Below are positions 1 to 64,000 of a DNA stretch of 64,000 nucleotides, one piece after another. Below the pieces are notes generated by a model. It did not search any database. It saw nothing but the letters and a program-made list of their open reading frames with translations, and was not told the origin of the DNA. A program made the translations under genes and the position numbers. The DNA lies in NCBI RefSeq assembly GCF_036370855.1, contig NC_088111.1:20185501-20249500 (forward strand), in the 5' to 3' direction. Each line of letters starts with the position of its first letter. Positions within the stretch are counted from its first letter, which is position 1. The DNA comes from Dromaius novaehollandiae (taxonomy: Eukaryota; Chordata; Aves; Casuariiformes; Dromaiidae).

Positions 1-555
1 CAGCATCCTCCAAATGGGCTTCATAGGCAGGTGTGTACACATCTGCAAGTACTGAAGCCTGAAAACCCAGATTAGTTTTTCCCTCTTGAAGCAAAATCTC
101 TTCCTCCCTCCATTCCCTGCCTCAAAGCAGAAAACATAGGCACTGCAACACAGATATATTCCACCCAATAATATATACAGGGGGAAACAGGAGAGTGAAG
201 TAGTTCAATCCTACTGTAACATAGTGGTAACAAAGCCCCTGACTCATTCAGCATTGTTCAAATTTTCCAAACTATTTCAGCACAGATCAAATAACCACAA
301 GACTTTGGCAATAAATTAGGCTATTTAACAACTCATATGACTGCAGCTTTCAGCTGGATTTTAAACAGCCTTGGCCATCTGCCTCCTTCCTGCTGTCCTA
401 CGCTTTTAAGCGCAACGAACTTCAGCCTCAAGGATGAATGTGAAGCCCTGTGACAGCCCTTATCTGTAACTCAAGCACCAACAGGGGAGGTCCGTGCACA
501 AAATGCTCTTTCAGAAAAAGTGTCTCACCATGGCACAGTCCTCCTGCACTCTCAC
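1..555 (-). other. TELO2: TELO2 intron 2 (partial)
   Basis: Sequence downstream (on the minus strand) of the donor that ends TELO2 exon 2. I looked for the next TELO2 exon here and found no reading frame resembling the continuation of the protein, so it is treated as intron up to the window edge. The rest of TELO2 must lie to the left of the window. Confidence 0.6.
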
Positions 556-1623
556 CTCTTAGAGAATCAGAGATCTTGTGCAGCACCTGGATAATCGCAC
601 TGCCCAGCAGCGGAAAGTAGTTCTGCGGGAAGAACACCGGTGGGTTTTTCCCCTGGAGCCTATTGCCCACGTGATCCGGCAAGCACACAATCTTGCCGAG
701 CAGGGTCTCCTGCAGCTCCAGCGAGCGATCCTGGGCTTGCTGCTGACAGACCTCCCACAGCAGAGCCGAGAGGTGTCCCTCCTGCAGGAACTGCTCCAGC
801 AGCTCAACCACCGTCGTCGGGCAAAGGCTGCGACCCGAAGAAAAGAAGTGGAGTAAGTCCTGGTTCCTTTTTAAGCGATGAAAAGAGATGTGCGCACAAC
901 CATATTACTACTGTTATCTCACCGCTAGAGCAACACCGTTCCTCAATACTGCTACAGCAATGTAGAGCATTTAAAAATTAAAGAGATTTTAACCTGTGTC
1001 CCCACAGTTTTGTCTGGTCACTAAATTCAGGATACGCGATAAACACAACTGAATGCGGTTTCCTGGCTTCTCTGGGAATCGTGAGCACCGTAAAGAGGTT
1101 TGGAAACGCAGAGATCCACAGAAGCCCCCGCAGCACCTCAGGCGCAGAGCTACCTGCGGACGCGCAACCTCCCCCCGTCCCACCCCTCGTTTCGGCCCGC
1201 CGCCACCATGTTTGTGCGCCCTCTGCGACGCGGGGGAGGCGCCGGCCTGCGGGGGCTCCTCCCGTCACGCCTGGGGACACGGCAGAGGCCCCCGCGCCCC
1301 CCCGGAGCAGCCCCCCCGCGCCGCACTCACCCCGGCGCCGCCACGGCCTCCACGAGGAGCGGGAAGCCCAGCGCGGCCGGCGCCTCCGCCAAGACGCTGC
1401 GCCACAGGCGCCGCCGCTGCGGCGCGGGCAGGGGGTCGAGGCAGCCCGGGCGCAGGCTGCCCACGAGGCGCCGCAGCAAGGCGCCCCACTGCGCCCGCGC
1501 CCCCTCCGCCGGGGCGGCCGCGCCCCCCGCCGCCTCCAGGGCGGCCCCCAGCGCCGCCGCCACGTCCCCGCCGGCCGCCAGCGCCGCCGCCGCCTCCTGC
1601 AGCGCGCCCGGCGCCGCCGCCAT
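556..1623 (-). CDS. TELO2: TELO2 (TEL2) N-terminal exons 1 and 2, gene truncated by window edge
   Basis: TELO2 is the TEL2 subunit of the TTT complex (TELO2-TTI1-TTI2), which works with HSP90 to stabilise PIKK kinases such as ATM, ATR and mTOR. Exon 1 codes from the ATG at 1623 down to 1331 (97 codons plus 2 nt, donor GTGAGTGCGG). Exon 2 is 827-556 (acceptor after a cttttcttcgggtcgcag tract, donor GTGAGAG). The phases join to give ..VAAPGLCPTTVVELLEQF... Recognition rests on exon 2: LQETLLGKIVCLPDHVGNRL followed by FFPQNYFPLLG closely matches the vertebrate TELO2 helical N-terminus as I know it. Exon 1 is Ala-rich and poorly conserved but has the LRPGCLDPLP..RRRLW pattern at the expected place. 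About 188 of an expected 800-plus residues are present. The start lies in a CpG island and is the first ATG of the frame. The RNPS1 3' end is immediately upstream. Confidence 0.9.
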
Positions 1624-1760
1624 GGCCCCGCAGATTCGCTGCCGCCTCCCCCCGCGCCGCGGCGAATCTGCGGGCCGGCGCCGGTGACGCCCAGCGCATG
1701 CGCCGCCGCGCTCTTAAAGAGACAGGACGCAGCACAAGGAGCGACGCAGACGCGTTATTC
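1624..1760 (-). promoter_or_regulatory. TELO2: TELO2 CpG-island promoter and 5' UTR
   Basis: Very GC- and CpG-rich sequence begins in TELO2 exon 1 (about 1,120 onward) and continues upstream of the ATG to about 1,700, where it changes abruptly to the A/T-rich RNPS1 3' UTR. No TATA box is seen. The promoter must therefore occupy only about 130 bp between the TELO2 start codon and the RNPS1 cleavage site, or overlap the RNPS1 3' end. The exact transcription start cannot be read from sequence. Confidence 0.6.
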
Positions 1761-2792
1761 TCAACCCTACTGCTTTATTCAATACTCGCTCATCCTACAC
1801 AAGTACAAACACAACATGGCCCAAAAGGCTACAAAGTTATACAAAAAAAAAAAGAAAAAAAAATTCAAACAAACTTTATAGTATCGACTGTACAAGAGGC
1901 AGTAAGTTCTTTGCCTTTTCCAATGCAAACCCAGTTAACCAGACAGCATCAGGGCCCCAAGCCTCCCTCTCTGCCTCACAATTTCTGGGGGTTGATACTC
2001 AGTTGCTAATTTGAGCAGATTTGTAAAAGCAGAAGCACTTGCACCATTTCAGAGGGCGGGGGGCTGGAGGGGTAGGAGATCCTCTTCTTAACCAAACCCC
2101 TTCAGGAGAGGCAAATGGAGTCACTTAAGCAGGCAGCTACAAACCCGTTCTTAGATTTCCAGCTTCATTTCTAACATGTATAACAGCGGGCTGCACAGAA
2201 GTCGTTGTTTCTGCTCGTTGTTCAGTTAGTGTATTCATTACATAAGTTTATTTGGCAACATTATGCAGAAACTAATTGTCTGTGAATTGGAATAAAATGA
2301 CAATTCACTATTTTAGTCTAAGACAGGTTTTGTAGTCTGGACTCCAGCTGTTCTGAAGATCCTGTGCTGGCACCTAGAGACCGAGTTAAATGTTTCCCTG
2401 CCTTACTATACAGGGCTTCCAGAATAGTTCAAGATTCACATGCTAGTCTGTACAGCGTGCTAAGCATTTAGAAATCATCAAGCAGCAGCCTGCTGCTGGT
2501 GAAAGAGAGGCTAGAGCATCTTTCCCTCCATTTATCTGGAAGAGATATTGTATTTGCAGCCTTTAAATCAAAGCCGTTTTTAAATAATTTCAACTAAATG
2601 CCAGGAAACTAGAAGCCCCACAGCAAAGGCTATCTATCAGCTAGGAACTGCATTCTCTTCTCTTAGGTTGCCTTCACTGCCAGGAATCTACCTCTCACTC
2701 CTCCTCACCCAGACCCATTATAAAAAAAAGGTACAATATTTAGTTTGATGGGATTTAAGTTAAAAAATAAAAAGCTGTCCAGTCTTTTTGCT
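1750..2792 (-). other. RNPS1: RNPS1 3' UTR
   Basis: A/T-rich noncoding sequence between the RNPS1 stop codon (2795-2793) and the AATAAA at 1774-1779. It contains an A-rich stretch on the plus strand near 1,843-1,863, which is T-rich in the transcript. No conserved open frame is seen. Its length, about 1 kb, is plausible for this gene family. Confidence 0.6.
1774..1779 (-). terminator. RNPS1: RNPS1 poly(A) signal AATAAA
   Basis: On the minus strand this is AATAAA (tttatt on the plus strand), about 1.0 kb past the RNPS1 stop codon and just before the GC-rich TELO2 promoter. Cleavage would be expected near 1,750-1,760. It is the last canonical signal before the neighbouring gene, which makes it the probable distal end. 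Confidence 0.6.
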
Positions 2793-5700
2793 TTATCGTG
2801 AAGAGTTTGAGCTGGAGCGGCTGCGATGGCGCCTTCGTCCAGGAGATCTGGATCTCGATCGCCGGCGAACAGGGGATCTGCGCCTGGGAGACCGGGACCT
2901 GGCAGAGAAGGAAGGAAAAAGCTTTTGTTAGGAGACAAGGACAACAGGTTGCAGTAATCTGTCAGCTCATGTACTATCTTTTCAAAAGAAAAAGTACTGT
3001 AAGTGAGTTTCAGTGAAATACAGCCAAGTCTAGAGAGGAGAAAGGCAATCCAAACATTCACTACACAGCAGGAATATTTTGGCAACCCTCTCTACACTTC
3101 AAGAAGTTGAAAGAATCTTCAATGTCCAAAGAACAGACAATTTGTCTTCTAGCTCAAGCAAAGGAGCAAACGCAAGTTCATTCTACATCAGATTCTCCTT
3201 CCTCTGAAAGGACAATTTTGACTCCTGGAGCCAAGGTACAATGAGATTCAGGGAAAGGATATATGTAAGCCCTTTCAAACTAAGAGGACACTTCTCAAGT
3301 TCAACTCTAAAGAAATGACCAGGCTTCAAGCTCTTCAGTACTGCAATCAAACTGTAGAGCTACCAGTATATGACACTCAGGTTCCAGTGACAGACTATCA
3401 AAAGAGCTTCCCAGGATAATAAAAGTTAACCTACAACCAAGATTAGGGAAGCAAACAAACAACAAGGAGGGAACCACTAAAGCTAGCATTTGCCAGACCT
3501 CAGTAAAAAAAAAAAAAAAAAAAAAAAAAAACCAAAAAAAAAACAAAACACTATGATTTATGGAGGACAAAACAGGTTGCAGAACTTGTGCCATGTTAAC
3601 TGGTTCTCATTTTTATCCAGAAGGGGCCTCCAGTTCATAAGCTGTTCAGCAATCACCACCAGCTATTGCTTTTAATAGTGACAAGAGGAGACTTCCAAGG
3701 CAGAAGGGCCCACCTAGATGCCAGGAAGGCTCTAAGACTGTAATCATTATCTGAGTGCATTCAGGCAGCCCTGAATTGTATGATGGATACATGCACGTCA
3801 GGTCACATCCTGGTGTGGGTGTACTCCACTCACCTGATGCAGGAAGACTGCATTTTGGCCATGTGCCATCATACAAATAAAGGAGGGAGATGCAAAAGCT
3901 TTAGGAAAGGAAGCGGGAGCATGTTGCCAAAAGCATTCTGCCAGCCAGAAGTCCATTCCTCCTTCACCTCGAGGCATTATGCAGAAAGGACTCCAGGGAT
4001 CAGGCTGGTAAGCACACGTCATTTCTGACAGACCGTACTGAGGCTGTGGACCAGAGCAGGTCACCCCTTGCCCTCAGGAGTTAGGAAGTCCAATCGAGGT
4101 TCATCTGACACCTAAAAGGTGTTACTGTTGTTTGGAAGGGAAAGCCAGGTCCGACAGGATGAAACTGTCCCCACGCTGAGTCTTTCAGTGGTGACATGTT
4201 GTTACACTGAGAAGGAAACATGAGTTGTCACAGGTCTCACCTTCTCCTCATGCGAGGGGGTGACCTACGCCACATCGGTGGTGGTGGCAGCATCCTCCTG
4301 GGTGGGCTAAAACGCCTGGGAGGTGGTCGAGGTCGTGGTGCCAGAACAGCTGTGGCCGTGATCTCCTGACCATCAATTTGACCTGTTCAGGGAATCACAT
4401 ATATAGGAAGAGATAATACTTTCCATCACTAACATCTACACACCACATTTTCAATGCGATTTACTGTTTTGTCACAAGCAAGTGAAGTATGAATCAGCCT
4501 ATGGTCCTGTTTCCACCACCAACTCGAGTCATTTGACAAAGTCCACTTACACACTTAATTTCCTATAAACCTAAAATCCCAACAAAACGCAGTTCAGATG
4601 TTATTCGGGGAGGATTTTTACAGAAATTAAGAAAATTTTGCCATTGTTTATTTTTGGTAAACTCAGTTTTAATAGTCCTGTCATTAAATGGATCTGTCCT
4701 GAACCACACAGAAGACAAGGCTATTGGGGCTGCGAACAGAAAGACAGTATTTAAGAAGATCAGTTACCCAAAGTCTTCCCCACTAACTCATTTTCAAATC
4801 AACCCCATGAGTTCCAAATAGTTTTAAAAGCCTCCAGCCTCCCTGCAGCATCTGATACCTACCCCCATCCATGTGTTTCAGGGCTTTCTCAGCATCATCG
4901 GGGTTCTCAAACTCCACATAAGCATAACCTTTAGAGAGATGTGGATTTAGCCTGTCGACTGGCATGTCAATCATTTTAATCTTTCCGTAAGTGGAAAAAA
5001 TTTCCATGATGTGATCCTGCAGAGAAAGAGCAAGTCTTAAGGACATATACCACACTTACCTGACCAGCTCTGGCTGGCAGGGAACAGTAAATTCAAGCTG
5101 CACACAGCACTAAATTAGCCTTAAATCAATGCCACCATCAGGGATAGATGTATTTCATTGGCTAGATGTGGACAGGAGTCTGGATTTCTGCTTTCTCTAC
5201 TATTCTTTATTCAGTTTTACCTCAGGTTGTTCCAAACCTTAAGGTCTAACAGCATTACTGCTTGTATGTCAAAACAGGCCAAACCCTCCAGGCTACAGAA
5301 AACCTACTAAGTGTAAAAATCAATATAATCAACAGCCTCTTGGGGACTTCAAAAGACAACTTATGCCTTCAGCCAAATATTCATTGTTAAAGATGCATTT
5401 TCTCAATATTGTATAAAAATATTATTTTTTCAGCACCCTAAACCTTTTTCCTTCTGTGAAGACCTTTAAACTATATTCTAGGAAAGACAACTCAAGTCAG
5501 CCCAGCTCTCTTCAGATCCATTATCAAGACCTCCAGATGTCCTTAATGCCTCCAAGGTCATTTCACAGAATCACAGAAAGGTTGAGGTTGGAAGGGACCT
5601 TTACAGACCATCTAGTCAACCCCCTTCCTCAAGCAGGGTCACCTAAAGCAGGATGCCCAGGACCCTGTCCAGACAGCTTTTGAGTATCTCCAGGGATAGA

Positions 5701-8700
5701 GACTCCACAACCTCTCTGGGCAACCTGTTCCACTGCTCAGAAACCCTCACAGTCAAAGGCCCAGATCTGGACACATACTCCAGGCATGGCCTCACCAGGG
5801 CTGAGCACAGGGAAAGGATCACTTTCCTCGACCTGCTGGCAACACTCTGCCTAACGCAACCCAGGATACCATTGGTCTTCTTGGCCACAAGGGCACACTG
5901 CTGGCTCATGGGCAACCTGGTGTCCAGCAGGACCCCAGATCCTTCTCCACAGAGCTGTTTCCCAGCAGGTCAGCCCCCAGCCTGTCCTGGTGCCTGGGGT
6001 TATTCCTCCCCAGGGGCAGGATCCTGCACTTGCCTTTGTTGAACTTCATGAGGTTCCTCTCTGCCCATTTCTCCAGCCTGTCAAGGTCCCCCTCAATGGC
6101 AGCACAGCCCTTTGGTGTATCGGCCACTCCTCCCAGTTTTGTATTGCCAGCAAACTTGCTGAGGGTGCACTCTGTCCCTTCATCCAGGTCACTGATGAAT
6201 GAGCTGAACAGGACTGGACGCAGTATTGACCCCTGGGGTACACTGCTAGTTACTGGCCTCCACCTAGACTTCACACCGCTGATCACAACCGTCTGAGTTC
6301 TGCCATTCAGCCAGTTCTCAATCCACCTTACTGCCTGCTCATTCCTCCTGTTACTCTACTTACATAGTCTCCCTTATAGTAACAAAACATACTAAGTCGA
6401 GGACACTGAGAAAGCAGACGGACCTTTTAGTATGACACAGCCTCAAAATCTGCATTTTATTCAACTCAGTAAAATTCTACAAAAATTTCCCTCACTCACC
6501 TATTTGGTCATAAAGCAAGAATTCCCAACTTCAAAATCTTATCAGCACTCTAAGGTTTTGAGGCCATAAAAGAGACAGGAAAAAAACCCACCCCCCAAAA
6601 CAAACAGAAAATCTCACAACCACACACACAAACACCCAGGCTTCCTCACAAAGATGTGGAAGCTTGACATTTCAGGGGATTGCGTCATTACCTTGGTTAC
6701 ATTTCTGGTGAGCCTTCCAACATGCACTTTTGTAGGTCTGGGTGAGGGGCTCCGCCTCTTTCGTTCCTTCTCATCTCTCTTGGGTGGCTTAGATCTGATT
6801 TTGACAACACAAAATATTGTCTAGAAACATGCAAGACAAAAACTAGAAGCCAATCCCCATCACATAATGAAAAAAGTACCATTTCTGATGGGTGCAGGGG
6901 CATCTTTTTTCTTTAAGAAGTGACAAGTTAAATGTTCCAAAAGGAACGGAGGAGTGGTTTCCACTTGGAAACATCTCAAGACTCACAACTGTCATTTCTG
7001 CTTTTGCTTTAGAACCTCTTGGAATTTTAGAGAGCCTTGTTTTTGTGAGTTCTCAGCCTTATCACAAATAGGGTAACAAATGTGAAATTTAATGGACATT
7101 TCTTCAAAGTTGTTGGCCATAGTCATAGAATTTTATATTTATTAAAACAAAAAAAGACTACTAACATCCTTTGCCTTGACAATGAAAGGGACAAAATGCA
7201 GACAGAAGCATGAAAGGATACCACAACCAGGAAACTTATAGATCCAATGATTTGTGTTTCTCTGTTTTCTGTTCTCTAGAAAGGGCTATAAATGTCACAT
7301 GCATGAAGCTATTTAAGTAGTTGCCCATTGCAATTTCTTTTTAGCTTTTTAAATTATATTCCAGAATTTTTTTTTAAATTTACTATGTAGAAGATGTGTA
7401 TTTATGTTTCTTCCCAATTTTACTGTCCATAAAATGAGGGATGTACTCAAAACACAATGGATTATAATACTTTAGCAGATTTTATCAGCCTCCAGCACCT
7501 TATTCACAGAATTATTCAAAGGAAAAACTGTACGGGTATTAAGATAGTTTGATTTCTACCTTTTCAAAATACACTTCCTTAGGATCCTCCCCACCATATA
7601 TATAAATACACACACACACACGTATCATTTTAGCCTTAACTTCTCTGTTGCTTTGGCTGTAAGTTACAGGGTACACACAGAGTGTTTTAACCTCACCTAG
7701 CACCCATTTATCTTCACATTGCTGGTCAAACACTGACTAAAATTGCCTACACAAAATACAATAGGTAACAACCAGCCTTAAGAAACATCTTTGATCTCCC
7801 CTCCTACAGAGCATATGCTTCAGTCATATACATAAGGGGCACCCCATTCTAACAACATTCAGACCTCTAGGTCCTGGAGAAAGCAAAATCTTCTGCGAGA
7901 TTTCTACTTTGATTGCAGTCTTGTGTTCTCCATGGAAATTAACCTGCTATCTGGTAATTCTCAGAAGACAAATCAAACTCACTTGGAGCGGGAGCGTCTC
8001 CTGTTGTCATGTCTCCGTCGAGACGGACTTGGGGATCCAGAGGAGCTGCTGGAACTGGAACTGCGTGAGGTGCTAGAGCTCCCAGATCGGCTTGAGGCAG
8101 AAGAAGAACTAGAACCACTGCTAGAACCAGTGCTGGAACTGGACCCTGAACTGGAAGTTGAGCTGGAACGTGATCTGTTATGAAAAAAAGCAAAAGTGGA
8201 GTACCAAGAAAAATAGCTGAAAAATTTCTGATAATTACAGAGAAAGGAATAGTGAATTAAACCAATGAAAACTGACCCTCACAGTTCACTAGTTCAGCCA
8301 AAGGAAGTTCATATCTCACAAAAATAAATTAAATTAGAAAAAAATTCACTGTGGCCAGCACAATGCAGGCTTTGAACAAGTCCATGACATAAGGAATAAG
8401 TATGAGAAATCAGGTTGGTGGCTTCTGTAAATGCTGTAATTTGCTACTACCTGCGCTATTACTGAGAATCGGTATGGAAAAAGTATCTACCTGGTACTGC
8501 TGCTCCCACTGGAAGCACTGCGCCTTTTGCGTGTCTTGTCCCGACCACGATCCTTCTCGCTCGATTCCTTGGTGGCTGCTTTATCCTTGGGCCGGTCCTT
8601 TGATTTGTCTTCAGACCTATCCTTGCGCTTGGTTGGTGATGGAGCCCTTCAAGAACAAATTGCAGAAGACATAATTAAAAAAACAAAAACAAACCATTCA

Positions 8701-9068
8701 AACAAACAAAAACACCCAGAAAAGCAACACAGAACATTGAACATCAAATGTAACTCAAGATCACTGTAACTGCAGGGTTAAAGCATAAGGCAAGTTCAGG
8801 CTATTTAGAAAAAGGAAAACATTTTACATTACAGAGCAGCTTTCAGGAAGAGAGCTGTAGCATACAGAAATTCTCACATACAGAAATTCTCACAGGAAGT
8901 GGTACATTTCCAATTCCTCACCCTCACTGGGAGAGTCCTAGTACCCTGTAACATCCCCAGTTTTATTAGGCCTAGAAAATTCGGACAGAATGATTACCTA
9001 GTGCTGGATTTTTTATTATTTTCTTTGAGTCCTAGCAAACTCTTCTTTTTCATTCCTGATAACTCCAT
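2793..9068 (-). CDS. RNPS1: RNPS1, RNA-binding protein with serine-rich domain 1
   Basis: RNPS1 is a nuclear SR-related protein. It is an auxiliary exon-junction-complex factor (ASAP/PSAP with SAP18 and acinus or pinin) that affects splicing and mRNA export or decay. Seven coding exons on the minus strand: 9068-8998, 8646-8491, 8174-7983, 6794-6692, 5016-4863, 4382-4241 and 2898-2793. All have GT-AG junctions, and together they make 924 nt or 307 aa, against 305 in human. The start [20 protein letters not shown] matches the known N-terminus. Residues about 24-75 are basic/Ser (KRKDR.EDKSKDR), about 76-140 are a Ser-rich tract, and the RRM is about 161-238, with RNP2 VHVGRL and RNP1 KGYAYVEF near 203-210. 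The C-terminus is Pro/Arg- and RS-rich, ending [10 protein letters not shown]. In the RRM the human VERMHPHL reads VDRLNPHL. The gene is intact and highly conserved. The 5' UTR is split; the first exon is in the CpG island at 12.36 kb. Confidence 0.97.
3505..3531. repeat. Poly(A) run in RNPS1 intron
   Basis: 27 uninterrupted A residues followed by ccaaaaaaaaaa and further A-rich sequence, within the last RNPS1 intron. It could be a simple A-rich tract or the tail of a decayed retroposed insertion. I could not identify a retroposon body upstream. Confidence 0.8.
5563..6350 (-). mobile_element. CR1 LINE, 5'-truncated, minus orientation
   Basis: The plus strand begins cacagaatcacagaaaggtt and continues with the reverse complement of the classic avian CR1 3' region (sense: GGTCCCTTCCAACCTCAACC...). 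The minus strand retains a decayed piece of the CR1 reverse transcriptase: [14 protein letters not shown], then [20 protein letters not shown], then [20 protein letters not shown]. The usual catalytic FADD reads FAGN, and the frame is broken downstream, so the copy is dead. It lies in the RNPS1 intron between the 5016-4863 and 6794-6692 exons and reads in the same direction as the host gene. Confidence 0.92.
7597..7624. repeat. (TA)n(CA)n microsatellite
   Basis: A short alternating tract, atatatataaa followed by about seven CA units, in an RNPS1 intron. Confidence 0.85.
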
Positions 9069-12000
9069 TTCCCCTTCGGAGGCGTCCAAAGAAGCACCGA
9101 ATGGGCCTCACTTATCTCAAATATCACTTCTAACTCCTTGATTCTGAGAACCGATCCCTAATCGAGTGCAATATACTCCAAAGAGCAGCCTAGTGACAAG
9201 ATAAAAGGGTTTAGAAACAAGAAATTAATAGATTGGCATAAAACAACAAACCTAGTTTGCAACAATGGCAGCACACTGAAGGTCAGCTAACTTCTACAGA
9301 GTACTTTGATTGCACATACTGTTTGTTACACAGCAGTTAAGCCAAACTCTGTGCCTGCTCACAATGGCACTGCATGTTTCACGTAAGAGTTTGTATATAT
9401 GTTTCAAGCTATCATTTGACATTCATAGAAGTACAAACGATCCTCATTATCCAACCAAAATAAATGGCAGATAGAGGGCAACCATCTTCTCTGAAAGATG
9501 TACATGCAGCTCATGCCTCTTCACAACTGTCTCGTCTTCAGAGGAGTAAGCACTGGTTATCTCCCGAGCCAATTTGTGCCATATATAGCACATTCGTCAA
9601 GAAGAAAGGGTTGCCGAAAACAAAAAATCCCTCTCAGCTCTGGCTGCCTTCAGTGTCAGCAAGCTGCTTGCAAAGCTCTGTGTGCCTTGGAAAGAATAGA
9701 ATAAAGGGTTGCAGTAGCTGCACTATTGCAAGAGCAGACCTTGCTTTAATTTCTTAGAGGAAAGCCTCAAGTGGATTCTGACCTCATCAAGCCCCAATGA
9801 GTTCCTTATTTACTCTAGATGCAAAAGGAGACAAATGAACATCCCAGTAATTAATACCAAAATACTGGATATTAACTGAATTCCAGGCATTTTCCATGAG
9901 AGGGCTGGATCCCTCATGTATCTTACAATACACAAACACTTCTTTGCACTTTGACTATTCTACCTGGACTGCTTAATATCTGAATTACAAAGATGCCTCC
10001 AGCATATGTTTTAATAACCACTAAAAGAATGTGGTGGGTTTGGTTTGGTGTAACACCTATTAGCTACCAATGAATGAAACATTTAGAAAATGGAAGAGTG
10101 GAAACAAGCATCTCTGCACCAACTTCTTCAGAAGCAGCATAATACATTCACAGCATGGCATGAGGTTGGAAACATCTCCATAAAGGTAGATGCATCACAA
10201 GCAAAAGTCATTAAGATGAGAAAAACTCTCCAGTTTACAGTACACAACAGCCTTGGTCCCTGCTTCTGGTTTCTGACTCTGCTAATCACTACTGCATTCC
10301 TTCAATTACAGTTAAATTTGTTTTGGGAAGAGACCTTTCTAAACACCTGACTTAGCTTTCCCGATTTCAGTTTCACAGTTTTCCTTAATACCAAAGAAGT
10401 TTCCTTAAAAGTTCCAAAGCAACACAAACGCGTGTTCCCAAATCCAGCTCCCTGCAGCTTGCACAAATCAAGAAACACCTGTTTTTTCCACACGGATGAC
10501 AGAAAACCCACAACACAAACACGAAACCGGCAGGGCTTACTGGGAGGGGAAAGCTCTTCTAAAACCAACGGTTTTCACAAAGCAGTCCATGGGCTATTCG
10601 ATAGGTGCTGCAAAGGTGACTAACAGAAGCAAGCCTACATATGCCATTAAGCTTATGACATTTCTAAACAGCTCTGTGCCTCTAGTGCAAAACATGAGGG
10701 GCCATAGCTCAAGAATTGAAAGCCACTGTATCAGACCGACTGACTCCCTTGGAGGAAAAGAACAGACAAGTTTCTGGACTCACAAGACCAAAAAGCTTGA
10801 CCATTTTGCTTTCCCATCTTCCTTCTCCTAAAGGCACCACAGTCACACTAGTATTATCTCTTCCCACAAATCAGTTTCTCTTATATCCTCGGACTATCAC
10901 AACAATCATGCTATTAGAAACATGCAAAACGACCTGTTATCCTCTGGTAGCTGCCTCTAGTTTCATCCCTACTGGAAGGGGTAAATAGAGAGAGCACAGA
11001 TGAAGACTAGCACATGCTTTGCTGTCATCCAGCTTGCTGCTGGAGCAGTAGGAAACACTACAGTTAAACACTACCACTCTGGCATCGCTCCTCAACACTC
11101 TTCTTTGAATATGCAATTACCAAATAAATTACCCATGTGGTGCTTATACTTTGAGTGAACCTTTGTATGAAGGTACATGCAGCATTTAAGCATTTACAGC
11201 CTCCAAACTAGCAGGTATTTACCCTCTGTCAAGATGTATTAACCTTGCTCAAGACTGCCGCTTGCCTAATTTACTTCTGTTGGAAATCTCAGGCTAAGAA
11301 AAACAGCCTCTGGGCACTTTCACCTGCACATGTTCAGACATTCAGTGGGAGACACCTCTGCGTGGAAAGAATAAAATAATATCTACACACAAGGGTGTAT
11401 AAGAAGAGATGACATTTGTAAGCAACGTGATTCTTTCCTGAGATCAAAAAAGAAAACCCCTCACTGCCTAACAAGTTAACGTTTTTGCAGCACCCCCCCA
11501 AAACAAAAAGCCTAAGTGCAAGCTACACGGGCCATACATTCATTTCACACACACCTCTCTGCTTTAAAGAGTTGGTTTGCAGAGACCTGAGCTGCAATTC
11601 TGTAGCAAGGGAAGCAAATTCAGCTCTCCCCCAGACTCCCCGCACCAGCACGGCAAGTCCCTTAATGGCCGTTCGCTTCCGATCCTCACGCGCAAAAGGG
11701 GGAAAAGGTTTCCTCGTGCGAGGAGAGGTTCAACGCTCGCCACCTCTTTGCAAGGTTACGGCCGCTCGCCCAAGCTAACTACAGCGAGGGGGCCGGAGGA
11801 GCGCAGGGGCGGCCAGCTCCGCGTCCCGGTGCGCACGCCGTGGGTACGTTACGGCGCCGGGCGGACCGAGGCCTTGTCGCTGCCGACCGCGCCGTACGTG
11901 TTGCCATACTACGAGCGAAGCCAGGGCGCAGGCTGAGGAACAGGGAGAGAAAAGCACAGACCAAGCACAGAGTCGGTTCAGAGGCAGAGCCCGCACCCCG

Positions 12001-12360
12001 GGGCCCGCGCCGCCCGCCGCTTCCGCCAGGCCCGGCGCCGCCGGCCCGCCCGCCCCGGCGCGCACAGCGCTCCCCCCGCCGCCCCGTCGCGGGGGGCTCC
12101 GGCCCCAGGCCCAGGCCCAGCCCCGCCCCGCCCCTGCCCGCCCCGGCCTCGCTCGCTCCGTCCCCCCCCCCCCCCCCCGGGCGAGGTAGGCCGCGGCGCT
12201 GCGGCTCCATCCCTGCCCCTCGCCCCGCCATATCCTGCTCGGCGGCTCCGGCGCGCTCTCCTCAGCATCCCCGAAGCGCGCCGGGGCCGCGCCGCGCCGC
12301 GGCCGGGCCGGATGGCCGCCGATGCGCCGCGCCCCCGGCCGCCGCCCCTGCCCCACTCAC
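9069..12360 (-). other. RNPS1: RNPS1 5' UTR part and large first intron
   Basis: Sequence between the ATG-bearing exon and the CpG-island first exon. The ATG exon must extend upstream as 5' UTR. A possible acceptor (ttctcag followed by aatcaagg, near 9,140) is weak, so the boundary is left open. No coding exon or recognisable repeat was seen across the rest. Composition is ordinary A/T-rich until about 11.6 kb, then rises steeply into the CpG island. Confidence 0.5.
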
Positions 12361-12440
12361 ATCCTCGGCGCCCGCCTCAGCCGCCGCTCCCCTGCCCCGT
12401 CGCGCGCGATGCACGCAGGGCGGGCGGGAAGGGCGCCGCG
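12361..12440 (-). other. RNPS1: RNPS1 noncoding first exon (donor end supported, 5' end approximate)
   Basis: On the minus strand the sequence reads CGCCGAGGAT then GTGAGTGGGG, a strong splice donor with GT at 12360-12359, inside the CpG island that lies upstream of RNPS1. This is the best candidate for the end of the untranslated first exon. The transcription start cannot be fixed; the given upper limit is a guess. Confidence 0.5.
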
Positions 12441-12575
12441 CGGCGCGCGCCGATGGCGTCACGCGCCGCCGCGGGCGGGTGAGGGCGCGCGAGCGGGCAG
12501 GCGCAGTTGAAGGGGCAGGTCGCCGCTGGGGGCGCTGGGTGAGGGCTGGGGGCGTGGCCTGGGGGGCGGGGGCGC

Positions 12576-12583
12576 TGACGTCA
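12576..12583. promoter_or_regulatory. Palindromic CRE, TGACGTCA
   Basis: A perfect 8-bp CREB/ATF consensus site inside the CpG island, about 200 bp upstream of the presumed RNPS1 start. A CRE half-site (tggcgtcacg) lies near 12,453-12,462. Such sites in CpG-island promoters are often functional; here this is inference from the motif alone. Confidence 0.55.
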
Positions 12584-12637
12584 GCAGCGGGGTGGCTGCG
12601 CCGCCCGCCGGGCGTTGCTGAGGCCGCCGGAGCTGCT

Positions 12638-12644
12638 TATAAAA
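12638..12644 (+). promoter_or_regulatory. TATAAAA motif, possible divergent plus-strand promoter
   Basis: TATAAAA on the plus strand in an otherwise GC-rich island, 55 bp right of the CRE. An ATGGCGG followed by GTGAGG lies only 4 bp further, too close to be the start codon of a transcript driven by this box. It may serve an unannotated divergent RNA or be chance. Confidence 0.25.
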
Positions 12645-14639
12645 CAATGGCGGGTGAGGGCAGCGCAGGGAGCCCATCCGGAGGAGGGGGGGGAGGGAGT
12701 GGAGCAAGGGGGAGGAGCGGCAGCGGTGGGACGAGAGAGGAGCCCCCAGGGGGGCGGAGGGCGCTCGCTGGGGCTGAGACGGCTGGGTGGGTCAGCGGCT
12801 GGGGCCGAGAACGGGAGCTGGAAAGGAGGAAACCCAACGCGCTACGTTACCCCGAAGGAAGAGAAACCCTCATGGGCTCCTCAAAAACCTTCAGTGCTAA
12901 CTGGGTGTAGCCCTGCTGGCCAGAGGGCACCAACAGGACAAGTTCTGCGGGTAGAAAAGTGCAGTCTCTTAAAAGACCAACCAAAGTTCCCCTATGGTAT
13001 ACGTATTTCTCACCCACCCTCTCCTCTATTTCGCGGGTGCCTCTCCCCTTTCCTTCAGGGATGTTGAATTAATAAACCTAGCAGAAGTCTAAGCAATTAC
13101 TCTCTGCTTGCCCTTGGCTTTGCTGTATGATTTTTGCAGCTACGCGTGTCGGCGTAAGAGATGTTACTTCTTTCATCTACTACTTACCTCATCCTGCTCA
13201 ATAAAAAAGCCAGTTTTTTGACTCTTGGTTTTCTACCGATGACGGTCCAGCAAGCTGTATCATCCACAGGCCTTCACCTGTCGATGCTGGGCCCTGCACC
13301 ATCTGCTTATCCAGGCTGCTGAATTACAGTGCACAGGTCTTTAATTTAAGGTTGTAATAGACTTGCTCAGTGGATGGGGAGCAGAAAGGGGATGTATAAC
13401 GATGTGTAAGACTTACTGAGAGGGTATGCACCTGCCATTTGACTTGCAGAAGAGCAAGAAAAATGTGAAGAGAAGCATGAAAGACTTAATGTCGTAGATC
13501 CAAACATTTATGTGGGAGTGGTGGGGTTTTTTCTCTCTTTTCTGCCCGAAATGTATGTTGTGTACTTACAAGGAAAATTGCCTTCCATCTGGAAGAGACC
13601 AAAAAGTTAATTCCTCTACCAGATCTTCTGACTTTGTCACATTGCCTTCAGCTGTACTGCCTGGCCAGCTTCGGACTTCAAAGGGATGCAGTCAAAGGTA
13701 CTTAGATACCATTTCTATTGCATTGCCTTAAATCAGACAAAACTCTCTGAGCTAATGCATTAGCTGGAGTGTGACCACAGGCACTTTTGTTAAATACCCA
13801 AGATTTGAGTCCTTGCATTCCTCTGTGAAAGGAATGCAGCTCCTTCTCTTGACTCCGTTGTAATAAATGGCCCCATTTGTATGGGGCATAAGTGGAAGTA
13901 GGGCAGATGTCTATAAGATCATGAGTGTCAAGGAGAACTGGTTTATTGTGTCTTCTGCTGTAAAAACATGCGGGTACTACATGAAACTAGCCACAGGCAG
14001 GTTCAGAACAAACTGAAGGAGGTCATTCTTCACACAGCATCTTGTAAAAGGGCAGAATCCCCCATCATGGGGAATTTTAGCCCACTAAACGTTTACATGG
14101 GTTCAAAGAGAAACTGGGCTAAATTCTGGATGAAAAATCTATTGAGAACTATTGGTAGAGTGCCGTCATGACCTTCATCTTAGAAAGCCTCTCAACCACA
14201 GACTGGGTGGGAGCGTATTTTGGGGAATATTATTACATGCTTGCGCTGATCCTATATTCCCACCTAGACATCTGCTAGTCGACCTGCGGCAGACAGGATA
14301 CTCATCCAAAAGCACATCCAGGCTGACCCAGCATGGTTGTTATTCTCTCCTTTCTTCCAACTAACTACAGTTACACATGAAATTTTCTCCAAATAGTTTT
14401 AAGTACTGCAGCTGTAATTCTTGAATTGCGTGGTGCTTTATTAAAATCTTCAGCCCATTTTTGTGCTCACCGTTTTTGACCATACATAGACTAACCACTG
14501 AGTGAAGAAATAATGAATTTATCAATTAGGAAACAACTTCGACCTCTGCTGGAGAACAGGATGTGATACATCTGACCTCTTCTATACCATGTTTTAGCTG
14601 CAAATCTCAAAAACTGCTTTATGCAAGGTGGCCAGTATC

Positions 14640-14725
14640 CCTGTCTCCATTCTATAGATGGAAATATTGACTAAAGAGACAACATGGCCTTGCAAAAACA
14701 AGCTAGAAGTCTCAGCTCGTCTTAC
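14640..14725 (+). mobile_element. Possible MIR-type SINE fragment
   Basis: The stretch from ccctgtctccattctataga on to aagctagaagtctcagctcg follows the layout of the 3' half of ancient MIR elements: 'CCATTTTACAGATG...', then '...AAGTCACACAGCTAG...'. It is strongly diverged and the call is made by eye. Confidence 0.3.
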
Positions 14726-15519
14726 CTGCAGGTCTTGGGGATTTCAGCAGGTTGTACTGATTAATGACAGCCCATTAGTGCTGTCATCCCAGTCTGGCCT
14801 CCAACCAGAGTACTAAGGTGGAGGGAGGATACAAGGAGCAAAGTGGAACCAATTTCCTGCTGTAGTTGCCCTGGAAATCAGAGAGGGGAAAGCAGTCCCT
14901 GCTGCCTGTTCTTCGTTCGTTTGGCAGAGCCCGTCCTGTAGAAGGGGCGGTGCTCCCCTGAGCAGGAGGGATGGAGGCAGTTCTGGCTAGCAGTTGGAAG
15001 CTCCTGGTGCATGGGACGTGCAACCAGACTCGTTCGCACTCTTCTCTTCTTACTGCTGTTGAGGCTTAGAGCAGGATGTTTGAAGTTGTCATCTCCCTTG
15101 GACGTGGCAAAGCCATAATGGCTAGCTGATCCCAAAGTCGTGCACTCCCTTGTTCTGCTAATGGCTCTCATCTCTCCCTTGGTGATCTGGGTGAGTTCAC
15201 TAAACCAGCAGAAAATTAAGATTACCAGGATAAAAAAGAAGTTTCCTGCTACTTTTCTCCCTAAACCAGCTCCTTGAAGTGTTGTGAGCAGGAGGGCGGC
15301 AGTGGAAGCAGTGGGAGCCCTGGCGGCAGGAAGGCGAGGAGACCTGATCTCCCTTCAGTGGCTACTAGCAGTCTGCGTGCCGGAGCCGCAAGGCCAAACC
15401 TGAGCAGAGACACTTGAACACCTCACCTGGGGGCACAAATAGAGGTTAAACAGGTTAAAGCGTGCATCCCCTCCCGTTTCAGAGGAAAACAGCACTGCCA
15501 TGAACTGCTGCCCCAATCC

Positions 15520-16330
15520 GGTCAGCTCAGGCCCGGCGCAGGGCAGCCGCGCCGGAGCAATGGGAACAGTCCACAGTTAAACCAGCCCCTGCAGGTCCTG
15601 CGAGAGCAGCTGGTGCTTCGAGGCCGGGATGAGACCTCCAGGAAGGGCACTGCTGCCTCCTGCAGGGTTTCTGCTCTGTCCTCTACCGCCGGGGTCGGAG
15701 GCCACACCTGAGCTGCGGTCCAGGACAGGGGAGATGTCAGGTCTGTGCCCTGAGATAGAAAAGGTGACACGGCTCCTTGCTGTTCCTTGAGCGAGGCCGC
15801 CCCGAAAGAGTTAAGAGGAGGGCTCCTCCTCTCCGAGTACATAAGTCTCCTCCCGAGTGACCTTCCCGGCAGCCCTTGCTGGCTCTGCCCCAACCAAACA
15901 AAGAGGGCAGGAGCTTTTCAAACAGCAGCCTCCCAAAAAGTTGGCTGCAGCGGAGCTGGGCTCTGTCGGGACCTTTGCTGACCCAGGCCGCTGGAGGATG
16001 CAGCAGCTGCAGCGAGCCGGTGCCTTCGCCTGGAAGGATCGAGCAGTCATCTCCAGTCCCCTGTACGTGGAGGCTCTGCCTGTTTGCTTCTGTGCTTTAA
16101 GCTGGTTTGGGTGTTGGGAGCGTGGTGGGGAAGGACAGAGAGAAACTTTGCATGTGAGGGGTTGCGAGGAGGCCTGTGCTACTGAGCTCCTGGGGCCCCG
16201 AGCCCCCATCCCGTGCTTGACGGGGGCACCGGTTCGGATGGGGTGGGCTGCTGCCGCTCGGCACGCAGCCGGGGATGTGTGCGAGCAGGGGCGCAGAGGT
16301 TCGGGGCCACACTGAAACTCCGGGTCAGAG
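15520..16330. other. GC-rich patch, candidate cryptic promoter or exon
   Basis: A locally GC- and CpG-enriched block. On the plus strand an ATG at 15,998 opens MQQLQRAGAFAWKDRAVISS and runs to a plausible donor (cccct then gtacgtgg near 16,060). No downstream exon or homologue could be recognised, so I do not call a gene. It could be an upstream alternative exon or a noncoding-RNA promoter. Confidence 0.25.
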
Positions 16331-17661
16331 CTGGGAATGTGGTGCCTGATCTGAGGTGCTGGTTTCCAGCTGCTTTTTAAACTCAGCAGCCCACCTAGCC
16401 GCTTCCCAGCGGAGGTGCAGACCCCTCTTCAGAATCGTATGTGTATAGATAGACTGCTGGATGGTGCGTTTAAGCCAGCTGACGGCCACGAAGTCGCTCC
16501 AGCCAAGACACAATAGACAAACGAGCAAGAGAGGAAAGAGGGGAGTTGTGCGAGTGCTGATTTCGGGTTTCGCCTCCGTGCCGCTTCATTCCCGCACCTC
16601 CGCTCTGCTAATGAGGACACTGCTAGTGCCTGCCACCTCTGCAGGTGAACGGCTCTGCTTGCAGAGGAGGATTGTGGCTGGGATTAATTAGTCAGTGTCT
16701 CTAAATGCCACCTGAGGCTGAAAGCAGTTCTCCTGTTTATGACTCTGTCTTGTAATGGGTACTTTGGTTTTCCCTCCTTGTCATTAGCTTTGGGTTGGGC
16801 GGTTGCTGTGGCATGTTGGTCTCGCTACAGGCAGCTCTCCTTGAGCTGCCCCAGAAGATCCTGCCGACTGCGGCACCGAACCGTTGGTGCTCGTTTATTG
16901 TGTTGAGGCCAGGTGCAAGGTGCTGTACACTGGGCCCTGTGGAGCACTTGTGAAGATTGCACTAGAGCACTGGCTTGGCCTGCAACATCTGGATGCTGAT
17001 GTTTCCCCCACGCTGCATGTGCTTTGGTCTGTCTCCCTGTGCTGCCTGTCATTCCTTCTGCACCTGTGTTAAAGAGGGGTTAGATGTGTGTCTGGCTTCA
17101 CAGAATGCAGTTCGTGTTGCTTTGTTGGAGGAATTGCAGGGTGGGTTTTTTTTTATCTAATGCCTTTGGAAACTTTTCATCTTAACGTGTAATAATAGCC
17201 TCAGCTGTCTCTGCAGAGGGTTGAGTTTAGCCTGAGTTTCCTACAGCTTCATGGCCAAGTAGTTACACAGATTTGAACAGCAGGAAAAGGTGATTTGGGG
17301 GCACTCCTATCTAGTGTGTAGAATGATGTGAATTTTATCAGTTTAGCTGAAACTGAGCTTCTAGGTGAATTCAGTTTTGAGCAGTAGTCTCTGAACTTCT
17401 GGACTGCTCTCTCCGGAGATCTGAAGCACGCTGGCAGCTGTGTCGTGGACAGACTGAAGACTTCAAGGCTGTATGCAGCAGAGCGTGCCTCTGCACAAGT
17501 TTGTTTATGTAGGATCTTAGCCTAAAAATTCGCCCCGATGCATGTTTTCTCTCTTTTCCTGTGACGCTTACAAAGCTGTAATGCTGTAATTGCTAATGCT
17601 GTAGGAATATGCCTGCTGAACGTTAAACTTCCTCAAAAATCCTGATTTCACCACAAGGAGC

Positions 17662-17805
17662 AAATAACACATTACTTTTTCCAGTGATTCCCTTGTCTCT
17701 TCTTCAGACATGTGAAAGACACTAGAAAGGCAAGGTAAATAACACATTACTTTTTGTAGTGATGTCCTTGTCTCTTATTCAGACACTAGAAATCCAAAGT
17801 ATGTC
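17662..17805 (+). repeat. Direct tandem duplication, period 75 bp
   Basis: Two adjacent copies begin with aaataacacattacttttt at 17,662 and 17,737. Both continue with (cc/gt)agtgat..ccttgtctctt.ttcagaca and an actagaaa segment. The second copy lacks about 10 bp (tgtgaaagac). It looks like a local duplication of unique sequence, not a known transposon. Confidence 0.85.
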
Positions 17806-18584
17806 TGTGGTTTAGTCTTTGCGATTCTCCCCACTGGAAGAGCTGTATCTTGGGAAAGCAGAGGTGATTTAAAGATGCAAAACACTTTAAGGAGAGGCTA
17901 ATAGTACTGCTGATTGTACAAGTGCAGGGCAGTGAGAAACCTGCATTTATGGCTCAGGTATGAATACTTCAGCTCAACTTCATGAGAATTTGCTCAGTCC
18001 CAGGGCAGAGATGGATTTCTGAGTTTGGATGTGAAATGCAAGCTGTGCCTCTCACCCAGGTCTTTCAGGAGGTCTGTGAAAGCCTCCTGTTCCTTCAGGC
18101 TGTGGCTCCACAGTCACTCATAGCAGGTTTGTGCCCTCCGAATCATTCCTCAGTGCAAATCTAACCTTTATCAGATACAGGCACAGAACCACAGCTGTGC
18201 TGAATTTGTCGGAGCACGTGATACGGCATTGCTGCTGACCTATGTTTTTTGAGCCAATCTCTACTGCCACAAAAACCTCCCTGTCTCTAAGGCCACAAGT
18301 GAGAGAGATCCAAGTGGGAAGACAACTGGATTCTTACCATGCTAGCTGTCTTTATAAGCTTCCAAGAGCGTAATGCTTAATTATGTAAGATGGATTTCAA
18401 GATGGTCTTGGCCAGTTTTGTGTCTTCTATTTGAGGATCTGATTTTTTTAGTGTGGGTAGGCAGAGGGCTATCTTCTCCATTTGCGCTGAAAGCAGAGCC
18501 TAAAGAAACTGGCCATTTGTCAAAGGCCATGGAGCAAAGCTAGACATTGACTTTAAATAGCTCACTTTGAAATCCTGGGCCAGA

Positions 18585-19045
18585 TATACGGTACAAGAGA
18601 GATATGGAGCTACTGGAGTGAATCCAGCGAAGGGCTACTAAGACGATTAAGGGACTGCAGCCTCTGTCATAGGTGGAAAGGCTGAGAGAGCTGGGACTTT
18701 TTAGCCTGGAGAAGAGAAGGCTCAGGGGGGATCTTATCAGTGTGTATAAATATCTGAAGGGAGGGTGTAAAGAGGATGGGGCCAGACGCTTCTCAGTGGT
18801 GCCCAGTGACAGGACAAGAGGCAACGGGCACGAACTGAAATACAGGAAAACTCAAGAAAAAGCTTCTTTCCTGTGAGGGTGCCTGAGCACTGGAACGGGT
18901 TGCCCAGAGAGGTTGTGGAGTCTCCATCCGTGGAAATATTCAGAAGTTTTCTGGACGGGGTCCTCGGCAGCCTGCTGTAGGTGACCCTGCCTGCATTAGA
19001 TAATATCCAAAGGTCTTTTCCAACCTCAAACATTCTGTGAATCTA
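18585..19045 (+). mobile_element. CR1 LINE 3' fragment, plus orientation
   Basis: Shows the CR1 sense 3' region: GGAAAGGCTGAGAGAGCTGG, CTGGAGAAGAGAAGGCTCAG, a GATCTTATCAGTGTGTATAA segment, CAGAGAGGTTGTGGAGTCTC, and the end CAACCTCAAACATTCTGTGA. It is about 460 bp, 5'-truncated and noncoding. Confidence 0.93.
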
Positions 19046-21360
19046 TAAAAAGCTTCTTATGAGTTTATCCCTTTAGGCAGTGAGTCAGCATGGCTCAGGT
19101 AACAGCACCATCTAAATTCAACTGCCCAATCTCCTTTTTAACAAAAAGCATATCTCTTGTAACAAAGCTGCTCCTATGCATCTACTTCTACTACCTGATT
19201 TTGCAAAGAAAATCAGGGCTCTGTAACAGGGAATACCCAAGCTTTTACAGCAGTCTCTTTGGCTGGTAGCACTCTATGCTTTTACATAATGTGGTTGCCT
19301 CCACGATGCTTGACAAATCATCGCAAAACAGTGACATTGTGCAAAATTGCAGTCCATACGATTGGAAGAAGCAACCATTCTTACCTGGCACAGATCCTCC
19401 TGCTTTGGCAGCATTTCTGCACAGGACCCCTAATGCTGTTGATCTTCCTCGAGGCTAAGTACCGTTAGCCCACATTGCTAGGTCTTTCTGATTCACTGTC
19501 TCCGCAGGGCTAAGACTTTCCAGTCAGTTTGTACAGCAGGTGAAACTGTTATCTAGGTAAAGAAATAAATATCCATGTCCCTTCAAAGCTGTGCCTGGCC
19601 CGCTCTGAAGCAGTGCTCTAAGGAACCCAGGAAGCAAGAAAATAAGTTGCCATACCAGTTCATCTTTCCTTCCCAGCACGGTTTACCATGTTAAAAGCAC
19701 ATTTCTCTGCAGGGTCAGATCAGTCCGTTTCTCCGAAGGGAGCAGGCGCTCTCCCAGCAGACTGCTAGCCCCTTCCGTGGTATCTTAACCTTCGCTCCAC
19801 TTGAAACAGTTCTTGCTCTCTTCGTTGCATGAAGTTATTTTCTGTATCTGAACCAAGTATAAACCAGCGCTGTCCTGCCTTGTCCTTGTGCGGCTCCTGG
19901 ATGATTTTTGGTTTTTTTCCCAAGCTGCTGCAGAATGAAGGAGGACTCATCTTGCCAGTTTTTGCTGTCACTATTTCAAACCTTGTGGGAAAGCCATAAA
20001 ACTGATGAGAACGGGTCAGCATCACTCCGCAGATGCTTGCAGCTGTTCCAGCTTCCCAAAGGCGGGCTGGGGACCTGGAAAGGCGGACTGGGAATTGGAG
20101 GCTAAGAGAAGGATGGGCAAGAAGGGTCTAGCTGCTGCCGCCCTTGCAGCCATGAGGCCCGGAGCAAAGGGAAGTCAGGCAGATTGGGCTTGTGGCTCCT
20201 CGCAGGCTCTCTGAGGATGCGTCCTCTTGTGCTAACACCTTCCTCTTCATTTTCCTGCTTCTGCTAGCCTGAGATAGCTCGTGCTGTTATGAATTAGTCA
20301 AACTGTGTCCTGTTCTGTGTCCTGGTACACTGGCCTTGCACTGAACAAAGCCAGCTTGAACTGAAAGGAAAAGGATATGTCCACATGCAACTTTGTCCTA
20401 GACTATAGCACCTTCTTAGGGCAGGAGGATTTGCACTCACTGCTGCGCAGCAAGCTCTTGCATCCAATGTGTGTTGGGATGTTAACAACATAAAGTGACT
20501 GTTCTTAGTGTCTGAGACTAGGCAGGAGACTAGCTGCATCCTTTTGTTTCCTGTGGGTTGCTGGTTTTCCTCCTCCTATGCTTCCCTGTACCTCAGGCAC
20601 AGCCTTTCTCAGCGTCAGCAGTCTGTCCCACGGGTGAGGCATGTTCTCCCACCTCCATATCTGCTGCCCTCACGCCTGTGTTCTTCTAAAAAGATAAATT
20701 GAACCTTGCTGCTTTTGTGAAGTCCATGTATAGATAAGTGCCTGCATCTCTCCACGGCCGCTCCTGCCTTGAGGGCTAGGCTGGCTGCTGGCGCGCTGCG
20801 ATGCAGCTGACCCAGAGGAGTTCATTAGCCATTTGGAAAAGGCAGCTCCGTGGTAAAGTAGTTGTGTGACTGTGGCATGACACTGCCGTCTCTTAAGGAC
20901 ACTACGGGGATCCCACTCTTCCCTGCTTCAAACCAGCATGAATTTTGGAAGAGGCTTCGCTGAAGTAAAGCTTTCACATCCCTAAGGTAAAAACTGCCCG
21001 TGGCCAAGAGGAGGCTCTCGGCTGACGCACTCATCTCTGCACACAGAAGGGAGAGGTGAATGTTCCCAAATACGAGTAAACTCTGTCAGCACACAACTAA
21101 TGTTTAACTCGGGGGGAATTTGGAATTCAACCCCTCGGTAATCAGAGAAAGACCGGGGGAGAAATGGGCAGCAAGCCTGCCCGTGCGTGTCCGTGCGTGT
21201 GCACGCAAGCCGGCGAGCTTCGTGCCGAGGGCCCGGGAGGATGAGCCCTGGGGATCGCCTCCTTCCCAGGCCCACTTCTGGGGCCCGGCTGGCGGAGCTG
21301 GGGTTTGCCCGGGCGCTGCACCTGCCTCAGAAGCCGGCAGTGGAAGGAGAAAGCTGCTGC
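19046..21360. other. Intergenic, nothing recognised
   Basis: Both strands were read for exons, repeats and RNA genes. Nothing could be supported beyond short unremarkable open frames. GC content rises toward 21.2 kb. Confidence 0.5.
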
Positions 21361-21362
21361 TT

Positions 21363-21425
21363 GCCCGGTGGCTAGTGGTTAGGAGACTTCACCGGGGTTG
21401 TAGGAAACTTGGATTCAAATCCTTC
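21363..21425 (+). mobile_element. tRNA-derived SINE head (A box and B box)
   Basis: The stretch contains TGGCTAGTGGTTAGGAGACT, which resembles a polymerase III A box in the form seen in MIR/tRNA-derived SINEs. About 30 bp later comes GATTCAAATCC (21,411-21,422), which fits the B box GRTTCRANTCC. The cloverleaf stems do not pair well enough for a working tRNA gene, so a SINE or tRNA relic is the better reading. Confidence 0.5.
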
Positions 21426-21879
21426 CTTCTTCTCAGACCTTAAATCCGCTCTGCCCAGAAGGCAGCTCTGGGACATGTCTGAGGGTTGCCACCTTCTCTC
21501 TTGAGGCTATTCCATTTTGTATATAATATTTTCTGGGCCAGAGAGAGGAAAAGCTAAGGAAATAATCGCAGGGAAGAGAAATGAGCTCCAGGTTGCTGTC
21601 TGTGCTGCTCTGAATATCACTCCATACAAAATGAAGGAGTAAGAGCATTCCCAGGAGCACTTTCCTGGTTAAAGAGGCTTTCCTGGTTACAGCTAAGTAC
21701 TTCAAGAATTTAGGCATTGCAAGGGTTCAGCAGCAGCTGGAGAAAGGGCGTCTGAGAGGAGATTTGGACAGGCACCTAAACTGGCAGGCGGAAACGAAAT
21801 TCCTTTGCAGGCCTGGCCGCATCACAAAAAATGCAGCTGCTTACACAGATGCCTATGTCCGACTGGCTGGGTGAGATCT

Positions 21880-22125
21880 CGAAAGCTCAACCGCCGCGGC
21901 GCAGAAGTGGAAGCCCCCACGTCGTGTGACAGCCCTCGCACGGCCGCGGCAGTAAACCAGGCGCTGCGGTTGCGGTGTCCTCGCCGACGAGGCACGCGGC
22001 CGGCCGCAAAGCGCGGCGGGTAGAGGAGGGCAGGATGCTTGCAGACCCGTAAGGAACCGCGCCGCAGCGAGCACGGCTCGCAGGGGAACACCATTTTGCC
22101 CGCACGAGCATGGTCGCAGGATCGG
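21880..22125. other. Orphan CpG-rich island
   Basis: About 245 bp dense in CG dinucleotides (cgccgcggcgcagaag, acggccgcggcagtaaac, cggccggccgcaaagcgcgg) with A/T-richer flanks. No coding exon or splice structure could be tied to it. It may mark a noncoding transcript, an enhancer or an unrecognised first exon. Confidence 0.5.
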
Positions 22126-24317
22126 GGCTTGCGGAAGGACCTGCAGCTGTGGCTGGTGTAGAAGACAATAAGCAGGGAGGTGAAGGCAAGCCATGCTCTG
22201 GAGCAAATCTGCCCGTCTGTAACATCTGGGTTTTGAAACAGGAGACTTTTAATGCCCATGCAAAGTACACAGGACCTGCGCTTGTTTTGGAAAGCCCCAT
22301 GCAAAGCAGCTGTTATGGAGCTGCCCTGTTCTGGAAACACCAAAGGCTGAGTCAGCCCCGAGGACATTGTTCAGAGCCTTTTTGTAGGAGGTGAAACCTT
22401 TCTTTTTTCCCTGATGTGCACAGAAATGAAAAGATGTAAAAGCCTCTGGAAAAGGAGTAAGAATACTGGCATGTGAACACAGCTCACATGATTGCAGTGC
22501 TGCGAATTTGCCTCGGTTGAAGCGCTCTTCTCCCTGCCCCCCTGCAAAGCCACAGCTTGAATTGGCTTCTGCTGAGCAGCACATGTAACCTTCAGAGGAA
22601 CCACGTCACCCCCAATCCGGGCCGGAAAACTAAGGGAAATTGTGGCTCTGAGAAACTCCCTGAAACTTTTCCTCTAATTGGATTGATTTTTTTTGGCAGG
22701 GGGTGCAAAAATTATTAGAGACTAACAAGCATCTGGCAGGGTGGGTGAGTGTAAAGGTCTCTTCTCCATGAATGTGTAACTTGGGCAGCTGCGTTGCATA
22801 AGCTGCATGTATGGTGCAGGCTGCAGCTCCATCCGTAAAAACCCCTCTGGAGAGGGAGAAAGAGGAAAAGGTGGTGGACTCAGCTTTGGAAATGGGTCGC
22901 ATGTTCGATACAGGAAAACTGCAAGTTTGCAGCAGGACCTGGATGAACAAAGGCTGAAATAGAGGTGGAGCCAGACCTGTTGGAGAGACCGCTGTGTTGT
23001 GATCTTGCAGGACATTGCTGGGCTACTTTGCTGTCTGGAGGGGGAACCTGCTGCTTTCACTAGAAGCCCTTTTCTCCTGTCCTACAGGGTCCTGAGGCAC
23101 TGCTGTGCACTTTGGAGTCTGGATGGGGTAAGCAAGGGGAGGTGGTAGAAATGCTGCGTGGAGTTAGTGCATTTATGAAGCTTTCTCATCAGTCTCGCTT
23201 CCCCAGGGGTGTGAGGAGGCTGGATAAAGGCTGCAGGAGCGGATCGTGACTCTCCCAGCATCACTCCAATAGGGAGAAGTCCCTGCTGTGAACTGGAGCC
23301 TGCAGTTGCAGGTGACTTTGGCAGGTTTTAAATTTCCTGGTCTACCAGGAGTTGTTAAGCAGGTCAATGTTTGAATAGGGTTTGGGTTTCTGTCACAGGC
23401 TTTTGAGATGGTTAAACTCATGCTCAAGTGTTGAAATGCTCTGGGAGGAGGACAAGTCTTCTTGCCAGGACCTGAGCTGCCTGTACCCGCAGCCACGGGA
23501 AGCTCAGGGAGCGCGGCCCGGCCGTGCTGCATCTGGGCCTCGCTGCGGGCTGGCGCTGCCAGTGCTCCTCCTCATCCCACTCGGCACTGGAGCAGATTTC
23601 ACCTGCTAAATGCCTGGAGAGACCAGCCGGAGAGGAGAGCCTCTGGGTCTGAGAAGTTTGGGTGCTTCTGCAGTTTTCCCGTTGCTCTGTAATTGCAGTA
23701 TCTGCAGCCAGGGAGACTTCTGCTTTCCTGTGTCTGCTCTCCCCCAGCCCTTATCGACGTGATCCCTGATGCACAGAGCAGGGCGAGGGATGGCCTTTAG
23801 ATGTAAACAGCTCTGGATCAAAGTACAATCTACACCGCTTGAGTTAATTTCTGTCTTTCTCTTGCTACAGAAGAAATAAAATGCAAAAGGGCACAATTCC
23901 TGTATCAAATTAAATGGCTCCATTTCTCCCTGTGGCTTTCTGTGGGTGATCTGCAACAGTCTCTGTGCCTTCCTGGCAGATGAAACACGTTATTGTCTTC
24001 TGTAAGACCAGCATGTGTTTGGGGAAGCGGAGTTTGGAAAAGGTTCATAAATCCCATCTGCATGTTGCTCAAGCAGGGACCCTTTGAAGTGGCCTCTATT
24101 ATACATTGCTAATCTGAAAAGTGCTTTGCTGTGTTAGGGGAATTCTTGTGGATTATTTATTTTGGTGAGGTAAAACCCGAGTATGTTCTCCAGGCAGCAC
24201 TTACAGCACTGGTTTTTGAAGAAATGCTTGCAGAAGAAGGGAGCTGGTAAGAAATGGAAAAAAAAAAAAACCCTCCACCATAATTGTACACATACACACA
24301 CACGTATTTGTTTATAT

Positions 24318-24446
24318 GTGTTTGAAACCCCACTGGATATAGTCCTGGGCAACCTGCCGTAGGTGACCCTGCTTGAGCAGAGAGGTTGGACCAGATGATC
24401 TCCAGAGATCCCTTCCACCCCCAGCTGTTCTGTGTCATTCTGATAT
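24318..24446 (+). mobile_element. CR1 LINE 3' end fragment
   Basis: GATATAGTCCTGGGCAACCT, then AGGTGACCCTGCTTGAGCAG, GGACCAGATGATCTCCAGAG and ATCCCTTCCACCCCCAGCTG, closing with TTCTGTGTCATTCTGAT, are the last ~130 bp of an avian CR1 in sense orientation. A (CA)n run and A13 precede it, and a TA/TG microsatellite abuts its 3' end. Confidence 0.9.
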
Positions 24447-24451
24447 GTGAA

Positions 24452-24536
24452 TATATACATACATGTGTGTGTATGTATGTAGATATATATGCACATATAT
24501 ATACATACATACATTTATATATATGTATATATAAGA
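24452..24536. repeat. TA/TG/CA compound microsatellite
   Basis: About 85 bp of almost pure alternating pyrimidine-purine (tatatacatacatgtgtgtg, tatgtatgtag, atatatatgcacatatatat and similar), directly after the CR1 3' end. Confidence 0.9.
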
Positions 24537-26389
24537 AACACAATTCTTAGCACTGTCCATCCTGAACTTGGCTTTTCCGGTAACTCTGGAGCCCTTCTTC
24601 TCCTTCCCCAGCTTGCTTTGCTCTCTGACCTCTGTGGTTCCCTAACGCAATGGCTTTTCTGTGGGCCAAGGACGGAGGGCAAGGAAGGGGGCTTTTGAGG
24701 GGCAGGTGTTTTGGGATACTGAGCTGCGTCCATGGCTTTGGCAGCCCTCTGGGTGTCATTATGTGCTCCAGGGCCGGTGTGCTAGGGAAGCAGTGGAGCC
24801 TCTGTGCGCCCTCTCGGCCCCTGACGTGGCTGCTCAGCGGTCACCCACGTGCAGAGCATCCCCGTTTGGTCCTTGCCAGGCTGGCTCGCGTGCTTTGGCG
24901 GGGTGCGGGCATGCCTGGCCCCGCCGTGTGTGCAGGTGGCATGAGAGGTTTCCTGCCTCAGAGCCGGGGTGGGAAAGGATCTGGCCCTGGCGCTTTCCTT
25001 TGCTCTAGGGTGTGACCCTGAGTAGATGCGCTGTCAGAGGCTGTATCTGTGCAATTTCCACCCACCCACGGAGAGTCTATGTGTCCATGTACCAAGCCAC
25101 TTCCAGCACAAGGCAAAGCTGTGTATGTGCGTGTATAGAGGGAAGCAAGGGGAGCTCAGCAGGGAGGGAAGGTGTAAGCACTAAGGAAGGGCAGTAATTA
25201 CCTCTGTATTTGCCTGTATAATGTACCTTTGTTACAACCGGTATATGACTGTTTGCTTTTTCTTCTTTCAAAGGCATGGTACAGCACAGTCTACAGTCTC
25301 AAAAGGCAGGCTCTAAAGCACTGACCGTTTCCAAGGAGGAGCCTGCAAAGCTGGAGTCCCCGATTCTGCTAACTGCAACGTTACAGGCCACCAAAGAGAC
25401 GTGAAGCTCTGGGGAGGACCTGCTCGCTTCCAGGGACCTGCCAGCCTTGCACGAGGAACTTCTGCTGTTTCCCGGGACTGGCACCGAGCTCCCCAAGCTC
25501 CTGAGCAGAGCCTGCTGCTGCTCCGGATCCTAGTGTGCCACTTGGCCAGAGCAGGACACATCTGCATTGGGCATGAACACAAACAACCACAGAAATAGGA
25601 ATTAGAGGTGGCCCAGGCACACAGCAGGACTTGCATTGCTCTGAGTTTTGAAACAAGAGGAGGCAACTGCTTTTTGTGTATTACCTAAGCCACCATTGGA
25701 AATAGTAGCCAGAAAATCAGCACTTAATGAGTTAGCCATCCCGGTCCTTTGCATACACATGATATTGTTTTCCTTATCACAGCAAAAGGGGGAACGCTCA
25801 CTGTTCACCTCTGAGATAGTGACAGACTTTACCTGAAACGATGAGGCCTGGCTGCCTTGGCCAATTGCATTTCCAAATGTTGTGTAGCCACTCAAGGACT
25901 TTCTAACAACAGCAACTTCTAGGTGGCTCAGAAATGTTTTCTGAGTGGATTTGGAGTAAGTTTTCCTTCCTCTAGCAACCTATCTACTGTTTTTCAGAGG
26001 GGAAGCAAACCCCAGCCATCTGATGCCTTCTCCCGGCTCTGGCCCAGCTCTCCTTCTCTCTCCATCACTGGTATGCTGATGGCAGCAGGGAACTGATGTC
26101 TGGTTTGGGACGTCAGGTAGAGCAGAGCTTGTTCCTGCCCTCTGTGCCCTTGCTGGACCAGGGGTCTCGGCCCGACCTTCTGTTCTGAAGCGCGTGCCCT
26201 CATGAAGTTCCTGCTTGAGTGAGGGATGTGTTTCCTGGCCATCCCAATTGCTTCCAATCCCAGCTGAAAGCCCTGCCTCCTTCCATCTCTTCGACTTGGG
26301 AACCCGGTGTCTAGCAAAGCATCGTCACTGCTCAGAGCTTGGGGTGGTCCTGTGTGGAGCCACAGCCACTGCAGGCAGCCGGTGACAAA

Positions 26390-26641
26390 AAACTAGCGGA
26401 GTGGTAGCGCAGCTTGCGAGGCTTGGCGTTGCCCTCGGGGCGTAGCCATCCCCTGCAGCAGCTCTGCTCTTCGCCACCGGCCAAGTGGCCTCTGCTGCTG
26501 CTTCGAGGCTTGCTGACAGGGGCTGCGCGGGGGACGCGCGCCCCGGCTAGCGGCACTGCCCGGCCGGCAGCGATGTAGCTGCCGCCTGCGGGACGGAAGG
26601 GCGGCGGGAAGGTGCCAGGCTGCACCAGCGCCCGGGGAGCA
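26390..26641 (+). promoter_or_regulatory. CpG-island promoter of the helix-turn-helix gene
   Basis: CG-dense sequence begins near 26,390 and continues through the first coding exon to about 27,060. There is no TATA box. The ATG at 26,642 follows ggggagca (purine at -3, G at +4), a fair Kozak context. An in-frame GTG lies 30 nt upstream, but an ATG start is preferred. Confidence 0.6.
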
Positions 26642-29600
26642 ATGGGCCGCCTGGATGACCACGCCAAGAAGAGGATCGTGGAGCTGCGCAAAGCCGGGCT
26701 GAGCTTTCGCAAGATCAAGAAAGTCCTAGAGCTGGACAACATCCGGGTGACCCCGCAGGCGGTGTACCTCTTCCTCAAGCGGAAGAACGTGGAGCCCGGC
26801 CGGCCGGCGGGAGCCGTGCTGCCCCAGCCGGCGGGCGACGGGGCGCAGCGCAAGGCAGGGGCCGGCCAGGCGGGCTGGGAGGACGAGCAGCTCTGGACCA
26901 TGCTCCAGGAAAATGAGCCCGAGCAGGACGAGCAGGAAGCGGCGGGTCCCAAGGCCCCCGTGCTGCCCGGCGGAGGTGCCGCGGGCAGCGAGGGGCCCTG
27001 CCTCAGCGACAGCCGAGACAGCAAGGACGGCATCAAGATCGTCAGCGTGACCTCGCTCTGCAAGGATGGCGGGCAGTTTGGGAAGCCTGTGCCCATGGGA
27101 CTGTCTTCAGGGACCCAAGTGGCCCCCGGGAACAGTAAGGCCTGGCTTTCTACCCTCCTGTTCCTGCCTCTCAGGTGGTGCCCGAGTTTGGATGCCTTGC
27201 ACCGGGGCTGTCTGTGCCCTGGCAGGGGGAAAAAAAAAACCAAAAACCCACAACTCTGCCTCTGCCTGAGCTTTCCAGTCCCATAGGGATGGTGGGGAGC
27301 CTCCAGCACTATTCAACCGTGGTTGAAATGCAGAGGAGTTTGGCCTCTGCGTGTCAGTGGCAGCCCAGGGCCCAGAGCTGCGCCTTGGAAGCTGTGCTGT
27401 GCAAAAAGGCTTTCTGCCTCAGGCCCGGGCTGGGCCGGGAGGCGAAGAGCTCCCCATCCTCCCAGGGGAAGCTCTGAAGGGGAATGGCGGGGTGGAAGGC
27501 CTCCGTTCAAGGCTCTCCTTCTGAGGCATTTCTCTCAACGTCCCTCGCAGGTGACGACTGCTCCGTGAACCGATCGAGCGCTCCGGGGAGCTGCCCAGCT
27601 CTCCTGCCCCCAGCGGTCCCCCAGCAGCCACTGCCCAACCGAGGGAGGCTCTTCGTGCCCCCCGCCAGGAACCCAGCCCTGATCGTAAAGAAGAAGATTG
27701 TGGATAGGGCTATTCTCCTCCAGAAAAAGGTACGAGGCAAGGAGATGCCGAGGGGCTGGAGCGTGCCTGGTCTGAGGGCATAGCTGCTCCAGCCAGGACC
27801 TGGCGCTGTGCTGAGCTCACACGAGACGCCTTGCTCACACTGACCCTTGCGGGAGCCCGGGAAGCACTGAGGGCACAGGAGATGATGCCCGCATGCAGGG
27901 GAAGGTGTGTCGATGCCCTGCATGGTGGGCTTCATCGCTACTGCCCTTGTGCGTGCCAGGGAGGAAGCCCTGCTCCCTGGGTTGCGTGCTGCCAGCCCAC
28001 CCTACCCACGCTGCCCGCAGGGAGCAGGCCCAGCACACATGCCTTGCCATGCCCGTGGGCTTCCCTGCCAAGGAGACAACTTGTTCCTTGGAATTAAAGC
28101 CTCTTTTAAACTATGCACAAGGGTAGAACATCAGGGGATTAAGGGCTCATGAAATACACAGCAGACATATGCTAGTTGCACTCTTAAGAAATGCTTAAAT
28201 TTAAGCACTCGGTTAGCTCACTGGGGAAGTTTCCCCATTGCCCCTGTTCAAGGCAGTTGGATGAGGGCTTCTGGGGGTAACAGGGAGTGGGTGCAGTTAC
28301 TACTTGGTTTTGGAAAGGAGCAGCAGAAGTACTAGTTTCTATCAGTATTTGGCCTCCTGAATCTTCAATACACAGTTCACGGACTTTCCCTTTAAGGTTT
28401 GGTCCTCAGTCTAGGCTCAGAAGTTCTGCCTGAACCCCACTGAGGACAGTGGCTACTTCATGGTGGCAGCAGAGCAGCGCAGAGGGTGAGCTTCAGACCA
28501 TCTCTGGGAGATGATGGGCTGAGAAGGGCCAGGATGGGGGTGAGGAGGGCCAGAACTGCCACCCTTTAAGAAGCATCAAGCATCTGTAGTTTCTAACACA
28601 TACAACACTGCTTTGTAATGCCACAAAACCTCTCAGGGTCTGGGCTGTACATGCACAACCATGTCTGACACTTGCTATTCTCCCATCAGGTCAACATTCA
28701 GAATGGGCAGAGTCTGTCTGGCTCCACGACTGTCCTGCCTTTCCTGGTGGGAGTGCAGCCGGCCGGCCAGCCCCTGCAGCCAAGCCCAGCTGTCCTGACC
28801 ACTGCAGTGAGCCACTGTGCAAATGTAAGTGACCCAGGACTCCTGGGCCCAGCCCAGAGTACGTTGCCAGCAGGGTGAATGGGCCTCAGACCAGTCCCAA
28901 ACGCTAGGCCAAAGCCCAATCTTTACCTGTTCAGAGCGGACTGTGACCTCCAGAGACTTAAATGATGGGTTACGCTATTGCGCATGAAGAATCATAAGGC
29001 TGATGTTAGCGCCTGCCTTTCCCATGATGGTATCCACGGTACAAAATGTAACAGTGAGTCAGGCTGATTCTCAGGGCATCAGTGTCCTATATACACCCAG
29101 CAGGGACTTACCCTCTCTCTGCTCTGATGTAGCAAACTCCATGGGTCTTCTCCAGAGTGTCCAGGTGTTTGTCTGGCAAGAGCCCTTGCCAGCTGCTTGA
29201 GAAGCACCATGTTTAGCATCCTTTCTGGAAGAAACACTCCCCAGTGGCTCAAAACCTAGTGTATGAGCTCTCTCAGGAAACAGAACAGCAGAACCAGTTC
29301 CAGGGTTGTGCTTTGCAGGGTGCAATGCAAAAAAAGGGGGAAGGAAACAGGATATGCTATTTCTATCCCTGTGGAAAGCAATCACAGGCCTGGCATGCAG
29401 CACATGCAGCCCGACTGCCATCTAGCTGCAGTCATCACTGGGTGGCTAAGCCCTTCCTAACAGCATGCACAGCAAGGCAGTGTGCCACCAGACCAGAGGC
29501 AAAGAGGTTGGGCGTGGAGGAAAAGCAGATCAGAGCCCAGTGGGATCTAGAAGTCCGCAGCAAGGCTAGTACTACATTCACTCCTGCCCTGTAACTGAAG

Positions 29601-30068
29601 CACAGAATAAATCCTCTAGCTAATCCTCTACTGAAGGAGCAACCGATAATTTTTCACCTTCCCGTCTCTCCTGCCTCCCACTACTTCCAGGTCAAAGATG
29701 CCAGCACTCAAACTGTCCTGCTGAACGTTGCGGGTCCTGGAAACCAGAACCTTGCATGGGGGGGACCAATGCTTCCCCCTGCTCCCAGCCCACACGCTGT
29801 TGCCGAAAAGCTGGATGCTGTACACACAGAGATCCAGAAACTGAGTCAGGCGATGCACGCGGTCCTGGAGAGGCAATGCCGCCTGGAGCGCCAGCAGGAG
29901 CACCAGCAGCGGCTGCAGCAGGAGATGCTGATGACGCTGCAGCAGCTCAGCTCCACAGTGAGCCACGGGACTGTGCCAGGAAACCAGCCCTGCGTCCCCT
30001 TCAGCGGCATGGCCGAGCCCTCGCCCGCTGTGCCAAACTTCAGCCAGTTCAAGATGGAACTCATCTGA
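26642..30068 (+). CDS. Helix-turn-helix and coiled-coil nuclear-type protein, 394 aa, name not recognised
   Basis: Four exons: 26642-27134, 27551-27729, 28690-28824 and 29691-30068, all GT-AG with phases 1, 0, 0 that join in frame (1,185 nt including TGA). Residues about 5-48 form a compact helix-turn-helix (AKKRIVELRKAGLSFRKIKK, then VTPQAVYLFLKRK), of the paired/Tc1-transposase or homeodomain-like type that binds DNA. An acidic Glu/Gln segment (QENEPEQDEQE) and a low-complexity middle follow. Exon 2 ends with a Lys-rich KKKIVDRAILLQKK, a possible nuclear localisation signal. The last exon has a Leu/Gln/Arg-rich coiled coil at about 305-358, and the C-terminus FKMEL fits a SUMO consensus. 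The layout (DNA-binding head, coiled-coil tail) suggests a dimeric transcriptional regulator, perhaps domesticated from a transposase; that is inference. It converges with the LTD gene on the opposite strand. Confidence 0.85.
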
Positions 30069-30532
30069 CCTTGCGTGATGCCGAAGTGCAGGACTGAAGC
30101 GAGAGCAGGGAGGGATGCCACTGTGGAAGGATAAAAGTCATGAAGAAGAGCAGGCTCTAATGCTTCAGAAGCTGTATCAGCTGCCTCAGGATTATGTCTG
30201 GCATCCGGCAGAGGAAGGTCACTGCTGCATCGCGTCTCACTCTGCTTCAGCCTTGTCGACTAAGAGGAGCTGCCTGGCATAAGAGACAGGGCAATAGAAA
30301 GCTGAAGCCTCACTTCTCCCACGCTGCCCATGCTGGCTGGTACTGGAGTTGGCCAGTTGCCGATGGACTTCAGCAGCTCAGACAGGCCGGCTACAAGTAG
30401 AGGTCAACTAGGAGGGACGCAGCAGGGAGACAGGTCCCCAGGAACAACATGAGACTTGCTCTCATGGGAGTTGGTATTGTGACAGTCAATCACACGAATG
30501 CTTTGTACCCTCCCCCTGCAGAGCCTTGTTCA

Positions 30533-30538
30533 GTAAAA
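30533..30538 (+). terminator. Candidate variant poly(A) signal AGTAAA
   Basis: AGTAAA in cttgttcagtaaaaatctac, about 465 bp after the stop codon, followed within 30 bp by GT-rich sequence (tgctgtggttc, agtgtggg). No canonical AATAAA was noted closer except one at 29,606, which lies upstream of the last exon and is not relevant. Confidence 0.4.
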
Positions 30539-31440
30539 ATCTACATATGCTGTGGTTCAGAAAAGTGTGGGATCTCTTCCTCCATTTTACCTACACATCC
30601 CTCCAGCAGCAACCAGGCTGGATAGATTTGAGGCTGCTCTAGCTGCTACCATGCACAGAGCTGCTCAGGGTGGTCAAGCCTATGAAGTGAGACCACCACT
30701 CTGTACACTGAGGACATTCCTGGAGGCATGGCATCGGCCACCACACAGTTAGGGCTAAACCTCTCTTGTGTAGGAAACAGATTCTTCAGCCAAGCAGCTC
30801 CCAGCCAGGTCACCCTCCCTGCCCCCAAATTCCCAGCAAATCTGGAGTCTGGCACGAGCCTTTGCTCCTGTTCAGTGTCCGGCCAGAGCACAGGCTGCGG
30901 TCGGAGTCTCACAGGACTGAGTGTTTAAAGGGATATGAACTGAGTTGTATGCTGACAGAAGTCATGTATTTGTCTCTCCTCAAACCTTTTCTTCTGTAAC
31001 TGGCCAGGATGTCCTCTTGGCTTTGATTCCCAGCAGTAAGACCTCTCACCTGTAGCGGGCTGCCGATGGTACAGGGCTGCCCAGGCTGCTCGAGAGAGAT
31101 TTCAGGGGTATGATGCTGAGAACCCCTTCCTGCACGGATAAGAAGGGCTCGAGGGGAGCTGATGCATCTTCACTGCAGCAGTAGAGTTCAGAGTGACTAG
31201 TAACTGGACTTGCCTTCCAGGGGAAAGGACTGCCAGGTGAGGGGACCTCTGTTCAATGTCCTGCAGCAAATCTCAAGAAGAGATGAATACAACCTTCCTC
31301 TGCATCAGTCAAGAACGCTTCTTTCCTTCTGGTCACCTCCGTGAGCATAAACTTTGCCTAGAAGAAGCCCCCAGTCTTTTTCTTTGGACTCCTTTAGTTG
31401 GAGGCCAAAATTTAGAAGTGTAAAAATAATTCAAGCATTA

Positions 31441-31488
31441 AAAAAAATATATATGTGTGTGTGTGTGTGTGTATATATGTATATATAA
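31441..31488. repeat. (TG)n/(TA)n microsatellite
   Basis: An A run, then tatatatgtgtgtgtgtgtg continuing to tatatatgtatatata, about 48 bp. It lies in the LTD gene 3' UTR region, 140 bp past its stop codon. Confidence 0.92.
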
Positions 31489-31627
31489 AGCTGTACTGTG
31501 GGTGTTTTGCAGGTCCTTGCAGCAATGCTGGTGGAGGACGGTGCTGGACAGCCAGTCTGCCACCCACAGAGACACATGCCCGGCCCAAAGGCGATGGATT
31601 CTGCCACCATAGCTGTGCCTGGGAGCA

Positions 31628-34600
31628 TTAGAAATCTGCCGCAATCTCCCTGCGGTCGTTCATTTCGATGTTGGTGTAATTTGGGGGATGTCTAAAAAGC
31701 AACGGACAAAGAAAAATGCAAGATTAGTTGCTTTGCTCTTTTGTACAAGGCAGCTAACAAGACTCCCATCTCCCCTGCTGTGTTCCTGTATTTAAAATGA
31801 AGAGGCTGGATGACCAGCCTTCAGCAGACATGGAGTTTACTAAAGTCTCTTAACATTTTGGGGGAAAAACGGGGGCAGAACACCTAGCATCAACTTGCAC
31901 ATAATTAATACACATCAACTTAAGAACACCTTGGTTTCTGAAGGAGATTCCCCAAACCTGACTTACGGTATTTTAAAAATTCCTTTTAAAAAATACATAC
32001 TGATTTTTTTCTATTCTCTAGATGAATTTTAAGAACTTTCCTCACTTCTAACACTCACACATCAGCATCCTGTTGAATGAGCAAATGTACCCAATCCAGA
32101 AAATTTCATGAAAAGAAATCATCTGGGCTCGTTAAATAACCAGTCTGCTAGAACACTTTTTCAGCGAAAATGCAATTTGAATATTAAGCTCTTGTGTGCC
32201 TTCTGATAATATTAGAGACAAGTGTGTCATGTTATAATATGGAAGCTGTTTCCTATGGAGGTTACTTCCATCCTGCTCTAAGGAACAGCTCTTCCCTATT
32301 GCCAAAGTGCTGTCTCCCACTCTTCCCTGCCTGCCAGGAACCTTCGGTTCTCTGTTCTCTGACCAAAACACGATGGCAGTACAAATAGTAAGACTGATAG
32401 ATGTTACACTGTATTCAGTGACGCAGCTAGCTCGATTCATGGATTTAATCAGTCATTATCTTAACCTCCTGCAGAACCTGCAGTCTCCTACATCGAAAGC
32501 AAAGGGGCTTTACTGAAAAAATTAGGCTCTGCGTATTGCCGTGTTTGGGTACAGTGGCTGAAGGTAGGTGTTCAGCTGAGTGAAGGAGCAGGTCACTGGG
32601 CAGCGCTTAGGGAGGAAGCCTGTGGCTTCCCTGAAACACTGTGGAAGGAAGGGGTGAGAGATGCATGGCAGATGGGAAGACAAAGACAGTTGCTCACCTT
32701 CTGATGAAGTAAAATGCCAGGCCAACCAACAAGAGCGCAAGCAGGAGAGATCCCACAACAAACAGGGCAATTTCCCAGCCCTGGAAGGAGGCTGAGGGTG
32801 GAAAAATAGAGACAGGACCTTGTAGTCATGATCTTTCCCAGCACGTAGTGCCTTCGAGAGGTCGGCCTCTCCCAGCCTCCTCATCTGCAGAGCCCCCGTT
32901 CCACCGCCCTGGAGAACAAGCACCTCTCAGCAGTCTTGCTTTTGCTTCATTCCAGTTTCGGGGCCAGCTGGTGCCTCAGAGCTTTTTGATTTCCTTGCTG
33001 TATGCCTACCCGACCGAACAGCAAGGGGCTCCCTGTCAAAGCTCAGGCCCACAATGAGATTTAGACACTTAAAACTCCAGGGGTATCTACAGTTCTGCTA
33101 CACCTCTGGGGATGGGACCCACGTAGTAAGGCTGACTAGGCAATCACCTGTCACTCCAGAGGAACCGACTGTTGTTACATCTCTCTTCTAACAACCCATT
33201 AGCTTCTAGAAGACAGCTTTGTTTAAGAAGCACTGTAGGTCCCTGATGTCTGCTCTAAATTGCCTCCTTTCTCCTGAGTACCCTGTAACGTGGAGATGGA
33301 GTGTGGTCCTGGCCCCAGCGCTGCTTGCTCTGCTGGAAGCAGAGATCATTGTGTTAGTTCTGTCTCCTACTCACAACTGCTCTGCGGCTTCGGCGGTGCA
33401 TTTCTCAAGGTGACACACTCTGCACTGGTTTTCAGCACTCTCCCTTCCACAGAGAAGGGGTGGGGGCTGGCCACGAAGCCTTGGCGCCAGGCTGTGATGG
33501 ACTGCTGCTGCTCCGGCTGTCGGGCCCACACCTGGCCTGAGACCTTCACCAGGGAGTCCACGCACGTCAGGTTCAGCTCTGCAGAAAAGCAACAGAGGGT
33601 CCTGACTAAGAAGCCTGAAACCCTGCCTTCTCCTTGTGCCTCTGAAATCACCCCGCAGGGGACGGCACTCCATCCCCTACAGAGCAGGTAGCTCAAGCAC
33701 ATACTCAACCTTTCCTTCAGTGACAAAATGAACTTGGAGCTCTCCTCCCAACCCAGCAAAATACTTTGTACTACACTTACAGTGACTTAATAACTTCAAG
33801 GCCTCTACCCTTTGGACAGAGTTGTTTGAAATTGTTCAAAGGATTAAAAGGCTCTTCTACCAAATAAATTGTTCAGGAGAGGGAGGACTGGCAGCTGGTG
33901 TGACTGCATAGCCTTCATTTCCTTACATAACCAAGCTAAAAATAGGAACCATTTCTTCCCATCTCTCAAAAGCTGTTGGGCACTAAGACTTTTGGAAGTG
34001 CCTTTTTGTTCTAGGTACTTCAAATAGATATAGGACACTCTAAAGGAGTCTGATTCAGAAAGGGTTGAGAAACCCCCCTCCTCTGGAGGCCAGAGCTCTT
34101 TAGAGTAAATGGCTTTTTGCTTTGCAAGTTTAGATTTGCCTCACAGACATCTCAAGGCATCATTTACAAAATCTTTCTCAGACAGTCTTGCCCTGCCCTT
34201 GTCCCACATCATAACTGATAGTTGGCCATAGATGAAATGGCAGGGAGATCAGACCTGTGATCTCAAGCTGCCTGGCCCAGAAACACTGCGCAAGAGACAA
34301 GGACCATTTCCAAAGGTGTGTGACACTGATATTAGGAGTCACTGGATAGTGAAGACATCTCCACCAGGCTGTGGCAGGCTAAAGTTCAAGATGTGCTGGA
34401 AGCATTCTGCCTCCACCCCCAGAAATAGCCCTTCAACCTAGCGGTACAGAAGAAAACACAGCTTTGAGATGTTTTGGCTAAATTCAGATAAGTTGTCAGA
34501 GATTCATATTCCTCATAGTCCCTTAAGCTTACCTGTGCTCTAATAAGCAGCCCATACCAGCTTCTGCTGTGCTCTCCTTAATGAAATTCTGTGTATACAC

Positions 34601-37600
34601 TGCCACCAGTCCAGCTCACCTCACTCACGTTATCAGTGTGAGAGGCCTGCAAATTAGGCTCAAAAAAAGGCCAGCTTCTTGCAGCTGCCTCAGCTCTCTC
34701 CTGCTGTCTCAGGAGGAGAGAGAATGTGACTCTTCCTCTGGTGCTCGTCCGGGGTGGGAGAGGGGGGGAGGCATTGCAAACTGCGTGAACGGAGCGGGGC
34801 ACTAACCCTGTAGGTAGAGCTCAGAGACGCCGCAGGAGCAGTTCTCCTCTAAGGAGGTCAGCAACACCTTTCCCATGCTTTTCAGCATCCTCTTGTGGTT
34901 CAGGGTCCACGTGGAACAATCTATAGGAAGGGGAGAAGTGGTTACTTGAGTGCAGTTCAGGCCTGTTCGTAAGCTTCCAGCTGTGTTCTCCTTCCAAAAC
35001 ACTTGCCCTCACATCTGACCTCACGAACAAAGCTGACCAGAGCCTGGTTACTGCTTGGTGGGAGCCCTTAGCAGGAGCTTGTACGGGAGCCTCCCAACTG
35101 GCTGGACCTTGTCCCATGGCTCCCTCAGCCTCAAAGCAACCCCTTGCAGACCAAGACTGGCAGGGACAATGATGAGATTCCCTGGCTTGCTCCAATATTT
35201 ACAGGGAAGAAGGAGCTGCTTTCCATCCTCCTCCATGTATACCAGTGGACCCTCTTTTCTGCAGGTGTCTGCAGAGTGGGTCTTCCCTTCTGGCCTTCTA
35301 CTGATACATGCGGCAGTTTTACTCTTTCACCAAATCTTTAACCTCATTTGTATCCCAAAACACCATCAGATCATCCAAACTCTGGTGGTTAATAGAGGCC
35401 TGCCAGATTTCAAGAGACAGGAAGCTAGCTTTCACTTTGCAGGCCTCTCTTGTGCACCTCAAGCCTCATGCCTTGGTCTCTCCCCTGCTCGGTGACCCAG
35501 AAGCCATACACAGTGTGTTAAGCACCCTTTAATCTGCTAGCTAGCTGTGCCGGCGGTTTGGCCAGAGAGCAGGAACGAGGCCATAGCATGGTGCCTGCAA
35601 CCAAAGAGTGTGCCAGCTGTGTTCAAGGGAGCCGGGGAAGAGGCATGCCCCTCTCCCACTCCCCAAACTAGCACAGAGTGGTCTCTTGTGCAAGGAGAGG
35701 ACGGAGAGGTCCACTGCCTGCCTCTCCTACACCTCGGTCCCAGGCTGCTTCTCTGAGAAGGTTGGAGGAGGAGGAAAGCGACCCTCTCAGTTTGATTGGG
35801 GAGGGCCTGAAACTCCTGTTTGAACACAGCATGGGAAGTCGCAGGCTGGACTATTCTCCAGCAGGCCAAGAACATGTCGAAACAGCAGATTCTTCACTGC
35901 AGCCTACAATAAGCAATAAACATGGAAACCTCCATTTTGTTTAAGCCAGGTCTTGCCTGCTCCAAAGCTGATCAAAGTATGGCCTCTGGAGAGGCTGAAG
36001 ACCCCACTGTACATTCAGTTGCTGGCCCCAGGGTCAGGATTAGGCCATACCACTTTGTTCTTACTGATGGGCTGGGACAGGATGGTTTGCTTGCGATTTC
36101 CCTGACCATGCCCCAGTTATCATGACAGGGCTGGAGAAGGATTTCCTGTCATTGCTGGAAAGCTGACTGACTTTCCACTTGTCTGGAAAAAAAATCTCCA
36201 GAGCAGGGTTCAGCCCCCGTGTGAGCAGGGGTGTCTCAAACGAAATACGCTGCCACCTTCATACAAACACACACCAAAAACACGAGTAAGGCTGCCCACT
36301 TGAGACAGCAGTGTGTTTTCCATCACATCAACACACCCATATCTGTATTAATGCTCCCTCCTGCACACACTCCCCCTTCCCTCTCACTGCTGGAAGACAG
36401 CAGGCTCCACACCCCCGCGCCCACCCCTTCCCGCCCGGCTCTGGGCCATGGGAGGTCACACCGTCAGCACGGTTCCCTCCCAGCCTCCCCAGTCCCTTCC
36501 CAGCCCACCCCCTGCACACACTGGTGGAAGCCAGCAGCTCTGCTTACTGGGTGTCAGGAAACACAGATCAAGATCCACCGCAAAGGAGGTCTGGGGACAG
36601 CTGTTCTGCAAGCCAGGCGTGGGGTCCGAGACAGCAAACTGCAGCTCCGCACTCCCATTGCAGCAGGAACAACGGCTCAGCGATACTGGCCTGCTCCCCA
36701 GAAAAACGAGTCAAACCTCACCAACACACCACACGGATTTCTTCACAAATCCCCTCCAGAGCCACAGTTCTTGACATCACTGGGGATGGCGGATAGTTTT
36801 CTGGAACTGGAGTTTACATCAACTTTTGCAGAGCCTTCACAGAGACAGGTCTATCTAATCCCATCAGTTGGAGGGGACTTGGGTCTGGCCAAAGCAAACC
36901 TACTTAATTTGACCGGTTTCTAGAGCAAGGCTGTTGCCTCACAACAGCCAGTCACCCAATATTAAGAGCTAGTTCTCCAGAATAAGGAGGTTTCCAAGCT
37001 ACACAGTATTTGCCCTTGGGTTTCACTGACCTATTGCTTCCCTCTCTATGCCAAGGCTTGGAAACTTAATTAAGCAATGAAGAACCACGTTTTTTGAAGG
37101 AGGTAGTTAAGGGCTAGACTGACCGAGGCAGCCTGGAATCGACTCATGTGAGCTCTCCCACTTAACTGCCTGCTCTGATGTTATGATTAACTGCCTTGGA
37201 GAACTTATAGCATAATGTTGCAGTGAGCCAGAAGCCAGAGATTTCAATTTCCTATGGAAATGACGCATATGCAAGGGCTCTGCATATGTGTGCTCATATG
37301 GGTAGGCTGTGTATTCCTGAAAACTTGGAACCTGTTGTCAAACCAAATGGTACAGTGGAGTAAAGGACTTCAAGAGGACAGCTTTAATTAAAAGAGGTGA
37401 TCTTGTGGAAAGGAGAAACACTTCTGGTATTTTCACCAAAAGAAAGGCTAAACGCTGACCTTTGTTAAGCAGGGAATCCACCTAGTCGTGAAAGGGAAGC
37501 CAGGTTTTGTTTCGTTCTGCTGCTCACAGAGCTACCCCGTTTTTTAAAGAAAAAAAAAGTTTGGCAAAGAGGCATACACAGTTGCTGCCTGTGAAGGCTG

Positions 37601-40600
37601 AATTCCTTCACGTGATGCCATATATATATCACTTGAGAAAAGCAAGTTAAGTGAACAGTGAGGTAACAAAGCTGAATTCCCTGTGCTAAAGGAGGGAAAA
37701 CATTTTCCATTGCACTATGCTACCCACCTCTCCATTTTTCATCATAGCTGCGGTGAATGCATGCAGCTTTACAGGACACAGGACAAGGCAGCAAGCTCAC
37801 ATATATGCCAGCTGGAGGCTCTGGGCTGAAGAACCTAAAGACATTTTCCTGGGGAAGTTGCCTCACCTGTCCTCCTTGCAGGGCACAACGTAAGATGGTC
37901 CGAGGAAGTCCAAATGTCCTCCACCTGTGCTGGGCCCACATGTGTAAACCAAAGCATCCACCAGGTTCTCCGACGTTGCCTTCATGTCGCCAGGAATCAG
38001 ATTGGTGGTGTACACAGCAACAGCACTATAGCCTTCACTAGCAGCAGAGATGTCCTTGAAAGTCAGCTTCATCTCATCTGGAAATGCCAGGGGGATAAAT
38101 GGGGTGAACATCTAGACAGCTTTAGGGCCTTGAGCCTGAAAGGACAAGTTGGTAACGAGGAGTGGATTTCACCGGAGAACTCCAAGAACAGAAACGGCAG
38201 ACAAAATAACAATAGTGATGGGTCAGAAGAAGCTGTAGAGAAGCCACTGCTTGCTGTGAACACAGGTTTCTGGAAGGTCAAGGTTCCTCTAAGACAGAGA
38301 GTGCTCTTCATGCAACCCAGAGAGAATTTAAGAAGAACAAAAATCAAGGTTAATGTATGTGCCAAGCAAATACCAACTCAGCACCAGGAGGAGGCAGCAG
38401 CATTGCAGGGTGCTGGCTCATCCAGCCTCAGAGGCAAGTAAGACATCAGTGGAAGAACTGACAGTGGACTCCGCTTCTTCTAAAATCCACCTGGCCATGG
38501 TACCGGCAAGGGGAGCTTTCAGTCTTCCAGGTCCTTCTGCCCTACACCAATAGCTCAGCAAAACAACTAATCTATGATTAAACGCTTGCTCAGCAGGAAT
38601 GCTATGGAACACACCACGCAGAATAGAGAGAAAAATGACAGAAACAGAGAAAAGGGAGAGAGGAGTTATTATGCCACTATCTAACCCTGCCTCACTGCCC
38701 TTTTCTCAAAATCACTTAATACCTGGCCACCTGGCTATCTAAAACATGCAAGGGCAGCCCAAAAGCCAGACGCTGAAGGAAGGGAGCATCTGCCTGCCAG
38801 ACTCTGCCATTAGCCTTACCATGCTTGGGCCCTCTCTCTGGCGTAAACACAAACAGGCCTGTGACCCCGAAGGTGCCCCACAGCGGGATGCTAGCAGACA
38901 TCTTGCCCTCTTTCTCAGAGAAGAATACCAGGCTGTGTCCTTTCAGGCTAGCTCCGGGCTTCCCCCTCAGCTCGACGAAGCGATAGGTAGCAGTGCTGTT
39001 AACCAAACCCAGCTCGTTGATGAGGACGGCAGAATCGCCAGGGAGCAGAGCGGAGGAGTCGCTGCAGGAGTTCTCGCCAAGCGGTGTCGTCACGGTCACC
39101 TGCGCGGAGAGACAAACTGCCGCAGTCATGGCTACTCCCATTTCCTCAGGTGGGCTTATGGCTCCCCACAGGGCTACTTCTCGTGTGAGTCCCCCCGCCC
39201 CCCCCGGTAAGACCCAAAGGAGGATGTCATGGTACTGCTCACAGCTGGACGGAAGCCAGCTGTTCCTCACCTCCCACCACCTCGTCTAAGGGCTCTCCTA
39301 ACGGCGAGGTCACACCACCATACATCCCCCATCGCTGCCTTCCTTTTTTCAACACTGCTGTCTTCACTTCCACCCTCGGGACGAAGAATAATTCTCTTTC
39401 CCTGCTAACAGGAGCAGTTCTACACTCATATCTTGACTCCACACCAACACTTCCTTATGTTCCTTTCCTGGTGCAAAGGTCCCTTGGAATGTGACAGTGT
39501 GGAGAAAATGGAGTACCTCCCTCCCCCCCGGATCTCTTCTGCTTCCAGAGCACTTTTATTGTCTCCATTTTTGACCTGAGCACACCCCTGCTCTGGCCTG
39601 ATCCTAGTGGGCATCAGCAGGGGAACAACAAACTCCTCCCTTATTCAGCCTCGTAAAGGAAAAGTACACATGCTCTGCGAGCGTTTCTTCAGGTGGACTA
39701 TCTGAAATTAGACATTTTGAAATAAAAAGAACAGTTCAGAAGAATTAACATAAGTCAGTCACACCAGTGGTTAAGGCATGCCCTTTACACCTTCACCTTG
39801 CGGGAAGCTGGGTTTCATGGATGTGAACTCTTGTATCACACATCCTGAAACTGGCACCAGACAAGCAGGTAAAGAGGTGGCTCCGCATCTGGCTTGGGAA
39901 AATCGGAAAGTCTGGGATGCTATCCAAAAGCAAACTCCCCAGTCCTGGGGTTGGTGGCATGTGAGCTGCCTTAGGGGATCTCTTGGGCTCTGAACCACGT
40001 GGCACAGGGCATGGAGTTGTTACGTGGCTAACAACAGGAATGAAAGCGGGGCAGAGAGGGATGAGGGCTGGCCGAGAGCATCAGCAGCTGACAGAAGATA
40101 GAAGTGATTCACCAGAATGCCCAGTTTTCCCTAATAAAGCACCTACTGGAACATGACCACTAGCTTCCCATGGAATATGGATGGAGAACAGACATCTGCC
40201 ATCAACATACCTGGAAGCTGCTCTGGAGTTTTGCACTCAGGCTGTTACAGCGGCTCAGAGACTCATCGTCGGTGCTGTGAGAATCATTTTCATACAGGAT
40301 GCTCTGCCCCGGGACCAGCACTTTGATCAGCCGGTCTGCCTTTTCCAACCTTCGGGATGTGTACACCACCGCATCCGCCAGCCCCTCCGCAGTCACGGCC
40401 ATGTTCACCTTGTAAAAGGTGCTGTTGCCGTAGTAGAGAGCCACAGCGTCCGCCCCGTTCTGGATGGTGTTTGAAGGCAGCCTGATCATGGGTTTGGGAC
40501 TCACAGCGCTGCTCCCCACCAGGAAGTAACCCAGCTCATTTGTGTGGTGTCCGGACAGGTCCAACACCCAGTAGGCCAGGTTATTTTTACCATTGTAGAG

Positions 40601-43600
40601 GACCAACCAGTATCCCTGAAGGTCAAAGCGTTTCCGTCCAGTGTAGAAGAGTTCGACATACTCTGTGTCCTCTCTTCCGCCTGGATTGTCTGGGTTTATC
40701 TCACTGATGAGCAGCCTGGCCATCTGTGTAGAGGGCTCTTGCGTCCCTTCTGGTACCTCTGATGGGACACCACAGAAAGTAAAAATGACATGAACACGGG
40801 CCTAAGCACAGCGCCCTGGACAAAGACCAGATCATTTCTGCGCAGTGTTTTGCTGAGATGTGACCAAATTCAATAGATGACTGAGCATAGCGGCCCAAAA
40901 CCCTAACACGTACTTCTCCCTCTTGCAACAGCACGCAGGGAAACCAATAGGCCTTTGCTGCGTTAGCAACGAACAAGGCCATGCCTGCTTCACACAAGCC
41001 TGGTGCCCCCAGAGATGGTGGAAGCTGCTCCTCTTACCTGACGCTAGTCCTTAACAGTGTAACGTACTTGCAGAGGAACCAGAGGAGAGCAAAGTAACAA
41101 AACCCCTCTGACTTCTCACAGTTTATGGTATACAAACTTGTCTGTGTTTGGACATAAGTAGAACTAAGACACTGAATATCTTTTTGACCACAAATCCCAA
41201 TAATTTTTATCTGTGTGCTCCAAATACCTTAGAAAAGCCATGAGATTACCCTACCTCACTATTATCGGCTGCAATAACTGAGTTTGCTGTTGTGCCACAT
41301 AACATGAGCTCTAATAACTGGATGAGATGGAAGTGTGTGTGGGGGGAGGCTCTTTGCCAGAGTTCGGGAAATAGAGGGAGGCACATCTCTCTCCTCTGGG
41401 TGAGCTAGACCCACATGTCCACTCTCAAATACATTGTGTCCCCCAACCAGCAAGAATGATGTCCAGTACCTGGAGGCAATTCTGGCTCATTAATGTCCTT
41501 GAAGCAGGAGCTTTCTGCTGTGATGTTCCTTCCGTCAACACTCAAAACTCTGGGGCTTTCCAGGAAGGTCTTTAAGGCTAGCAGCAGGCTGCTCAACTGG
41601 TCTTCTGACCTGGCAGTTAGCAGAGTGGTGAAGACAAGCCCCAGGTCCTGGCAGACTGCCTTGGAATCTGAAAAGGCAAGCAGAGGACTGCCTCAGTTTC
41701 ACCGCATTTTCATGCAGACACACCTTCTCCTGGAAGGGAAGAAGAGCAAACCAGCTCACCTCCACCTCCGCTGCCCTCCTGGTCAGCGCTGATTCAGGGG
41801 AAGAGCTTAGCCAAACCGCTCATACCATCAGCGCAATGCTGCGAGCTCTGCAGCAGCCCCTCTGCCTGTGCAAAGGGGCATTCTGGGACCAAGCTCACAC
41901 AGCATACCCAGATACCGTCCTCAGCCTTTCGGAAGCTTTGTAACCCCCACGGCAAACAGAACGGTCTCTTCGAGGAGTCTAAACATGTGGAGCTGAACAT
42001 AATGCTGCTGTCAATGCAGGCTGCAAAGGCATGGCTCTTCTCTTCACGCATCTGCATGCGCTCAGCACACCTGCACACTAATCTAGTAGGGATGTCACAG
42101 GAACACAGCAACCAGTACGTGCACTTGCATTTCTGCTGCAGCTTGGCTTAGTCTGGCAGGTCCACAACACTTGACTCAACAGGAACCTCATGCAGAAACC
42201 TATTTGTTGCCTACTGCAGCTGTGCATTACAGTTGTGGTCATCTCCCTCCCTAGCCAAGTGGCATCACCTCCTGCAAGGTGATTTGGGGGCTAATGAACT
42301 GACTTTTCCTTTCTGAAGTCCAGTTTTATTTGGATCATAAGGTCAGTTAGGTAACTAACTCTTAGTCAAGATATCCACCCTGTTGCCAAACCTGCCTGAC
42401 AGAAAATAGGCTGAAATAGGTGGCGGTATGCAGACCAGCAGCGATGTGCGTTGGCAGAGCTGCAGATGGGAGTGCTCTGCAGAACAGCACCATGCTCTGC
42501 CTAACACTTGGCATTTCCATAATCAGCAGCTTTACCCAAATTCACATTAGTTGGGATCTAAGCCAGGAGGATGCAATCCAGCAGGGAAATCCAGGGCTGA
42601 AAATCAGATGTGAATTGGCATTAACCACTGGTGGTCCCTGGACTGCCCTTCTCCTGCCTACCTCACCTTTGAAGTAGGCAACAGAGATTCCACAGCTGCA
42701 GGACCTGTCAAGGGCTTGGACTAGAGTCATCAGGATCTCTTCTGACTTCAGGAGCCACGCCTGGCAATCTAGGAAACAAAGAAACCAAGAGTTATACGGC
42801 CAGTGAAACTTCAGCCACAGGCTCCAGCTCATTCCTGGATGCACGCAGCTCAACTGCTGCTTATCACTCAGAGGGCCTGAAAAGGCTTTACTTCACCCAG
42901 AGCAGGTGGGTGTAGGAATCAAGACTGGAGAAGTTTAGCCTGGAATGGATTTCTGTGAAGAAAAATATTGCAGAGAATTGTCAGATGTTCTGGTTGCATT
43001 TCTTTTGGTATATCTGCACACACCCCAGGATGGCTCTTGGTAGACCCCTCCGGACAGCCCTGGCTTTGCAGACATGCTCGTGTCCTTAGGAAGCTGTGCC
43101 TACAGGAGCAGAGGAAGTCACTAATACGCACCTGCTACACGAAGGCAGAAGGAGATGGTCTGGCTGAAGCGTTTACTGGGGCAGTCATTGAACTTGCCAG
43201 GGGTAGGGCTGCTGAGGACATAGGACAAAGAATCCCTCGTCACAGAGCAGCAGTTGCATTGGCTCATGGACACGTCACCCAGCTGGTGCCTGAAAGAGAC
43301 AGATGGATAAATGAGAGAAAATACGACTTACCAGCCAGAGAACTGGGCGCTCTTCACCCACAAGTTACATCTGCCTGCACTAGAGGATGAACCTATACAC
43401 ATATGGTCTTCTCCCTCCACAGGGTCTGGAGAGATACCCCATCCTCATCAGTACTTCGTTGTCTGAAAAATGAGCCCAAAAGCTCTCTAGTCCTCGAGAG
43501 AAGAGCACAGGCTCCATCCCATCCTTTCTCTTCTAGCAAGTCACCAGCTACTACACACCTTTCGGGTGATCTCCAGCTATGGAGCCAGAACATTGGTATT

Positions 43601-46600
43601 TAATTGACAAGTTAGGCACAGATCAAGTCTGGTGCTCTGCCATGAAAACCACAGACAAGAGCTTTCCCAGCTCTTTTTTGCTTTTTATCTGGTTCTACAC
43701 ACCCAACCCCATGCCCATGTGCACTGCATCTCACTGCCTCTGCCCCTCCACCTGCTCCACTGTTCTTTAGTCACTCTGCTTGTCCTCTACTTTTCCGGTT
43801 AGTAGAACATGCCTAAAATATGAAAGAAATAGTTTTCATGTCCCACAAAATTTTGAGGTTACCAATGTTTCTCTCAGCCCACACAGGGGCAAACCTAAGC
43901 TCTTCAAAAACCAGAAAGTGATTCAACCTAGAATGACCCAGTTTCAAGTCCTTGGTCAGAATGAACCAGAGCAGGGATTTCAGCCTGGGTCAGGTGAGCA
44001 TCGTCACCATCAGACGCACTGAAGTCCCTCCCCTCTCCCTCATTCTGACCTGAAATTCCATCCTGAACCCAAGAAAAACCTTTCTTGTTAAAAGTGGTAC
44101 AGAAATGCCAGGAAAATTTATGATATTGGCCCGTACGCTTTCATTAGCAACAATCATTTAGTCAGGAAATTCTTCTTCAAATACTTTATTTTGCAAGTGA
44201 GCAGCTGTGCCAGGTCTGCTGAGGAGAGTTAGGGGCACCTGCCCACGTGGACCAGGCAGTGGAAATGGCAGGGACTCAGTACTGCTATAAGGAGACCCTG
44301 ATGTGGGGACGGCCATCGTGTCCTAGCTGTGAACCGAGCTCTAGGTGGGGAGACCAGCAACCCAAGTCCCCACGTGCCACGCGAGGTGGGACTTCCCTCC
44401 TGGCTCGCTGAACAAGAAAAGTGCTCTGTTCACCAGGAGCCATTTTGTCACAGGACAGTGAAGGCCCAGCTGGAGATGAGATGTGTCACGTTACAGACGT
44501 TACAGACCTCACGGCTGCCGGGAGCTCTCCTCCCAAAGGCGACCTAAACCTCCTCACAGCCAATGCCCCTCTTTGGAAGGGTAAAGACACAAGTCAAAGA
44601 TGACTCTAGTAGGCAAGGACAGCTCTAGCGGGCAAATCCTCTTCCCAGCTTTATCCACCGAGAAGCCTCTCACCACTTTTTTTCATAGGCAGGTCGGCCA
44701 GGGGTCAGGGTCTCCAGCAGCGCAGGGTCTGGTCCCTCGCTGCTCGTGTATACAAACGCATCCAGCACGCCGGTCACCGGCGGTGCTCGCCCCAGGACGA
44801 AACTGCTGCTGTTGCCTCTGTAGAGGGCGATGGCATTGGCGCCAGCTCTGAGGAGGGGGCTGCTAGTGTCCTGCGGGAACGGCAAATCCACTGCACGCCA
44901 GGAAAGAAAAGGAAAAATGACAGTATGTAAGAAATGCACAACCAATATTTGCATAACCAGGGAACTGGACATGCTGACTGAGAGAAGGGCTGGTTTTGGC
45001 AGATCTTGCATCTGCAGCCACACCTTTCTGCTCACCAGCGTTCCTCATGGTCTTTCGGGCTGAACTTCTCCCTTCGTGATCGGGTTCACAGTTTGGGAGG
45101 AGACTGGAGGGGGAAGGCTGAGCAGAGTTTGTTCTGCTGTTTGGTTTCTGCTAGCAGAGAAGCTGATTCAAGCCTAAGTAGGGGAACTGGAGAAGTGCTG
45201 ATGTGACTGTCTATGTTAAGGTCAATTTTTAAGTCTAAAAGAGATCTGCAAAATGAACAAAGCTTGAAAGTAGTGGTTACTCTAGTACACAGAAATATTT
45301 AAGAACTTACGTTTTATTTTAGCATTTAACTAACAGTACCTGGTTTTTACAAAGACACACTCTGCATACATATATATATATGTATATGTATATATGTATG
45401 TGTGTGTGTATATTCAGCAAAGGCCCAAGATACCAGCGGACAGAATTAAGGTTGAAATTTGGCGGTTTCCCAATTTTCTGAGCTTCCCAATTTCTCTCCT
45501 TCCATCTACTGTGCCCTTCACACGCTCCTTCCCTGACACCCAGTAGGAAGTGCTGAGGATATTAAAAAGCAGCAGACTGCTGAAATTTCAATAATTCTCC
45601 CTTGTCTAAAGGGTTCTAGGGAATAAACATAAAAGTAGGAATCACATGAGAGGGCAAAGGGGTACGGAAAAGTGACTGCCATCTGAGAAGTGCCACCAGG
45701 GAACCTGCAAGCTAATGGACAGTCCTGTGCTTCAGCCCCTGATGCACCCCTGCGCATTGCCCAGCTGAAATCCGGCTAGCGGACTACTTTTTCCCCTATT
45801 CAATTGAAGGTTTTTGCACCAGCACAGATCAGGGCAGGACTTTTGCCTTAGTGCTCTTACAGTTTTAAATCCAAAGACTAGCAGTTTGGGTTATTTTAAG
45901 AGCTCCTGCCTCAAAACTGAGACAATTCAAGGGTCAGCTTTTCACAGAGTGCTTAGTGTGGAGACACTATGAAAGTATCCCTTTAAGATGACTAAAATGT
46001 AAGCACCCAGTATCACTTTTTTTCTTTTTTTAGAAAAATCTGGACTACCCTTCCACAGAAAAGAGGGTATACAGTATGTGTGACACATCTTGATAAAGCC
46101 TCAGCGGAAGAAAAGCCAAAGCATATCTAGAATCATGTTCTTGACTTGAGTGAGCCGTGAGGAACAGTTCAACATAATCCCTAGAAATTTCCTCCTTAGT
46201 CTGAAAGCTGGTTGTGCTCTCACATCACTTTGTTTGAATGTAGCTTTTTAGCTGCTAGCAGCCCCAGCCCACTCAAAGGCAAAAGTAGAACATTTTTTTT
46301 TCTGGTGTGAAAAGCAGAGCTGAAGTGTACAACCACCTGTTCTACTTTTGGTAAGAGATTATTTGGAGTGGTTTGAATTTTAAAAAAGATGTCAAGTGCT
46401 TTAAAAAAAAGCTTTAGTTGGAAAAGTATTTTTTATCTGCTACTGCTATGAGGACAGTATAAAAGAGAGGGATTCCTTCTAATCTCTCGCAGCCTATGCA
46501 ATCATCAGCACTTTTAGATTCCCCTTAGTGAAGTGTTTGTTTGGACCACACTGAGACCCAGACTGAAGAGGAACAGGTACCAACCATGGCACTTCTCCTA

Positions 46601-49600
46601 GTCTTTACCAAATTTATGCCCCCCCCAACCTCAAGTCAGGCCACGCAGCAACAACCTCTGCTTGAAGCACAGTGGAGCTGAGGGCTAGACCCAGAGGAGA
46701 GTTTAGACAATAAATTCAAAGCTACGGTCCTAGCACCCTAGCTCTCCCGGCAGCGGTGCTGGAGATGCCTCGGCTGGCTGCTCTAAACAGGGAATAGCAG
46801 CAAGGCTGGCAAGGAGATGCTGCAAGGGGATTCGGTGGGGGGGGGGGGGGGACGGGGGGAGGAGATAGCTGGGGCCCTGGGAGCTGACCGGGAGCGATAG
46901 GTAGGAGCTGGCTGAGGAAGAGATGGGGAGGCTGCTTGTGCCAGGGGGCTCTGGCAAGAGGAAGGGGCAGCTGGGACAGAGGCGTGGACAGGCAGGGCAA
47001 TCCGCAGCTACCAGGAACTCCGGAGCCCATCCGAGATGCACCTCCTCGGCTCAGAGGCTTTTGCTGCCTGGGCCATCTGCTCTCTCCTGGCCAGAGCTCT
47101 CGGGGCAAGCTCCATCCCAGGCGCTTCCTGAACACCTTCCTCCTGCTACGGCAGACTGGGACCTTTCTTTTCGCCTTTTTCATGACTCTGCAGCTGCTTT
47201 TTCCTTTCGCATTTGAGAGCAAAGGTCAGTGACTAACACGATCCTCAGCTCCTAGCTAATAGTACACATCTGCTTCTGGTGTCTTGGGTAGCCATCTTCA
47301 AAACAGGGGAAGGAAATGTAGTGGGAGGAGCTGCTGGGAGCTGTCATGGAGAGGCCAGACTTCAATTTAAAAGTGCTTCAGCTCTACGTTTTTCTTGTGG
47401 TAGTCATCAGAGCTTTGTTCTGGTTTTGTTTAGCAACCCAGCTACTGATTCTGAAACAACAATTTTATATATATATTTAATTGCAACACGGGAACCAGAT
47501 TTGTAAGAGATGACAAGCCCTGACTCAGAGCTCATGATTCAGGCAATTACACAAGATATCTGCAGAGTCAGTGTCTCCAACTGCCAAAATCTTCTTTTGA
47601 GGTGCCTAAAATAACAAGACATTCTGTCTTCCTCAGATAGCCTGGAAGAAATTTTGAAAGCTAGCAAGAAGTTTAGATCACAGTTTCAAACAACTGATAC
47701 AGATGTGATCTTCTACATTTGAAGATGACTCAAAGAAAGAAAAGCCCCCGTGCTTTTGGGGCGAGAGAGTGTATTCCTGTGATGAGTATATGCCAAGTTA
47801 CAGAAATGGAGACATAGTAAGGAAAAGTGACGCACTCAGGGTCTCAAAGCACGTTGGCAAGAGGGCTGGGAGCCACGTTCCCTCAAGCGTGGCACTGTTC
47901 ACGACAAAGCACATTCCTCAGGCTGTCTGAAGCAGGAACAGATTTACCAGGGGAAAGCATTGCCTCCTCAGGGTCAGGTAGGCAGATAAACACACCCAAG
48001 TACACAGGGAGTCATGCAGCATCTGCCACCCGCCACCCACTCTATCCACACATCTGACTCTGCACCTTCTGCCCAAGCACTAGCACAAACTAACTCTGTC
48101 TCATCTTTGGGATACATGTGAGTGGGACAGCTTGCACTTTTTGCCTGCATTTGCATAATGCTTCAAATCCGCAGACATGGTCCAAGAACATCAGAACAGC
48201 CAGAGATTTACTTTCTTCCCAACAGTGACTACACACAGCTGTCCAGGGAAGATCAGGAGACACATACATGACACTTCCCCCCAATGTTTGCTCAGTATCT
48301 GAGAAGATACTGAGAAAGAAGACAAACTTTCTAAGCTGGATGTACTTTTGTGTATTTAGCAAACTTACCGGAATCTTTCTTCCACAAGCCTTCCCAGTTT
48401 CCCTATGAGCCCATATAAACTTCTGACCTTCCATGAGGTCCCTCGCCCTGGGGCTCTGCAGGTCTACCATCACTGTGGGATAAACCACCTCCATTTGTTT
48501 GTCCTGAAACTACCTCCTTCCATCTTTGTTTGATGCCCCTTAGCTCTTTTACCAGAAGAGGCAGTAAACAATTGATCCCTGCCCATTTTCTTCAGACTAC
48601 TCACATTTCTGAAACCTCTATCACAGCCCTCCTAAACTTTCCCTTTTCTAGGCTGAAGAGCCCTAGCTTACTTAGTTGTTCTCGTACGGAAGCATTTCCA
48701 GACCGCTGATCATCCTTGCTGACCTTCTCCAAACTTCTTCAGTTCTAATATTTCCTTTCTGAGATTAAGGTATTATACCACAAAAGATACAATCCAAGAT
48801 AACAGCAAGTCATGGGTTTGTACAGTGGCATCAGGATGGCCTCCATTTCTTTCTCCTCTCCTAATAATTTCTAATATTTAATCTGCTTTTTCTAATTCCC
48901 TTTCCAATTTTCTAACATTTGGTTTGCTTTTTTATCTGACACTGAGTACTAAGCTCACGTTTTTATTGGTCTGTCACAATGTCAAACAGCAAAAGAAAAA
49001 ACACAGCATCTCCCAGCCCCAAACTTGACTGATCATTCCCCCAGCTCTGATAGTCATCAGAAAACAATCCTTACCTGGGGTTTGGCTTTGTGCTGGACCG
49101 ATCAGAAGCAGCCCATCCAGTGAGGTTTTGCCATAAATGTCCATGGTGAAATAAATGTCTTTGGTCTGTCCATCAATCAGCACCAGAACGATGTCCCTCA
49201 CCACGGTGGAATGGGGACCCTGAAGCTCTATATACTCAAATTCTTCAGAAGAAGAGACAGCATGGACCTCACTGATCAGGACAGTAGATTCATTCAGCTG
49301 AGAAGTTAGGATGCAGTGGTTGTCTTTGCCTGGGCTGGGCATGGCCACTTGGAAGATCCACTGAGAATCGGCCCCACGGCATCTTTCTATTGACTCATCC
49401 AGGGTCCTGAATGTGGAGTCCTCCAGGAAAGCATCTCTGCCAGGGGTCAGTATGCTGACCAACGTATCTGCTCTGTCCGTCTTCTTAATCTTATGGACCA
49501 AGGCATCTACCAGACCATCACTTGTGACGCCCATGCCTTCCTTGTAATTCCCTTTCCCATAGTACAGCGCAATAGCATCAGGGCCGTTCTGGATGGTGTT

Positions 49601-49945
49601 CTTAGGAATGACCATGGCAGGGTTTACAGAAGAGGAGCCAATGAGAAAGAACCCTTGGCTGTCAGTAACTTTGCCCTGGAGGTTCACAACCTTGTAGGCT
49701 TGGTTTCCGTTGCCGTTGTAAAAGACCAGATAGTAGCCATCTAAAGGGGCAGCTCGACCACTGGTGTGATAGAGCTCCACAAACTCCGAAGTGTCCTCTC
49801 CCGGGCTGTCAGCATTGACTTCATTAATCAAAAGCGTATGTTCTGTTTTTTGGTCCCTAGGGTTTTTTATAAGATTCTGAGCAGCAACTTTGTGAAACCA
49901 GATGCAAACAAGTACTGTCAATCCAGCCAGCCCGGCAGCTCCCAT
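31628..49945 (-). CDS. Type I membrane protein with four tandem lamin-tail-like domains, 1,067 aa; unnamed
   Basis: Thirteen coding exons on the minus strand: 49945-49075, 44890-44674, 43289-43132, 42768-42667, 41667-41470, 40758-40211, 39099-38820, 38077-37867, 36690-36548, 34920-34807, 33578-33375, 32791-32698 and 31691-31628. Every junction is GT-AG and in phase (3,204 nt). Residues 1-22 are a signal peptide (MGAAGLAGLTVLVCIWFHKV). LTD1 is about 36-185 (LLINEV, FVELY, DGYYLVFYNG, IQNGPDAIALYYG) and LTD2 about 222-360 (LISEV, YIELQ, AGANAIALY). A Cys module with QCNCC and SCSCG spans about 370-510. LTD3 is about 530-685 (LLISEI, YVELFY, IQNGADAVALYYG) and LTD4 about 720-860 (VLINEL, FVELRG). 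A second Cys module (RCSCC, NCSCG) spans about 865-1010. One helix lies at 1023-1045, followed by a tail ending REIAADF with YTNI. At least nine N-X-S/T sites fit a glycosylated ectodomain. Role unknown; probably adhesion or ligand binding at the cell surface (inference). Confidence 0.88.
32698..32791 (-). other. LTD gene exon 12: transmembrane helix
   Basis: Codes SSFQGWEIALFVVGSLLLAL continuing LLVGLAFYFIR: a 23-residue hydrophobic span without charges, followed by two Arg as a stop-transfer signal. The acceptor follows ctatttttccaccctcag and the donor is GTGAGC. It follows the second ectodomain unit directly. Confidence 0.9.
33375..40758 (-). repeat. LTD gene, second ectodomain unit (exons 6-11)
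   Basis: Codes LTD3, LTD4 and the second Cys module. Exons 8-11 are 211, 143, 114 and 204 nt, with the same phases as exons 2-5 and matching motifs (for example SPTPGKFNDCP against SDPTPGLQNSCP). Exon 1 of the first unit corresponds to exons 6 plus 7 here, so one intron (39,100-40,210) differs between the units. Confidence 0.85.
45368..45413. repeat. (TA)n/(TG)n microsatellite
   Basis: About 46 bp of alternating tatatatatatatgtatatg and tatgtgtgtgtgta in the LTD gene first coding intron. Confidence 0.92.
46837..46851. repeat. G15 homopolymer in a G-rich stretch
   Basis: Fifteen consecutive G residues followed by acgggggg and ggagg runs. It has G-quadruplex potential on the plus strand, the non-template side for the LTD transcript being the minus strand. 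The surrounding 46.7-47.2 kb is GC-rich for an intron. Confidence 0.85.
47775..47900 (+). mobile_element. Possible MIR-type SINE fragment
   Basis: The stretch ttacagaaatggagacatag, then aagtgacgcactcagggtct and ggctgggagccacgttccct, follows the MIR 3' pattern (TTACAGATGGGGAAACTGAG... AAGTGACTTGCCCAAGGTCA... AGCTGGGA). Strongly diverged; judged by eye. Confidence 0.4.
48480..48930 (-). mobile_element. Old CR1-family LINE fragment, minus orientation
   Basis: Read on the minus strand it has the CR1 3' region landmarks in an older, diverged form: AGCTAGGGCTCTTCAGCCTA, then AGAAAAGGGAAAGTTTAGGA, and CCATTGATGATCAG-like text replaced by AGCAAGGATGATCAGCGGTC. It lies in the LTD gene intron 150 bp downstream of exon 1. 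Confidence 0.65.
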
Positions 49946-50219
49946 GATGAGGGCTGGAACGTCCGTCTGGGTTCAGAGCTAGAGGGGAAGGAGCTTGTCC
50001 CTCTCACAGCCACAGACGGAGCATGGAGGGAAACTGCTACCACTTGGCCATTGCGAGACGGCAACACGAGGCCTCGGACCTGGCTGCTGACCAGAAGAGC
50101 CAGGCACGCTTCTCCGGGTAGTTCGGGGTTGCGAAGCAAAGCAGCAATCCCACAAAAATCCGACAGAAAGGAGGGTGGTTTGAACAACAACGGATTTCCT
50201 GGCTAGTCTCCTTCAAAGG
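49946..50219 (-). other. LTD gene 5' UTR portion of the start-codon exon
   Basis: The ATG at 49945 is the first in its frame, and an in-frame TGA lies 30 nt upstream. Further upstream a strong acceptor (ttttttcctcag then cctttgaagg) puts the exon start at 50,219. About 274 nt of leader are thus joined to a separate upstream exon. Confidence 0.6.
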
Positions 50220-50430
50220 CTGAGGAAAAAAGGGAAAAGGGGAAAAAAGGGAAAAAAAGGAGGGGGGAAAGGGAAGAAAGGGGGAAAAGGGAGAAAAAGG
50301 GGAAAAAGGGTAAGGGGAAAAGGGGGAAGGGAGAAAAAGGAAAAAGGAAAAAAGGAAAAAGGAAAAAAGGAAAATAGGAAAAAAAAGAGAAAAGGGGAAA
50401 CGACAGAAAAAAGAAAAAAGAGAAAAAATT
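50220..50430. repeat. 210-bp homopurine/homopyrimidine tract at the splice acceptor
   Basis: The plus strand is almost entirely G and A (ggaaaaaagggaaaagggga and similar); the minus strand is C and T, so it acts as a giant polypyrimidine tract ending in the cctcag acceptor. Such mirror-like tracts can form triplex (H-) DNA. Phe/Pro-rich open frames across it are artefacts of composition. Confidence 0.9.
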
Positions 50431-51479
50431 GTTAGGAAGCATAAAAACACACCAGTGCAATTTAATGGCTGTAAAGCCCCAGTACACCTGGATGTCGCTA
50501 ACTTTTCTCCCTTTGTGTCTTTACAGGTTTACCAAGATGTGTCCCAGGGAGTGCTATGGGACGAAAGCAGGCTGTTTTCAGTGTTTGAAACCCTGAGCCT
50601 TGTTTGGACATTTAAAGTATCACAGTGACTGTATTAACAGATGTTACTCCGAGTCCAATTTATTCCACGAGCATTAACACAAAACAGCATTAAAAAGGAC
50701 AATAGGCACCTTCTCCATCCAGGGGAGATGGAGAAGCTGGATTCTCGTCACATGCAGCCCAGAGCGGCTGCAGCGAACGCCACACTAATCCAACCCCCTG
50801 CTGCAGCCCCGGCAGCTGAAGCATGGAGGAGACAGAGGAGACCGTGAAGAACCCCACACGTTCCCATGAATATCCTTACCATTACCTGGCACCAGTACCA
50901 CGCAGTCTCTGTAACAATTCAAGCTCCAAACCAGATGAGCTCACGTGTGTAGGAGGCTTTCAGCCCCGGCACAGGCAGTGCAATGCTTATCCAGTGCAAA
51001 TGATAGGGGAACATGCTGTGGGGCCGCGTCAGCTTGGGGCTGAAGGGCCGAGAACGCACCTAACTCTCCAGCGCCTTGAAATGCTCCAGACTCATGTGGA
51101 GAGCAGCACCTCGCCCACACGGCCTCGCAAAGACGCACGCTCCCATAAATAGCATGCTGTACTTGGAAACTCACCGCTGATGATCACAGCAGTCCAAAGG
51201 TGTGACTGCTGTGTGGGTGGCTCCTGTGCGCGGGTGCGTGTGCAGGACAGCAGTGAAGCCACGAGAGGTCGGGAAAAAAGCGGACAAGGCTGTGCAGCAG
51301 GCGCGTGGCAGGGATTTCCCGGTGTAGTGCAGCACATCTATTGAACGGGACACGTTTTGCTTGTATAGCCTGGACCAGAGGGGACATAGACATGTCCTGA
51401 CCACGTAACACTTTGGAGAGGGTGGCTCGGGAAAGAAAAGGCAGTTTGTAACGCAGAGAGGGGAGACCGCTACCTCCCC

Positions 51480-52420
51480 GGGGGGATCGCGGCGCAGAGG
51501 CTGGGGAAGGCAGGCCTGGCGCTCTGCCCCGTGCCTGCCTCGAAGGGGGCGAGTGCCCTCCGCAAGCCTCCCCCGAGGAGCACCAGCCCCGCCTGGGCTG
51601 CTGGGCGCAGGGCTGCGCCACGCGTGCTGATGCCCACGGCCCACGGTGCCAGGACCCGCAAGGCGCGCGCTGCCTCTGGGCGCCGAACCGACTCTCCGTG
51701 GCCGCCTAAACCGGCCGGGGCGAACAGGCAGAAGGCGCCTCAGCTGCAGGCGGAGGCCGACGGAAAGGGCCGGGGACAGAGCCGGGGGGAGGCCGCTCGC
51801 CGGGCCGAGAGCGCGCGGCCGGGGCAGCCCGGGCCGAGCATCCCCGGGGCCGGGCACGGGCCGCCGCGGCCGGGCGCGCACGAAGAGGAGCCGCCGCAGC
51901 CCCGCTCCGCCCGGCAAGGCGGGGGCGGGGGCGGGTGGCGGAGCCCCCCCGGGCCGCGCGTCCCGGGGCCCTGCCGGGAGACGCTGCCTCCTCCCCGCCG
52001 CCCCGCACTCACCGCGCCGCTCCGCGCCCAGGCCGCGCTCTGCTCCGCTCCGCTCCCGCTCCGCTCCCGCCCGCCGGCGGCCCCCGCGGCTCCGCCCGGC
52101 CCGGCCCCGCCTCGCCTCGCCGCCCGGCCCGGCCCGGCCCGGCCCGGCCCCGCTGCCCCGGCAGCCGCCGCCGCCGCCCGGCTGCCGCGCTGCTCCGCTG
52201 CGGCGCGCGGGCAGTTTGGGGGCTGGAGCCGCAGGCTGCGCGGCCAAGGCCTCCGCCCGGCAGGGACCGACGCCGCCGGGGAGCGGGGCCGCGCCGGGCG
52301 CCAGCGCAGAGCTGCTCGGAGGAGCTGCGGCCTTGGCAGGACCGCGACCTCCCCCGGCCTTCCTCGTTACCCCGGCTCTGGCGTGGTTTCCGCGGTGGTC
52401 CCGCAGCTGGACTCCGTCAG
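51480..52420 (-). promoter_or_regulatory. CpG island, LTD gene promoter and noncoding first exon
   Basis: About 0.9 kb of very CpG-rich sequence, including (GGCCC)n runs at 52,110-52,150. On the minus strand, GGCGCG then GTGAGTGCGG gives a strong donor with the exon ending at 52,013. This is the likely untranslated first exon; it would splice across about 1.8 kb to the acceptor at 50,219. The transcription start cannot be fixed. A 423-codon open frame across the island is composition-driven and not called. Confidence 0.65.
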
Positions 52421-53693
52421 TCCCTTCCAGTCCCTCCGTCACGGGCTCTGGTACGTTACTGTTTTAACCGGAGGTCAAGCTATGATTATCTAAGGGGGGT
52501 TCGGGACATTCTGATGTTCGGGTCCCCAGGATCCCATCCTGAGGACGCTGAGTCCATGGTTCTCCCCCATATAGTCCATGTTACAAACAGTGAAATCAAA
52601 CACACATGCACGAGAGGCACCTTTGGGACAGCTAGGAATCACAGTGCTAGTGCTACATGGGATGTGAGAGGCATTTTATTGTCGTATATTAAATAAATGA
52701 TTAGCAAAACAATTCCAACCACTTGTAGGATAATCCAAGCACTGTAGAGAAACCTGGTCCTAAAACTCTAGCACAGCCTTTTCCAAAGCTCCATCCCTAG
52801 AAGAAGTTTACTTGTCCACGTGTCCCAGGAGAACCTCTCTGACCTCCCCTGACACCCTTTCATCCCACTGGGGAAGGAGGTGGATGGGTGGATTCGGAGA
52901 ATACTTAAGCCAGGACTAACACCGTAGCTGTGCTGGAGAGTTACAGGTCGCACTCTGCACTGGTTTCAGTGGCTGAACCACTTGGAGCTCGAGAGCTTTG
53001 CTGCGGTGCCGAGCGTTTGTGCCCAGCCTGCCTCTGGAGTGGCACCTTACGTCTGCCCGGGAGGAGCTTTGAGTCCCCCCACGCAGGTCGCACTGGGACC
53101 TGCAGAAGTCCTCACTCCCTTGATGAGGAAGATGAGGCCGGCTAGGCCTTGCTCCTCCTCCTCCCTGTGAAGTGATCCTAAGCCCTCTTTCTGTAAGACC
53201 TGCTCGTGGAGCTGCCCAGTCTCCTACGCTGGATAATCCTGCTGGGAAACACGTACTACTGCCCTGACTCCAGGAACCACTGGATATTGAATGTGATGAA
53301 TCACCTGGGGGGAGAAGGAGGTTCCCTTTCGGGACTGAATCAATTCCCAAACGGTTGGTTAATGAAGCAGCTGCTCCCGCAGCTGTGCCAGATGTGGGCT
53401 CCTGCTCCCTGACTCAGCAGTCTGGTGTCTTCTCTCGCTTGTAACTGGAAACCAGTACTTCAGAGCAATGGCAATGGAAATTCTGCCAGAAGGCCGTGTT
53501 TGTTCCAGGCTCGCGAATCTTGCGGGCTGGGTTGGGTGGAGCTGCATCCCCCACAGCTGCCAGGAGCGTCACAGACACTGTTATTACTGGAAGAGGGGTT
53601 TAGCCAAGAAGCGAAGGGTACTTTCCTCAAATGCTCTTTGGGATGTAAAACAGTGTAGGCAAAGGTGTCTTCACCAGCAAGTGAAACCCCAGC

Positions 53694-53807
53694 AGAGCCA
53701 GGCTCCCCACAGCAGTGCCAGCAAGGACCTCAGCAGTACGAGCTTGCCCACAGCAATGCTAGCAAATACTCTGGCCACGTGAGCTTCCCTAAAGCAGTGC
53801 TGGGTCA
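53694..53807 (+). repeat. Degenerate tandem repeat, about 41-44 bp, nearly three units
   Basis: Units run roughly as GAGCCAGGCTCCCCACAGCA, GAGCTTGCCCACAGCAATGC and GAGCTTCCCTAAAGCAGTGC, each followed by a (T/C)AGCAA or GGGTCA segment. They are diverged by many substitutions. Confidence 0.6.
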
Positions 53808-56800
53808 GTGCCTGTCTGGGACGAGGGGGGGATGAACTTCCTGGCTGCTCAGAGTTAATTGCTGTTCTCGAGCACTCTGTATGGCTACAAAATGACAAGG
53901 TAGTTAATCTGAAAAAAAGAGTTTCACTGGCACAATGTGCAGCAGAGCGTGGTCTGTTGTTAAGTGTCATGGCCAAAGACTCAGGGAGCCACCTCCTGTC
54001 TCTTCCTATCCAGGCTATGTGGTTGCCTCCTTCCCCAAATGGGGACCTTGCCACACTGGTGGTTTCTGCTTCACGTGGCTGTGAAATGAGCTTCTGTTCC
54101 CATGCTACAGGTGCTGCGGGGAGCTGTTGTGATCCACTAGCATTTTGACTTGTCTAATGTGCTGCTCTGACCCGTTACACTGAGATGAGGAGCTGAGCTG
54201 AGTTCTCCAGCACTAGTGCTGTCCACGAGCCTCCAGACATCTCCACTTTCTGTACAGTAATCCAGCGATGAGAGCAGAAAGCCAATATTCCTCCTGATAG
54301 GGTTTATTAAGTTTAACTATCAAATCTTGGAGATAGATAGTGTATTTATGCAGTCGTGAGGTTCTCGAATTAGAACTGAACATGGGAAAGGTCTCCCATG
54401 GAAAGCTTTCCCAAGGGGAACACTCCTAGCCTTGGGTCATCCTTGCCCAAGGCTGTTTTCCTGGGATCTGAATGGTGCAATCAGAAACAAGTGACTTTCC
54501 ATCATGCTTGCAGTGGATCCCAGCTCCGCTTCGACTCTGCACCTCACCTTGCTGGGGGCTCAGCCCGCGTGTTCCTTTTACCCACTGCCAGGCAGGGTAC
54601 TTACAAGCGCCCATCCCGCTGGTGCTGAGCATGACCTCGGCCCTTGGGAAGTTCGGCTGACCGAGTTTTGTCCTCCGCAGCTGCTCTGTAGCCCACCAGC
54701 CTGTGGGGGAACAGAACAAGGGGGGACGTGGGAGGAATTTGGGGAGAGACCACCAGACTTCCTGTGATGAAGGCCCCACAGGGTGAAGGGAGCCTCCCCT
54801 GAGCCACTGCCAAGAGGGGCTGCTGTGGCCAACAAACGAGCAGGGCCCCAGACAGTAAAAGCTTAAGGCATTCACAAAATACTGGTTTCAATTAGCAGTT
54901 GGCTGAACCCTCCTCAAAGCTTTTCCAGCTAATCAAGGGAGCTTAAAAGCTAAGTATTCCCAGCTAGATTTAGAGGAGGGAGCTGCAGTGCTGGACTCCT
55001 GGGCTGTTTTCCTGACATGCTACGTGCTGTGCAGTGGGTCAGGTCACAGTTCCCTGCTGCTGCATGGAGATTGCTGCCTGCTGCAGAGGATGGTCTGGGT
55101 GTTGGGGCAGGGCTTGGGGCTGTGCTTCACATTCACGCCTTTTACCATGGCTGGTCCCCCTTACTGCAGACGCCCAAATTCACTTTGTGACGAGCCTCTC
55201 TGGATACGGACCTGTGATGAAGAGGAACTCTAGGCCATAGCACAGAGCAGCTTGAGCTCTCACCGTTTTTGTGGGTGTCTGTATCTGCTGGCTGGGTGGG
55301 CTGGGCATAGCCATATCCATACTTTGTAACCTACTCTAGGCACTGTACACTATGATCCCTGGAAGAGCATGCCCTGGACAGGTGAGCCCTGGAGTTTGGG
55401 AAGAAAATCTGGGTGGAAAGTGAGCAGCCCCAAAGACGAGAGACCTCTGGGGCCAAGCCTTACTCGGGTGGGAAGAGGAGCTACCCATTGACCTGAGGAG
55501 AGGTGAGATGGGGTGAGGTGTCTCAGAGGAGAGGGGGAAGCATCAGCTGTGTTTGTGTGATGTGGCTCTGCTTGGAAATATTCCTGGTAACCAGGAAATC
55601 AACCTAACAGTGGAGAGGGAGCCCGTGGAAAGACCTCTGGGCTTCTTGCTAGGGCAGAAGCAACAGGCACCACAAGGAGCCCTGCTTGCTCAGGTGCAAA
55701 GGCCTAAGGGACCGCACTGGCTGACAAAGTGTCTTTGCATTTGGCCTAGTGGGGCCACGGTGTCCTGGCAGTTCAGCCGTTGATGCAGTTCCCTTTTCGT
55801 AAAGCCTGTGGAGTTCTGCCATGTGAGAGAGAGCTCAGCGGGGGCTCATGTGTGGGTTGCGGCATGCGGCCCTGGCACCACGAGGAAGGGGGGTAGCAAA
55901 GACTTCTGGGCTTTTCCACTTTCCTTGCATTTTCTTGGAGATCTCTCAGCAGCCAGCCCGTGAAGGGAACCGCAAGCTCTTTGTAGCACATCACCCCGAC
56001 TCCTGGCTTCGCATGCAGCCAGCTTGACGTGCAGTCCGCTTCCAGCAGAGCTATTTTTCAAAGACCACCGATGACCAATCACTTCTCAATCCCCTTGCTA
56101 GGAGCAAATGACAGGGAAGTACCATAAGGACCTGCCATCGGCGCTCCGAGGGGGAGCCCAAGGCCAGGCATGGGACCACTGGGAATTCCTAGTCCCTGTG
56201 GATGGTGTTCTGAGCTGCAGGGCTACTAACAGAGTAGCTGTGTGGCTTTGCCAAGGCAGACCCTCTGTGGGTCAAATGCTTACAGCTGTACCAAAAATTT
56301 TAATCACTCCTTAATTAGGAAAACATACCATGCTGTCAGAACATATTTCCTGCCTATATTTTGAATAGCCTCTGTTGGTTGGGCCTATTAAAGGCAGGAA
56401 AAACCTGGAAGGCTCAGATGCCTTATGAAGGGAGTGTTTTTCTTGTGTCAAAAATATACCCTCAACGGAGGAAGCTGGTTTCTTTCTCTCACTTACCTTT
56501 GTTAAAGTTTCTGGAGCTTGGCCAGTTCTGTACCTGGGCAAACAAGTTTTGTCTCAGGCTGAGAAGATGCAGGGGTCCAGGATGGCTGGTCCTGGGCATG
56601 CGGGAGACAAGTGGGAGCTCCTTCTCACCCAAGGTGTTGTCCTGGCTGAGGGGCGCCAGTAGCATCTGTGTAGGAGCAGGCCTGGGCTGAACCGGCTCCA
56701 GTGCAACCCTGCTTTGGGATGGCAGAGCCACCTGGGAAGGTGTTTGGGTGAGCTCCTCCACCCCCCACGGCAGCCGCTGGAAGAGCCATGAAGGCAGCAC

Positions 56801-57020
56801 ATCCACCGCCTCCTGCCCAGCGGCCAGACCACACGGGACGGCAGCTCTTTGGCCTTTTATGCTGGCCATGGGAGGATACACAACACCAGACCTAGCGGAG
56901 AGCTGGAGATGTGGCCAGACGCAATGTGACCCAGTAATGTAGCCACAGCGTTAGCAATCGCAATGGTCAGCACGAGTCTGTGCTGGGTCAGTGCCCAGCG
57001 GTGGCAAGAGTGGGAGCAAG

Positions 57021-57145
57021 TCAGCCATAGCCGTGGGTACTGTGCCCTGCCGGTCATCCGTGGCTGCGGGCCGTGTCCTGATGGCCAGCTGTGGCCGTGG
57101 GCGCTGTGCCCTGCCAGTCTGCCATGGCTGCAGGTGCCTCGTCCC
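57021..57145 (+). repeat. Degenerate tandem duplication, about 62 bp, two units
   Basis: Two units share GCCGTGGG..CTGTGCCCTGCC, (A/G)GTC(A/T)..C..TGGCTGC and end with a GTG.CTCGTCC-type segment. A third, more diverged start may lie just upstream. The sequence is GC-rich and noncoding in appearance. Confidence 0.5.
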
Positions 57146-58011
57146 GCAGGTCGGGCAGCTGGGGCCAGGCTGCCCCCAGGCACGTCGTGGGCTAGAGGAT
57201 GCGGGGAGGCAAAGTGAAGACAAGGGCAAAGCAGCTTCGATTCACCGACTGAACGAGACAGGAGGCACTAAGAGCTCAGTGTTTATTGGTTTGGCTTTGA
57301 TTGCTAACAGTTAGAACAAAGAACAAGCTGACTCTGCTGTACATACAGATACATACACACAAACATCGCTAGAGATTGCCTTGGTGGAACATCTTCAGGC
57401 ATTCAGAAGCAATGCTCAGCTTCACAGAGCACGGCTCTACTAAGTCACCTGCGCTGACACCACCGCACGGTGTGACTGCACCCATGCTGCCATCGGAGGG
57501 GCGAGGGTGCCGGGCTGTGCTCTCGCCAGCTCCAGTAACAACTGCAGAGATGGTGCAGTTGCCAAGGCCATGGCCTCAGCCACGGGGAGCTGTGCGTGGC
57601 CCCTGCCAAAGGCGAGTGCCTTGCACGTGTGTGTGCAGGGGACCTACATCCCCTCAGCGGTGCAGTCGGAGGACCTGGGTGGTCTGAGCCTGTGTGGGGA
57701 CTAGCACTCCCCAAATGTGTGTTCTGCTGTCATGACAGAGACTTCTCTGAGCTCCCTCCCTGCAGTTAACAGGATCTTTCTTTTATAGCTAATCCATATT
57801 GCAGGCTGTTGCGACACCTCTACGCTGATCAGTGCCGCCTCTAACACTACCACTGCGAAGCACGTCTAACATGCGCTGGCCCCCTTGAAACTGGAGGCTT
57901 CCTTGCTGCTTGTAACAAAGGGTTTTGGGGGCTGCTGGCATGTCCCTTGCAAGCTGAAAGATGCGCCAGACATTTACTGCTCGGGTGAGGAGGAACATTT
58001 ACTCATCAGGA

Positions 58012-58292
58012 GGCCAAAATGTGGTGCCCAGTGAGAGGAAAGAGCCAATGGACACAAACTGAAACACAGGAATTTCCATCTGAATGAAAAAAAGCTTTTT
58101 GACTGTGTGGGTGACTGAGCACTAGAACAAGTTGCCCCGAGAGGTTGTGGAGTCTCCATTCCTGGAGATATTCAAAAGTTGTCTGGACATGGTCCTGGGC
58201 AACCTGCTCTAGGTGACCCTGCTTGAGCAAGGGGGTTGGACTAGATGATCTCCAGAGGTCCCTTCCAACCTCAACCGTTCTGTGATTCCTCA
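58012..58292 (+). mobile_element. CR1 LINE 3' fragment, plus orientation
   Basis: Contains GAGAGGTTGTGGAGTCTCCA, CCTGGAGATATTCAAAAGTT, GTCCTGGGCAACCTGCTCTA, GACCCTGCTTGAGCAAGGGG and the end CCTTCCAACCTCAACCGTTC then TGTGATTCC. About 280 bp, 5'-truncated. Confidence 0.94.
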
Positions 58293-58960
58293 GACAGGAT
58301 TTTGCGATGCCAAACTGGAACATATGCCCCACCTCTAGGATCAGACCTCAGGGCCTGAGGACACTGCAGGGGAGTTGGATGGAGACTTCCATGAGCTGCA
58401 GTCCTCCTCTTTCTCCCCTTCCCCTTGTGTAAAGAGGTGGCAGGGGGCTTTATATGCCACCTCGATCCTGCTTAGAAAGACAGCACCAAAAGCAGAGTGA
58501 CCCTAACAGTCATTGAGTCCTAGATTAGAGAATACAACTAATAAAAGTGTGTGACCCTGTGCTGTGGGACCCAGGCAGTGCTCCCAAGCTGACCAGGCTG
58601 TTTCTGGGGGACACTGTCCCTCCGGTGGGGGTTTCTGTCACATGTTAAGAGAAAGTGGGTCTGAGAGCACAGTCATCCTGCCTGTCCTTTCTGGTGGAAG
58701 CTGCTTAATGGCCACCAGTGCTCCAAGAATTCTTGTCCTGGCATCCTGGCAAGAGGGATCTCTTGAGGGTGAGCTGTTATTGTCCACTTGGAGGCCATTT
58801 TCAGCACCTTTGTGCTGCTCATCTGCATCCCCTCTAGATGAAATCCTGAGGAAATCCTTATTATTTATCCGCTTCAACTTTCTTCCTCCCCCAAAGTCTT
58901 GAATCAGTTGCTGCCTATAAAGCTCATGAATTGAGAGATCTCCTGAGAGCTGGCTTCTTC

Positions 58961-58978
58961 TTTTTTTTTTTTTTTTTT
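58961..58978. repeat. T18 homopolymer
   Basis: Eighteen T residues after ggcttcttc. This could be the complement of a retroposed poly(A) tail on the minus strand; no body was identified. Confidence 0.85.
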
Positions 58979-61900
58979 GGCAGACTAAATTCATCACTAC
59001 TGTGCTGCCCACAAGGTCTCACTGATTATCTGTCCCAGAGGAAGGACTTGTGGCATGGAGCAGTTAGGAAATGCTCCTTCATATACCTTTCCTCCAGAGC
59101 AGGAATCCAGCAGCAGGGTTAGTTAACAGAGTTCCCATACAAACCTCACGTCCCAGCCCAGCAGTGGGGTGGGTTTCACATCTCCCACCCATCTGTGCTA
59201 AGTTTAAGACTCACCATGTGACTGAGCATTCACCCAGCCTCGAAAAGCCAATGAGATCTAGAGGTCAAAGCAGAGACTACCGCCTCCCAGGACAGGGCGC
59301 ATCCCCCTTCCACCCTTCAGGAGGGGTCTCCTCCCAGCCCCAAATGGTCAGGGCACAAAGGCGAAAAGCCAGAGGACACAAAATTCTCACTGCAGACCCA
59401 GGATGGAGAAGTGACAGTGCTACAAGGTCTTTGGGAGCAGCCTTTACATTGCAAAAAGGGCCTGAAAAAGCCACTGGATGGCTTTTAGCAGGTTAGAACA
59501 GTGGAATCAGCACCCAGAACGTTTCTACCAGCTGTATTTACTCTTCTTCCCCACTGAGCTCCTGCCCACTGGCTCCCAACTTCCCTGGAGTTGGTCACAG
59601 CCAGCTCCTCTGACTTCCACGCGCTGCCATATGGGAGGGGGCTTTCATAAACCACTGAAAAGGGACCTGAGCTCTGAAGAGGGATGCACTCCGGGGCTCA
59701 GGCCCAGCGCTTTCTGGCTTCTCTTTCAGTTTGCAAACATTGAATCGAAGTAGCAGGCAACAGCTTTGGTCTGGCCCCCCAGACAGCCAAAAGCACTGCC
59801 AGAGGCACACCCACAGCTACCTGGTGTCATCAGTGCTTGTACAAACCCCATCTCAATTTAGCCGAAAGGGTCCTCAGACCAAGCCACTGCCACCTCCCAG
59901 TGCCAGCAGTCCTCAGGCTGTGGGATAGTTTTGCATTCTGCATGGCCTGAAACAGGCCCTCGCTGCACTGGCTTACCAAAAAGAACAGGCCAGGCCAAAT
60001 CATATAGTGTTTCTTGAGACTCTGCCTTCTATTTTTATGCACTGCCTTTTTTCTCTCCGTGTCAAGTGCTGCTTGTCAGGCTCAGCAGCTGCGTGGAAGC
60101 TAAGGCCGCTGCGAGGAGCAGGCGAAGGGGCTTGCTGCAGAGCACCGTCTTCAGTGAGGGAATTTCTGATGAGATTAAGACTGCGGCTGTGCAAACAAGA
60201 TGGGACGTTTATTCTCGAGAAACAGCAAATGTGCCTGACCTAGCCTCAACACAGGGAAAGCTTTTTGCCGTAGCCAATACAGAAATGCAATGCCAAATGT
60301 TCACCAATCCCTCCTCCCCTCACCCAGATATGCCCATAAAGATGCCCCTCTCCCATCCCACCCCACCAAACCGCTTGGTTGACTCCAGGTCTCCTCCAGG
60401 AAGGCTGCGATACCACTAATGCTGCAAGCTGCCACAACACACAGTGGAAACTGGAGCTGTTGGGGAACAGAAACGAAAGGGAATGACGCCTGACTGGAGA
60501 TCATTCACAAAGATGCAGACTGCAAGAGTGGGAAGTAGAAAGAGACTCTGGAAGGAGGAGGAGAAGTAAACGTTGACTGGCCATGCCCTGGTGGGAAAGC
60601 AAACCCAGCAATGCTGGTGCTGATCACACCAATGAACATTTTTGTTCCCAGTCTGTGAGCCCTGCTTCCTCCTCTCCCCGTCCTTTCTTTTCCCAATCCT
60701 GTCAACTAGCAGCAAATTGCAGTGTCAGATTTGGATGACTGCTCTGTGCAGAGAGGCAGAGAGTTTCTGCCTCCCTTTTTGTGCAGAACCAAGCCATATT
60801 TATGGCAGGCAGGGATCGTTCCCTGGTTGGAGGCACCCCAGGAAAGGCAGGTAGTTTCCCCACTACCATGTTGCAAGGGGCTCTCTAGACAGCAGGGAAA
60901 CCTTTGGCTTAGGGGTGGAGCGGTGTTAGATTTCCAGCCTGCTGCCTTCTAGCACCTCCCATGGGACTCCAGGAGTTTATATCTACAGTCCCTTGCAGCT
61001 CGGCTTCCCCCAGGGACAGTGCAATGCCGAGATTTTTTCCTCCTGAATGTGTGTGGGCTCTGCTCCCCTCTCAGACCTTGGCTCTCCGTTGCCCCGCATT
61101 GCCCCAGTGCCAAGCAGTGAGAAGCAGAAACTGCTCCCAGCACGTTTCTGAGCTGGCTACAAGGCACCTGTTGCTGCACTGCCAGATGGCCTCTCCCCGT
61201 GGCATGGAGGGACCCACGTGGTGATACGCATTACAAAGGGAGCAGTGCGACCGAAGGAGCTCTTCCCACTGCTGTGAACACCTAACCTCAAATAGAGTCA
61301 GTCAGAGCGAAGGAGTGTGTGTTGCAGGAGCTGTTACAAAACCACTGGCGGTCCTGGATACATGGTCAGGTCTCCAAGTCATGCCTGTATCTCTAGAGCG
61401 GCCCAGAAAGGGCCCTAAGTGAAGTCCTTTCTTCTGCAGACACCCAGAACACATCTGCATGAGGCAAATGTAAGCTGGAGGGTGATGCTCTGGCAAAGCT
61501 GGGAGATCCACCTGCCCAGGACCCATGAGGCAGCCACACGAGACTGCACAGCAACAGGAGTGAGAATGTACAACCCCCCCAAAGGCAAGTGCTTTCTCTG
61601 TATTTGTAATTTTGGTGGTTCTGCTGCACCATACCACTGTCCATGGATTTAGGCAGGGGTAATATCTAAAAGGGTGGATCATCTGGCCTGCTTTTGTGAC
61701 ATCTCAGCTTTGAAGAAGATTAGCCATATGGGCCCACTACTCAAATGGGGTATGAGAATTCAGGGGGAAACTCCTGCCCTGCTGGGTGCCCGTCCTACCT
61801 GTCTGGCTGTGGAGTAAAGCTATTGCTCATATCTATCCGGCCTAATGGAAAAATCCTAAGAACTAATGAGACTCTGTCTCTGTCTAGAACTGGGACAGAT

Positions 61901-63154
61901 CACACTCCTCTCCTGATTGACACAGGTCCAAGAGCAGGTTCTGGTTCAGGCAGAAAAAAGATGGTCTCATCCTACGCCAAGGCAGTGAACTTCCTACTAG
62001 ACTAACAACTCGTCTGAAGAACTGGGAAAGGAAGGGATATTTTTGCAGTCCTGGAATGTGAAAGAGCAAGAATGTCATCTCCCGTCCAGCCCTCCACTGG
62101 CAAAGGCTGGAAATCAGAAACTGAAGAAGCAGCAGGGGTGACTTGCAAGCCAAGTGTATATTGAGAACACAGTGAAACCAGGGCACAAGTTAAGTGCTTA
62201 AACATAGGTGTCCAGTACCATTGGGGATGCCACAAGGAACTGAAAACTCCTATGAGATTGGTCAGACATGACCCAGGTCTTAGAGAACACCTGTCTTTTT
62301 TGGAGGGGCAGCAGGAGGCCAGGCAGATTCCTGGGGGCAGCTCCGGTGATGCTGGACACCTACTGTTAGGCACCTAAATTGCTCCCTGGAAGCAAGCATC
62401 TACGCCGGACCAGTTTCGCTTCAAGGCAGATGACAACAACGGCAACGGAGGCAAAGAACTATTTCTCAATTTCTGATCTCCTTTACAAACACAGGAACTC
62501 TTGTCATCTCTTAGCTCCTGCCAGTTTCCTCACAGGCAAAGAAACGGAGCTGGCTGGATGAGAAGAAGGGGGAAGAGGGCATTTTCCTTGTCAGGTTCTC
62601 CTTGCTGGGCCCCAAGGAGGAGTTTACTGGATGGATCCAACTGCAGCCATTTTGAGTGAGTGAGCGGCCAGGTTAAATGGCTCTGGAATGTCCTGCCAAC
62701 CAGCAGTGCCTCTGCCAACTCTTCTGCCAACAATTTCAGGTTGTCTCGTGGCAAGGCCACAATAATCTCAAACTGGTAACCAAATCTACCCATGGAAAGT
62801 ACATAAAACGAGGCTGAGAGAGGAACCCTGCAGCAGTGGGGCTGCACAGGCAGAGAGAAGATGGGGTCAACCTCAGTCCTCCTCTCTGGAAGCATCCAGA
62901 CATGTGGAACTGAGGCAACAACATGTTGGGGAGGAAAAGGCATGCCACGGGACCTGAAGCCTGCTGGGACTTCTGGCATAATATGAAGTGCAATTGGAGG
63001 TCCAGCGTGTTCAGTGCAGTCCTTGTGCTCTGAAGTGCTCGCCAGGGCACTCCGTGGAGCTGGGCAGCATGAACAGGAGGGTGCTGGAGGAAGCCACTTT
63101 CAGTCACCCCTAAATCGCAAGCAGGAAGGAAAGTGAGGAACTCCCTCTCTCCGG

Positions 63155-63266
63155 AGCTGGTCTTTCTTGGTGACCATTGCCTCTGGTACGTCCCCCAAGG
63201 CTTCGTGGAGAGCTGGCCTTTCTTGGTGACCGTTTCCTCAGGTACATCCCCCTAGGCTTCCTGGCC
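63155..63266 (+). repeat. Tandem duplication, period 56 bp, two units
   Basis: Units start AGCTGG(T/C)CTTTCTTGGTGA at 63,155 and 63,211. Both continue CC(A/G)TT.CCTC.GGTAC(G/A)TCCCCC.AGGCTTC.TGG. High similarity suggests a fairly recent local duplication. Each unit contains a GGTAC(G/A)T splice-donor-like motif. Confidence 0.85.
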
Positions 63267-64000
63267 ATTCACACGGCTCCTAGAAGGAGCGCTGCCCCAA
63301 ACAAGCCCAGAAGGTTTGTTCTGCTCCCGCTTGCCAAGGCTGTGCTGGTATTGTACCGAGCCCCAGGGAGATGTGGGGGCGGGCAGGCAGGTGGCCCGTG
63401 CTCCTGGCTAGCTGACCAGCAGGTTGGGGTTGTTTCTCATTCCATGGACACAGGGGATTGATAGGAAAGCCGCATCTACTGTCTGACAGGTGTCAGAAGA
63501 CTGCATTCACTTAACCTCTTTAACTTGGTGGAGCTAAATAAAGCAGGCAGTGAGTTATAGGGGAACACTTACCAGCAACCGCTCTAAGTGTTATCTGTCT
63601 CAGGCTGACTGCTTGGTTCAGGCCTGCAAGAAAAGAACAAAACCAAAACATGCAGGCAGTCAGTGGCGTGAAGACAAATGCACCTTGAAGCAACAGGAGG
63701 AACAAAACAGTGGCATCACCCTTGCAGGAAAGGATACATTTACTGGGGTAGAGCCGTGGTCCTCAGCCCAATACTGGCAGGTAAGACCTGTTGATGTTGC
63801 TCATGGCCTGAGGACACACAACAGTTCAAATCAAGGTCATTTGGGAGAGCAAAGCAAGAGGCTGCCTGTAGCATGTTACTTGCTCAGTATCACTGCTGAG
63901 GGGATCAGCAAAGCCTGGAGACTGCTGGATTGGGGTCATACTCCCAATCTATATTGCAGTTCGGGAGAAGGGTAGGGGAGAGAGGAGAATCTATTTAGCC

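What the first reader, a model, noticed from the sequence alone, without database searches (positions are those of the whole stretch)
31628..49945. Complete gene for a cell-surface protein built from four lamin-tail-like domains
Thirteen exons join into one 1,067-aa frame with signal peptide, four LTD-like beta domains, Cys-rich modules, one transmembrane helix and a short tail. Lamin-tail domains are established in nuclear lamins and in some secreted bacterial proteins; I know of no described vertebrate receptor with four of them. This is the strongest candidate for an undescribed system in the window.
Basis: partly seen in the sequence, partly recalled or inferred. Interest (0 to 1): 0.9.

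Follow-up and report, generated by a model that had tools for sequence, protein, structure and literature searches.

The report
Surface protein with four bacterial-type LTDs
This is a complete, apparently single-copy gene, probably of a bird, for a predicted membrane protein whose outside part carries four lamin-tail domains that resemble those of secreted bacterial proteins more than that of human lamin A; its function is unknown.

Summary
On the minus strand 13 exons (49945-31628) join into 3,204 nt for 1,067 aa; 12 of 12 introns are GT-AG, no internal stop. The gene is an internal duplication: its halves align over 495 columns at 34% identity (E 2e-85), and the five paired introns share phase. 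Each half is LTD-LTD-Cys-rich module; then come one transmembrane helix and a 22-aa tail with overlapping PPxY and YxxI motifs. Pfam LTD is passed (70.4 bits, cut-off 34.3).

The new point is the kind of LTD. A profile of 53 bacterial LTDs finds all four domains (155, 81, 144, 45 bits); the human lamin A tail scores -0.3. LTD1 is 32-46% identical to those 53; 15 of 33 scanned bacterial proteins match ExeM/NucH nuclease. No paralogue was found in its genome.

Not shown: fold (prediction switched off), expression, orthologues in other animals, ligand, route of origin. Best reading: an adhesive or endocytic type I surface glycoprotein. Among the 59 of 65 paper titles seen for 'lamin tail domain', none describes such a protein.

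The parts
51200..52399 (.). CpG island, possible promoter and 5' untranslated exon (inferred)
   Evidence: CpG o/e 0.76-0.99 and GC 0.59-0.87 in the four 300-base steps
50219..50221 (-). Possible splice acceptor (AG at 50221-50220, exon from 50219) upstream of the start codon, behind a long pyrimidine tract (inferred)
   Evidence: Read from the sequence printed; position worked out by hand with the ORF
49075..49945 (-). Exon 1: start codon, signal peptide, LTD1, first part of LTD2
   Evidence: in-frame stop upstream of the ATG
49880..49945 (-). Signal peptide, residues about 1-22
   Evidence: Hydropathy; cleavage site judged by eye
49319..49834 (-). LTD1, residues 38-209
   Evidence: Bacterial LTD profile 154.9 bits; Pfam LTD 39 bits
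43187..49282 (-). LTD2, residues 222-397, over exons 1, 2 and 3 (introns within)
   Evidence: Bacterial LTD profile 80.9 bits; hhalign to LTD1/LTD3
44674..44890 (-). Exon 2
43132..43289 (-). Exon 3
42667..42768 (-). Exon 4 (Cys-rich module 1)
41470..41667 (-). Exon 5 (Cys-rich module 1), set by hand
   Evidence: aligns with exon 11
41470..43186 (-). Cys-rich module 1, residues about 398-515, over exons 3-5
   Evidence: 31% identical to module 2; no Pfam match above chance
40211..40758 (-). Exon 6
39070..40714 (-). LTD3, residues 531-708, over exons 6 and 7
   Evidence: Bacterial LTD profile 143.6 bits; Pfam LTD 32.5 bits at exon level, below the cut-off 34.3
38820..39099 (-). Exon 7
36603..39027 (-). 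LTD4, residues 723-891, over exons 7, 8 and 9
   Evidence: Bacterial LTD profile 45.0 bits
37867..38077 (-). Exon 8
36548..36690 (-). Exon 9, set by hand
   Evidence: aligns with exon 3
34807..34920 (-). Exon 10 (Cys-rich module 2)
33375..33578 (-). Exon 11 (Cys-rich module 2); its donor GTT|GTGAGT is weak at -1
33375..36602 (-). Cys-rich module 2, residues about 892-1015, over exons 9-11
32698..32791 (-). Exon 12 with the transmembrane helix (residues about 1022-1045, 32774-32703)
   Evidence: 19-residue hydropathy mean up to 2.85
31628..31691 (-). Exon 13, rest of the 22-residue tail (residues 1046-1067) with PPNY 1049-1052 and YTNI 1052-1055, stop codon
   Evidence: motif meanings recalled

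Best explanation
A real, intact vertebrate gene for a type I single-pass glycoprotein. SHOWN by sequence: gene model, internal duplication, four LTDs of the kind found in secreted bacterial proteins, two copies of a Cys-rich module that match no Pfam model, one hydrophobic helix, a short tail. INFERRED: the protein enters the secretory pathway and the LTD array faces outward (signal peptide, conserved Cys pairs, ten N-glycosylation sequons before the helix). The LTDs act as rigid Ig-like modules that hold a partner outside the cell; the Cys-rich modules brace each pair. The tail has no recognised signalling domain but carries overlapping PPxY (Nedd4-type ubiquitin ligase binding) and YxxI (clathrin adaptor binding) motifs, so binding outside is most likely followed by internalisation or turnover. 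That is an adhesive or endocytic receptor rather than a signalling one. My odds: real gene with this architecture 0.97; outward-facing membrane glycoprotein 0.9; adhesive or endocytic role 0.5.
For: Gene model and duplication; Pfam LTD; bacterial profile finds 4 of 4 LTDs with reversed LTDs at 3.5 bits or less; LTD1/LTD3 against LTD2/LTD4 by hhalign: probability 99, E 4.9e-18, 20 of 20 column shuffles at E 0.084 or worse; Cys pair at the end of all four LTDs; 10 of 11 sequons before the helix; two hydrophobic stretches only, RR after the helix; all 13 exons found once in the genome, next place E 0.52. Published passages: bacterial LTDs sit on secreted or membrane-associated proteins (PMC6085458); lamin tails can dimerise side by side (PMC12051499).
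Against: No ligand, expression, localisation or fold evidence. PPxY and YxxI are short motifs that occur by chance. LTD2 and LTD4 do not pass Pfam alone (2 of 4 match) and have very long branches. In ExeM the LTD hardly mattered for DNA degradation in vivo (PMC6085458, passages), so the domain's role is unsettled even where it was tested. No canonical polyadenylation signal near the stop codon.
Confidence: 0.5

Rival explanations
1. An endosomal or lysosomal membrane glycoprotein of LAMP-like build: two homologous luminal halves, one helix and a short tail whose tyrosine signal, seven residues from the membrane, sorts it to lysosomes; the LTD array lines the lumen.
For: Two homologous halves, ten sequons before the helix, tail RRHPPNYTNI with Tyr 1052 at place 7 after the helix. 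The LAMP comparison is recalled.
Against: No LAMP domain in Pfam; in LAMPs (recalled) the signal ends the protein, here 12 residues follow YTNI; no localisation data.
Confidence: 0.2
2. A scavenger of extracellular nucleic acid or chromatin: the LTDs kept the DNA-related role that they have been proposed to have in secreted nucleases.
For: 15 of 33 scanned bacterial proteins with the nearest LTDs match ExeM/NucH DNase and 4 of 33 Endonuclease I; papers link LTD proteins to extracellular DNA (PMC4486849, PMC5118699, PMC3929857, passages).
Against: The ectodomain is acid: net charge -29, pI 5.1; the four LTDs have pI 4.5-5.3. ExeM without its LTD still degrades DNA (PMC6085458). The protein itself has no nuclease domain.
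Confidence: 0.12
3. A pseudogene, or an assembly or bacterial-contamination artefact.
For: No expression data; no canonical polyadenylation signal down to 24156.
Against: Thirteen open exons with spliceosomal introns, shared phases between the halves, in a 25-Mb contig beside exons of TELO2 and RNPS1.
Confidence: 0.03

Closest known systems
Secreted bacterial LTD proteins, chiefly ExeM/NucH-type extracellular nucleases
   Same: LTD of the same kind over about 175 residues including the tail (S..R... PTPG..N); LTD1 32-46% identical to 53 rows
   Different: No nuclease domain, no bacterial sorting tail; four LTDs, Cys-rich modules, a transmembrane helix
Nuclear lamins (LMNA, LMNB1, LMNB2)
   Same: Same Pfam family LTD (PF00932) for the protein as a whole
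   Different: No filament rod match, no CaaX end, signal peptide present; direct comparison with the human lamin A tail finds nothing
LMNTD1 and LMNTD2 (recalled as the other human LTD proteins)
   Same: LTD in a vertebrate protein that is not a lamin
   Different: Recalled as non-secreted with one LTD; sequences not compared here
LTD fused to CotH in the ichthyosporean Creolimax (PMC4739763, passages)
   Same: An LTD in a secreted protein of a relative of animals, on a gene with bacterial ancestry
   Different: CotH kinase-like protein; its LTD was not compared here
LAMP family of lysosomal membrane proteins (recalled)
   Same: Two homologous luminal halves, one helix, short tail with a tyrosine signal
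   Different: Unrelated domains; in LAMPs the signal ends the protein

Membership tests
Lamin tail domain family (PF00932) | Score above Pfam's cut-off | tested here: met
   Whole protein 70.4 bits against 34.3; LTD1 alone 39 bits
Lamin tail domain family (PF00932) | Each of the four domains passes alone | tested here: inconclusive
   2 of 4 match Pfam at all; LTD3 exon 32.5 bits, below cut-off; LTD2 and LTD4 rest on other profiles
Lamin tail domain family (PF00932) | Immunoglobulin-like fold of the lamin tail type | not testable with these tools
   Structure prediction switched off
LTDs of secreted bacterial proteins (ExeM/NucH kind) | Match to a profile made of bacterial members only | tested here: met
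   154.9, 80.9, 143.6, 45.0 bits; reversed LTDs at most 3.5; but the 53 members were found with the vertebrate LTDs
ExeM/NucH nucleases | Nuclease domain | tested here: not met
   Pfam finds LTD and chance-level entries only
Nuclear lamins | Coiled-coil rod (filament domain) | tested here: not met
   No filament match in Pfam
Nuclear lamins | CaaX end, no signal peptide | tested here: not met
   Protein ends in ...EIAADF; hydrophobic N-terminus
Type I single-pass membrane glycoproteins | Signal peptide, one helix, positive residues inside, sequons outside | tested here: met
   Hydropathy and RR after the helix; 10 of 11 sequons before the helix. Sequence evidence only; no trained predictor was run
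Endocytic receptors | Uptake through tail signals | not testable with these tools
   PPNY 1049-1052 and YTNI 1052-1055 seen in the sequence

The most novel reading that the evidence does not exclude
Vertebrates keep, or once gained from bacteria, a surface receptor whose binding modules are LTDs of the secreted bacterial nuclease kind, a lineage separate from nuclear lamins; it was built by doubling an LTD-LTD-Cys unit and was later lost in mammals.
Probability: 0.25. Interest if true: 0.85.

Novelty: new variant of a known kind. Interest (0 to 1): 0.6.

Why it matters
In the papers I saw listed, animal LTDs are discussed almost only in nuclear lamins and other filament proteins. A vertebrate membrane protein with four outward-facing LTDs, closer to bacterial secreted LTDs than to the lamin A tail, would show a second animal LTD lineage. 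It would make the origin of lamin tails and a possible bacterial-to-animal domain transfer testable by phylogeny, and would give an orphan surface protein with two modules that match no described domain.

Tried and rejected
Automatic exon chaining alone was not enough: it missed exons 5 and 9, took one wrong exon, and at low penalties added more. PDB sequence searches gave no match with the whole protein and with the LTD alignment and two chance-level matches with the Cys-module alignment (best E 0.49). The Cys-rich module has no Pfam match above chance. A scan of viral contigs with it confirmed none of 84 pattern matches, but the patterns used came from its LTD-tail end, so this hardly tests the module. 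By eye its pattern could be a beta-alpha-beta-beta-alpha-beta (SEA- or ferredoxin-like) fold; untested, not claimed.

Tree of 58 rows: LTD1 and LTD3 join at 100/100, but the four vertebrate LTDs do not form one group (three changes; 0% of 200 bootstrap trees have one), LTD2 and LTD4 sit on very long branches, and 33 of 55 inner branches are open. With L004_firstLTD and L018 left out (56 rows), holding the four together is not rejected (p-AU 0.446). The tree neither shows nor excludes a transfer.

Nucleic-acid binding was my first idea for function; the acid charge lowered it. 'LTD domain-containing protein' in print: the catshark one is an SMP-LTD, unrelated; the goat one is LMNTD2; the octopus one is not identified further in the passages. 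Mussel-shell LTD proteins are filament proteins.
Full report
WHAT IS THERE. On the minus strand between 49945 and 31628, 13 exons join into a 3,204-nt frame for 1,067 residues with no internal stop; 12 of 12 introns are GT-AG. I used a small exon scorer and read the sequence. An in-frame stop precedes the start codon. A possible splice acceptor lies near 50219, and a CpG island at about 51200-52399, so a 5' untranslated exon there is likely (inferred). No AATAAA or ATTAAA lies between the stop codon and 24156; only rarer variants occur nearby.

WHY IT IS NOT CHANCE. Residues 1-515 and 516-1067 align over 495 columns at 34% identity, E 2e-85. The five introns with a partner in the other half have the same phase (1,2,1,1,1); three of five fall in the same alignment column, two are 3-4 columns apart. 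The intron between LTD3 and LTD4 has no partner, since LTD1 and the start of LTD2 share exon 1. tblastn of the protein against its 12 introns gave one match, E 3.3. In the whole genome (1.47 Gb, 271 contigs) the 13 exons were found once each; of 15 matches the two others have E 0.52 and 8.8 (only best candidates are scored there).

ANATOMY. Signal peptide about 1-22; LTD1 38-209; LTD2 222-397; Cys-rich module 1 about 398-515; LTD3 531-708; LTD4 723-891; Cys-rich module 2 about 892-1015; helix about 1022-1045; tail 1046-1067, RRHPPNYTNIEMNDRREIAADF. Pfam finds LTD, 70.4 bits against a cut-off of 34.3, E 2e-19, and two chance-level entries. On their own 2 of 4 domains match Pfam LTD. LTD2 and LTD4 rest on profiles: LTD1/LTD3 against LTD2/LTD4 gives probability 99, E 4.9e-18, while 20 of 20 column-shuffled controls gave E 0.084 or worse. 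All four LTDs end with a conserved Cys pair. The Cys-rich modules are 31% identical and share their Cys pattern; they match no Pfam model above chance.

WHAT KIND OF LTD. A scan of genomes of 84,980 prokaryote species with the LTD alignment confirmed 80 relatives out of 175 pattern matches (80 is also the return limit); the best has 40% identity over query residues 6-178, E 1e-36. They come from Bacteroidota, Verrucomicrobiota, Planctomycetota, Acidobacteriota, Cyanobacteriota, Pseudomonadota and others. LTD1 is 32-46% identical to the 53 aligned, against 44-47% to LTD3 of its own protein. A profile of these 53 finds four domains in the vertebrate protein at 154.9, 80.9, 143.6 and 45.0 bits; reversed LTDs score at most 3.5 bits and the human lamin A tail -0.3. 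The rows were found with the vertebrate LTDs, so the high scores are favoured by construction; still, blastp and hhalign between the vertebrate LTDs and the lamin A tail also find nothing significant (best E 0.44 and 0.098). Other lamins, LMNTD1/2 and other bacterial LTD groups were not compared. Of 33 bacterial ORFs scanned (of 80 loci), 15 match ExeM/NucH DNase, 13 a T9SS sorting tail, 27 Pfam LTD, 8 the EEP nuclease family and 4 Endonuclease I.

ORIGIN. The trees cannot tell a bacterial transfer from old shared inheritance. In the first (58 rows) LTD1 and LTD3 join at 100/100, but the four do not form one group and LTD2 and LTD4 have very long branches; in the second (56 rows) one group is not rejected, p-AU 0.446. 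No other animal genome could be searched, so the age and spread of the gene are open. That humans have only LMNA, LMNB1, LMNB2, LMNTD1 and LMNTD2 among LTD proteins is recalled; loss in mammals follows only from that.

FUNCTION. The secretory route and outward LTDs follow from the N-terminus, Cys conservation and ten sequons before the helix. The tail has overlapping PPxY and YxxI motifs (meanings recalled), which suggests ubiquitin- and adaptor-driven uptake. I favour an adhesive or endocytic receptor (0.5), with a LAMP-like lysosomal protein as first rival (0.2) and a nucleic-acid scavenger as second (0.12), the last weakened by the acid ectodomain (net -29, pI 5.1). In bacteria the role of the LTD is unsettled: without it ExeM works more slowly in vitro but nearly normally in vivo, and membrane targeting had been suggested (PMC6085458, passages); DNA binding is proposed in PMC4486849 (passages); haloarchaeal LTD proteins are linked to extracellular DNA (PMC5118699, PMC3929857, passages). 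Lamin tails can dimerise side by side through an added N-terminal strand (PMC12051499, passages), a possible route for adhesion.

LITERATURE. Ten searches of one open-access library. 65 papers hold 'lamin tail domain'; I saw the titles of 59: 57 and two more. None, by its title, describes a vertebrate surface protein with LTDs. The nearest lead is an LTD on a laterally acquired CotH in the ichthyosporean Creolimax (PMC4739763, passages). Lamin homologues are reported in 12 eukaryotic lineages (PMC5630835, passage). Mans et al. 2004, cited in PMC6085458 for bacterial tandem LTDs, was not seen.

SURROUNDINGS. Exons of TELO2 (566-817, E 4.6e-23) and RNPS1 (4843-5022, E 8.8e-31) lie to the left on the same strand; both map to human 16p13.3 (recalled).

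VERDICT. Observation confirmed. Interest 0.6.

Noticed in passing
26594-30198 (+ strand): Another gene, tail to tail with this one: ORFs with the best coding score in the window, starting MGRLDDHAKKRIVELRKAGLSFRKIKKVL; weak match to a Sleeping Beauty transposase HTH model (18.2 bits, below its cut-off 43), so perhaps a gene derived from a transposase.
   Followed up: partly
5936-6214 (- strand): Reverse-transcriptase-like stretch that looks by eye like a CR1 retroelement; no Pfam match.
   Followed up: no
50222-50430: Long purine-rich tract on the + strand (pyrimidine-rich on the gene's strand) just upstream of the possible acceptor before exon 1.
   Followed up: no
L004:3365-6481: An Exilibacterium ExeM/NucH nuclease with two LTDs of different kinds; the second (from residue 213) is close to the vertebrate LTDs, the first sits on a very long branch.
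   Followed up: partly
L096:8335-8703 (- strand): Open stretch with a hydrophobic start and a charged, coiled-coil-like continuation, about 18 kb right of the window; gene not identified.
   Followed up: no
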